From Terebella lapidaria (Eukaryota > Annelida > Polychaeta > Terebellida > Terebellidae), in assembly GCA_949152475.1 (NCBI GenBank), contig OX424562.1:39852157-39916156 (forward strand): DNA of 64,000 nt. The letters are read 5' to 3'. Positions 1 through 64,000 of the stretch are shown here, one piece after another; position 1 is the first letter of the stretch, and the number at the start of each line of letters is the position of its first letter. Made by a program: the position numbers and the translations under genes. The notes under the pieces were generated by a model, which was not told the origin of the DNA, did not search any database, and was given only the letters and a program-made list of their open reading frames with translations.

Positions 1-73
1 GGGATCCGCAGGCGCGCCGCACGGCGGACGCCGGTGCGGCGGCCGACACGCTTTTAAAAGGCCTCGTCCACTC

Positions 74-2068
74 ATGGACGAGGAGCGTGTCGGGCTGCCG
101 CCCGAGACAGAGGACGGGGTAACATGCCTCCTCTGTCCAGAATCCCTGGACGGGTATCAGGACCCGCATCGCGCGCTCAACCGGGATCGTAGGTATCCTT
201 CCTACGACCATCTGAGTCGACACGTTGTGGGGTACCATTACCCCTGGGTGAGGATGTTCGTGTGCAAGAGGTGCTACTCACGTAGACCGGAGCAACGATA
301 CTTCCCCAGTTTGGAGGCCCTGAACACTCACCACGCAGGTGCACACCGCAGTGAGGGACTTCACACTGTTGGTGATGAAGCGGGGCCTGTATTCAACTTT
401 GGATACATTCCACCACGGGTGGCGTCGTTCATGACTACGTCAGGGACGGCGAAGAACCGATTCTTCCACTGGGGTCCGTGGCGCTTCGCACAGCGCGTCA
501 TGGACGATGCTTGGAAAGAGTCTGGCGTCGTGTCCGCGGGCTCGAGCTACACAGCTCGCCTGACGGCTTCGATGGGCCAGACTGCGGCGGAGTACCAGGC
601 GGCGGAAGCCGCCCGGACTGCAGCAGAGGCTGTCCGTCAACCGCCGGCAACCCAGGCAGTGGAAGAACGATACCGGGTCACCATGGTCGTGTCCGAGATG
701 CCGCAGATTGCGGCCAAGACACGAGTGGCTTCTCCTAAGCCGCGCGCCCCGACAAGGACTCAGGGGAAGGGTTCGTCCACTGGAACAACTCCGGCCGGGA
801 CGACGCCCCTGCAGTCCCCGGGCGCGCTGACTCAGGAGGATTACCCGGGCTTGCTCGAGGTGACGGTACCTGCGGGTCCGTCTGAGGGACGGGTGGTGGC
901 AGACACCTCCGTCTCCTCGAGTACCACGTCGGCGGTCCGGCCAAGGACCCCACGTGTGACTCCCTCGGTAGCAAGCAGCAGCGGACGTGCGGCACCTCTC
1001 TCGAGGTCGACGTCCGCGTCCTCGTTGGTAGTTGAGGGGACGTCCGCGGGATGGCAAAGCACCGCCTCCCTGGACTTGGATCCCCTCGACGCCACGGCGG
1101 ACGTACGCCGGAGGTTCGGTCCCACGACCGCCAGCGCCTACGAGACTTTCCGTGAGTCTGTAGGCCAGGCGGTCGGCCATCGTTGCGATGGTTTGGACCG
1201 GATCCCCGGTGACCCAGCGTTGGTGAACCTGCCAGTGCCCCGAGCCATTCGTGACTTGGGGTCCGCAGGCGTGGCCGCGCTGGTCTGCGCTAGAGAAGAG
1301 CACCCCTGGGATCACCCTCAGCGCGGTCGACTCACTCAAGCGGCGGAGTACCTTGTGGCGGAGATGGACAGCTCTCTGGACCGGTTCAGCCGGTGCCGCG
1401 CCGAGGCCTCCTGTGTCGCATGCGACCTTGCATACGACCAAGGTCTCATGGAAGGCACCCGGCGGAGCCTAGAGAGCTACCGGACTTTGTCGGCCGTCAT
1501 TGAGCGGTGCGCGTTCGACCAGGGTCGAACCGCCGCTCTAGCCGAGCAGTCCGGGGCGTCCGCCCCCGCCCCAGATGTAACCGCTAGGATGGAGCACCTG
1601 GAGGCTGAGAATGAGCAGCTACGGCGTCGTCTTGACGAAGCCGAGGCCGCTCGGACTCGCCTACTCCAGGGCGTCAATGACCCCGAGTTGTCCGCCCGGA
1701 ACCAGGCGGCTCTCCAGCGGGCGGATGCCGCTTTGGAGCTGGCCATCTACCCATACCTAGTCCAGGTATGGGGAGAGCGCACGGCCGATCCTCAGCGCAC
1801 CCGCGATACGGTAGAGATGTTCCACGCCATCGCGAACCTCGGCGCCACATCTCTGCCGGCCTCCGTTGTCATGGCTCCGTCAGGACCCGGGTTGCAGGGC
1901 TCACCGCATAAGCCCCTGCAAGCGCCACCGGGCCTGCCTCATCCGCCTGCGCAACCGGCTTACACACTGCCAGTTCCGCTGCTTCCGCAGCGTAGGGACC
2001 CGTCACCGCCGCCAAACCCCAAGACAGGGGGCACGGATGAGGAGCCGATGACAGAGGGGGAAGGCTAG
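74..2068 (+). CDS. Unrecognised ORF with two CCHH zinc fingers and a coiled coil (possible mobile-element ORF)
   Basis: An uninterrupted 664-codon frame starts at the ATG at 74 and ends with TAG at 2066-2068. The N-terminus has two zinc-finger-like CCHH sets: C18/C21 with H50/H55, and C64/C67 with H86/H91, each ending in H-x4-H. Residues about 107-172 form a block (YIPPR, then GPWRFAQR, then LTASMG) that recurs in a decayed copy at 3405-3990. The middle is rich in Ser, Thr and Pro. Residues about 502-535 look like a short coiled coil (heptads around EAENEQLRRRL), and the C-terminus is Pro-rich. There is no reverse transcriptase, transposase or protease signature. The ORF is much more GC-rich than its flanks. 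A decayed relative nearby suggests a mobile-element gag/ORF1-like protein, but a host gene or retrocopy is possible. The window edge hides anything upstream. Confidence 0.55.
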   Translation: MDEERVGLPPETEDGVTCLLCPESLDGYQDPHRALNRDRRYPSYDHLSRHVVGYHYPWVRMFVCKRCYSRRPEQRYFPSLEALNTHHAGAHRSEGLHTVGDEAGPVFNFGYIPPRVASFMTTSGTAKNRFFHWGPWRFAQRVMDDAWKESGVVSAGSSYTARLTASMGQTAAEYQAAEAARTAAEAVRQPPATQAVEERYRVTMVVSEMPQIAAKTRVASPKPRAPTRTQGKGSSTGTTPAGTTPLQSPGALTQEDYPGLLEVTVPAGPSEGRVVADTSVSSSTTSAVRPRTPRVTPSVASSSGRAAPLSRSTSASSLVVEGTSAGWQSTASLDLDPLDATADVRRRFGPTTASAYETFRESVGQAVGHRCDGLDRIPGDPALVNLPVPRAIRDLGSAGVAALVCAREEHPWDHPQRGRLTQAAEYLVAEMDSSLDRFSRCRAEASCVACDLAYDQGLMEGTRRSLESYRTLSAVIERCAFDQGRTAALAEQSGASAPAPDVTARMEHLEAENEQLRRRLDEAEAARTRLLQGVNDPELSARNQAALQRADAALELAIYPYLVQVWGERTADPQRTRDTVEMFHAIANLGATSLPASVVMAPSGPGLQGSPHKPLQAPPGLPHPPAQPAYTLPVPLLPQRRDPSPPPNPKTGGTDEEPMTEGEG

Positions 2069-2340
2069 GGTGCTAGCCTCGTCGCTGCACTTGCGCGGCG
2101 GCGTGCCGGAGTCGCTCCCGCGGCTCCGCCCTGCCTCAGACCCGTTCTGCGGATCTGAGGAGCCGGCCGGCAGGGCGGTCGGCAACACTTTTTTTAGAGG
2201 TACTACCACTTTTGATCACCCGGTGTGTCGTTTTACAAAATTTCGAAATTTAAAGTTTAACCTTAAAGATATTCCAAAGACTCGACACACCGTCCCTTTC
2301 GGCGGATGACCTTCCAAGGTCACCACACGGTTTTGGACCA
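2069..2340 (+). other. 3' flank of the zinc-finger ORF with a possible long stem
   Basis: GC-rich sequence follows the stop and then turns abruptly AT-rich near 2190. The decamer-sized arms GGTGTGTCG (about 2222-2230) and CGACACACC (about 2283-2291) are inverted and enclose an AT-rich loop. This could be a structured 3' UTR or an element end. No coding signal is seen. Confidence 0.3.
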
Positions 2341-3404
2341 CCTCGGTAAAAATTTTAGCTTGTTTATGAGGGTTTAGTCAAAATTACAAAGCGCGTTATA
2401 GTTTACTCCGTACGTCCGGGGGTAGTTCCCCATTCTTCCAAAAGGGACTCTTAATGTCCTAGCTTTGCGCCGTGACTTCCGGGCGTTGCCATCTTGCCTT
2501 CTTCCGGCCCCCGCCATGCGAAGCCTTCGTCGGGTTTCGAGCATTTTGGGCGCGGGCGGAACATGTTGGGGACCAACATTGTAAGAAGGGGGTAATGTGG
2601 CGATTTTGCCCTAAGCACGCGGCAGGTGATTGTAAACATACATGCCATTTATGTGGCCTTTTCGTTCTTGGCCTTGTTTTAACACGCTCCGTTCGAGCGT
2701 GCGTTGCCACGGCAACGCATTGTAATTTACGCTCCAGTAAACTATAACAATGGTTTGATTATACTTCGCGTGCAGCCTCTAGTTTCTGGTGTATTATATA
2801 TACACCGGGAGCTGCTCGTTCGAGGAGATTGTCCAAGATCGAGTGACAGGATGCACTCGGAGCTCGCCATGAGCTTTGAGTTCCCTGTTCGGGAGTAGTG
2901 GGCTCCTAGAGCCCTGGGGACGATTTCCATGGGGAGGCCTGGGCTGGGAGAGACAAGTTGCTGACTCGGGGGCGCAAGCCCTGTGGATCGCCAGTTCTCT
3001 CCCTTCCCGGGACGTGTGACATAGGCTCTGGCCAGCATGTCGGACTGTACGGGGTTCCGTCCCCGAGGCAGACCGCGGCTCGCCAGGCCCCTCCAACTAA
3101 CACCGTAGTGATGAACCAGTTTCTGAACGGTGTCCGTATGCCTGGGAGTGTCGGGTGGGCTGTTACCTGGTTACCGTTAATGCTGGAGTGGTTACCGTGT
3201 CCGCAGTGACCTCCGGTGAGCGGCGCCGCCGCAATGATCCGGAATAGCGGATGCGCGTCCGCAAGGACTCGCGGTGAGAGGACTATCCTCGAGGATCCCG
3301 AAGAGCGGACGATAGTCAATAACTTTACACAAGTGCTTGGAACGCCCACCGAGCCAAGTCCCACAATGGAACCCAGGTGGTGGACAGGATGGAGATTAAC
3401 CTGA
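2341..3404. other. Non-coding stretch with a TATA-like box
   Basis: No convincing protein frame is present. A TATA-like run (TATTATATATA) lies at about 2792-2802, followed by GC-rich sequence. It could be the promoter or 5' UTR of the decayed element copy that follows, which is inference only. Confidence 0.25.
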
Positions 3405-3990
3405 TGGGGATTAGGTTCCATTTTTGATATATCCCCCCCGGGCTCCCACCACGATGGTACAGATACCATCGAGGAGTAACTCTATGTGGGTGTTCGGTCC
3501 ATGGCACTTCTCTCAGCGCATTCTGGACGCCGCCGAGAAGGACCTGGGCGTGGTGGCGATGGCATGTTCTAGCTTCGCAGTTCACCTGACGGCTAGCATG
3601 GGCACTGGGCAGCACTCCACAGGAGTACGTCGATGGCTGATGCCCTCTTGTGGTCCCTTCTCCGCCCACTAGGGAAAGGGGAACTGTGATAGAATTTGAG
3701 ATGCCAAACATTATGACCATGGCACGCCAAGCGATGCAGATGCAGCCGGATGAGCCTGGTGGCCTCTGGGCAAACTGCACCTTTCAGACCCGCTCCGGGG
3801 GCCACTGCACCCTCCGGTCCGCCAGCCGTCAGCTCCCATAGCGAGTTCCCACTCCTCCCGATGTTGACAACGCCTCTTACGGCTTCGTTGGCAGGTGTGG
3901 TGCGTCCCAAGACCACTACACATGCGATTTCAGCTATGGCAGCCCCATCCAAGGCGCCAGGCCTGACTCATTCAACGAGTGAAGCATATC
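3405..3990 (+). pseudogene. Decayed relative of the zinc-finger/coiled-coil ORF at 74-2068
   Basis: Short broken frames match the internal block of the upstream ORF. The string PPRAP...GPWHFSQRILDAAEK...GVV...LTASMG at 3430-3605 aligns with PPRVA...GPWRFAQRVMDDAWK...GVV...LTASMG. A later piece, VIEFEMPNIMTMARQ (about 3686-3730), aligns with VTMVVSEMPQIAAKT. Stops and frame changes separate the pieces and the zinc-finger region is not recognisable. The copy is divergent rather than a recent tandem duplicate. A poly-G run at about 4041-4054 lies just beyond it. Confidence 0.6.
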
Positions 3991-5228
3991 ACAACTGAAG
4001 TTCCCATGTCCATGGAGTTTACGGTTTCCAGGGGAGGGAGGGGGGGGGGGGGGTACGTTCTTGTTCCTCGAATCCCCCGCCTGGATCCCATACTTAACTC
4101 TCGGAGGAATGGTTAATAAACTCTAATAAAAAATATTGTCTGGAATTCGAACTTGATGGATTGGTTTACAAACTCCAGCATCGTACCATCTGCGTTTAGA
4201 GCTTTGTATGCTGCATTCCGTGCATTGTAAGTCCGAAAGACCCAAGTAAAGCTGCACCAATTAGCTTTTGGAAACAAGAGGCTTCAAGATAGAGCATATA
4301 GGTTTGTTTTAAGAACAAATAGAAAGTCATACATGAAGCATTTGTTGATAACATTGCACTTGACTACAGATGATACTAAAATATCTTTAAAAATCTACCT
4401 AGAATTATAAACTGGCATGCTGACATGTCCTGAATGTTTGAGAATATGAAGAATATATCATAGTCATAGGAAACTATGTATTGGTTATGGATGTTTGATG
4501 GCCTAGAACTTGGGTCATGTATGCTACAACTTACGGTGATCTGGAATTCACCTGAATTTGACCTAAAAATGTCATGTCTAGGAGACAGAACAATTGACGA
4601 TACAATGGTTTTGTAAATGAATATATTCTAGTATGTATATATGATGCATCGTTTGGTAACTTTGAACTCGATGACATGCGACATGGCGTTGGAGTCAAAC
4701 AGTTATTCTGATATCTTACCTTGACATTCATTCATGAGTGATCGAGAACTAGTCGTCTGTTTTTGCGATTTCTAAAATAAAATGCAATCCTCCGTTTTCA
4801 ATTAGAACAATCGTCCACTACATATCACGGGTTAACTGTAGAGAATATTTCACATGAGACGTCATGACGGTCACGTGATGACCGGACTCATTATGTTCAG
4901 CAATTAATATATATGCTTTTCCAGTTTGGCTTATTGCCAAAATATCGCTGCTGTTGCTCTTCGAGGAAATCTTCGAAACATCTATCAATCTGCATGTTTT
5001 CGTTCATCAGGATCCAGTGTTCAAGTTTGTTCTTATTGTTTATATAGAGCATAATCAGCGAGACTAAAGTCTCAGCTCTATACAGTGAATCTTTATTGGT
5101 AGTGATTTCAGCATTACGTACATCGTGCATGTGCGTACATGTAGGTGAGGAGATACTATCAGAAGTCAAGTACCGAGAAGTCAACCGTTTGTTTTCTCAC
5201 ATATTTTACATTGTCGTTGCATATGTGG
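3991..5228. other. No gene seen
   Basis: AT-rich sequence with no conserved protein signal on either strand. Only short random frames, one poly-G run and simple AT repeats are seen. Confidence 0.5.
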
Positions 5229-5375
5229 TTGCCCGGTTAGCTCAGTTCGTATGTCAGTTCGTATAGAGCGCGACTTCGATGCCGGCCTTGACAGTACTTG
5301 TGGTTACTGAAACGGGTAAGTGGGTCAATTTTTCTCTGGTTCCTTCCCGCATTAATGAAGCCATTACGCCAAGAT
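5229..5375 (+). repeat. tRNA-derived SINE-like fragment
   Basis: The segment begins with a tRNA-like head: GCCCGGTTAGCTCAGTT at about 5231 resembles an RNA polymerase III A box, and GACTTCGATGCC at about 5272 resembles a B box. A short duplication inside the head (two copies of cagttcgtat) breaks normal tRNA geometry, so it is not a functional tRNA. About 75 bp of unrelated body follow. No poly-A or target duplication is clear, so the boundaries are approximate. Confidence 0.4.
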
Positions 5376-5399
5376 TCGAATCAAGAAAAGAAGTTAATT

Positions 5400-6745
5400 T
5401 GACGTAGATGGGCAGTACGGCCTGAACTGAGTATTACAGCCTGAACGGGTATACGACCTAAATTGGGTATTACAGTGCGGACCTGTGCTAGCCATTGCAG
5501 CATGAGCTGGGAATTGTGCCTCTGAGCTGGGTATTGTGTGGTCCTGAGTTAGGCATTGCGGCCTAGATCTGGGTATTTTGAGCACAATGCAGCCCTGCGC
5601 TGGGTATTGCAGCCCTGAGCAGAACATCATGGCCTGACTCTGGAATTGCAGCCCTGAGCTCGACATTATGGCTTGATTCGGAAATTGCAGTCATTAGCCG
5701 GGTATTCGGCTCTGAGTTTCTCATTGCGGCGTGAGCCGAGAATTACGCCTCTGAGCTGGACATTGTGGTCTTGAGCAGGGGATTGCAGCTCCGATTCGAA
5801 CATTACGACTTGAGCCGGGCTTGCAGCCTTGAGCTGGCCGGGATCTGAGCATTATGGCCGGAGCCGTGAGTTGCAGCCCTGGGCCAGGGCATTGCGACCC
5901 TGCGATGAGCATTGTGGCTTGACCTGGGCATTATGGTCCAGATCTGAGCATATCTGCCCAAGCCGAGTATTGTGGCCTGAGAGCTGGGTATTGTGGCTCT
6001 GATCTGAGCATTGCAGCCTGAGCCGCTGATTGTGGCCATGATCGCAGCATTGTAGGCTGAGCCAAGACTCGCGAATCTGAGCTGAGCATTGTGGCCAGAG
6101 TTGAGTATTGCTGTCTGAACTGGGCATTGCGTTTTTTGCCGGGAATTACACCCATGAATTGGGCAGTGCGACCCTGTGCTGGGCATTGCAGCTCTGAGCT
6201 GGACATTGTGGCCCTGATCTGAGCATACCTGCCTAAGCTTAGAATTGCGGTCTGAGAGCCTGTAATCGTGGCTCTGAACTACGCATTGAGGCCTGAGCCG
6301 TGAATTGCACCCCCTGAGCTGAGCAGTGTTGCAATGGGATGGACATTGCAGCAATGAGCTGGGCATTGTGGTCCTGAAGTGAGCATTGCCGTCCTGAGCT
6401 GGACAGTGCGGCTCTGAGATGGGCGCTGTGACTTTGAGCTGAGCATTGCGGCGTGAGCCAGGGATTGAGGTCCTGAGCTGGGCATTGCGACCCTTATCTG
6501 GGCATTGCAGCCCTAAACAGGGCAATGTGGCCCTGAGTTGGTTATTGCGGCCTGAGTTGGGGATTGTGGACTTGGGCTGAGCATTGCAGCCTAAGTCGGA
6601 GATTGCAACCCTGGGATGGACATTGTGGTCCTGATTTGAACATTGCGCCATGAGTTGGACATCGCGGCCCTGATCTGAGCATTGCTGTCTGAGCTGGGCA
6701 TCGCATGATAATGCTCTGGATCCGGTGCCAGACATCAATATCCGC
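5400..6745. repeat. Minisatellite array, unit about 20 bp
   Basis: A degenerate tandem array with consensus close to CTGAGCTGGGCATTGCGGCC, roughly 65 units, with unit length drifting between 19 and 21 bp. The variable part is mainly the dinucleotides around GGGCATTG. Open frames on the minus strand through the array are products of the repeat and not genes. Confidence 0.85.
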
Positions 6746-8014
6746 ACATAAATCCTCAATCAACCCTCATATATCATGAATTAACGTAAAACGTCATATC
6801 TAGCATGAACAACACATTTATTGCTTGATAACAAGTATAAATTGAACAATACAATGATAAATTTGGATGTGCCCACATATTGGCAACATAGCGATGGGAG
6901 ATCTACAGTGTGGCATTTGTGGACAACGGGTAACATAAATAGATAATAGTGCACATTGTGCATTATACATTGACCGATTATCACACGCTTCCACATTATT
7001 ACGCTGCAAGTATATGTTCGTAGTGATATCTACATCAAGATTTCGTGATTAATACAAAAGCTGTCACTCACTTTGTTTACTACCACTCAAATCGAAGGCC
7101 AAGACATGATAAATAAGTCTTTCATCAGAGGCCAGAAATATACCTGCCAATTGAATAAGTCTTGACATTTCACATAACGCCAAACTAATGAATGTACAAT
7201 ATTGTGGTTGTGCTTTGACATAATGTACATACAGTATAATGATAGTCTCAACTTTCACTTGACCCCAGTGAACATTGTTTTACATGTGTCATATCGTCAT
7301 ATTGTGTACGTGACATACTTTATGTAAAAATACATAAATGTTACCTATACTACATTTAAATTTCCCCAGATTGTTGTTTTCATTTGTTCCACGGTGAGGT
7401 ACATTGTTGAAATATAGCTCTTACATTATTCCTCAAATATCAGGCAATCTATTAGCTCGAAAGATATTTTGTAAAAAAAATTTGTATTGATACAACTGGT
7501 GCCGTGACCAGTATCAAGATGATGAACTGAACTTGCTTTTTCTAGGTTTTTTCTTCACTATTGTTATGGATACATATTCCTGTGACGAGATTTCGATACT
7601 AATATAGTCTTCGGTTTGGTCGAAGACAAGTGTGGTAACAATTGCAGAAAATACATGACACAAAATATATAATACATTCAAGTCGAATACATAATAATTC
7701 GACATGTATATGTTGGTATCTGTGTTGTGATCGGGTCATGTACCCAGGTCAATGGTTCATCACTCATTACTGCTTGTCATTGTATATTGTGTTATCGCAA
7801 ATTGATATATATGTACTTACCCACAATCAGTTCCAGAGCATCCAACACCATTCATTACCTCTTGAAGGCCATGTGTTAATAATGTGACATACACTGATAA
7901 TACCACCGATCCTTGCAAATACAAATAACTGCTACCGTGGATATGCAACTTATCCACACCCGCAACTTATCAAGGCTTTTTTTTTCAGTACAAGAATCAG
8001 AACACTTGAGTGGA
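6746..8014. other. Downstream flank of the receptor gene, no gene seen
   Basis: AT-rich sequence with only short random frames. It lies 3' of the minus-strand receptor gene and may contain its 3' UTR, but no polyadenylation signal could be chosen with confidence. Confidence 0.4.
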
Positions 8015-11000
8015 TCAGCCGAAGGTGCTGAAGTGTTGCTCGTACTGATTGAACCTGACTTCGCGGTGCCCCTCAGCCTCCTTTCTCTGCTGCTCCAATT
8101 CGCGCAGAGTGGTCTGTTTGCGGACCTGCTGGCTCCAGATACAGAGCTCGATGAAAAGGCAGATCATCGCCATGGCCAAGATGATCGCCATGAGGAAGAA
8201 GGCTCCCTGCATGTCGCTGAGGGACACGGGCTTGGAAGCCGTCACCAGACCACGGTCACACAAGCTGATCTGTGGCCACCACTCCAGTCGCCACCGCTTG
8301 CTCAATCCGTTCTCAGTGAACAGGTCCAACCTAAGGGAAATGGAGTATGAACGTACTATGAGCGCCCTGCACTTTACTGATTGCTAACCCATCTAGATTA
8401 GACTCCTCCAGTAAACAGAGCGTTTATAAACCATGTTTCAGTCACACTTAAATACAACAAATACCCACCCTCGGTCAAAGGGTTCCTTGTAGGCGGAGTT
8501 GTTCTGCAATGCGATGGAGTACTTGAGTGGTATGAACTCCTCCTTGATGGTGTCCAGGCTACAGACGCTGCTCTTCAGGAGCTGAGCTGCCGTCAGATCA
8601 ACGATGTAGGCATACTTATCGTCCATTACTTTCTTGACGTGGACATCATGGTCATAGCTCAGCACCTCCGGGTCTGTTCTGCTGAACACCTCCATCTTAT
8701 TGGCAATCTCAAGGAATATGCCACCTTTGGATGACTGCATGTGGAGGGAAATGTCGTTGTTCATGTGTACAAACAACACTGATTATTCAACCTAATTATG
8801 AATGGTATAAAATAGCATGACGTGTGTCATACATCGCCGTTCATCTGGGAAAAAAAATACTCACCATGATGTGATCGAGCGTATAGGCGCCATTCAAAGT
8901 GCCGAATTTATACGAAGAGTTGACCATTTCCTGGAGGTTATTGAAGGGCACGCTGGGGTTAGAGACCGTGAAGAAAGCCACAAGGTTGCCACTGTAACTC
9001 GCTATCACAACCAGACAATACATCAACCAGAATCCGACCACAAACCGGCCTGACTGGGCATCTGGGACTATGTCTGAGCCTGGCAAGTGTTTAGAGATGT
9101 GAGTTTTCATCTTCAAAACAAACATACTGGTACACACAAATGAGGGACATATATTACGAAAGACAAATTACCTTGTGTTAAGAAGGAGCCGAAGGAATAC
9201 CAGAATGAATCGTTGAGGATGCCCTGTCCCTTCCGCCTTTCCTCCCGCGGATAGTATGGCGAGAGTCTATGGAACGCCCACAGAATGATACCAGCAACCG
9301 GAATGGCGATCAAGATCCCAGTCCAGACGTCCCACTGGAAGGGATCCAGGTATATCCGCCAGTTGCTCTTGGAGGGATCCGGGTACTGGACAATGACGGT
9401 CTGTGTCTCAATGAAGAACGGCGTGCTATAGTCGATGTAGTAACTGCGATGGATACTCTGGCCAAGAGGCGCCACGACAATGTCCACCTCCTTGTCGTCA
9501 AGCTGACCCACGAGTCCGGTGTAGCGGTTCCCGGTGAACATTCCCCACTCCCCGTCAGCCGGCTCGATCAATTCGTACCTGGCCATGCATGAAATGTGCA
9601 CTGCCATGATTCCATCAAAGACATGGGTAGTTTGTAGTGTGCATAGGCAGTGTGAACCATGAACATGGTAGAACTACTTGATTTTGCCCGTGCCTTTAAG
9701 GAAAACTCACGTGAAGTTCAGTTGCTCAGACAACATGGCTAAGAGATCCATGCAGTAACCTTTATAGCCCGTGGTCGAGTTGGCATCGTACATCACAAAC
9801 GGATCCCACTGAAAGGCAACATTCACTGGTATGTATAATGATGCCCGTTCTTACGTGAGTACTGAAGTCAAATTTCATTATGCACACGTACAGTATTGGT
9901 TCCGACTCTGAGGAACTTGGCGTTTAGCCCCCGTCTGATATTGGGAAACACGTTGTCATGGAGAATGGCGGAATCCGTGCCCCACTCGGCCACCAGCTCG
10001 AAGGTATGAGTCCTCCCTGGCTTCCAGATAGCGGCATAGATCATATAGGGGCTGTCATCTGGTCTGAGCACAGCCTCGATTGGGTCCTGGCATAATATCC
10101 TCGATTCATTAAATCATAATAAAACAACTTGTCGCAACTCGGAAGATTTCCAAAATTTGTAATTACTGACGTCTCTCATGGTTAATTAAATGTTTTCAGT
10201 GTTCATGCATAACGCATGTAGTTCTCAGGATAATTACAAAGTGACACTACCTTGAGTTCTATGGTAAGATCGCGATCTGTCTCCAATTTAGTGCCACACT
10301 GTGTTACTGCACTTGCCCATTCCCAGTCATCCATGGACTGAATCCGACCCAACGTCACATTGACAACGTTCTGAACAAACAACAACACACATAATAGTGG
10401 TGTTACTGTTGTACTATCGAAACCTTGTGGTTGCGTTTCATTTGATATATACGGTGATACTAATTATCTGATACGGAATGTTCACGTACTTGCGTTCTCT
10501 TCCAATCCCATGAAGATTCCATCAACATAATTGTCATATAACTTTTACACGAAGTTAACAATATTATTATAGCAATATTTTGCTCATGTTGAAGACACAA
10601 AATCATGCAGGGCGTACCACGAGGTTTTCGATCACGGTCATGCTGACGTCATGTTGTTTGGGTGGAGTCAGTACGGTCACGTGATCCATTTCGCCCACAA
10701 CGGGGAGTATCATTGGCACGCTGTCCATCTCAGAGATCACCAACCATTGGACAGCGAACGTAAACAAAGCCTGCTGCACTCCTGATTGGTCCATTTGATT
10801 CGCCTGTAGATATCATTGGTCGAATTTGAGCCGATTTTTTCCATGTACGTTATCGATAATGTAATGTCTTGTATTGTTGTATTGTATTGTCTGTGGGTAT
10901 GTGGACTAACGTTACAAGTCAAAGGGATGTGCGTGATCTGCACATGATGCAGACCTACATGTAGCTGTTCGCTGATACACGGCAAGTTCTCTACCTGGGA

Positions 11001-14000
11001 AAGCATCTCCGTGATGCAGGTGACTCCACACACAAGGAGCACGTGGTGATGTCTGCGACTGTTCTCCATGTACCCCAGGATTGCCCGGATGTCGGCCGCC
11101 ATTGTGTCACGTGACACGGAGAATATCTCGGACGTGCCATTGACCGCATCAATCACCGAGTCCAGGTTCTTGAAGTAACCAGCTAGAAATGGGGGATGCG
11201 CATGTTTGTGAAGATCAAATGCGATTTCGACCAGGGATCGCGTCCTAATTGGGAGAGACTTGAATTCGATTTAATAACAGTGGCAAAGAAAAGAACAAGG
11301 AGATGAACACCATGTCCAGAAACAGCAAACTCACAGTGGCATTGAATTTGAACACCTTGTGACCCATTGACCTTGGGACTCTTAGTACATGTAGGCCTAA
11401 TTATAAGGCTCATGTTAGATAATTTGCCACACACAATCCTTTTTTGTCATCCACATTTCGTTTGGGCAACGGAATATCTTTCAGAAAGTATGATATACTA
11501 TTATTCATCATATTGTGGATATATCCAGAAACATCGGGGTGACGCAAAAATGTTCATCGTGAAGGACATTCCAGGAACTGTGCCTATGGACGCCCATTCA
11601 TCAAAGAAATAATACAGTATACAGGCCTATAATGAATTCTTAATGTAGTAGGCCTACATGTCCTACCATCTCCCATCATTTTGAATTATATCGCCACAGA
11701 AGTGTCCATTCACATATGGATTTCGCAATGTAAACTGCATAACAATAATATTCTCTTCGTGTGAATATATCGCCAATTATACCCCGTGTTTGTATCGATT
11801 CTCCTACGTAGGCTACTATTCACCAATGCACTGGAAACTGGTCCGCTTGCGTGCATCTTTTCCAGACAATTGTAGAATGCGGCGCATTTTACCGAATATC
11901 AATATTTATATCACTAATTGTTCACCTGACATCGTGAACCAGAATAAGCAGGTGTAGCTCTAGTAATGAAAGTTTCTCTATCAAGCAGTAGGCCTACATG
12001 ATATACGGGGAATGTTACGGTATCGAACTGATTTCACAGCTTGGACTCAATTTGTACAGATATAATCCAAAAGTACAGAGCCGCTGAACCACCACCATTT
12101 GAAAGTGATAGCATGTCAATCGTCCTTCTTCCCAATATATAGTTTTTTGTATCAGTAGACATATATTAATGTGGATACAGGTACAGATATATATCACTAT
12201 GCCTATACCCCCTACAGCATGTGTTTCATAAAACATTAATCATTACATAAGCCTGCTGGTCTGTGATGCCTAATGTTTTTTAGCCGCTTGTCCTCACCAA
12301 TGACATGGTCTTCCTCATGGACGACAATCGTGTCCTTCCAGTCAAGCAACAGCAGCATGTCGTAAATCACCTCGTCCATGTACGGGGTGGTCCGGGTCCG
12401 GATCAACACCGTGTCACTCAGGGACACTCGCTCCTCCACCTCTGACGTCACGGTGACGTGGTCCACGGCAATGACGTCACAGTCCCCTCCCTCTGCTATC
12501 AGCGTCAAGCCGAGGTTATCGGCCGCAGACGACAGGGTCAGAACAGCCTGACACGGGGCTTGTGTCACCATGACAGCGGTCCCGGACGAGGCCAGAGCAC
12601 ATACTGGAAAGGCAAAGAATATAAAATAAGGCAATCTCACTCACGGCTGTCGTCTCCTTGGGATCTCTGGACCATGATTCAATTAATTTATGTGGTACCA
12701 CAGGCTATTTTAGGCCTATTAAAAGGTTGCATAGGCACCCTTCCAGTTAGTAGGCTACTACTAGTTAGACCTATATGTGGATGCTAGCAAGAGGTAATCA
12801 TGCAGTAGTATACCTGTGCTGAAGAGTTGGTATGTCGTGTAACCGGTGATGTCCAGGACTTGTACGGCCGAGACATTGGCCGATTGGTAGGACTCCTGCA
12901 CCTCGGCTAGAGTCGCACTATCCACATCCCACAGTAACAGGGCTGTTTGGGACAAACCAGGTATTACCAGGGGGGTAAATATGTAGATTGTATTTGATCA
13001 AACAGACAAAGTCCTATGGAATTTAGGCTGGTCATCGAAAAAGGTGGATTTTTATCATTTGGGTAATACATGTCCTCTTGCTATGTAGAACACGAATAGG
13101 CCTGCAGCCCAATCACGATCATCATTTCCAGAACTTACAGAATTAAATTATCACCAATGTTCTATCTTATAAGGGGTCGTGCAGACAAATATATCTGTGC
13201 AATGACAATGCCTATATTCTTACATGTATGAATAAATGGTTCGTGAAAATTGCTTTCTCATATATTTCGTTATATGAAATGTGAATGGGTCTCATTTACA
13301 TGTATGATTTTCAGATTGCAGTCATTTGAGTCTGTACCATGGACGACAAGCTCATGAACTGAGACATGGACGTGATATATTACAGACAACATGGGCGAGA
13401 TTCGAAATACATGTGGATGATTTGGACCATGTAGTTCTGGTCTAGTGGATATCATATCCATTTCACGCAGGGGCATGGAACCGTAACCAGCGAGGCAGAG
13501 GCGGATTCGGGAATTAGGGATTATGGGGTGGGGGAGATGGGATTGTGAGCTATTCGGGCTGAGGTGCTCTGGGGTGTATCTGGTGTATCACGGGCAATAA
13601 TGTGAGATTGTCAAATGGTCATTTTGTTTAAAAGGGGACCACCTCTGGTAATGCAACTAAAATGGCAAATTGTTCTCGATTGAGACCCTGGATATCAAAG
13701 GGCAATGGTGGGGAACAGAGACTGCTGAACGTGCTTTATGAAGGCTACGTAAATGAGTTCGAACAGCAGGATGGAATTGAGACTACTCTTCCTATGTGAT
13801 GGTAAATAAATGCACCATTGAAACTCCAAACAAAGTGTCTTTGAAATACATATCAATTTTCATGACAAATTTGCCTCAAGAACTCAACGTTCAAGAATTC
13901 AATGTCTCTAATAGACTTGTTGCGTACCGCAGATCGGATCTGGAACACAATGACATTGAAAGTGTATGGATTGAGATAAAAATAGGCATAAAGAAAATAT

Positions 14001-17000
14001 TACTGGCATCCTACTATCGACCGCCCATTGCCCAAGGACAACGGGCAGTCAATGTTGATAATTTCATAAATAAGTTTGAAGCATCACTGGTGACAGCACT
14101 AACAACAAATCCTGACTGTTTACTAGTCCTGGGAGACTTTAATGATAAATGCACAATTTGGGATGAAAGACACGACCGGAGTGAACTTGGTAACAAGCTT
14201 GTAAACGCGACGAATGCCCTAAACCTGCACCAGATTATAACGGAGCCCACGCGATACACGCCCGAATCTGCAAATATTCTAGACCTAATAATAACGGATT
14301 CACCAGGCTCATGTTCGAACATTAAAGTCTCGCCGCCCATCGCAAACTTAGATCACTGTGTAATATCATGTAGCGTTTCGTTCGTGCATAGTAGAGAAGG
14401 AGTGTTCAGTCGAAAAATATGGGATTATAACAGAGGAAATTATGAAGGCCTAAACGCCACTTTATTAAATAATTTCAATCGTTTTATGTGCACACAAACA
14501 GACATAGAGAAATGTGCAACAGATTTTTCAAATGTACTATTGGAATGCGCAAATTATTTTATACCAAATCGAATAATAAAAGTAAGGCCCAGAGACAAAC
14601 CATACCTCACTCATGAGTGTCGAACAGCTGATCGATTTAGAAATAGAGCTCACAAAAAGTTTCAACGTACACGAAATCCTGCAGATTACGAAATATTTCG
14701 ACAGTTACGCAAAAAAGCAAAACGAACACGACAAATTGCGAAAAATAATTACCAAAATTCCCTCATGTCCAAATTAACTAATAGTCAAATTACGCCAAGA
14801 CTATATTGGAAACTAATGAAGGAAGTAATGGGTAACAAAGCTAAACAAAGTATTGGTGTTTTAATTGATAACGGAAACGAGTTAGCTCTTGCTGAGGACA
14901 AAGCCAATGCCCTTAATGATTTTTTTGCATCCCAATCTACACTTGTCGAGGTCCCTAAGGCGCTGCCCCCGCTATATTACCAAACACACGCGAGACTAGA
15001 TAAAGTTACAACAAGCCCAGAAGAGGTAAACAAGCTGATTGGCAAACTAGATGGCTCTATAGCAACCGGACCAGATGAAATAAGTACTCGCCTACTAAAA
15101 TCTACCAATACTTCGATATGTTCCGTTTTGAGTAAAATATATAACAAGTCATTTGAACAGGGTCAGGTGCCCTCTCAGTGGAAGCAAGCACACGTTACAC
15201 CAGTCTACAAAAAAGGCGATATTAAGCATGTAAACAACTACAGGCCGATCTCATTACTCCCTGTGGTTGCTAAAATACAGGAACGAATTGTATATAACGC
15301 ACTCTATAAACACTTAACAGACAATAATTTATTAACATGGAAAAATTAGGGGTTTAAAACGAAAGACTCAGCCATGAACCAGATAATCTTACTTTCACAC
15401 AAAATATACGCTGCCTTGGAAGATGGAAATGATGTAAACATAGCACTTCTGGATATATCCAAAGCGTTTGATCGTGTGTGGCACTATGCTCTGATACATA
15501 AGCTAAGGATGTTGGGAATTACTTGGCAACTACTGGAATGGTTAACAAACTATGTCCATGGCAGGGTCCAAAGAGTTGTAATGAACGGAACGCATTCGCA
15601 GTGGCGCCCAATCAACGCGGGGGTTCCACAGGGCTCAATCTTGGGTCCTCTCTTATTTCTTGTTTATGTGAATGATATAGTCCTTGACATACATTCCGAT
15701 ATATTTCTATACGCCGACGACACTTGTATTATGAGGGTTGTAACAGATCCGATTATGGACACGTGTATCATGAATGATGACTTGAATACCTTGAATAGCT
15801 GGGCAAGTCAATGGGCAGTAACATTCAGCCCTTCTAAATCAAAGCAACTAATCATTACCAGAAAATTAAAGAAAAATACGTATACAAATCTGAAGTTTGG
15901 CACAACTGACATTCAACGAGTAACAGCGCACTGCCATCTGGGGCTAACCTTCACAGAAAACATGTCATGGGAAACGCATATTAATATTCGAATTGTAAAA
16001 GCCAGTGCTGCATTAAATATGTTAATCAGAAATGGCCACATCCTTCCTCGACTAATAAAGGAAAAGATTTACACAACTTATATCAGACCAATATTGGAAT
16101 ATGGCTGCATGATTTACGATAACTGTCCTGCGTTTGTTTCCCATCGGTTGGAACAATCTCAGAGGATTGCAGCCCTAGCATGTACTGGGGCATATAGAGA
16201 CACCAGTCATGTAGCTTTGCTTAACGAGGTTGGATGGCCAACCCTTTCAAAACGAAGAGAATATTACAAATTGTGTCAAATATACAAATTTAAAAATCAG
16301 CTAGTTCCAGAATATCTTGCAACACAAATGCAACTAAACATCCCTGAACACGAGTACTCTCTTAGACATAATCGAGACATATGCATACCACGTGTCCGCA
16401 CTCTGTCTTACAAAAAATCATTCCTTCCATCTGCAATACGAATGTGGAATTCCCTTTCAATGACAACAAAATCATGTAACTCCCTGGTAGGCTTTAAAAC
16501 ACAACTGCGTAAACAGTTCTTCCCAAAACATCGACCATTGCTATCGTATGGTATGGGTCAGGATCATATTCACCACGCCCGCCTGCGAATGGGGCTCAGC
16601 CCTTTAAACCAACATAGATGGAAATGTAACTATTTAAAAGACGCATCATGCAATATGTGTGGCTTCAAACGCGAAGATACACTTCACTACTTCCTAGAGT
16701 GCCCGTCGTATATCCGAGCCAGAAATGACCTGCTCCGGTCGATCGGCCCAACAGTCGCTGATGTAGTGCCTGACCTAAACAATATCACTAACAAATCCAT
16801 GAAATTGTCGCTCGTACAGATCATGCTCAATGGTCACGAGAGACTCAATCTTGAAGCAAATATCGAAATATTCCAACAAGTTCAGACCTACATCAAGCGA
16901 ACTGGACGCATGACTAGACTGCGATAAGAGTTGTATCACACTCAGTGTTTCTTAGTTGTTTTTTATTGTTTTTTTTTTGACAACAGCATGTGTGTCTTTT

Positions 17001-18485
17001 GGAATGCATGTTGAGGAGATACTTAAGTGCTATACACGGCGTTGTAAATCCTCGTGAAATAAATGATGTTTATATAAAAAACGTTCACGAGTGTGGTCCG
17101 GACACGAATATACTTGGTAGAGTTCATCTCATCACATCGTTTCAAATCGACATGGGGAACGTTTCCTTGTTCTGGTTTTATCGTTCAGAATTCCTGATAC
17201 ATATATATTGATCATGTTGTTCACACATAGAATGTTAATTGCCTCGAAGGTGAACAAACCAATGCGACATCTCCAGTTATGTACATGTATCTCCACAAGG
17301 CTTTCCCGTCAATACATCATCACCTTGCTATGGGGATCATGATCATTGAGGCACGCACCGGTCTTGCACGGGATCTAAGTTGTACACTTACATAAACAAT
17401 GACACGGACATGAAGAGAGTGGATATTAACCAGGGTGGATTATCTAAAAAATATTGGATTGTTCCATGTGCGATAGTGCATCCTTATTTCTAAAAATGTT
17501 TTCAGAGATACCGTGTGCTGGTCGCCGTTGCTACCAAATCCTGGATGTGCATTAAGAGGTATCATGTCATGGTGATAGAATATTTTATCAATAAACCTCG
17601 TAAGGGAGACGGGAAGGAGACGCCAGAGAATGATATGCCGTAACAGAAGAATTCGATCGTATTGGCATCGACACCGCGATAGATGTGACTTGAAAACACC
17701 GGGATGTAATCATGTTATGACATTGAAGTAGAATTCTACAGGAGATAAAAGGAAGCAGGACGGGGACTGGTGTTTCTCTTCTGGTTTTAGATGACGCCTC
17801 TTGCTCTAAATTGCTATGAGATGGATTGACAATATTGACGGAGTAAATAGTGCCGGCGTTTGTTGCTCTTACGTCATTGATTGGTGATACATGTAAAATG
17901 AGGGGTCGTTCTTCACAAACTGTAATATGTGTGCACCTGTATTGTGGTCAGTGTAGAATCAGAAATGTTACAACACACTGACGTACCTACTGAGGAGGAA
18001 TTTTTAAATATCACAAACTATTGATGGTACTCAAAGTGACAATTATCGGTTCTCAGTAGTCCAGAATTAATAGTGGTATCATTTCCTATAGGTGTATTAA
18101 AGTGAAACAAAAAATTCAGGGATATGAAAAACTATATTCCGAAACCTCACGATGCTTGTCAAAAGGTTATTCTCATATAACCTTCTCATATAAAGAAGAT
18201 TTAGATTGTAATTGCGATATAATCCTTTTTACAAATGAACCTTCTAAAATCAAGCGTGTATGATGGACATATTGTCATTTATTACACTTTAGTTATAAGT
18301 CGCCATTACCAATATCACCATAGTATTACGATATTTGGTCCTGATAGTTGAGCGTGCATTAAATGAAGAATTAAAACGTTTTATTACAATATCTTGTGAT
18401 CTTACTCACCGACAGAGGGGGTTGGTTGAGCTGCACCCCGCATGACGCAAGCAAGAAGTGTACACGTCACCAACATCCACATCAT
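8015..18485 (-). CDS. Ionotropic glutamate receptor/IR-like ligand-gated channel, 12 coding exons, 833 aa
   Basis: Coding exons in transcript order: 18485-18410, 12942-12814, 12603-12298, 11182-10995, 10803-10618, 10370-10251, 10086-9892, 9808-9711, 9578-9172, 9079-8865, 8734-8469, 8330-8015. All junctions are GT/AG and the phases join into one 2502-nt frame. The product has a signal peptide (residues 1-about 20), a divergent amino-terminal domain (to about 385), S1 (about 393-510), M1 (about 516-535), a pore loop (about 556-569), M3 with SYSGNLVAFFTV (596-607), S2 (about 610-765) and M4 (about 772-794). An S1 arginine (R477) and an S2 acid (D686) line up with the glutamate-binding Arg and Glu/Asp. 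The usual PLT of S1 reads PLG, and the S2 hydroxyl pair is altered (GTLNGAYT). The pore reads GSFLTQG, with Thr at the AMPA Q/R position. These departures resemble invertebrate IR/variant iGluRs that keep the amino-terminal domain. The ligand is unknown. Confidence 0.9.
13796..16927 (+). pseudogene. LINE endonuclease-reverse transcriptase ORF with one in-frame stop
   Basis: Two frames, 13796-15349 and 15374-16927, are the same reading frame interrupted only by the TAG at 15347-15349. This stop falls in the conserved N-x-GF region at the start of the RT. Upstream are endonuclease motifs YRPP, GDFN, LDLIIT and LDH. Downstream are the RT motifs LLDISKAFD, VPQGSILGP and YADDTC, then the thumb, then the CNMC...H...C motif near the C-terminus. 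The first ~30 codons (13796-13890) have no LINE similarity and are probably flanking sequence. One nonsense change in a frame that is otherwise open for over 1000 codons suggests a fairly recent insertion. Confidence 0.88.
13890..17075 (+). mobile_element. 5'-truncated non-LTR retrotransposon (LINE), CR1/Jockey group
   Basis: The endonuclease begins mid-domain near 13890, so the N-terminal catalytic part is missing. The rest of the endonuclease, the full reverse transcriptase and a C-terminal CX2CX8HX4C motif follow in one frame to 16927. A 3' tail of about 150 bp contains T-rich and AATAAA-like sequence. It sits in intron 1 of the receptor gene on the opposite strand. The clade cannot be fixed without phylogeny. 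The 3' boundary is approximate and no target duplication was identified. Confidence 0.85.
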
Positions 18486-21290
18486 GGTCGACACGTGGTG
18501 CTGCTCAAGTCATAGAAATGTCCAGATTTCAAATCTAAGCCAATGCATTAAAATGGAATAAAACGAGATTAGTGAAGTAACCGAACTCATGATCGATTGT
18601 TTTATGATTGGTGTTGTACATATATGATCACAACTTACCTAGCTGAACATGGACAATAAACTCCAGTGGTAATTAATTACTATATCCAAAGCATCAAGTC
18701 TATATGGATGAACTGCCACTGGGTGTTACATGTGGGTACTGTGATACACGTGTTGTCCGCTGATAATCCACCTATCTGTCCCAGGAATTCATCTCAAATT
18801 TGTCCCCGATTTTCACGACCGCGATCGAGGGATGTGTGCTGTAAACAACTAATTATAGTTCATTTGGATCACGGACTGCCTCCAAACGAGTAATGTACAC
18901 GAAACTGCACGAGATTTTATCAGGTTCTCGATTGTTTTGGGTGACCGCGGTCAATTATTCAGCCATCCTTAGTATATGCTAGTGATAAACCCGTCCCTTC
19001 TGTCATGCATGTATTGACGCCGGTGCAGAATGGGGAGCATTATTCCTCCAGCAGTCCGCTCGCAGGTAACAAAGCATTCCCCACCTGGGTTCCAGCTCTA
19101 GGCTTGATGCGGAGATACGGGGCTTTGCTCATCTGCGCTATACAAGCACGTCGGTACGTGACGATCGCGTGGGGACCCCCTCTTCCCAGTACCTGCATCC
19201 TCTACCACTTGGGGGGGGGGGGGGGCAGTTAGAGACAGCGCCAGAGGGTGCGGCTCGTTACCATGGAGTCGGATTCTCCACCACTTGCTCCACAGAACAG
19301 TGCTCCCGATATCAGTCAATTAGTGGGCTCATATCATTGATACATTCCGCGGGCCAATATACGGAAATATGACCGTGCAAATCACGCCCAAAAACCGGGC
19401 TTTGTGCGGATAATGACAAACCCTTTGATACAAATACAGGTGTGTCAATCGCCGCGTGCTTTCATATTTAATTCATAACGGTATTGTTCCTAAAGGACCG
19501 GGTCTCTCAGTTAACGAAACGGTGAGCATGAATACTCGCCATTACAGCACTCAGCTCTCTCGTAACTAAAGCGTGATATGCTGTGTAATTCAGCAGAACC
19601 CTGTGGCGACACGGGAGCAGTCATTTCAACATTGATTCATTTGACAAAATGCAGTTACGGTACCCTCCTATGATCGAACGGAAATTGGCGCGGGAATGCA
19701 ATTACATGTCGATAATAACAGCATGTCCGCGTCCTGACAACACTGCCTGGGAGGAAATAGCTAGGGCACGGATAGTCCACCCATCAGCAGAACCTATTAA
19801 ATATCTGTTCAATCATTCATGATCGTCACAACGCTCTATTTTTGAAACTCATCAGTATCTGAGCTGTGATTTGACGTTCGATCGGAAGTTCGAAAGTGAG
19901 GTCATCCAATCATGGAAAGTAGACAAACATATCGTCTCAATTTGGAAATCTAGTTTGCAATTTAATGGTACATGTACAAATCAATACGTAGTCTATTTAT
20001 TCTGATTATCGGAACTTTTGTGACAGGATTGTAGAAATACTCAGTAATTCAACAAGCATGTATATATATCTATATAATAAACTGAATTACAAATGTAAAA
20101 AAAAAAGTAATAAAAAAACATAGGCCCAATGGAGCTGCAGCTTACCGGCAACTTTTTCTGCCCAAATGCCGTCACGTACATTCATAGAACAACCAAGCAT
20201 CCTGTAACTCCACTATAAACCTTGAAACTGACCATTCAAATTGAACACAAAAGATTTTGCTTTGTCTCAAGAGACCAATTTAGGCCTATACAAGTCAGGT
20301 CATACGTGAGATTTACCAATCTAACGTCATCTGAGGTGAATTTGGTCACCAAAACATCCACCCTATACAACTTCCTGTATATACTCATAATAAAATCCTA
20401 AGCTCTATCTTCAACCATTAAGGATCCAGGAGCCAATCATATTATCTTAGGCCACCTTCGGCCCAGTTGAGATTACATTTTAAGTCGTTTGAGCTATTCA
20501 AGCCATACCATTTCAATACCTTTTGCAGGGGAGATCATTTGTGACCCGTATGAAATTCAAACTGGATAAAAAATATTATCGGAAAGGATAATGACACAAA
20601 TGTTCAGGAGGCATAAAGATTACACAAATAAGTATCATTCATTCGTGTAAGACTTCTATGGATTTTTTTGCCTACATCAGTTGAATGCATTTCATCTTTA
20701 TACGACTTACAGATGGTTAAAAAAAATGCCATGTTTGTGTGAATTTTTGTCTGTTTTTGAGGGGGTCTGTTTTTGTATGTTTGTGTGACATTCTGTCTGA
20801 ACAGACTTGGACAAGTTCTAGTCCTGATCGAGCTCTCTCGTTTTCTGAGATTGCTTCCCACGGGTCCTGGGAGATATAATGCGCCGTTGCACGAAAAATT
20901 CTGAGACAGGTTGTCATGGACACTAATAGCGTAGGCCTATATAGTTGTGAGGATGTAATTTCAAGTCAGATGTAATTTCGGTAATTTACTAACCGAATCC
21001 AGTTTTCAGATCAGTTTCAGGGTCACCAAGAGATCCATCACCTAGAGACCGTGGTAATAATCTGGTGTGACATCAGAAACAGGCATTTGGAGACAAATTA
21101 CTTCGATACAGGTTGCGTTATGTGCTATCATCGATTTAAGTAGGTAGCCGTTAGCACTGGTTAGTCTGGAAAGTGATATTGACTGTGGATTTCCTCGACA
21201 AAATTTTATATATTTATTCGGTAAACTATTTGACTCTTAGGCATATTGGGTTTTTTTCTCGTTGTACTGTACTATACGATCGTGGTCGAC
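18486..21290. other. Upstream flank of the receptor gene, no gene seen
   Basis: The receptor promoter and 5' UTR should lie here, but no TATA box or transcript start could be assigned. Poly-G (19209-19224) and A-rich runs (about 20095-20120) are present. The short frames show no recognisable domains. Confidence 0.4.
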
Positions 21291-21712
21291 TTTAGGTTAC
21301 CGACCGTTTGGTCAGATAATCCATTGGCATGGCGTTGTGCACGTCGTCCGTTCGACCGCAATTCAGCACAAAATGATTCAGGCATTTCAGCAGAAATTGG
21401 ACCAAATTCAAGTCACTAAAACATCCAGCAAATTTCGTCATTGAAAACAAGTTAAATACTGACACATTTCTAATGGGAATTAAGTCATATGTGGTGAATT
21501 TACAGTTGACCTTGAATTTGATGTTCAATGACCTTGAAAGGTCACAACGGTAAACTTAGTGAAACAAGAGTAGTTTTAAAAAAACATGTTAAATCATGTT
21601 CGGATACGTTATGATTGACCAGCGTGATCAAAGAGTTTCCCGACCGGAAGAAGAAAGTGAAAACAAATAACAGATAATCAGGTAACCTTTCTTGACCCTT
21701 GGCCTATTTTTT
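21291..21712 (+). mobile_element. Short HINE/Helentron-like copy
   Basis: The 5' end reads TTTAGGTTACCGACC with an inner hairpin partner GGTCAGATAATCC. The 3' end reads AGGTAACC followed by a degenerate hairpin GACCCTTGGCC and a T-run. These are the same terminal features as the larger copies at 21758, 23357, 39131, 51862 and 56262. The internal tandem core is absent. Confidence 0.5.
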
Positions 21713-21757
21713 AGCCTACCATCCGGCTGTGAGCCCGAAATCTCGAAATCTGATGAT

Positions 21758-23205
21758 TTTTTAGGTTACCGTACCTATGGTCCGTTAACCTATATCTATT
21801 GCCATGGCGTTGCGTCCGTCGTCCGTCCGTCCGTCGTCGTCCGTCCACATTTTTATCTTTAAAGTGTATAGTCCAATCTTTCTGAAAATTTGGGAAAAGA
21901 TACCTTAAAATAATTCGAGAAGGAGGTATTTTTTATTTTTTTTATTTTTTATTTTTTTTTCAAAATGGCGACCGTTTTCGTCGAAAAACGGGCAATTTTT
22001 TACTTTGGCGGCCATTTTCTCAAAAACTGTCAGATTTGAGATTTTTGTTTCAAAAGATTGCTCTTATGTACTTCTGTGATGTGTATAAGTTTGGTTGCCC
22101 TTGAATCGCCGGTCAAAATAAAAACTTTCGCCCCAGATCGCATTACTACGGAGCCCCTGAGGTGACATACCAGATATATTATTAACCCGTGCGCACGAAT
22201 TAGTAAACTGTGCGCACGAATTAGTAAACCGTGGCCACGAATTGGTAAACCGTGCACACGAATTAGTAAACCGTGGCCACGAATTGGTAAACTGTGGCCA
22301 CGAATTAGTAAATCGTGCGCACGAATTAGTAAACCGTGCACACGAATTAGTAAACCGTGGCCACGAATTAGTAAACCGTGGCCACGAATTGGTAAACCGT
22401 GCGCACGGATTACCTTAACTAATCTGTGGGCATGATTTAACAATCCGTGGGCACGATTTGATAATTCGTGAGCACGATTTAACAATTCGTGCGCACGATT
22501 TAACAATTCGTGCGCACGAATTAGTATTTCGTGGCCACAGATTGGTATAACTAATCTGTGGGCACGATTTACCAATTCGTGGGCACGAATTAGTATTTCG
22601 TGCCCACAGATTGTTAATTTGTGGCCACGAATTGTTAAATTGTGCGCACGGTTTGGTAAACCGTGCACACAGATTAATAAATATTTTCGGTATGTCACCT
22701 CAGGGGCTCCGTACATTACTATCCATTTTGGGCCATTTCTAGGCAGAAGAAAAATTTCACCCTTTGAAAAAAAAATTTCGCACTTTTTTCCTTCATATTG
22801 GGAGCTGCCAGGACTGTACTCATAGAACGTTTGAAGATAGAGCTTAGAAATTGGCACACTTGCACATACAGGTTAAGATTGTGTATAAGCTTACAAGAGA
22901 TCATGTATTTATGGCACATCTTTTGGTGACTTTGAATATGACCTTATATGTGACCTTGAAGGCCAAATCTCACAATCTGACCTGACCTGACATGTGTAAA
23001 TTGACCTCATCAGACAAAATGCTTGTTGATAGAGCTTTTATGTTTGTATTATGAAGTCATATGCAGCATACCTAATGATGACACTGCAGTTCACAAAGAT
23101 CACCTTAATTGGTAAATCTCAAGTTCATATGTCAGTAATGTCACCTGCAATGCTTGAAACTAAAATTGTCCGGTAACCTATCTTTAACCCTTGGGCTAAT
23201 TTTTT
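21758..23205 (+). mobile_element. HINE/Helentron-like element with an inserted TIR element
   Basis: The 5' terminus TTAGGTTACCG is followed by a GTCC-rich microsatellite. The 3' terminus is CCGGTAACCTA followed by a hairpin (TTAACCC-TT-GGGCTAA) and a T-run. Internal sequence matches the copy at 56262-58066 in the opposite orientation. A TIR element (22147-22713) is inserted in it. No Rep/helicase coding is seen, so it is non-autonomous. Confidence 0.6.
22147..22713. mobile_element. TIR element A with 21-bp palindromic-array core
   Basis: Perfect 25-bp terminal inverted repeats begin TACGGAGCCCCTGAGG (22147-22171) and end CCTCAGGGGCTCCGTA (22689-22713). They enclose a 21-bp tandem array of self-complementary decamers (CGTGCGCACG, CGTGGCCACG and variants) alternating with AT-rich 11-mers such as AATTAGTAAAC. 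The 6-bp cattac flanks both sides. The uninterrupted site is visible in the HINE-like copy at about 57634-57652 (minus strand), which has cattac once. The element is 567 bp and encodes nothing; the heptapeptide frames through it reflect the 21-bp period. Confidence 0.85.
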
Positions 23206-23356
23206 TTTTACTTGAAATTGTGTTTGAATGTTCCTTTCGTGAGAGGGTGGGGGGGGGGGGGGTGAAACGGGGGGTTATTGAATCGTTTGTTTCAAAATGG
23301 TGGCCGTTTTCGACGAAAAACGCCGGATTTTGGCAGCCAGTTTCTGATGCTTATAT

Positions 23357-24764
23357 TTAGCTTACCGGCCCTTTAGCTTACTGCCCTTTGGGTCGATATG
23401 CTATTCTCGTGGTTTTTCGTCCGTCGTACATCCGGGTCTGTAACTTTTTTTGACATGATGAATTTCCACATAAATTGGTCAGAACATACTTTGGGCCAGT
23501 ATCTAAAGACGTTTTCTTAATTTTTTGATTGAATCGTTTTTGTTGATTTGGTGACCATTTTTGACGAAAAATTGCCAATTTTGGACATTGGTGGCCATTT
23601 TCTCAAAAACTGTCTGATCAGTTTTGAGATTTTTGTTTTAAAACATTCCGCTTATATACGTCTATGTCGTGTATTTGTTCCGTTGCCCTTGAATCGCCGG
23701 TCTGCGTGTGACGGCTATTTTGATATTTTTACGGGTAGACAAAAACATTTTTTTTTGTCCCAAATCGAGTCACTATTTGGAGCCCCTGTTCGGAGCCCCT
23801 GAGGTGACATACCGAAAATATTTATTAATTCGTGCGCACGGTTTACCACGAATTGTTAAATCGTGCGCACAGATTAATAAATATTTTCAGTATGTCACTT
23901 CAGGAGCTCCGTAGTTTTGAGCCATTTCCAGCAAAAAAAATTTTTTTTTTGGCCATTCAAATTTTTTTTTTTACTTTTTTTGGAAAATTTCACCCAATTT
24001 TTAATGGGAGCTGTGCGGAGTAAACTCATATAACACTTCATGATAGAGCCTAAGTATTGGCACATTCAAATAGGAAATCCTATATTGCGGTTTGAGTGGT
24101 GACCTTGAATTTGACCTTCAATGACCTTAAAAGGTCAAAACGACCTTTTTTGTCGGAAAAAACAATGAATTTTGTCTTTGATTGCCATTTTCTCAAAATC
24201 TATTCAGTTTTCTTCAAAATCATGTATGAGATTCTCCTCATGTACCTTTGTGATGTGTATAAGTTTTGTTGCCTTTGAAATCACGGTCTGCGTGTGCCGG
24301 CCATTTTGATTTTTGGACGGGTCAGCGAAAAAATTTTTTTGTCCCAAATCGAGTCACTATTTCTTTTTGAGCCATCTCCAGGAAAAAAAAAAAAAAAATT
24401 GGCTATTGAAAAATTTTTGGGACTTTTTTGGGGGGAAAATTTCACCCAATTTTTCCTTCATAATGGGAATTTGCGGGGTAAACTCATAAAACCCTTCAAA
24501 ATAAAACCTAAGTATTGGGACCTTCAAATGGGAAATCATATATTGCGGTTTGAATGGTGACCTTGGATATGACCTTGAATGTCAAAATGACCATTTTTTT
24601 TTTTGGCGGCCATTTTCTCAAAATTTATTCAGACAATTTTCGAACATTTACGAACATGTTTCAACAATAGATTTTAACATCAGTGTAAAAGTTTATATAT
24701 TGGAAAATCAGTATTCTATGCTATTCTCATGATTGCCGGTAAGCTATAGCACCCTTAGTGCTAT
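23357..24764 (+). mobile_element. HINE/Helentron-like element, second terminal subfamily
   Basis: The 5' end is TAGCTTACCGG and the 3' end CCGGTAAGCTA, followed by a hairpin with arms TAGCAC and GTGCTA. Both the terminal repeat and the hairpin differ from the other copies but remain self-complementary. The interior shares blocks with the other copies (ggccattttctcaaaa, cccaaatcgagtcactat). A shortened TIR element lies at 23790-23913. Confidence 0.6.
23790..23913. mobile_element. TIR element B, internally deleted
   Basis: Both 25-bp ends are recognisable (left CGGAGCCCCTGAGG, right with two changes) but only a few array units remain, 124 bp in all. The flanks (cactattt on the left, gttttgagcc on the right) are the same host-repeat site as in element C. 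It is therefore most likely a deletion derivative carried in a duplicated host repeat. A stray GGAGCCCCTG precedes it at 23779. Confidence 0.7.
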
Positions 24765-24904
24765 GTTTTCTAATTTATGCGTAAGTCTTCTCATGATGTC
24801 CATTGTTGCCATTGAATCGCTGGTCTTTGTGTGGTGGCCATTTTCATTTTCTCTGACGGGTCGGGGATTTTGTTTTGTCTGAAGTCAAGTCACTATTTGT
24901 TTTG

Positions 24905-25472
24905 TACGGAGCCCCTGAGGTGACATACCGAAAATATTTTTTAATTCGTGCGCACGGTTTACCAATCCGTGCGCACGAATTACCAAACCGTGCGCACAAT
25001 TTAATAATTCATAGCCACGAATGAACAATCTGTGGTCACGATTTACTAATTCGTGGGCACGAAATATTAATTCGTGCCCACGAATTGGTAAATCGTGCCC
25101 ACGGATTAGTTATACCAATCCGTGGCCACGAAATACTAATTCGTGCTCACGAATTGTTAAATCGTGCCCACGAATTATTAAATAGTGCCCACGGATTGTT
25201 AAATCATGCCCACAGATTAGTTAAGGTAATCCGTGCGCACAGTTTACCAATTCGTGGCCACGGTTTACTAATTCGTGCGCACAGTTTACTAATTCGTGTG
25301 CACGGTTTACTAATTCATGCGCACGGTTTGCTAATTCGTGCGCACGGTTTACTAATTCATGGCCACGGTTTACCAATTCGTGGCCACAGTTTATTAATTC
25401 GTGCGCACGGTTTACTAATTCGTGCGCACGGATTAATAAATATATCTGGTATGTCACCTCAGGGGCTCCGTA
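24905..25472. mobile_element. TIR element C with 21-bp palindromic-array core
   Basis: 568 bp, bounded by TACGGAGCCCCTGAGG and its inverse. The 6-bp gttttg lies directly outside both ends (24899-24904 and 25473-25478). A related uninterrupted host sequence (cactatttctttttgagcc) is present at about 24351-24370. The array polarity changes near the middle, so the element is nearly an inverted repeat of itself. Confidence 0.85.
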
Positions 25473-25526
25473 GTTTTGAGCCATTTCCAACTAAAATTTT
25501 TTTTTTGCCATTGAAGAGCACCCCCG

Positions 25527-26505
25527 TACGGAGCCCCTGAGATGACACCAAAAATATTTATTAATTCGTGCACACGGCTTACCAATACGTGCGCACAGTT
25601 TACCAATCCGTGCGCACGAATTACCAAACCGTGCACACGATTTAACAAAGGCCACGAATTAACAATCTGTGGGCACAATTTACTAATTCGTGGGCACGAA
25701 ATACTAATTCGTGCCCACAAATTGGTCATACCAATCTGAAATACTAATTCGTGCTCACGAATTGTTAAATCGTGCGCACGAATTGTTGCATCATGCCCAC
25801 GAATTCTTAAATCGGCTCCACAGATTAGTTAGGGTAATCCGTGCGCACAGTTTACGAATTCGTGGCCACGGTTTACTAATTCGTGCGCACAGTTTACTAA
25901 TTTGTGCACACGGTTTACTAATTCGTGGCCACGGTTTACTAATTCGTGCGCACAGTTTACTAATTCATGCGCACAGATTAATAAATATATCTGGTATGTC
26001 TGAAAATATTTATTAATCCGTGCACACGATTTAACACTAATTTGTGGGCACAGAATACTAGTTCGTGGCCACGAAATACCAATTCGTGGACACAAAATAC
26101 TAATTCGTGGCAACGAAATACTAATTCGTGGGCACGAAATACTAATTCGTGGCCTCGAAGTACTAATTCGTGCGCACGGATTACCTTAACTAATCTGTGG
26201 GCATGATTTAACAATCTGTGTGCACGATTTAACAATTCGTGCGCACGAATTAGTGTTTCGTGGCCACGGATTGGTACAACTAATCTGTGGGCCCGATTTA
26301 CCAATTCGTGGGCACAAATTAGTAAATCGTGCCCACGGATTGTTAATTCGTGGCCACGAATTGTTAAATTGTGCGCACGGTTTGGCAATTCGTGCGCACG
26401 GATTGGCAATTCGTGCACACGGATTGGTAAACCGTGCACACGGATTGGTAAACCGTGTGCACGAATTAATAAATATTTTCGGTATGTCACCTCAGGGGCT
26501 CCGTA
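25527..26505. mobile_element. Composite TIR element D/E
   Basis: The left end TACGGAGCCCCTGAG is at 25527 and the intact right end at 26481-26505. At about 25990-26000 a right terminus is cut after GGTATGTC and runs directly into sequence normally found just inside a left terminus (GAAAATATTTATTAAT). Two arrays are thus joined head to tail inside one pair of full ends. Outer flanks do not match each other, which suggests recombination rather than simple insertion. Confidence 0.75.
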
Positions 26506-26714
26506 GTTTTGCACTTCAAGAATTTTATCTAATTTTTCCTTCACAATAGGAGCTGTTTCTATTTCTGCTTTTCTCTTTCTTCTTTTTTCCACATGCCCAA
26601 TAGGGGTAAGGGTGCGCGTCGGGTCAACCCCCCCCCCCCCCTCTCCCCCCTGAATCCACCAGTGCAGATCTTGTGATGGTCGGATGGATGTTGACTCCGG
26701 ATAACCTTGAGTAA

Positions 26715-27818
26715 TTCGTTCGCTTCCATAGGGTCCAGTTTGAAGTTTCAGGGTTCGCTTCCGTAAGGTTCCGTTTGAAGGTGCAGGGTTCGTTCCGTAG
26801 GGTTCAGTTTCAAGGTGCAGGGTTCGTTTCCGTACGGTTCGGTTTAAAGGCGCAGAGTTCGCTTCCATAGGGTTCAGTTTGAAAGTGCAGGGTTCGCTTC
26901 CGTAAGGTTCAGTCTGAAGGTGCAGGATTCTCTTCTGTAAGGTTCGGTTTGAAGGTGCAGGGTTAGTGTCTATAGGGTTCAGCTTGAAGGTGCAGGGTTC
27001 GCTTCCGTAGGGTTTCGTTTGAAGGTGCAGGGTTCGCTTCTGTAGGGTTCAGTCTCAAGGTGCAGGGTTCGTTTCCGTAGGGTTCGGTTTGAAGTTTAAG
27101 GGTTCGCTTCCGAAGGGTTTCGTTTGAAGGTGCAGGGTTCGCTTCTGTAGGGTTCAGTTTCAAGGTGCAGGATTCGTTTCCGTACGGTTCGGTTTGAAGG
27201 CGCAGAGTTCGCTTCCATGGAGTTCAGTTTGGAGGTGCAGGTTTCGTTTCCATAGGGTTCAATTTGAAAGTGCAGGGTTCGCTTCTGTAGGGTTCAGTTT
27301 GAAGGTGCAGGTTTCGTTTCCATAGGGTTCAATTTGAAAGTGCAGGGTTCGCTTCCGTAGGGTTCAGTTTGAAGGTGCATGGTTCGCTTGCGTAGTATTC
27401 AGTTTGAAAGTGCAGGGTTCGCTTCCGTAGGGTTCAGTTTGAAGGTGGAGGGTTCGCTTCCGTAGGGTTCAGTTTGAAGTTTTAGAGTTCGCTTCAGTAC
27501 GTTTCAGTTTGAAAGTGCAGGGTTCGCTTCCGTAGGGTTCAGTTTGAAGTTTTAGAGTTCGCTTCAGTACGGTTCAGTTTGAAAGTGCAGGGTTCGCTTC
27601 CGTGGGGTTCAGTTTGAAGTTTTAGAGTTCGCTTCAGTACGGTTCAGTTTGAAGGTGCAGGGTTCGCTTTTGTAAGGTTCGGTTTGAAGGTGCAGGGTTA
27701 GCGTCTTTAGGGTTCAGCTTGGAGGTGCAGGGTTTGTTTCCATGTGGTTCAGTTTGAATATGCATCGTTCGCTTCAGTAGGGTTTAGTTCGAAGGTGCAG
27801 GGTTCGTTTCCGTAGGAT
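26715..27818. repeat. 35-bp satellite array with a 70-bp higher-order segment
   Basis: About 31 tandem copies of a 35-bp unit containing GGTTCGCTTCCGTAGG and TTCAGTTTGAAGGTGCAG. Register is kept at exact 35-bp steps (for example 26891, 26926, 26961). Between 27471 and 27650 two unit variants alternate to make a 70-bp repeat present three times. Poly-C tracts flank the region at about 26629-26650 and 27869-27890. Confidence 0.9.
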
Positions 27819-27834
27819 GTAAAGATGCAGACTT

Positions 27835-28370
27835 ATGACACTCAGTAGATCTGAACGCCATGAGTAACCGCCCCCCCCCCCCCTCCCCCCACCCGTGTAC
27901 TGTGACTCCTGCACATCGATCGGCGTCCATGAGTATGGAACATCTGCACGGAAGCATACAATGAAACTGAAGATCATATTATGTCTGGATGTTGAACGAA
28001 ACCATCATAGTTGTTGACAAACTGCAAGAGCACCTCCAAATCTAGACTGCTTCAAACCAATACACTATTTTTCAATACTCTTTTGAAGGACGGAAAGTTT
28101 GATGGGATCTATAGATGAACTGGTCGCATCTATGCTATTAGAGTATATATATATCATTAGTTTTCAGCCCGGGTTCCAATCGAGACACGACGCTGTTTTA
28201 CAAAATATTGTAGGAACACTGCGCATGGTCAAAAGTTTTGGCGGGAAAATCTAACTTGATACAGCCGCATGGGGTGACAGACTAGATGCCAGTCAGTTTT
28301 GGTTGTGTGTGTAAGAAACACTGCTAAAAGATAATTATATATCGATGATTCATAAAAAAAATAATGAAAT
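27835..28370. other. Spacer between the 35-bp satellite and the DIRS element
   Basis: It holds a poly-C tract at about 27869 and AT-rich sequence. No coding signal is seen. The missing 3' end of the DIRS element would be expected here but is not recognisable. Confidence 0.4.
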
Positions 28371-28925
28371 TTACCACGAGATACCAGTGAGAACTAAATC
28401 TGACGAAAATCTGGTATGAGCTAGCTGAGTCTTAGCCAGAAATGAAGGGATAACCCCGAGAGTAACCGCGGAGCCATCTTCCTTCCAAAGAACTTTGGAA
28501 AAGTCAAGAGCATGAAGCTCACTTCTCCTCTTCCCCGAAGCTAAGGCCAGGAGGAACACGGTCTTGAACGTAAGAAACTTAAGCGACGCTCTCTCCAAGG
28601 GTTCAAACGGATCAGAGAGAAGACAATTTAGAACGAGCGATAGATCCCAGGTCGGGACGGGATTCCTCAACTTGGGTCTCTCCACCACAAAACTATTCAA
28701 CAAAGCGGACAAACTTGCATCCTGACCGAAATCAACCCCCGTTTTGGGTTTGATAGTTTTTGCAATCGCAGTCCTATAGCCTGCGAGCGTAGAGGGGGCT
28801 TTCCCCTCCTTGAACTTCTCAAGGAGAAACTCGGAAATCACAGGAGCAGTGACCTTGAAAGGACAAATGTTCCGGCCACGGCACCAAGCACAGAATCTCG
28901 TCCACTTGGATTGGTAGACTGCCAA
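28371..28925 (-). pseudogene. Truncated DIRS tyrosine recombinase
   Basis: A SAM-like N-terminal domain (YQSKWTRFCAWC, then STLAGYRTAI) leads to the first catalytic Arg (ALASGKRRSELHALD). The frame stops at 28371, before the second catalytic cluster H-x-x-R and the nucleophilic Tyr, so recombination activity is lost. Confidence 0.8.
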
Positions 28926-28929
28926 AGAA

Positions 28930-29870
28930 GATCGTCAATTAGTTCGGGCGATCCTAGCTGACACCTCTCTTGAAAAGCCCTTCTTTCGGTAACATCGCTC
29001 GACAAGAGCCACGCGTGTAGCTTGAGCGTGCCCGGGGCTTGATGGAAGCGATCTGACCGCGGCTGTTTTAACAGATCCGACCGATCTGGCAGTGGAATTG
29101 GGCTGTCCACCAACAACTCCAGAAGGTCCGGGAACCACGACTTCTGTGGAAGTTGTGGGGCAATGAGAATCATCCTGCTGCGATGAGCCTTGAACTTGGC
29201 TAGAACCTTGTCCAAGAGAATGGCAGGAGGAAAAGCATAAAGAAACATCCCGTCCCAATCCAGGGACATCGCGTCGACCGCCCATGCTTGATCGTCTGGG
29301 ATCGGGGACACAAACGTCGGAAGCTTGGTATTCCACCTCGTGGCGAACAGATCCACTGCAGGTCTGTCCCACAGGTGACAGATCGCCCGGAAGACTACCG
29401 GAGACAACGACCACTCCGTGGCCTGAATCTGGCCCCGACGAGACATACGATCGGCCCACACATTCATATAACCGGGAATGTGCCGGGCCCTGAGCGTGAT
29501 CCGGTGGTGGAAGCACCAGGTCAGCATCTCCACCGTCAACAAACACAGGGAAATGGACTTGGTCCCGCCCTGCTTGTTGACGTAAGCCACGACCGTTGAA
29601 TTGTCCGTGGCGAGCAAAACCACCTGGTCTGAGAACTGGTGCTCCCAATGCTGAAGCGCGAGAAACACGGCCCTCATCTCCAGCACATTGATATGGTCGT
29701 CCTGTTGTGACCGAGACCACCGACCCGAAATCTCTTGATCGTCCCAGTGAGCTCCCCATCCCTCCATACTGGCATCCATAAAGAGATGCCTGGAGGGAGG
29801 AGGCGGACGGAATGGAGCGCCCCGAAACAAATTGGCCGGGTCCAACCACCATCGCAGGTCTCGAACGACC
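28930..29870 (-). pseudogene. DIRS RNase H domain
   Basis: It contains FMDASMEGWGAHW, INVLEMRAVFLAL and LLATDNSTVVAYVNKQGG, which match the D-E-D RNase H motifs of DIRS/Ngaro pol, followed by the domain linking to the recombinase (WADRMSR, VDLFATRWNTKLP, AFPPAILL). The frame loses register with the recombinase around 28925. Confidence 0.8.
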
Positions 29871-31068
29871 TGGTCCTATAGTGAACCAACTGGGCCATGT
29901 CCCCCGTTGCCTGCAACCAGTTGGCATGAAGCTGCAACTGGAGGGACCGCATATGCAAGCGACCTAGAGGCACCATCTTCTCGGTCGCCGCTAATGTACC
30001 GATCAGAGACTGCCAACGCGAGGCTGGCTGAGGAACCCTGGTTAAGAAACCGCGGGACTGCTCTGATAACTTTGACCAACGTTCCTCCGTCGGGATAACA
30101 TAACCGGAGGTAGTCCGAAATCGATACCCCAAGAAAACGAAGTCTTGACGAGGAGATAAATCGGACTTTTTTTGATTGATTTTGAAGCCCATGGACTGAC
30201 ACGAATCCACAACCCACTGGGCCTGACGAAGCAAAGTTTGAGGGCACTGATGCCTGATCAACCAATCGTCGAGATACTGGTAGATCACAATGCCGTTCCG
30301 ATGGGCCAACACCTGTAGCTCCCGAACGCACATCGTAAAGATCCAAGGGGCGGTGGACAGACCGAAAGGCAACGCCCGAAACTGCCACACCTGGCCCTGA
30401 TAAAAGAACCTGAGGTATTTTCTGACGGACCTCCTCATAGGCACGTGAAAATAAGCATCCTTGAGGTCGATTGTCACGACCCAAGCCCCCAAGGACATAG
30501 CCGACCGTACCATCTCCGCCGTCTCCATGGTGAAGGTGGGAATAAGCAGATAACGGTTGAGAGCGGAAAGATCTATCACCGGCCTCCAACCGCCCGAAGC
30601 CTTCGGAACCACAAACAGGATACTGTAAAACCCCGGGGAGCTGCCCGAAACTGGTTCTAACCCTCGCTTTTGAATCATGGCCGAAATCTCGTCTATCAGC
30701 GCCTGACGCCTTTCCGGGTCGTGAGGCAACGAAAAAACCCTTGGAGTGAGCGTCAACGGAGGAAACTGTTCGAACCGTAGACCGAACTCCCGACGCAAGG
30801 TGGAGACGATCCAAGGACTGGCTCCTAGGTCTCGCCAACGAAGCCAAAAACCTCCTAGTCGCGCGCCGACAGGCTCGTTTATATCCAAGATATTTACTGG
30901 AGCGAGTGAACTTGGAGACTCGACCAGACGTGGGGGTCCCACGAGAGAAGATGAGGGTATTACCTGACTTCTTAGCCCCTGCTGGCTTTGCTGGGCTAGC
31001 TGGACGTCCGCGACCGCGACCTCCACGTCCACGCTGCCCCCCTCGCTGACCGCCGGCAGGGGCCCCAC
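29870..31068 (-). pseudogene. DIRS reverse transcriptase
   Basis: The DIRS-like entry region INEPVGARL and SPWIVSTLRREF precedes RT motifs VVPKASGGWRPVIDLSALN, TIDLKDAYFHVPM, LPFGLSTAPWIFT, the catalytic YQYLDDWLI and FLGYRF. It overlaps the end of gag by about 130 bp. A frame change near 29870 carries the protein into the RNase H frame; the last ~65 residues of the frame, to 29674, are out of register. Confidence 0.85.
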
Positions 31069-32790
31069 GAAAGGGCCGGTCCAGGGCCTTGCCTTTACCG
31101 CGCCCTACCGCTGAGGACCCAGCACCAGAGGAAGCTGACTGCTGCTGCTGCTGTGGGCGCTTACGCTGCTGCTGCTGCTGTAAAAGCATGCGGAACCATC
31201 TCTCCATAGCCTTAGACTGCATAAGGGAAGCGTCAGTCGAGGCCTTGGCCCGGTCCCGCTCCTCTTGACGAGACTTAAGGGCATCCACCTCGAGGTGAGC
31301 ATCCACAGGGAAGAGAAAAGGAGAGGCGGGCCCAGACTCCGGGAGAACTGGATGACCACGGAGCTTAGCCAGCAACTGGTCAGGGACCTTCAAGTCCAGA
31401 CGCTGGATCACGGAATCCCTCCGCCAAAGCTCCGATGTCCACCAGGCCGTGCAATCTAGGGAAACCTTATCCGCCACAGCCTTTCCCAACGACTGTAAGA
31501 GTCCAACAGAGCCATGGAGCACATCTGCGAGTTCAGAGCGATCGAGGTTCTCATTGTCCATGACCTGCTCATAACACGACGTCGTAGCCAGCGTGAGAGC
31601 ATGGACCATCCAATCCATCGATGAATCCACGGCCACGCCCAAACGTAAAGCAGCCTGGAAATCCGTCAACTGATTCCACGGGAGAGAAACAGTCTCAGGC
31701 ACAGAGAAGATCTCCTGTTCCTGTAGCTTGGAAGGCTCTGCATCCAGGACTGACGAAGAGTAAAAATCCTGGATCTTAGGCTTAGCCGGCAAGAGTCCAA
31801 GCTGAGGATGGCCACGTTTTGCCGTTTCCTCCACCCTAGCTGCCAACATGTTCCGAACACCCGGTGCTACCGGAAAGCGCAAAGCGTCACGAGGGACCTT
31901 GGGCTGCTGGAGATCCCGCTCCGTGAAAGAGCGCGCCCGCTTGGCTGGAGGTGGGGATGTTGACGCCAGATCCGGCCACTCCTCCCCAGTAAGCCTACGG
32001 ACATAATCCAGTTTATCGGCCCACGGGCGCTTAAAAGGATTATTTGACTCCTCCTCATCCTGGGAGCCGAGATCATCCTCACGGAGGCGCTTGGGACGAA
32101 CCAGACCCGAAGGACCCGGCAAAGGCACAATGCCGTCTTCCCGAGAGCTGTAGGGCAAATCCACCGAAGACTCCGCAGAAGGAGACGCCGCCGGAGGGGC
32201 CTGAAGCCGCTGGACATCAGGAACCTGGCGCGCCAGGAAAGAATCCAGCCTGTTCAGAAACTCAGACCTCATGGCTTGCATCTCCGCCTGAAACTCGCCT
32301 CGCGACAAAAAATGGGAGGAGACCCCCGGTATCGTGGACAAGGGAGTGCGGAACGGTGCCGTAGCCACAGACAGCGCAGAAACCGAGGCCGAAGGTGACG
32401 CAGACGTAGCCGCCACAGAGGCAGAAGTCGAAGGAGCAGCAGGCGCAGAATGCGTAGCATCCACTGAAGATGTAGAGGCAGTTACCTGGGATTCCATTGG
32501 AGCCGACGAAGCCGGGGGGTTGGAAACCCCTGGAAGGAGGGGAGATGACGGGACCTCCGCACCCTCAAAATCCTCCGCAATCTGCGGGAAAAATCTCACG
32601 TTAGAATCAAATGACACAGACTTGCGAGATGATTTGATGGAAGTAGTAACGCGAGTTTGTGGACGCGAATGCCATTGGTTAACTATAACCCTGGGAGACA
32701 GAGGATAGCCGGGCCTAAAACCCGTACCCGCCATTGAGCTCCGCTGGGATAACGGCCTAGGGGATCCACACCCTGAAACATGGAACAGAG
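30940..32790 (-). pseudogene. DIRS gag-like ORF, main part
   Basis: This is the central part of a frame open from 33004 to 29876. It covers a Ser/Ala-rich linker, a helical region (GEFQAEMQAMRSEFLNRLD), a gag core (PRDALRFPVAPGVRNMLAA, then TDFQAALRLGVAVD) and a Gln-rich then Arg/Gly-rich tail. Sequence of the same frame beyond about 30940 is an out-of-frame reading of the RT gene, and its first ~80 residues overlap the other gag frame. Overlap of gag with pol is normal in DIRS elements. Confidence 0.6.
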
Positions 32791-33635
32791 GTGAGGATAA
32801 AGGCCGAAACTGGTTCCCGGGAACCGAGGCACGGCTCCCGGGAACCGGTTCCCGGAAACCGATTCCCGGGAACCGTATGTACCGAACCAGCCAGAGTGGA
32901 GACAGCCGTAGCCGCCGCCGCCCCAGAGGAACGTGGCAAACCCAAGGCAGGAAACCGGCCCCCGGAATACGGGTATCCCGAGGCGCCAGACGCCTGAAGT
33001 CCACAAATTGAGACGTTGACGGAATTGAACCTACGGGTAGAGGACACCGAAGGCCGCATCCGAACAGAGCTCAATGCCAGGTAACCGGGGTCTATGGGCA
33101 TGTTTCGGCCCCTTGCCCGGCTACCCTCAGGCGGGACAGGGTTAGAGTTAACCAATGTCATACACGAAGTATGAATTGAAGAACTCGCGGTACTACCGCG
33201 GTAGTACTGGTTCCCGGGATCCGGCAAGCCGGGTCCCGGGAACCGAGGAAGGCTGAAAGAAGAGCATAAATCATTACTCACAGCAGATATCAAATGCAGT
33301 AAAGATAAATCCTGCTCCTCACGCTTCTGTATGGCCTGTTTATGTCTAGACCTAGCGCTAGAACTAGCCGAGGGACTTGGAAAGGGCGGGAGAGGTTTAC
33401 TCATCCTTTCTTGTTGAACGGCTCTAAGACCACGCAAGTAGTCTGACCACTCGTCGACCGACCAACTCCCACACAGACCACAAGTCGCCGTTGGCCGACA
33501 CAAAGATCTGCACATCCAGCAGGAAACGTGCAGCTCCCATTTCGGCAAAAACTGCTTACAGCCCGCGCACTTCATCTGGAAAATTCCAACATGAAAGAAT
33601 GGGGGCGGGCGATAATTGAGGAAACTAAGTAACAC
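32757..33635 (-). pseudogene. DIRS gag-like ORF, N-terminal part
   Basis: A Cys-rich N-terminus contains CAGC, CWMC and CGLC pairs before residue about 60, resembling zinc-binding N-termini of animal DIRS gag proteins, followed by a Ser/Arg-rich linker. The last third is coded by the minisatellite of TTCCCGGGAA palindromes (32811-32872 and 33207-33244). The frame then stops near 32757 and the protein continues in another frame. Confidence 0.6.
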
Positions 33636-35472
33636 TCGAGGAAATTACCAGTTCCTCAACCGAAACTAAACTAAACTACTCTAAAACTACAGTAGCTGTA
33701 CGAAGTACACTAGACTGTGAAGAAATCCGTTGGAAAAACGTTCGTATTCCAAGAGAAAGAGTGAAAACTCCAAATTTGAAAGCCTAGCAAGATCCTTTGA
33801 ACTGGCGCCAAAACCAGGGACAAAGGTAATGGCGGTTCCGGTGGAACAGCTTCGTCAAGAAAGATTTCTCAGTGACCACTGACACAGTCAAGTTTCGTCA
33901 AGAAACTTTTATGAATGACTGTTGACTGAGGGGCATAGAACGACCAGTTTAAGAGAGTTTGCCATTAAAAATTTAATGGCACGATTTTCCCTCTTATTTG
34001 AAAGCCAAGTAAGATTACCCAAAGTGTTTATTATAGAGGTCAAAGTGTGGACATAAATATGAGTGTTTATATTACAGGTAAATGGGTCCGTGTGGCTTGT
34101 ACCATTTGTTATTCTATATTCAATAAGGATTAACCATGTGTGAGACGGATTAAATGGTATAGTTTCAATGGACGAGTAGCATAACAGGTACATATCTTTT
34201 ACAAGAGAAAGGATACAAGACGTTGTATACATAAGGTTTATTTTTTGTTACACATGTTACATTCGTGTATATCTCACACCCTGATAAATACATAAATCAT
34301 GTACTTCGTTAAAATATGTAGATTCCACAAAACACACATTTTATACAATGAATTTTAATTTAGCTCAATATCAGCTGACTCAGCTCAACATTCAGGCAAA
34401 AAGTCATATGTTAACATTATATAATGATAGGAACGACAGCATACTTTTTAATAATGATTTATATAAATCAGAAATTCTTCTTCATTGTATTTGGACTATT
34501 ATAATATTCACATTCGTGATAAAATGTTAAATCCCTTCATAAAATTCAACAGAATACGCATGGTCTCCTTACCAAATGAGGAACTATCAATGAATGAGAT
34601 TCTGGAATAAATTAGATATTTCACTGGATATCACATAGTCATGTGTTTCTACTGATCCCGCAGAACAAAAACATCTCTCACACAAACATCAAAGTATATA
34701 TATCAAACTGCACGTGAGGCTGATATGAACATGTATGTGACGTTGATTTCAATTTTATATACATGTTTGATATCTTCTGATTGAATTTTAATGTTATCAA
34801 TGTTTTTGGCAATGGACAAAAAACCATGAAATACAAGAATAGCGAACAGTAACAGTATCAGAGATTCCAGTGAGACATTACAATTTATGCCTTTGATTTA
34901 TCCATTTTGTTCGAAGTCAGATGTTTTATAGTGACACTGATGATAAAACTGGTAGCACAACACGGAATAACACAGATAAAATACAACATATGGTACATCA
35001 CACCAAGCAAACACACAGGGCAATTTTGTGTATGTATAATTCTTGTATATCCATTATCCGTATATTTCACATCCGTCGGATTCCCAGAATTCATGAATAG
35101 ATTTAGTAGTCAAATACAATATAAGTATAGACCAAGATCGCCTTTTATTTAAAATTACAATGTCAAAGAATTTCAGAAAAATATATACTATTTATCCATA
35201 CATATACATTTGCATAACAAATTGCTCAGCAACAACAAAAACAACAACAACAAAAGTGAATCCACTAAAAAACAACATGGTCTGAACACATGTAAACAAA
35301 GGATAGCATCACAGAAGACCACAAAATTCATGATGAATTTATATTAAAGCACAAACATACACTAAAACGTTCAGAATTCAGACTACAAGAAGAGTCTTTT
35401 TGCAGCAGCATCTTCAGATTGCTGAGTAACTTTTACATTTTGTCTCATGCCACAAATTTGGCAGAAATACGA
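33636..35472. other. No gene seen
   Basis: The first ~250 bp may be the 5' leader of the DIRS element, with a direct repeat of TCGTCAAGAAA at about 33854 and 33896. The rest is AT-rich with only short random frames and a CAA-rich microsatellite at about 35232-35256. Confidence 0.4.
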
Positions 35473-35653
35473 TACAACGGATCCTGTGTTTTAAGACCAC
35501 CCAAGGGACCCCAAAAAGGTGGTCTTAAATGACAGGAGGTCTCTCATGACAGGTTCATTTACATGATAAAAGGCCACTTGGAACCAAGTGGAGTGGTCTT
35601 AAAACACAGGGTGGTCTCTCAAACCAGGTGGTCTTTAACGCAGGATCCACTGT
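35473..35653. mobile_element. Small MITE with TA target duplication
   Basis: Imperfect terminal inverted repeats of about 25 bp share GGATCCTG(t/c)GTT and AAGACCACC, with TA on each side. The TA flank and size fit a Tc1/mariner-type MITE. It lies between the DIRS element and PAM. Confidence 0.65.
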
Positions 35654-36318
35654 ATTTATTCAAACACATCTTTTTCATGATTATTTGACACAATTAGCCA
35701 TAAAGCGGTCTTGAATAATATACACACGAATCTAGGTTCGCCACAGACATAATCGCACAACGTACAACATATCTCTGCATGTCTATCCGATATATTTGTT
35801 GATTCATATTGTTTTGCAGTATGTTTGCATACAACTATCAAACCTACTACACACATATAAAACCAACTAACCGCATTCAACCAAATAGTCCAGTGTTTTG
35901 AGGATGAATTCAAGTGATACAGGTGAGGTTGCCATGGACAACCAATCCCCACCCCCTCCCCCCCACTCCAAAGTAAAATTGAGAGAAAGTATTGATCTGT
36001 ACTCCACTGTGTTTACACAGATAGCCAAACATCTCTAGGAAAATTATGTGACCCTGGAATATAACTTGTGAATGTCAGATAACATTCCGCATTTGTAGCA
36101 GAACAGAAAACCTTTGAACAATTGGTACATTCATTTTGACAGATCTCGACTACAGGGCACAAACAAATCCTTGCACAGCACCCACATCATAGTATATTTG
36201 CATTTTCAGGGAGAGATTCACATTTTCAACTGGCAGTAAATTCCTCTTGATCTGTCTACCATCGATGTGTGACTGACAGTGGAGTACAGATGCTCAGACG
36301 AGCACGGACACGCGGACC
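35654..36318 (-). other. Probable 3' UTR region of PAM
   Basis: There is no coding signal downstream of the PAM stop. An AATAAA on the minus strand at 35655-35660 abuts the MITE and could serve as a polyadenylation signal, which is inference. Confidence 0.35.
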
Positions 36319-39300
36319 TCACGCCTTGTGGTTGGAGGTGACAGAGTACTCCTCGACCTCGGAGTCGCTCTGTAAGTGGTCCAGCTCCGGGTCCTTGTCG
36401 TCTGTCGCCAGGGGCGAGAAGCGGTGCCTCCCGCGGCTCAGCAGCGTCCCCAGGTCCAGACGACGATTGTGGTTCCGACTCCCGAACAGAAACGGCAGCT
36501 TTCCTGTCAGTGGGCGAGAGAACAGCAAGGTTTACTGGTGAATCATGGGACGCAAAATTAAAACGGTAACAGCTTGAAGGAGTGTGGCATATTTCAGCAT
36601 TCTCATCAATGTATTAACTAAGGTTACAATGACATTTACGATGACAATTACTACTCTCCCACACAACACTTACTTATATTGTAGCTATTAGAATTATTTC
36701 TAAGTATTTTTGTGAATAGAGCATGTCATTAGGTACTTAAGTGTGTGTGAAGCATTAAATATAGGTACAGGCGTTCAAGGAATAGAAGCTTTAATTGTAA
36801 CTGTAATCAAATTTACACTGGGGTGAAATTAAGATTTTAGTGAATTACATGTAGGAAAACCTTCACCATAAGTTTTTATGACACAGGTTAATGAATGACC
36901 AAACATGATTAAACACATTTTCATGCATAAATTTAAATTTCTCACTGACAGCTATAGACCATGCACCCACTGCCACCAAATATTTCTGTTCACATGTTAA
37001 CATATTAAATAGTAGCATTTATCGAAGCTTTGAAAGCAAGTATATGCATTCCAAAAACCTTACAATTATGTTTCTGGTCTCTGTTGCTATGGTGTAACCA
37101 TGATTACATGGACAGCTCTTCTTCTTGTAGGAGTTTTGTATATTTATGGGCCTCATTTTCTGTTCAGGGTTGGTTGACCGGGATATAAATGATAAATGAG
37201 TGAATACAGGAATAATACAGGGTGATAATAAAACTGAATACATTCAATACATGCAACAATGAAAGTTATCTTTTATGTACATTTATTCAGGCCACAATAT
37301 CACTGACAACTTTCACTGCATTAGATCATGTCACTTTGAATTCGAATAGCGACACACTATGAGATAATGTTCTTGTGTATATTTATTCATTTTTCCATGT
37401 ACTGCAGGTAAGGTATCCACCTGTAAAATACCAACCGTTCCTGTACTTCTGATACATATCTAAAACACAGCATGCTAGACAACCACAGCTTTACTCTCAC
37501 GTCCCACATACACACACACTGGCAGTCTTTGCCGTGTGCTGTTAACTGACCACGTTTCTTGAGCCGCAGACACACTGTGATGACAACGATGATGATCACC
37601 GGGACGATGAGCAGGGCACCGATGATCAGCGACGCACCGAAATCGTCCTCCGCGTCCTTGTCAATGACGTCCTCGCCGCCGCCATCCTCATCGCTGGAGC
37701 TGGGGTGTCCTCCCATCCTCTGCTGAGGGTCCACCGCCGCGCTCAGGACGGAACCTGTCGTGGGGAGAGAGGGGGGGGGGGGGGGGGGGGGTCTTGTGTC
37801 GTCAGCAATGTTATAAATACAGCATTTTGTGTCATACAACATAATTTTACTACAGTTAAGATACACAAAGTATTTTGAACACATGGAAGCTTTAATACAT
37901 AGCAATATATAGAAAGGTGTCGTACCACTGGCCTCGGGGTCATCAATGTGAAATCTGTGGAGTTTGTTCGGTTTTATCTCGCTAACAAACAGACAGCTAC
38001 CGTCTTTACTCAATGCAATATCGTGTGGATGGCTGAGTGGCTGAAACAGCAGGACAGGACCAATGATTAAGATGGATGTTCTTGTATGTATGGGCAAGTG
38101 TAATAAAAAGACAGATGATACATGAATTTGTTCCAAATCTTTTTGTGCTCAGGCTGAATAGTCAAAGCTTAGGCACCGAATATTGTACTCACAAAACAGT
38201 GATAACCTGCAAAGTATATTGTAAACAAAGCTCGAGATTTTTAAAAAAAAACTGTCGACAGAAGGGAAATCAACAAATTTGAGTGCACTCGACTGACCAC
38301 AGTATCAGGCTGCCAAGTCTGCAGCAAAGATCCATTCAGAGGGTTGAAGACATATCCTTGAAGGCTTTCTTGATTTGTTAAGTCCTGGCCACTTACAGCA
38401 TAAAGTAAACCTGGAAAACATCACAATCACACATTTACATCTGGCAAATTAAACTACTCGTTAAATACAATAATGATGTACAACTCATCAATTACGGTAT
38501 TGCTAAAATCATACATACATGTATTATATATATTTCACTATGTATATGCATGTCTGTTAGGTCATGATGTATGACATCATGAATCATGATGTATGTGTAT
38601 GGCAGAACAGTGTCAGGTGTGTTCAAACATATGTCTGTATATCACACAGATGAATATTCATGAATATTCATGTATGCTTGTGTATATATCTATCACTCTA
38701 CCACTCTACTATCGACGATAAATATCTTCAAAAAAAAACAAAATAAAATCATACATATTCACACAATGTTGCCTTCCCCATCACAGATCATTTTTACACT
38801 TCACTTCCGTATCTTCTGATGAAAGACCCGAGTACCCACCGTTGGCTGGCGAGAATGCGACCGAGAACACCTGGGTGCCTTTGTCTGACGGGAACATCTG
38901 TCGTACAAAGTTGCCGTCGAGGTCGAAGCACTGGATGCGGCGGTTGAGTCGGTCGGCCACACAGACGAGGTTCGCCGACTCCAGCAATGCGATACCGTGA
39001 GGCAAGGCAAATGTGGCAGGGGGAGGGTAACCATTACCTGACAAAGATAGGGGTACACATGCAGCAATCAGTACCTGTAATTGGAAGATTATATTTGCTC
39101 ATATACATTAGAAAGTGAAGATTGATTAGAAATTAGCCCAATGGGCTAGAAAGGTTACCAGAGAAATATACAGAGTTAAGCCGAGAAAGTTGAAGGTCAA
39201 ATTCAAGGTGACCACTGAAATCGCCATATCTCTAACCTTGAAAATGGGATCAAAGGTTAAATTCTAGATCACCAAACTATTCAGCATACATCATTTCCTA

Positions 39301-42300
39301 TATGTTCACTATGGACCCCTAAGCTGTAAATTTGATAAGCGAGATATAAGCCATTTTGTAATCTGACTTTGAGAATAAAATGACTGACCTTGAAATTTAG
39401 GTCAAAGGTCAAATTCAATATCGTTAAAATATTCAGAATATATCATTTCCTATATGTTCACAATTGATTCCTAAGCTGTAAAGTCGATAATAAGCGAGAT
39501 ATTAGCCATTTTGTCCTGTTGACCTTGAAAATGAGGTCAAAAGTCAAATTCAAGGTCATGAGAATATTCAGCATATATCATTTCCTATATGTTCACAATT
39601 GATTCCTAAGCTGTAAAGTCGATAATAAGCGAGATATTAGCCATTTTGTCATGTGACCTTGAAAATGAGGTCAAAGGTCAAATTCAAGGTCATGAGAATT
39701 TTCAGCATATATCATTTCCTATATGTTCACAATTGATTCCTAAGCTGTAAAGTCGCTAATAAGCAAGATATTGGCCGTTTTGTCCTGTGACCTTGAAAAT
39801 GAGGTCAAAGGTCAAATTCAAGGTCACCAGAATTTTCAGCATATATCAACTGGCAATGTCGGCGTTTGAGAAGGCAGTCACGTTGGAAATTGCTAAAGCT
39901 TTTCAGCTATTTTTTACCAGGTTTATCTGGGGCAGAAAAACTATTTTTTATACCATTTTGTCGGTAAGGTAACAAGAAACGCATTCACTGTATCATATAT
40001 CAGGATACGGTGGATAATGTATGTTTTTATCAGGATTTTAAACTGAATGGTTGTCAATTTTGTGTCACGCATCAACGAACACACTTGTTGTCGTCAGTTT
40101 GGTTAACGGCGTACCTGGTTTATCGATTTTTCTCCGTTTGGCCTCCACGGCCAACAACCTGGTGGTTGTACGCATGTTATACAGTTTGTGTGAGCGTGCC
40201 TTCGGACAATACCTGTTTTATGCTTCTTCTGTCTGAGTTCATTATGGTTGTCGGTCTAGCAATACAACATTCTTCATAGTCGTGTGTGGTAGCGTTCGCA
40301 ATGTGAAGTGTTATTGTACAATTGTACAATACACCTGCGTTGCGTCTTTCTATATTTCACTTCATACTCTGGTTGTTTGCTTTAAAATGGATTTTCGCTT
40401 TACAAAAATTATTACCCTGTCATTAGTTTTCTTCATTGCCAGGAACAATCACGTGCAAAATGAACACCTGGATAATGCCAAATCTGAGGTAACTGGTGAA
40501 CCAATGCCCATTAACTGGTTTGTGCTTGCCCGTTATTCTAGGACAAACTGCATACAGTTCCCTAGTAGTGTACGTGCGTTTGGATTGTCCGCATTGCTGA
40601 TTCTGGCAGGTGACATCGCCTCAAATCCCGGCCCTGTTAACTTTGCATGTGGAAATTGTCGGTCCATCAGGAACAAAGGTCCGGCCATCGCGGACTTGGT
40701 CACCTCTGCCAAATGTCAGGACTAATGACACTGCATCATTTCTCAGTGAACTAACCCCTAGTGGATATAAACTCTTCCATTCCCCTCGCGTTGGAAAGAC
40801 GGGCGGTGGTGTTGGTTTCCTGGTAAAACAAACTCTGGATGTCTCCCTGGTTGCAGCACCTAGTTTTGGTTCTTTTGAGAACATTGTCGTTTCTGTACGA
40901 TGGCGTGATAACACATTGAATTTTGCTTCAATCTATAGACCCCCTGGTTCTGGTATCGCAGTTTTCCTGGAAGAATTTATGTCATTTTCTGGTTTCATAT
41001 CGTCCCTGTCTGCCTCAACTATAATCAGCGGTGATTTCAACATCCACATTGATACCGTTTCAAACACCAGTTGTGATTTCAAATTGATGCTTGATTCCTG
41101 TAATTTTGTTCAACATATAAACTTCCCTACTCATATCCATGGCCACACTCTTGATTTACTTATCACCCCATCGGATTTCACAGTGGAAAATTTGTGTAGG
41201 CTGGGTTGTTTAAGCGACCATTTCTGCATCAGTTGCACACTGGATATCGATTCAGCCCCTAAACCACCTAGTAAATACATAACATTTCGTCAGTATCACA
41301 AGATAAATCACGAAAAACTAAAACAAGATCTGCAAAATACTGCCTTCATTGTATCGCCTTCTGACAACATTACCGAACTTTACGACCAATATATGAACAG
41401 CCTTTCCTCTGTAATTGATGCTCATGCACCACTAAAAACGAAATGTGTGGACAAACCCACTCCAGTTTGGATAACTCCGGAATATCGTGAGGCCAAACGG
41501 TTACGTAGACAGCTTGAAAGAACTTGGAGAAAAGTCCCATCTGTGCTGAATAGATTGAAACTACGACGACAGATCAGTAAATGCAACTCAATCATAAACA
41601 ACTCAAAACGAGATCATTACACTAATATTATTAAGAACAATTCTGATGATCCAAAAAAACTATGGAAAGAAATGAACAATATTTTGCATAGGAAACATCA
41701 GACTGCTTTGCCCGGAAGCAAAGATGACACGCTCCTTGCCAATATGTTTGGTTCTTTCTTCACAGACAAAATCACACGTATACGAAACAATTTCACAAAG
41801 CAGCCTAAACAGACCACTTCACCAGCGATATCACCTGTTGAGTTCAATCACTTCGAGCCTGCATCTGAACAGCTTATTCGGAAAGTCATTCTTGATTCTC
41901 CTACTAAATCATGTATTCTCGACCCTTGGCCCACTTTCCTGGTTAAAGATTTTGTTGACATTTTGGTACCATCTATCACTAAATTGGTTAACTGCTCCAT
42001 GATGGAAGGTTTAGTGCCTAGTAGATTAAAACAGGCTGTAATTACTCCATTGCTTAAAAATCCCTCGTTATCCAAGGAAGAGATGAAAAACTACCGCCCA
42101 GTATCGGGTCTATGTTTCATCTCCAAACTGGTTGAACGAGTGGTTGCATCCCAGATTAAACAACACTTGGATAAAAGCAATTTGGGTAATCCATTCCAGT
42201 CTGCCTACAAGAGCGGCCACTCAACAGAAACTGCGTTGTTAAATATAAAGAATGACATACACATTTCGTTGTCAAAAAGCATGCCGACTGCTCTGGTATT

Positions 42301-45300
42301 ACTTGATCTTTCGGCTGCTTTCGACACGATCGACCATTCAGTTCTCTTAGAATGTCTATCATCTTGGTTTGGCTTTGGTGGGACTGCACGCAAGTGGTTC
42401 TCGTCCTATTTGTCTGGTAGGGTCCAATCAGTTAAGGTTGGCGACAGCCTTTCAGAGCCCGCAGATATAAAATTTGGTGTTCCACAGGGATCAGTTCTTG
42501 GTCCCATTTTGTTTTCCATGTACACAACACCTCTACATAAAATAATCTCTGCACATAATACGGTTAACTATCATTTCTATGCTGATGATACTCAGCTTTA
42601 TATGCCACTCTCACAAACAAATTGTGCTACGGATCTGGTCACGCTCCAGGAATGTCTCAAAGATGTCCAAAACTGGATGAATGCAAACAAGCTTAAGCTA
42701 AATCCAGATAAAACTGAGTTCATCCTGTTTGGTACCAAGTCTCAAAGGGCTAAGATGGCAGATTGTTTTCCAGTGGATATTCTTGGAAATGAAATCAGTC
42801 CTACGGAAAAAGCACGCAATTTAGGTGTTGTTTTTGATTCTGATTTTTCATTCTCCAATCAGGTTGTTTCTGTTTGTAAATCATGTTTTGTGGGTCTTCG
42901 TGACCTAAGAAGGATCAGGCGTAATCTTTCGAAAAGCAATACAATTACATTGGCTAATGCACTAGTTAGTAGTAGACTTGATTATTGTAATTCATTGTAT
43001 AGGTCTTTATCCAGTCGGGATTTGAATAAGTTACAATGTGTTCAGAATACTTTGGCCCGCATTGTCACTCGGACATCTAAGTTCTCTCATATTACCCCTG
43101 TTCTCAGGTCACTACATTGGTTGCCCATTAGGCACAGAATAGAGTTTAAAACCGCAACAATTATTTATAAATCATTGCATACGGGACTACCTGCATATTT
43201 CAACGATCACCTAACTCGCTACACATGTAAAGTGAACACGAGGCGTGGCAATCCTGATAAACTGTTCCTCCATGTCCCACTTTATAAACCTTCCATTAAT
43301 AAATCAAAGGTTCAATTTCAAAACAGTTTGAGTTATGACGGCCCCTCACTTTGGAATTCCCTACCAAATGATATTCGTTCTGCTCCAACCCTGTCTAGTT
43401 TCAGGCATCAGCTTAAGACGCATCTATTTCAGGATGCCTATCCCCCTTAACCTTCTCAACACAGCCGGTTGTCATCTCGATCACGAACTATTTCTGACCA
43501 CGTTTTATGATATTGGTTATTAATCAGGACTGTTGCGCCTTAGAATTCGTTATACGAAATTAAGCGCTATAAAAGTTTGATATATTATTATTATTATTAT
43601 TTCCTATATGTTCACAATCGATTCCTAAGCTGTAAAGTCGCTAATAAGCAAGATATTGGCCATTTTGTCCTGTGACCTTGAAAATGAGGTCAAAGCTCAA
43701 ATTCAAGGCCACGAGAATATTCAGCATATATCATTTCCTATATGTTCACAATTGATTCCTAAGCTGTAAAGTCGATAATAAGCGAGATATTAGCAATTTT
43801 GTCCTGCGACCTTGGAAATGAGGTCAAAGGTCAAATTCAAGGTCACGAAAATATTCAGCATATATCATTTCCTATATGTTCACAATTGATTCCTAAACTG
43901 TAAAGTCGATAATAAGCGAGATATTAGCCATTTTGTCATGTGACCTTGAAAATGAGGTCAAAGGTCAAATTCAAGGTCACAAGAATATTCAGCATATATC
44001 ATTTCCTATATGTTCACAACTGATTCCTAAGCTGTAAAGTCGATAATAAGCGAGATATTAGCCATTTTGTCCTGTGACCTTGAAAATGAGGTCAAAAGTC
44101 AAATTCAAGGTCACGAGAATATTCAGCATATATCATTTCCTATATGTCCACAATTCATTCCTAGTCTCTAATTTCAATATTAAGTGAGATATTAGGCTTA
44201 ATGTGTGCCATTATAAAGCATAGGAAAATTTAACATGGGAAAGTCACATTTGGGCCGAGTTTGGGCCCAAAATGGCCCACTTCAAGCGATTCAAGCGCAA
44301 CGAAATTTATACATAACACAGGGGTACATATGAGGAGTGTTTTTTATCAATAAGAAAAAAAAGTTACTGAACAGATTTTGAGAAAACGACCGTCGAAGTC
44401 CAAAATTGGCCATTTTTCGACGAAAACGACCGCTCTGACCTTCATACCAAGGTCAGAGGTCAAATTCAAGGTCACGACAATATTCAGCATATATCATTTC
44501 CTATATGTCCACAATTGATTCCTAGTCTCTAATCTCAATATTAAGTGAGATATTAGACCTTCATACCAAGGTCAGAGGTCAAATTCAAGGTCACGACAAT
44601 ATTCAGCATATATCATTTCCTATATGTCCACAATTGATTCCTAGTCTCTAATCTCAATATTAAGTGAGATATTAGGCTTTAATGTGTCCCGTTATAAAGC
44701 ATAGGAGAATTTAACATGGGAAAGTCCCATTTGGGCCGAGTTTGGGCCCACTTCAAGCGATTCAAGCGCAACGAAATTTATACATGTCACAGGGGTACAT
44801 AGGAGGAGTGTCATGCATCAATAAGAAAAAAAGTTACTGAACAGATTTTGAGAAAACGACCATCAAAGTCCAAAATTGGCCATTTTTCGACGAAAACGGC
44901 CGCCATTTTGAAAAAAATGCGAAAATCAAAAAACTAAAAAAAACCTTTCCTGGAAATATTTTTAGGTATTTTTGTGCAAAATTTCAGAAATATTCGCCTG
45001 TAAACTTTAATGATAAAAATGTGGACGGACGGACGACGGACGCCGGACGCAACGCCACGGCAATAGGTTATCGAACCAAAGGTCCGGTAACCTAAAAATA
45101 AGCCTCCAATAACTAGGTAACAAATTCAAAACCTGATACACTGTATCATGTTTTCTGATACACCATGTAAGTATTGCTTATTGACCAGTTTTCCCCTCTG
45201 ACTGACCTTCTATACTGGAGCTAGGTTCCCCCCACTGCTTCAGCATCTTGCCATCTGCAGTGAACTTCATCACACGCGCATTACAATACCTGTCAAAACA

Positions 45301-48300
45301 GTGATTGCATTAGCTACTTGGCGTAATGTTATGTCGGTTCTCCGTGGATTTTATTGCTTTTTTTATTTACATGCATAATGTCAACAGGTGAATTGAGAAA
45401 CCTTCTACACTACTGCTAGGTACTGGTGATCCCCCAGCCCCCACTGTCCCCCCCTTGCCCCCCATCCCCACTGGGGGGGGGGGCAAGACTAACCCGTCGC
45501 TGACGTAGAACTGGCCGCTGGACAGTGTGGCGATCCCGGCGGGTTTACAGAAGTGGAACGGATCCGAGCCCGGCACAAACCTCTCACCCAGTATCAAGTC
45601 AGGCGTGTGCTCCTTGGCTTTGAACCTCATCACCTACAGAAACATTTACAACAATTCTTTTATTGTCATCAGGAAGCGTAGAAATCAACTTGATCCCTGA
45701 CAGTGACCAGTGTAAAGTGCAGTTACCTGTGTTAATGATATCCATACAAAATAAGTTTTTATACAAAGATCATTGTAGACGGCTGAATACTGCAAGGTCC
45801 TTCACAGCAGGTTTGAACCATATTTTACAATGATTGACAACATGATTGGGAAAAGGTCCAGGTTTCACATGAATTTGACAAAATTGACTAGAATCTTGAT
45901 ATCATACAGGAGTTTCATAGACACTGAAGACATGATTGTGGAGTATTTAAGGTTCTCTGCACACATACAGCATGACACTGACCTGGTGCAAAGCCACATC
46001 TGTCACCCACGTGTTGCCATGGCGATCTATGTGCAGCCCATGTGGCATGTAAAACCTATACAGAAACACAAAAAAAACTCCAGACCACCATTCAACAGGA
46101 ACCCTTCAACATTTCCGGATGTACAAACAAAACAGGAACTTGCACGCGACAATGAGCACAGTACAAGCATCCTTGAACAGACAGAAATAGGCACATGATC
46201 CGTGGCAAATGTACATTCATTGCTTTCCCATACCGGTATGTACATGTACACAATTTAATTCTGTTTGGTTTTGGTATAATGTATTATGAGTAAATCACTG
46301 TTGTTTTTTCTTGACACCTGGTGACATTAAGAATAAACCATCTAAATCAAGACATGGTAAAGCCCAGAACATCTTGAGGCCCATCACCTTGTGAGGAGGA
46401 TTTGGTTTGTTCAATCAATATCATTGTAGTGAATCATTGCAATCATGGGAAAGTAATATTTTACTGTGACACGTACATATTAGCGCCCCAGTGGTCCATG
46501 ACCTTGCCATCTTTATTGAAGGTCACAATCACGTCCTCGGCAATCGGCTGAGACAACAGAAACTTGTTGTGAACATCGAAAGAGCTGCTGAAACAAGAAA
46601 TGGTTATAAAGTAATGTTACCCTGACAGGGAGGATTTTAATTTTTGAATGCATCAGTCAAACCCCGACTAGCCGTGGCCGCCAATACATGGACCTGCTAT
46701 CTGTGTACTGACCCAGGTGTCCAGGTCCGCGAGCCTCTGTGGAACACATGGACATTGCCAGCCTTATCTGTGCTGACCCCTGAGATCTGTCCCAGGAATG
46801 ACGCATCTTCCGGCCAATCAGGATCCTCCTCAATTCCTGTGAGAGACAAATGTACTTGTTCACTATCCATTGAGCATTATATTAGAATACACATGACTGT
46901 GGGATATCATGTATGCTTTGACAGAGTTGTGAGTCATCCTCCATAATTTTCTAAAACCCCTTTTATATATAATGAGATATTTATATACAGTGGTCCCTGT
47001 AAGATAAGACTCCTCCGAAATAAGACTTTCCTGTCTGTAAAGACTTTTTTATATTCCCCAAAGGTCAATTTAACATGTAAATGAACCTGTGAAATAAGAC
47101 ATCCTGTAAGATAAGACCTCATTTTTCCTGCAAAAGGTGAGGTCTTATCTTACAGGGACCACTTTGTATGTTTGTATCATTCGTATAAGAAATATAAAAT
47201 ACATGTAAAGAAATAAACTATACCATGTGTAGTAATATGTAATACATTTATACATTACATATCTACTGGGGATATTAACATGAATAACCAACTTTATTCG
47301 ATAAAAAATAACATGAATAAATTAGAGTATATAAATGCCCTTAGTTCAAATGCAAAGTAACATTGAATAATAAAAACAAAGCAGAAATCAAAACCAGAAA
47401 GCTCCTGTGAAAACAAATATAACTGGGAATACGCTGGTATGAAGAGTACATACCATACATGATTGTGTGAGTGCGAAAATACAACTACAAACCTACCTTA
47501 AACATTTATCAACTTTTCTCATTTTATGCTTGACAAGACAAACAGATAAGAAACAGTGGGATACGAAGAACAGCTAAACACAGCATAAAGTTGACAACAA
47601 TACAGTCACGGAGTAGACAATATGACAGACAACGTGATGGACATCAAAGAAATGAATCTGGGATACATGTGTGGTCCACTCTCAGCAACGATCAACACGG
47701 GACAACGATCTATCATCTACTCACTGCGTAGTGGTACGAGTCTCGAATCTTTCACAAGCACTGCCTCCTCTGCCGGTACTACTTTTGTTTCCTTAGCTGC
47801 AGCAGACGTATCCTTACTCGTTGACGAGTCTGTCAGCGGAACATCCTTAATCTCGGCTCTTGCCTGTGACACTCGCGAGTCGTCTGTTTTCGAGCTGCTA
47901 TCCGATTGGCTGGTGACTGGTGGACGTCTGTTTATTGTCTTACGTCCGCTGGTGCCTATTCTTTGTGGATGACGATTTCTTGAATTGTCAACATCTGCAT
48001 TAACACCATCACCCCTATCACCACCTTCATGAACACCTCCACCATCAACATCATCATCGTCATAGCGACCACGATTCCGACTCCGCTGGTTTGTGACCTC
48101 GTCATAGAAATTCTTCTTCTCGTCGTCCGGTTCCTGATTTCCGCTGTCGTACCTGTACTCATAATGACTTGGTATGTACGGGGAGAACTGGTTATAGTAA
48201 TCACCACCACCGACACCATCACCATAATCACGGTAACCACCACGCCGCGCCCCGTAACCCCGGGAGTACTGTCCAGGTATACGTTTGTCGTAGCGTCCAG

Positions 48301-51300
48301 CGCTCTGCCCCATTCGCCGATAAGTTTGCAGCTCGTTACCTTGAGCGTTGCCGCTAGCAATGTCCTCGAGGAGCCGGTTCCGTGGGGGTGGGACGTCGGA
48401 GCCAGGCGGGAATGCAGCCTCGAGCTCACGGTTGTTGTGACCGTAGCAGTCGTAATAACTCCAGCCCTGCGCGCCGTCCGTGTAATACATCATGTAGAAA
48501 TTACACATCTCGTCCGTGTGCAACGCTCTGGCAACAGCAATACATGGCCGTTAGTGAGATTTCATCGATTTTATGATTCATCTCATTTCTCATCCATCAC
48601 AGGAAGAAATCTGATCTATGTACGTGGTCATAGGACATGTACTTGTCAACGAACAAAAATATAGTTGGAAGAACTTACCCAATTTGGGTGTCTGTGGCTT
48701 TGTTCATGGTATTGTACGTACAACGTCCAAGCTTTCAGAGTATAACAGTGATAAACTGAGGTAGGAATCATCGGCAACCAACAGATATTCTAATGTACTG
48801 TGGCTTTTACAAAAGTTTCCAAAAAGAAATATTTGAAAAAGGTAAGCCGATAATTTATATACTCACTATTTGATCGTTAGGGTTGATCTGAAATTTTTCA
48901 TCCATTGGATAAAAAGCCTGGAAGAGAAATTCTCGAAGAATAGAACACAACAAAGAAACATTGCAGTGTGACCACAATCAACGAGAACATTTCCACCTAT
49001 ACAAGTAATATCCAATTTTTTTAATCAAAATCAGAGCCAAAGTCAATTTGACAGACATTTGATGTATACTGTAAAACAACTAATTTGGGCGGCTATTAAA
49101 TTTGGCGGTTGGGAGCCCCACGTTATTTGGCGAAGATTCCATTTGGCGGTTTCAAACCCAAAATATCTAGTTAATTTGGCGGATGATTTAATTTGATGGT
49201 TTTTCCCCTACCGTCAAATTCGCCAAATAAATCATCTGTCAAAATTAATCGTTTTACAGTATTTGGATGGTTTGGGAGATTCCTTATTTCCCATTATCAA
49301 TACAACATAGATCAACATATCTGGCCTCACCTGTGGCCACTGCGGGTTGCCTTTCCCCAGCTGATGCCAGGAGTCGTTGTATTGGTAGCCTGTTATCACA
49401 GTCGCTATAGTGCAAAAAATATTATTTCTCAAGTTCTCGTCATCAAATAAATAGCTAATTTTAGATTTGATAATATGTTTTGATAATATGACATCAAAGG
49501 TTTGATTCTAATCTTCTAACAATATGGGCTATTACCTAGGGAATGCGCGTGAACTCGGAAAGCAAACGGAAACAGAGGCTGCTTGCCCTTGTACTGACAG
49601 GAAATGTCCAGACTGAACTCTGAAACACACAATAAATCATCGTATCAAACATCATTCTGCGAGCTGTTTTACTCATGCAAGACTTTCAAACAAGGATAAG
49701 ACAATACACAAAGAAATACAATGAATCTGAATTATATGAACTGTTGTCAAAATATCCATTATTGATTAAAGGCCTCTGGCCACATGCATATACAACATGT
49801 ACAAGAGTACACAGGTGTTAGCATATCATGTAGGTATATGTTCATCTTTATGTAGATTATCTTTGAATGAAAACACACCCCTTTTACGGAAGCCAAGTAA
49901 GGAAGTGTTTATTATAGAGGTAAGTATATAACAATGCATACTCACTCTCTTTATGCGGAGGAATTGGTTCACCCCCGCTCACGATCAACATGATCCCTGC
50001 GATGTTGCTTGGGCTAAAACAACAAGTTAGATTTGACTTTATCAGGTAATGGCACGCGACATTACTTTACTTATTAACATGTGGGGGAACATAGGGACAT
50101 TTCAGCATAATGACTATTGTCTAGTCTACTTATTTCTCAATTCATGTTTCTCCATCATTTTACAGCACACATACAGTCACCTATAATGTACTGGTACATG
50201 TTAACACAAGTATTGACGTGTTGATGAGCGAAGTGTGTGTAAGTGTTGGCCGACATCCTACCTGACATCTGTAACCGTCATTCTGATTCCAGAGTGATCA
50301 CTCTCATCAGCTGTCAATAGAGGATCAATCAATCAATCGATATCATTGATCATTATCTCTGGGGTAGCATCCAATGCAATCAAACTTCAAAGAGACCACA
50401 AGAAGGAACAACATTCTAAGCACTAAAATAACACCGTGATACGTGTTTGATACATACGCAGGAGAGAGTTTTTGTAATGTACTTGTAGCACGATGTATTC
50501 CACAGTCTCGCCTCCAATGTGAAAACCTACATCTGATGACAAGAACAAACCCATCTGAATTAGAACCACTTTATATCATGACTACATGTAATGGAAAACA
50601 TTTCAAAATTTAAAACTTTCATCAGCTTCAAAACTTGATAATGACAGTAAGAAAATATTACGAGGTATAAACTCGAGTCAAGAATCTGTTGGGAGACCTC
50701 TGGAAGGGTTACCTTCAGGCAGGTGTGTGGGGTTGGCGTGTTTGGCCCACGCGAACATGATACTTTCACCGTGTGCACAAGCGCGCCCGCCACACTTCCT
50801 GAAAATCAAAGAAAAGTACAACTGTCAGGGCAAAGCCTATTGGTGGTATCAGATAACTGAACAATAGTCAGGAGTGGGATGTGGAGTTATTATATACCTA
50901 TGATGTCATTCGTTTGCATAACACCGTTTGAGCCCTGTATGATAACAAGGGTCAGCGGGCAAATACGAGGGCAAATATCAGGGCAAATACTGTCTGGTAT
51001 CCTGCCCGCTGTCAACGATTGCTCATGCGCATTGAATGATGCTGCCATAACAACACATGCACGTGTCCTGTTGTACTTTACTTGATTCTTTTCACGGTAT
51101 ATAATAAACACAAGATCACCTGGTTTTTCCAGCATGTGCCCCGATATTTGCACTTAATCTCGGCATTACTCTCGGCAAATACTCGGGATCTAGGGCAAAT
51201 AGCAGATCACATGCTGGAAAAACAAGGTAATATTCATGATATTGTCTATATATCACCCTCCTACACTCAGGTCTGTATCTGAGATAGGAACCCCTCGATC

Positions 51301-54300
51301 TCCACCAGATACAGCCCCTCATCAGGAGTGTGAGATCTACTCTGTGGACCTTGACGACATCACCATGGTTACAAACGAGACAGCACTCACCAGGTTTGTT
51401 CTGATGACCCTGGCGTCTTACAACCAAACAGCAAGATATGATGTGCACGACTGTTTTCCGACAGTGCCTGGAAATCCGCTGTGTGAGACAGAAAATTATC
51501 ACTTAAATCACTTGGTTTTCTTCAAAATTTGTTGTGGTCTGTAATAACATAAGTAATGAGTCTACAATATGAAGATTCCACAACTTTAGTATAGCAAACA
51601 ACAAATGCATACATGAATATACTGAAACTATTTGATACCTTGATAAACTGCGCAGGGAATTACTGATAAATTCACATTGGAGTTGCTCATAAGATAACAA
51701 ACATAATTTGAATGACAACAAAATCAACATACTGATGTAAGCATCTTTCTCAGGAGCTTTCATTGTTGTACACCAATACTGGTCATCCTGCGACACACAA
51801 GAAACAACCAACATCAAAATACAAAATGTAAGACATCAGTATCAGTGAAGTTACACACAAAAATTAGCCCAATGGGCTAGAAAGGTTACCGGAGAAATAT
51901 ACAGAGTTAAGCCGAGAAAGTTGAAGGTCAAATTCAAGGTGACCACTGAAATCGCCATATCTCTAACCTTGAAAAGGGGATCAAAGGTTAAATTCTAGAT
52001 CACCAAACTATTCAGCATACATCATTTCCTATATGTTCACTATGGACCCCTAAGCTGTAAATTTGATAATAAGCGAGATATAAGCCATTTTGTAATCTGA
52101 CTTTGAAAATAAAATGACTGACCTTGAAATTTAGGTCAAAGGTCAAATTCAATATCATTAAAATATTCAGAATATATCATTTCCTATATGTTCACAATTG
52201 ATTCCTAAGCTGTAAAGTCGATAATAAGCGAGATATTAGCCATTTCGTCCTGTTGACCTTGAAAATGAGGTCAAAAGTCAAATTCAAGGTCACTAGAATA
52301 TTCAGCATATATCATTTCCTATATGTTCACAATTGATTTCTAAGCTGTAAAGTCGCTAATAAGCAAGATATTGGCCGTTTTGTCCTGTGACCTTGAAAAT
52401 GAGGTCAAAGGTCAAATTCAAGGTCACGAGAATTTTCAGCATATATCATTTTCTATATGTTCACAATCGATTCCTAAGCTGTAAAGTCGCTAATAAGCAA
52501 GATATTGGCCATTTTGTCCTGTGACCTTGAAAATGAGGTCAAAGCTCAAATTCAAGGCCACGAGAATATTCAGCATATATCATTTCCTATATGTTCATAA
52601 TTGATTCCTAAGCTGTAAAGTCCATAATGAGCAAGCCATTAGCCATTTTGTCCTGTGACCTTGGAAATTAGGTCAAAGGTGAAGTTCAAGGTCATGACAA
52701 TGTTCAGAATATATCATTTTCTATATGTCCCCAATTGATTGCTAAGCTGTAAAGTCAATAAAAAGCGAGATATTACCCATTTCGTTCTCTGACCTTGAAA
52801 ATGAGGTCAAAGGTCAAATTCAAGGTCATAGCAATATTCAGCATATATCATTTCCTATATGTTCATAATTGATTCCTAAGCTGTGAAATCGATAATAAGC
52901 GAGATATTAGCTATTTTGTCCTGCGACCTTGAAAAGGAGGTCAAGGTCAAATTCAAGGTCATAGCAATATTCAGCATATATCATTTCCTATATGTTCACA
53001 ATTGATTGCTAAGCTGTAAAGTGGATAAAAAGCGAGATATCAGCCATTTTGTCCTGTGATCCTGAAAATGAGGTCAAAGGTCAAATTGATAGTCTCGATA
53101 TTAATCTGCATATATCATTTCCTATATGTCCACAATTGATTCCTAAGCTGTAAAGTCAATAATAAGCGAAATATTAGCCATTTTGAGCTCTGACCTTGAA
53201 ACTGAGGTCAGAGGTCAAATTCAAGGTCACGATAATATTCAGCATATATCATTTCCTATATGACCACAGTTGCTCCCTAAGCTGTAGAATCGATAATAAA
53301 TGAGATATTAGCCATTTTGTCCTGTGACTTTGAAAATGAGGTCAAAGCTCAAATTCAAGGTCACAAGAATATTCAGCATATATCATTTCCTATATGTCCA
53401 CAATTGCTCCCTAAGCTGTAGAATCGATAATAAATGAGATATTAGCCATTTTGTCCTGTGACTTTGAAAATGAGGTCAAAGGTCAAATTCAAGGTCATGA
53501 CAATAATCTGCATATATCATTTCCTATAAGTTCATAATTGATTCCTACACTGTAAAGTCAATAATAAGCAAGATATTAGCCATTTTGTGCTTTGACCTTG
53601 AAACTGAGGTCAGAAGTCAAATTCAAGATCACGAGAATATTCAGCATATATCATTTCCTATATGTCCACAATTGATCCCTAAGCTGTAAAATCGATAATA
53701 AGGGAGATATTAGCCATTCTGTGGTGTGACCTTGAAAATGAGGTCAAAGGTCAAATTCAAGGTCATCAGAATATTCGGCATATATCATTTCCTATATGTC
53801 CACAATTGGTTCCTAAGCTGTAAAGTCGTTAATAAGCAAGATATTAGACATTTTGTGCTCTGACCTTGAAACCGAGGTCAGAGGTCAAATTCAAGACCCT
53901 GAGAATATTCAGCATATATCATTTCCTATATGTCCACAATTGATTCCTAGTCTCTAATCTCAATATTAAGTGAGATATTAGGCTTAATGTGTCCCATTGT
54001 CAAGCATAGGAGAATTTAACATGGGAAAGTCCCATTTGGGCCGAGTTTGGGCCCAAAATGGCCTACTTCGAGCGATTCAAGGGCAACGAAATTTATACGT
54101 GTCACAGGGGTACATATGAGGAGTGTTATGCATTGATAAGAAAAATAGTTACTGAACGGATTCTGAGAAAACGACCGTCAAAGTCCAAAATTGGCCATTT
54201 TTCGACGAAAATGGCCCTCTGACCTTGAAACCGAGGTCAGAGGTCAAATTCAAGGTCACCAGAATATTCAGGATATATCATTTCCTATATGTGCACAATT

Positions 54301-55053
54301 GATTCCTAGTCTCTAATCTCAATATTAAGTGAGATATTAGGCTTAATTGTGTCCCATTATAAAGCATAGGAGAATTTAACATGGGAGAGTCCCATTTGGG
54401 CCGAGTTTGGGCCCAAAATGGCCCACTTCGAGCGATTCAAGGGCAACGAAATTTATACATGTCACAGGGGCACATAGGAGGAGTGTTATGCATCAATAAG
54501 AAAAAAAGTTACTGATAAGATTTTGAGAAAATGATTGTCAAAGTCCAAAATTGGCCATTTTTCGACGAAAACGGCCGCCATTTTGAAAAAAATTGGAAAA
54601 TCAGAAAACTAAAAAAAACCTTTCCTGGAAATATTTTTAGTTATTTTTGTGCAAAATTTCAGAAATATTCCATCATAAACTTTAAAGATAAAAATGTGAA
54701 CGGACGGACGGACGGACGACGGACGACGGACGACGGACGACGGACGCCGGACGCAACGCCATGGCAATAGGTTATCGGACCAAAGGTCCGGTAACCTAAA
54801 AAGGAGCCAATATTCTCTTTGATTCTTATCATTTATCATATTCTACTCTGACCATGTCTGGAGTGACACCGGGCATGGTGATGTCGATATCGCGGGGCTC
54901 GCTACCCGCGTCCATCTCCGTGTAGTCGGTCTTGAGAGTATCACTGTCTGTTGTCCGGATCATGTCTGGATCCTCGTCTCCATGGCAACAAGCCAGCGTT
55001 ACCAAGGAGACCAACAGCAGCACCACGTAGACAGTTCTTCGTGAAATCATCAT
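36319..55053 (-). CDS. PAM: Peptidylglycine alpha-amidating monooxygenase, bifunctional PHM-PAL, membrane-anchored, 22 coding exons, 1010 aa
   Basis: Exons in transcript order: 55053-54847, 51787-51733, 51478-51391, 50798-50713, 50526-50458, 50310-50262, 50013-49946, 49619-49536, 49404-49331, 48917-48867, 48731-48679, 48527-47725, 46836-46713, 46587-46477, 46055-45983, 45633-45494, 45289-45207, 39037-38840, 38410-38298, 38040-37926, 37754-37551, 36503-36319. All have GT/AG sites and matching phases (3033 nt). The enzyme converts C-terminal Gly-extended neuropeptides to amides in the secretory pathway. There is a signal peptide at residues 1-about 24. PHM follows with copper ligands H100/H101, H162, H231/H233 and M302. 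A 240-residue linker leads to PAL (about 565-880), whose Zn histidines are H646, H753 and H849. The transmembrane segment (about 922-944) and a 60-residue acidic cytosolic tail end the protein. All key metal ligands are present, so it should be active. Introns 1 and 17 hold large repeats. Confidence 0.95.
37551..37754 (-). CDS. PAM: PAM exon 21: juxtamembrane and transmembrane exon
   Basis: 68 codons bounded by phase-1 introns on both sides. It encodes an acidic stalk and the hydrophobic segment ASLIIGALLIVPVIIIVVIT with a basic stop-transfer run (RLKKR). Removal would keep the frame and give a soluble enzyme. Its acceptor is preceded by an unusually long C tract. Confidence 0.85.
37769..37792 (-). 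promoter_or_regulatory. Homopolymeric C tract as the polypyrimidine tract of PAM exon 21
   Basis: The plus-strand G run at about 37771-37790 reads as a run of C in the PAM transcript, ending about 15 nt before the AG at the exon 21 acceptor. It serves as the polypyrimidine tract and is prone to length change. An effect on exon inclusion is inference. Confidence 0.5.
39190..39848. repeat. 134-bp tandem repeat, left part of interrupted array
   Basis: Units contain GACCTTGAAAATGAGGTCAA, ATTCAGCATATATCATTTCC and GCGAGATATTAGCCATTTTG. Starts of the first motif at 39521, 39655 and 39789 give an exact 134-bp period. The array stops in mid-unit at the LINE junction and resumes at 43600. Confidence 0.9.
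40282..40725 (+). pseudogene. LINE N-terminal region with a 2A-like motif and start of the endonuclease
   Basis: The frame contains the hydrophobic run FGLSALLILA followed by GDIASNPGP (40609-40635). This closely matches the 2A ribosome-skipping consensus D(V/I)ExNPGP but has Ala in place of Glu. Directly after it come the first endonuclease residues (CGNCRSIRNKGPAIADL). The frame stops at 40725, just before the expected catalytic Glu region. Confidence 0.7.
40724..43450 (+). pseudogene. LINE endonuclease-reverse transcriptase, main frame
   Basis: In another frame from the upstream piece, it has endonuclease motifs GGGVGFLV, YRPPGSG, SGDFNIH, HTLDLLIT and LSDH. RT motifs follow: NYRPVSGL, FQSAYKSGHSTETAL, DLSAAFDTIDH, GVPQGSVLGP and FYADDTQLY. 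The C-terminal end is typical of CR1 (SFRHQLKTHLF). The segment with the catalytic Glu (the ETW motif) is missing at the junction near 40723. The frame is open upstream to 40610, but those first ~37 codons are out of register. Confidence 0.85.
43600..44180. repeat. 134-bp tandem repeat, right part of interrupted array
   Basis: The array resumes in the same unit (TTTCCTATATG) in which it broke off before the LINE at 39848, and continues for about four units before the spacer modules. Confidence 0.9.
45429..45492 (-). promoter_or_regulatory. G-quadruplex-capable run beside a C-run at the start of PAM intron 16
   Basis: In the transcript, about 9 nt after the exon 16 donor GTTAGT, a run of 11 C is followed by five G-runs of 4, 6, 7, 5 and 5 separated by 2-5 nt. 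This can form a G-quadruplex or pair with the C-run. Its closeness to the 5' splice site suggests a splicing influence, which is inference. Confidence 0.5.
46988..47163. mobile_element. Small MITE in PAM intron 12
   Basis: Terminal inverted repeats of about 23 bp: CAGTGGTCCCTGTAAGATAA at the left and its inverse at 47141-47163. The interior also repeats the TAAGAC motif. A target duplication is not clear; the CAGTGG start resembles hAT-type ends, but family assignment is uncertain. Confidence 0.65.
47725..48527 (-). CDS. PAM: PAM exon 12: PHM C-terminus and long disordered linker
   Basis: This exon supplies the PHM copper-site methionine (TDEMCNFYMMYY) and then about 240 residues of low-complexity Gly/Tyr/Arg/Asp/Ser sequence before PAL. 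Dibasic sites such as DKR and NRR could allow endoproteolytic release of PHM from PAL, as is known for mammalian PAM. Skipping this exon would both lose the methionine and break the frame, so it is obligatory. The donor GTGAGTAG overlaps an in-frame stop just downstream. Confidence 0.85.
49067..49261. mobile_element. Small MITE in PAM intron 9
   Basis: Inverted ends CTGTAAAAC(a/g)A(c/t)TAATTT flanked by TA on both sides. The interior is itself inverted and rich in TTTGGCGG. It fits a Tc1/mariner-type MITE and lies about 70 bp from exon 9. Confidence 0.7.
51862..54802 (-). mobile_element. HINE/Helentron-like element in PAM intron 1
   Basis: Ends and layout match the intron 17 copy: a 5' stem at 54802, a GGAC-rich microsatellite, two spacer modules (about 53980-54217 and 54341-54570), a longer 134-bp array, and a 3' hairpin TAGCCCA-T-TGGGCTA at 51862. 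It lies in the same orientation as PAM and its 5' end is only about 45 bp from the exon 1 donor. Confidence 0.6.
51890..53965. repeat. 134-bp tandem array in PAM intron 1
   Basis: About 15 units with a 134-bp period (motif starts at 52389 and 52523). Units differ by scattered substitutions and a few short indels, unlike the more uniform units in intron 17. Confidence 0.9.
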
Positions 55054-56261
55054 GTTTTTTTTTTCAGTCTAGTTAGTGATTATGTTTCAGCAGGATATGT
55101 TTTGAGATTTTTTTGCCCTCCGTTTCCAAGAACATAGAGATCTATGACCGTAAAACAATCATGTTGCTTGAGAGATGCATCTGTTGTTGTTGCGGCTCCT
55201 ATTCAACAATTCAGCGTTGGGTTCCTGCGATGTGCTGATTTTCATGGCAGCGCTATGTGAAGAAGATATCCCACAACCTCCCGCAGATGTTACCTGAAAT
55301 TGACAAGGTAAATTGTAACTAGAGAAGTCCTGGCCCGGTAACTACCAATATATCATGTATATGGTATGCCGTGAAAACTATAAACTTTCAAATAACACAC
55401 ATGTATGTATACAGTTCAGAACTTCAGAATACACCAGAATGATGTATAATAATGGTCAACACATGTCTCAGTTTTTTAAATTCAACTTTTCAACAATGCT
55501 GGTGCATCCTTGGTATAGAGTAAAAGTCAGATGTTCAAAGCTTGCAGTGTTCATCAGAGCGTGCTGACACCACACTGCCTACATGCCAACAATCACGGCC
55601 TTTAATTTGTCGTAGAAACACAAGCACAGAAATCCTCAGGTGTTAGACGTGGGTTATAACGTGTGATGCGCATTAAACTACACCATCTTCACCAATGTCT
55701 GTGCTGCCTCTCTTTATTATATGATCAATAATGATTATATTCAGATCTTCACTGTCTACAAAATGCAAATGTCACAGAACAATTATTGATTTTTCATATA
55801 TCTAAGTACTTGCACATGTCCATCCAGGCAAAAACAAGATGCTGGGCCACTGCTTGTAAGCAGAAAATAGATGTACCTTTAATGTATTCCATTTTATCTT
55901 GTTTCTATACACACAGAATTCATTCACTCAAATTCAGTTCCAGTTGTGTGTGACATGTTCCCACCGATGGCTGTATTTATTGTACACCTACTCAGTCTAC
56001 ACCTGCAGGTACCCTTTGATAATCAAATATGATATTATATATAGCTGAAAGCCTGGTGAAAGGTGCAATAAATTGCAAACCTGACTGAAATATGGGATAA
56101 AAATTCCAGTTATCCCAGCATATACACAGAGAGTATCCAGGTATATCTGATAACTAATCCCTTTACATCTGTTCATGTTGTTAAAAGCCATTTAATATGT
56201 CACTGTCTGTGGACTGTGTTCTACACAATATATGTATGTGAAAAATATCTTCTGTTTGAAA
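55054..56261. other. Upstream flank of PAM, no gene seen
   Basis: This should hold the PAM 5' UTR and promoter. No TATA box or further coding exon could be assigned. Confidence 0.4.
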
Positions 56262-58066
56262 AATTAGCCCAAGGGCTAAGATAGGTTACCGGACAATTTT
56301 AGTTGAAACACGACAGGTGAGATATGACGTTCAGATTAACCAATCAAGGTCATTTTTGTGAACTTCAATGTCATCATTAAGTGTGCAGCATAATTATAAC
56401 CTTGTATTCATGTATGTTCAAAATACAAATACAAGGTCTATCTACAAGTCTTTTTGTCTATAGACAAAATTTACACATTTCTTGTTGGATGTGACACTGA
56501 GATACAGCACTCAATGTCATCTGAGGTCAAGTTCAAGGTCACCAAAAGAAGTGGTATGTATGACTTCCAATTCCAGCTATACATGTACCTACAAACATTT
56601 TTTGGCTGTAGGGGCCAATTTACACATTCAAGGGGCACTCCATTCAAAGCACTCCATCTTTATACACAATGTCGGGGACCCCAATTAGCATGTTTTATAA
56701 CAAAAATCTCAAAACTCATCAGATAAATTTGAAGGAAAACGACCAAAAATTAAATTTGGGGGCCTATTCAGCCTAGAGTTCGAGCTTTTTGAGCAATTCA
56801 AGGCACTTTATACACTATATACATCTTTATACAAAATGTCAAAAACCCCAATTACTATGTTTTGAAAATAAAAATCACAAAAGTGATCAGACAGTTTTCG
56901 CTTAAAGACAAACAAGATGCAAATTTGGGCATTTTTCCACCCAAAAATGGCTGTTTTGACCTTTCAAGGTCATCCAAGGTCAAATTCAAGGTCACCACAC
57001 AAGTCGCCATATATATGACTTCCCATTTGAAAGTGCCAATTTCTAAGCTCTATCTTCAAGCGTTCTAGGATTACTGTTCTGGCAGCTCCCATTATGAAGG
57101 AAAAAAGTGCCGAAAATTTTGTAAGTCAAAAATTTTTTTCAAAGGGTGAAAATTTTTTTTTAGCTAGTAATGACCCAAAATGGATAGTATTGCGATTTGG
57201 GGCAGAAAAAATATTTTTTCGCTGACCTGTCAAAAATTCAAAATGGCCGCCACGCGGAGACCAGCGATTCAAGGGCAACAAAACTTATACACATCATAAA
57301 GGTATATAGGGGGAATCTTTTGAAACAAAAATCTTAAAACTGATCAGACAGTTTTCTAGAAAAGACAGACAAGGTGCAAATTTGGGCATTTTTCGACCCA
57401 AAAATGGCTGTTTTGACCTTTCAAGGCCCACCAAGGTCAAATTCAAGGTCATCACACAAGTCACCATATATGACTTCCCATTCGAAAGTGCCAATTTCTA
57501 AGCTCTATCTTCAAGCGTTCTAGGAGTACTGTTCTGGCAGCTGCCATTATGAAGGAAAAAGAGGCTGAAAATTTTCTAAGTCCAATAAGTTTCAAAGGGT
57601 GAAAAAAAAAATTTTTGTCTAGAAATGACCCAAAATGGATAGTAATGCGATTTGGGCCGAAAATTTTTTTTTTCGTCGACCCGTCGAAAATTCAAAACGG
57701 CCGCCATACGCACACCGGCGATTCAAGGGCGACCAAACTTATACACATCACAGAGGCACATAACGAGAATCTTTTGAAAGAAAAATATCAAACTGATCAG
57801 ACAGTTTTTGAGAAAATGGCCGCCAAAGTCCAAAATTGGTAATTTTTGGTTAAAATTGGCCGCCCTTTTGGGAAAAATGCGAAAATCAAAAAACCAAAAA
57901 AAAAACCCCTCTTGAAATATTTTTAGGCATTTTTGTGCAAAATTTCAGAAAAATGCGCCTGTAAACTTTAAAGATACAGATGTGGACGGACGACAGACGA
58001 CGGACGGACAACGGACGCAACGCGACGGCAATAGGTTATCGGACCATAGGTCCGGTAACCTAAAAA
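56262..58066 (-). mobile_element. HINE/Helentron-like element without the 134-bp array
   Basis: It has the same 5' terminus (AGGTTACCGGACC, at 58066) and 3' hairpin (TTAGCCC-TT-GGGCTAA, at 56262) as the PAM intron copies. The core consists of repeated blocks with ggccattttt and gattcaagggc(g/a)a. It carries the empty target of TIR element A at about 57634-57652. Confidence 0.6.
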
Positions 58067-60798
58067 GCACAGGGAATAAAATAGCAGTGTATGAACATGA
58101 TGAGTGAAACATATCAACCAATATGAACACAAATCCGATTCACCAGAATTCTAAAAGCTGGTCAGCCTGGGCCAGATGGCTGGTGATACCTGACTGATTA
58201 TTGAGTAACTTGTACCAAACACTCCACCACTACACTGGCCATACATGTCTTTAGAACATGTCTACATCGGTCCATAGTTCAGCGATGCTAAAAGATATCC
58301 TGGTGAAAATTGACACAATTCACTTGTAAACGGGACATTTCAGATCGCTATCTCAAGAAAATAAAAAAGTTGTCAATCTACCTCAACATTAATTTTAGCC
58401 CCTGCGGCCTCAGGCATTGCATGAGACTGTTCAATAATCATGTGTCAGACAACAACACCAGCACACCAAGGATAAAAACCTTAACTCTTTATCTGCCTCG
58501 ATAACAGTTGGGGGTCTGACGCATGTCTGTTACATTGACCTTTTGATAATTAACTTGCAATAAGAGCGATTTATTGAAAAACAAAATAATATTCCAGGTA
58601 TTAGAACATGCAATTTTCCCTTCTTTTCTCATTGGTGCCCAACATTTCAAAATTTACTACACTTTACTCAAACCATTTGATAAACAACCTGGTAGCAAAG
58701 TAATTAATCTGTCAGAATTTGCTTATATTGTCAACAAGCAGGAAGTATACACACTATGTTGGACGTGCCACCTATCCAATGGAATAACTATGTAACAAAT
58801 GAAACTGAAACCCAGCTATTTCATGTGGGGAATTCCCCCGGCAGATAACTCGTTGCTGGCACGACGATCATGATATTTCTAAAATTATAGTTCACACTGA
58901 ACTGGTTTGCCACAACAGCGGTAAGGGCAAAATGACACAAAACTAAGACAATGGAAGTCGCTGTTGTAAGTGCACGCCACCCAGGGTAGTGCTGCTGACA
59001 GTCAGTGTGCAGTAACACAATTTTGTGTACACTGGTAGACCGACTGTGCCTGCAAGTGTCATCAACATCACAATCATCTCTCATAGTCATGTCTTCATGT
59101 CAGAACATTCACCAAGTTTTCTCGGCCACATCATTTTTATAACAGGTCTGATGGAAGTCTTAGATTCGGTGGGGTAATGCGATTTACCTACTGTAAACTC
59201 ATTTTTGTTTGCTACCATTTAATTTGGCATATTTAGCATTTTGAAAAAACTCGCAAACTTTAATGGATGCAAAATACATTGAAGCTGATGTAAAAAAACA
59301 CAAGAATTTAATTAGCGAACAGTCAATATTTCAAATACTCAAACATCAATGGGGGTGAACTCAAATGGGTTTACATTATACAACGATCGTGACCCATTAA
59401 CCTTAGAGGGAGTTTGGAAGGGGACTGGGTGGGAAGGGGGGACTGCTATGACAAAGATTAGATTGTGAGCATCAAGCACTATACAAAGTGGCATGTAACA
59501 CATACGTTGGAGGAGTGGAAGAAGAATATAAACCATAGATATCTATGTACAACGCAATCTCCATAACGCGGGACACATGCTGTGGCCTTTTGAACCTGAT
59601 GGATAAGGATCGCTCATAGCGTCATGATAACAAAGCATTGAAAAGGTGATGTGAATCAAGTTCGTCACCACCACCTCTGAAATATTGAACACGATCTTTG
59701 TCCGCAGTTTTTTTTTTGGATACACCATAGGTTTGTAGTATGGCATGTACGTGTACGATAACACGATTAATCGATTACTAATCGAACGGAACTTAAGCGT
59801 GATTGCACTCAGTTACACTGCATGACACCACGTACGTTTTCGCACGTTGCTTAGAAACCACATTTAGCTGTTATTTACTACACGATGACAAGTCAAGGTC
59901 ATACTCTGCTGTTTGTTACAAACTTGAATGAATTTGTTCCACATTTCCGATTAATCGATTATAATTCGATTATTCATGTCCGATTATTCAATTTCTAAAT
60001 CCTGTAATCGTACATGCCCTAGTATGTAGCTGGTCTGTAGAGCCAGTGAACAAAAATCATACACACATTCTTATTACAGAAAATTTCCGCTGGCCACACA
60101 AATATTTTTCTTCTTCTCTCCACTGTACATTACTTGTGTCACTGTAGGCTTATCCATAGCAGGCTATGGCTGAGACCACTATAGCTGATATTATTGTGGT
60201 GGTAAATCGTATCGTATTATAACTTGGCATAGCTTACCTTGGGACCAAACGGCAATTTTTTGCAAACTTTCAGACTTCTACCCATGAAACTGATGACGTT
60301 TAAAGTGTAATCTACTGCAATGATAAATTCCTCCTGAAAACATTTTTCGTCTGCATGTCAACAGACATTGTTCATTTTGAGTGTGTGACGGAAGAGTCTA
60401 TTCGGATGATTTATGCAGGGAGCACTGGTTAGGAATGGGACCGTCCCAGAATGTAATTGATACATCTACTGCAGCGCATGCCCCCATAATACCTAACTTG
60501 AACTTGTTGACTTGAATTACGTAATGAGCAAGGCAATATGGCAGCACCCTACAGCAGTGAAAATCCTTGCCAGGATGGCTCTGAGAGACATTCCTGGCAA
60601 TGAAAATCCTTGCTTAAATCGAAATTTTGTGTTTTGAAAGAAACATGTAGCGTTTCGGAAGCCAGGTTTGTGCAAATGTATTGCCGTTTTCATCATAGAC
60701 ATGTAATTCGACTGAAACGAAGGCTAATAACGGTATAAACGAGTTAGAAAAATCTAGTACATGTCATTTTGAAGGAGGCCCGTGATCCGGTGATGGAT
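58067..60798. other. No gene seen
   Basis: AT-rich with scattered short frames and no conserved domain. One minus-strand frame at 58821-59090 has a hydrophobic stretch but no recognisable family. Confidence 0.4.
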
Positions 60799-61313
60799 AG
60801 CCCCAAAAGTGGCTCTTCAACCTAGTGATCGATATGGGCGGTTGATGGAGCCACATGACACCCTTGGTTAGAAATCGGAAATCACAAGTCTTTATCCGTG
60901 TGGCTCTAAGCTAAATGGTGTGGCAACTCATGAATGGTTTATTTTGTTTCCTTGACAACTTCTGAAGAGTGTGGCACAGTTCAGGTTATCTATAATCGTT
61001 CTTCGTTTGTATTTACATCTTTTAACGCATCAACCCATCCATCTTTGCTTGAATTCTAGTCTCTCGGACTGTAGCACTGAAAAATATAAATACATTGATA
61101 TCACATGAAGAACGATTACAGGCACTCTCAAACTGTGCCACACTCTTCAAAAGTTGTCAAGGAAACAAAATAATCATTTTGTGAAATGTCACATTGCTGA
61201 TTTTAGAGCCACACGGATGAAGACTTGTGATTTCCGATTTCTAACCAAGGGTGTCATGTGGCTCCATCAACCGCCCATATCGATCACTAGGTTGAAGAGC
61301 CACTTTTGGGGCT
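60799..61313. repeat. Foldback inverted repeat, arms of about 110 bp and longer
   Basis: Left arm 60799-60910 and right arm 61203-61313 are inverted copies with about one mismatch, running from AGCCCCAAAAGTGGCTCTTC to GTGTGGCTCTAA. Weaker inverted similarity continues inward to about 61009 and 61085, leaving a loop of roughly 75 bp. It is probably a long-TIR MITE or foldback element. No target duplication is clear and nothing is coded. Confidence 0.75.
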
Positions 61314-63225
61314 AAAATATAGGTGATGGAGGGACCATGGAGGGACAACATAAGTTGAATACACATCAAGCATAAGACAATAGAATCACAAAGAAAAGTA
61401 CATCTGCGGGTACAATTCTTTGCAGGCAAAACACCCATACTAAGTTTTCACCTGAACAAACTCAAAGACGTGACAGCTACCGATATTCTCAATACAAACA
61501 AAATTGTCCATCCATCAATCACTGGCCGTTTCCGCAGTGCTGCTTCGGCAAAGTCCGTGACGCTTTCGAATGTATTCGGAAATGTTCGGCACATGAAAAT
61601 GGAAAGCCGCCTAACTATTATTGATAACTCACGCATCGATAATCTCTGCTTCCGGATTCTTCCGTAATATGGCCCGCCCACCCTTAAGGACAAAGTATAG
61701 TAATTAAATTCAATGCTAAATGGTCTCATTTTGGTGATCCATAACACCTTTCCAAAAAAAATTCCCAGCCTAACCACTATGCCAGTTTTATCAATTGATG
61801 CATGAATATATTTGACCACACATGGGATTTTTTCGCTATTCTGCCTCGAATGGACCCGGGGTAAAAATACCCAAAATTATGGGTGATGATGGCCATGCAA
61901 AACCCCTTCTCTTCCCCAGCTCCTGAGAAGAACGACAACAAGATATTGCCTTGAAAACTGGGTCATTATTTCCCAGCAGGGTATTCTTTCACGTGAATAT
62001 ACACTCGTCCTGAAATCTGGCATAAAGGTGATGTTTCACAAAGGTTTTCCTTTAAATTGCATGAGTGAGGTGAACGCTGATTGGCTGAACGGGTTACTGT
62101 TCTGTGGCCTTAATATTCATGGCCCATGGCCCATCTTTCGGGAAAACATCCCCAAAAATGGCCCATGGGCCGAAATTCAGATTCATTTTTATTTTATTTG
62201 TTGATGTGATTTTTGACATTAGAGCGTTGGGGGTACAGGGGGGGGGGGGCAACTTTCTGCATGTCTATGTGCTGACTTTTTATGGAGGTTTCATGCCAAC
62301 CAAACCTATCGATGCCCGTTTTGGCATGTAGGTAAACGTTTAGACACCTACCTCAAATGAGGATTTTCTTCGTCATTGACATAAAATCTCTCGAATTGAT
62401 GAGAAAGTTTAAACATTTCACAGATATATAATGCATAAATCGATGTTTCATGTTTGAAAAAACTACGTAAAATGCTCAGATGGTTTGAAAACGTCCAAAA
62501 TGGCGGGGCTGATGGAAATTCACGTCCCCAGAATGCAAAGCAATTTTTACCACTGTTACGTGTATTTTGGAACACACAATTTTCTGTTCAGCAATTCGTG
62601 CATGCATAGTACCTAAACGTAGTCTGCTACAAACAGTGAGGTAACGACGAGTCAGAATTTCAAAGTTATTTCTTGAATATTTTCTATTCAAATTGACCTA
62701 TTTTATAGAATAACTGATAAGCATCCTAATACTGAAAAGAAAATAGGGGGTCACAGTGCTGGTTTCTTCGACATATTCAATCAAAATCACAAACATTTAC
62801 CTAAAACGCCATAAATTATGACATTTTAGCACATTTTTTGTCCATATTCACATCTTGTTTTCCATGCGAACGGTACGGTGACCCCCTTCTTTCCAGTTAT
62901 AAAATGTTGATCAGTTACTCTATAAAATATGTCATTTTGAAGTTCTAGATTATGTTGATACAGTTATTTATTTTAAAAAGACAAACTCTTTGACCCTCTC
63001 CCCCCACTGTTTGGAGCGGACTATCTAAGCTTGCGTGTGGCCTTCATTGGCGTTATGAAGTAAACACAAGGATTCGTCTGCGATGCCACGGCTACATTTA
63101 CCATAATTTGACGTAGTTTATCACACGACAAAATGTTCCATGCGGGGTTGCGAAGCTTTTTTATTTCAAAACTGATCTTTTAATTTGCTCAGTAGGCATG
63201 TGTTTGACTATATAGTGGTGCAGTC
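61314..63225. other. No gene seen
   Basis: It contains a poly-G run at about 62240-62249 and AT-rich sequence. Short overlapping frames on both strands near 61450-61820 show no recognisable domain. Confidence 0.4.
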
Positions 63226-63690
63226 TGTGTGTCCGTCCCGACCTGTGCAGATGATGTTGCTGTGGCATCCCCGGCCTTACAGTCTGAACTGCAGCCCATC
63301 CTGTCCATCATGGAGGACCGCTCGAACCGGGACAGCATAGTAGGCCTTCCCGTACTCAAACACTGGACTCACTCAAGACCTGGGTTTCCTAGAGAACCCC
63401 CCTTCCTGTCATTGACGACGCGACTCATTATGGCGTCCTTCAAAGCCTGTGTACTAACCTGAACGGAAGGCATGTGGACGGAATGGCATCAACCCGGTAT
63501 GCATGCGGAAGATATATATATTCTTCCAAGGTTGCTGCACGGATCCGATGTCTTGATGCTCCAGAGAAGACACATCAACCAGCTCGAAGGCTTTCAGAGG
63601 AAGCTTCGCCAGCTCCAAGGCCTACAGGATCGCACATCATCAGCTGCAGTCCTTGGGCAGTTTGGAGTGTGGCCGGTTGAAACATCACAA
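63226..63690 (+). pseudogene. Decayed LINE reverse-transcriptase fragment
   Basis: One frame (from 63229) reads TCADDVAVAS, the RT active-site region, then LSIMEDRSNRDS. After a frame change, 63515-63690 gives LPRLLHGSDVLMLQRRHINQ, then LRQLQGLQDRTSSAAV, matching the region after the RT thumb in I/Nimb-like LINEs. It is old and broken by frame shifts. A poly-C run at 63841-63859 follows. Confidence 0.65.
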
Positions 63691-64000
63691 GAAACATCAC
63701 AAGTGCTCCGGAATCCATCGAGTATGCTGTTGCCGTGCGACAACTGGCGGTGTAGAACTCCCTTTCAGGCAGCTGGTTCTTGTACGTTGTCCGGATTCTA
63801 GACAAGTACGGACTCCCATCAGCATACCAGCCACTGCAAAGCCCCCCCCCCCCCCCCCACAGGAAATCACTGGAATGGGCATAAGGATGTGATTGGCAAC
63901 CACTGGACACAGCTCTTGCCCGAGACAGCTCGCCACCAACCGTCACTGAGTTACATCTCGAAACGTAGCCTGCACTTGTGCCAGCCAGCTCCACTGTGGT
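63691..64000. other. Window end, no gene seen
   Basis: It holds a poly-C run at 63841-63859 and otherwise unremarkable sequence. Continuation of the LINE fragment is not recognisable. Confidence 0.35.

Follow-up and report, generated by a model that had tools for sequence, protein, structure and literature searches.

The DNA analysed here, a stretch of 64 kb referred to below as the window, contains two intact and several damaged copies of a short repeat that we assign, with a probability of about three in four, to a family of non-autonomous, MITE-like DNA transposons with terminal inverted repeats (TIR), putatively mobilised by an IS3EU/GingerRoot-type transposase supplied in trans. Among the points that weigh against this reading of the sequence are that the independent target duplications number only two, that the damaged copies have none, and that no transposase is linked to these ends.

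Element copies and their insertion sites

Elements A and C are inverted copies of a single family with identical 25-bp inverted ends, and the damaged copies are B and the fused pair D1/D2 (Table 1). The original prediction of perfect 25-bp inverted ends on A and C, and of their sizes, was correct, with 0 mismatches at all four ends; beyond the perfect 25 bp, an AT-rich stretch is similar but imperfect between the two ends. A scan of the 64 kb with the 25-bp end, allowing at most 8 mismatches, returned 9 matches, 8 of which correspond to element ends (mismatches: A 0 and 0, B 1 and 3, C 0 and 0, D 5 and 0). The ninth, at 53255 with 8 mismatches, is likely due to chance. In D1, the right inverted end is cut after GGTATGTC.

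Table 1 Features of the element family and its target sites in the window
Feature	Position	Strand	Description
Left target duplication of A	22141..22146	+	6 bp, CATTAC
Element A	22147..22713	+	Intact, 567 bp; inverted ends 22147-22171 and 22689-22713; 23 register units
Core of A	22188..22671	+	21-bp units of YGTGnnCACR plus 11-bp spacer; two 27-bp steps
Long spacers of the two 27-bp steps in the core of A	22407-22425, 22539-22557
Right target duplication of A	22714..22719	+	6 bp, CATTAC
Element B	23789..23913		Remnant of 125 bp; retains both ends (with 1 and 3 mismatches) and two GTGnnCAC words
Uninterrupted host-repeat copy	24311..24388	+	Related to the B/C target
Left target duplication of C	24899..24904	+	6 bp, GTTTTG
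Element C	24905..25472	-	Intact (568 bp), running opposite to A; no mismatch in the 25-bp ends; 23 units of 21 bp
Right target duplication of C	25473..25478	+	6 bp, GTTTTG
Element D1	25527..26001	-	Oriented like C; left end degenerate, with 5 mismatches; fused to D2
Element D2	26002..26505	+	Has lost its left inverted end by deletion and kept the right one intact; flanked on the right by GTTTTG
Second uninterrupted host-repeat copy	57187..57192	-	One-base variant CAATAC
Empty site for A	57642..57647	-	CATTAC uninterrupted in host-repeat copy

Both intact elements are flanked by exact 6-bp duplications, CATTAC at A and GTTTTG at C, as had been claimed. Where the inverted ends of these two meet the host DNA, the flanks match over either 1 or 6 bp and over no other length; two random positions of the window match over 6 bp with a frequency of 0.00034 (200,000 trials). 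A duplication of 8 bp that includes the TA is ruled out by these boundary matches of just 1 and 6 bp, and also by the empty site at 57.6 kb, which has a single CATTAC. A, B, and C are located in units of a host repeat of ~450 bp that is present without the element at 57.2, 57.6, and 24.35 kb, so the ends are not part of a larger repeat. The uninterrupted site announced for A is exact, and the unoccupied one reported for C is related to its target, reading CTTTTTG near 24355 where C has GTTTTG, but not identical.

Comparison of the flanks revealed a target duplication in 2/2 intact elements and none at B and D, the left flank of B being rearranged. Since B, C, and D2 have the right junction GTTTTG in common, the window shows just two independent insertions, not four. 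The proposal of cut-and-paste-type insertion with 6-bp duplications is supported at the level of sequence by the two exact duplications together with the empty sites. The elements also have the generic features of MITEs, being short (567 and 568 bp) and having inverted ends, target duplications, and no recognisable gene inside.

The arrays of A and C are crossed by open reading frames of 280 and 171 aa, and a third, of 356 aa, spans that of D2 and continues past it; in such arrays a stop-free frame tends to persist across units because 21 is a multiple of 3. None of these three, which are the array-crossing frames of 150 aa or more, has a Pfam match, and they were ruled out as genes. Elsewhere in the window, a LINE frame occupies positions 40601-43450.

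The 21-bp core

The core is a CpG-rich minisatellite with gain, loss, and inversion of 21-bp units, inverted units being contained in D2, and each unit contains two dyads, GTGnnCAC and TTnnnAA, spaced one helical turn apart. Self-identity is maximal at a lag of 21 (0.75 in A and 0.73 in C), and of 90 GTGnnCAC words in the whole window, 75 fall inside the element region. Perfect 10-bp palindromes number 33 in this region and 103 in the remainder of the window, corresponding to 7.6 and 1.7 per kb; in 200 dinucleotide shuffles of the region they numbered 6.2 on average and at most 13. Of the earlier description of the core as self-complementary decamers every 21 bp, the period and the dyad-symmetric arms hold, but some decamers fall short of a full palindrome: the centre is self-complementary in 42 of the 75 words (CG in 27, GC in 15).

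The suggestion that the core could form many hairpins stood in part. Single decamers, CGTGCGCACG and CGTGGCCACG, each fold at -0.2 kcal/mol and are thus almost unstructured, which rules out a hairpin at each decamer, but the whole strand folds back far more strongly than its shuffles (z -25.9 and -20.6). The core of A folds at -169.9 kcal/mol, compared with a mean of -87.4 (lowest -108.5) over 20 permutations in which the ten decamer columns were permuted alike in all units; because this permutation weakens the fold, the fold-back of the A core depends on the dyads.

Within the arrays, arms depart from the consensus less often than polarity-normalised spacers, in 1/138 versus 34/220 cells in A (Fisher 5e-7) and 5/138 versus 33/220 in C (Fisher 6e-4), Fisher values to be read with the fact that units descend from one another and their cells are not independent. 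Between A and C, arms (4/126) and spacer (9/233) are changed equally at homologous positions (p = 1), which gives no sign of present constraint. A contrast found within arrays and not between copies is not uniform, however, as D1 and D2 compared with A show arm divergence below spacer divergence. The overall pattern is that expected of a motif required in the active source alone, but the history of the array could also give it.

For the core only, the chances are about even that it is a passive minisatellite, in which slippage, unequal exchange, and fold-back-assisted copying would have multiplied a single palindromic unit within a MITE, the dyads serving only to ease that amplification. The copies differ in unit number and most large gaps between them are whole multiples of 21 bp, which favours this explanation, as does the fact that arms and spacers have diverged to the same degree between the two intact copies. 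Models of tandem-repeat growth via stem-loops in MITEs point the same way, and were proposed, in the portion of the source drawn on here, for a Xenopus MITE with riding tandem repeats (Hikosaka and Kawahara 2004; PMC8268682) that resembles the present family by description. The bivalve pearl-family MITEs CvA and DTC84 are likewise described, in the excerpts cited, as having a modular, satellite-like core, with a conserved palindrome near the repeat junction in DTC84; compared by description, their arrays reach up to six monomers (PMC5139131), whereas A and C each contain 23 units of 21 bp. Passive amplification alone, unless spacers of separate origin were combined, leaves unexplained why the arms of different units are so similar (compared in pairs, they differ on average by 1.4% in A and 6.5% in C) when the spacers of those units differ by 23-24% per site.

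Affiliation of the family

Searches for exact matches to 23 bp of the end and to a degenerate core pattern gave 0 hits in viral_contigs and genome_contigs, which hold viral, bacterial, and archaeal sequence and from which little is expected for the relatives of an animal element. IS3EU elements are eukaryotic relatives of bacterial IS3 and IS481, and their autonomous members encode a related DDE transposase. The published signature, according to the passages available to us, consists of TA..TA ends with usually 6-bp duplications (PMC10045372), and of TAYGG..CCRTA termini, 6-bp duplications, and inverted ends of >30 bp in fungal IS3EU (PMC12730594). The likeness to IS3EU/GingerRoot lies in the 6-bp duplications and in the TACGG..CCGTA termini, which stand at 4/4 ends of A and C and agree with the signature letter for letter; the name IS3EU, put forward earlier as a group for comparison, is supported because both features match. 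A and C differ in that only 25 bp of their inverted ends are perfect, against >30 bp in the fungal elements, and in their 21-bp dyad array, of which the same portions of the IS3EU descriptions make no mention.

Membership of a different superfamily that makes 6-bp duplications, whether Dada, a hAT with duplications of this length, or a derivative of Polinton, or of a superfamily not yet described, is quite unlikely, although such duplications also occur in Dada (6-7 bp), some hAT elements, and Polintons. Besides the IS3EU-like termini, this is opposed by the properties of Dada, the second group suggested for comparison, which lacks terminal inverted repeats and targets small RNA genes, while A and C have 25-bp inverted ends and targets in the ~450-bp repeat. 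Polintons are large self-synthesising elements. A Polinton proper is ruled out by the size of 567-568 bp, and a short derivative is compatible with it. The 6-bp duplication is a feature that Polintons share with A and C (PMC10045372, in the part cited). That A, B, C, and D arose by local tandem duplication of a larger repeat, not by insertion, is very improbable: it would fit the position of A, B, and C inside host-repeat units, the start of D 54 bp past C, and the right junction common to B, C, and D2, and may hold for these last three among themselves, but A points the other way and its duplication, which is a different one, is offset by 11 bp when the host repeats are aligned, and element-free units exist.

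Proposed mechanism and possible role of the dyads

If the family is mobilised in the IS3EU/GingerRoot manner, a DDE transposase related to that of bacterial IS3/IS481 and acting in trans would bind the inverted ends and excise the element, and joining across a 6-bp stagger, filled in by repair, would produce the 6-bp duplication. The dyads may have served an active source element, through protein binding or by preserving its ability to fold back, and in such a source they would be kept while the intervening sequence drifts. That the active source did use them, with the present copies decaying under little or no constraint, is a conjecture that we consider doubtful. None of the results contradicts the earlier suggestion that a dyad-symmetric protein could bind the core. 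We consider similarly doubtful, however, a helically phased binding array, in which GTGnnCAC and TTnnnAA alternate every 10.5 bp and one face of the element could be coated by a putative symmetric protein, be it the transposase itself, a protein partner, or a factor of the host.

Repeat-bearing MITEs are already known, and the 21-bp dyad-array core is unusually regular. If the binding array were real, an IS3EU-type MITE would need an internal array and not solely its ends, and, were the dyads functional, a group characterised, in the descriptions as excerpted, by ends, duplications, and transposase would gain an internal array that acts in cis. With its clean duplications, empty sites, and ordered core, this compact family offers a small substrate on which to study internal repeats in transposition.

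Element copies and target sites

Four pieces of one short family of elements with terminal inverted repeats, named A to D, lie within 22147-26505 (table). An end scan found the same 25 bp at all four termini of the intact elements A and C, confirming the identical inverted ends of the original prediction, and in the same orientation the two agree at 493 of 525 aligned positions (610 alignment columns owing to gaps). Element D is a fusion, at whose joint both inner inverted ends are gone down to GGTATGTC; abutting ends would form a palindrome.

Features of the analyzed region (window positions)
Feature	Position	Description
Element A	22147-22713	intact; orientation opposite to C
Element B	23789-23913	125-bp remnant
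Element C	24905-25472	intact; orientation opposite to A
D1	25527-26001	part of element D
D2	26002-26505	part of element D
D1/D2 joint	25981-26010	fusion joint
D2 left sub-array	26044-26177	variant spacers
35-bp-unit tandem array	26718-27816	~31 copies, a little right of D
Long open frames	28371-33070 (-)	overlapping
Frame within these	29674-31104	reverse transcriptase match
134-bp-unit arrays	39385-39848; 43595-44195; 52119-53981	one satellite-like unit
209-bp stretches	39130-39338; 51861-52069	each directly ahead of a 134-bp-unit array
Inverted pair	60798-60981; 61131-61314	184 nt, 91% complementary, 149 nt between

At the boundaries of the inverted ends, A is flanked on each side by CATTAC and C by GTTTTG, exactly as had been claimed, and nothing else longer than 1 bp matches. 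Because two random window positions share 6 bp at a frequency of only 0.00034 (200,000 trials), the duplications in both intact elements (2/2) are far from chance, and no duplication was found at the boundaries of the damaged B and D. A, B, and C are each flanked by sequence of a ~450-bp host repeat that also occurs uninterrupted, and its target stretch was aligned across six copies, three occupied (A, B, and C) and three unoccupied (24355, 57640, and 57190). The copy at 57640 has a single CATTAC and is the uninterrupted site foreseen for A near 57.6 kb, the copy at 57190 reads CAATAC, and the element-free copy at 24355 bears out the related unoccupied site proposed for C near 24351. Searching the window with the target stretch of one copy recovered five of these six, missing C, and found no full host-repeat copy beyond them.

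Since B, C, and D2 have the right junction GTTTTG in common, we count two independent insertions in the window; these three may descend from a single insertion copied along with the host repeat. The insertion points of A and C are 11 bp apart in the host-repeat alignment. Simple arithmetic (6 copies × 31 bp / 64 kb) gives a second independent insertion so near a chance of ~0.3%, a hint, no more, of target preference or a favorable region.

Surrounding sequence

The window resembles animal DNA, with one exon of an ionotropic glutamate receptor and reading frames of non-LTR retrotransposons. The overlapping reverse-strand frames resemble a DIRS-type retroelement; one of the four frames scanned matched a reverse transcriptase, and a Pfam scan of the other three gave no match. 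The 209-bp stretches are 99% identical, each ahead of a 134-bp-unit array, which suggests a recent duplication, and the 184-nt inverted pair is possibly a further inverted-repeat element or remnant.

Superfamily and known relatives

According to the portions of the published descriptions seen, TA..TA ends are a constant of complete IS3EU families, whose duplications are usually 6 bp, GingerRoot likewise duplicates 6 bp and its ends are mostly TA..TA (PMC10045372), and TET-bearing fungal IS3EU families combine 6-bp duplications with inverted repeats >30 bp and TAYGG..CCRTA termini (PMC12730594). The element here likewise has 6-bp duplications, and its termini read TACGG..CCGTA. In contrast, Dada, as described in part of PMC3706591, has no terminal inverted repeats and inserts into small RNA genes, and was rejected as the identity of an element with 25-bp inverted ends; of the two groups originally named for comparison, only IS3EU stood. 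Because the termini and the 6 bp fit the published IS3EU signature and Dada misfits, we file the sequence as a putative IS3EU-like, non-autonomous element, assigned by its ends and duplication length.

In the sections seen of the respective papers, bivalve MITEs with tandem-repeat cores are already known (PMC5139131), stem-loop models exist for the growth of tandem repeats in MITEs (PMC8268682), and half of a beetle repeat is similar to an IS3EU element (PMC5844308). A table in PMC8268682 annotates two oyster satellites as IS3EU and lists a 21-bp satellite, CgiSat43, known here by its table entry rather than its sequence. Tandem-repeat MITE cores are thus a known kind; an IS3EU element with a comparable array was not found described in the full text of open-licence literature, as far as that text was covered, and a term look-up found IS3EU unnamed in the portions covered of PMC10294476, PMC11136912, and PMC9860276.

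Architecture of the core array

The core consists of units that join a YGTGnnCACR decamer (arms GTG and CAC) to an 11-bp spacer with TTnnnAA. There are 23 register positions in A and 23 in C, stepping by 21 bp save two steps of 27 bp, both of which also occur in D2; one position of C, missed by the motif rule for two arm mismatches, was restored by register for the unit statistics. The long spacers of A are GGATTACCTTAACTAATCT and AGATTGGTATAACTAATCT, and as the 132 bp between them coincides with a self-identity peak, a duplication of higher order seems to be present in the array.

A, C, D1, and D2 together have 80 register steps, of which 70 measure exactly 21 bp, and column statistics used these 70 units (53 distinct), omitting the other 10 steps and all of B; the registers of D1 and D2 were chosen by motif, which favors intact arms in those two. 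GTG is invariant, CAC keeps its first two letters at 97% and its third at 89%, and the spacer TT and AA stand at 90-99%, with GTG..CAC kept in 59 units and TT..AA in 56. Taken as a population, the units show strand symmetry about one axis, where base frequencies overlap their own complement by 0.87 (next best axis 0.39) and conservation of mate positions correlates at 0.85 (one other axis reaches 0.70). This is in part expected because the array contains units of both polarities. Both dyads are symmetric inside single units, and their centers lie 10.5 bp apart, i.e., one helical turn. Spacers in the left sub-array of D2 are mostly of another type, GAAATACTAATTC; since this is the reverse complement of GAATTAGTATTTC, present twice in A, unit types seem to have been exchanged between orientations.

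Folded as single strands, A reaches -202.2 kcal/mol against a shuffle mean of -77.1 (z -25.9) and C -187.6 against -72.9 (z -20.6; 100 shuffles each), and the fold-back of A's core depends on the dyads. Strong fold-back is by itself no evidence of function, because inverted ends and a self-complementary array fold so in any case.

Constraint or array history

CpG observed/expected is 1.7-1.9 in the core versus 0.8 in the remaining window. Changes between A and C are concentrated at the edge letters flanking the arms (10/42) and the central nn (7/42), with 4/126 in arms, 9/233 in spacers, and 0/50 in inverted ends. Across 75 words, the left edge is C in 63, T in 11, and A in 1, and the right edge G in 58 and A in 17, a bias that CpG decay would give.

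Between units of one array, arms differ per site by 1.4% in A and 6.5% in C, and polarity-normalized spacers by 23-24%. Off-consensus cells, omitting two long spacers per element, number 1/138 in arms versus 34/220 in spacers for A and 5/138 versus 33/220 for C. Between A and C, arm and spacer divergence are equal (p = 1), an equality absent beyond the first long spacer from the comparisons of A with D1 (arms 4/59, spacers 19/133) and with D2 (arms 1/60, spacers 5/123). An array built from unit types with a common dyad but differing spacers would yield the A-C picture. That picture would equally arise if the dyad motif were kept in an active source element and released in dead copies, a functional reading to which we give a probability of roughly one in five.
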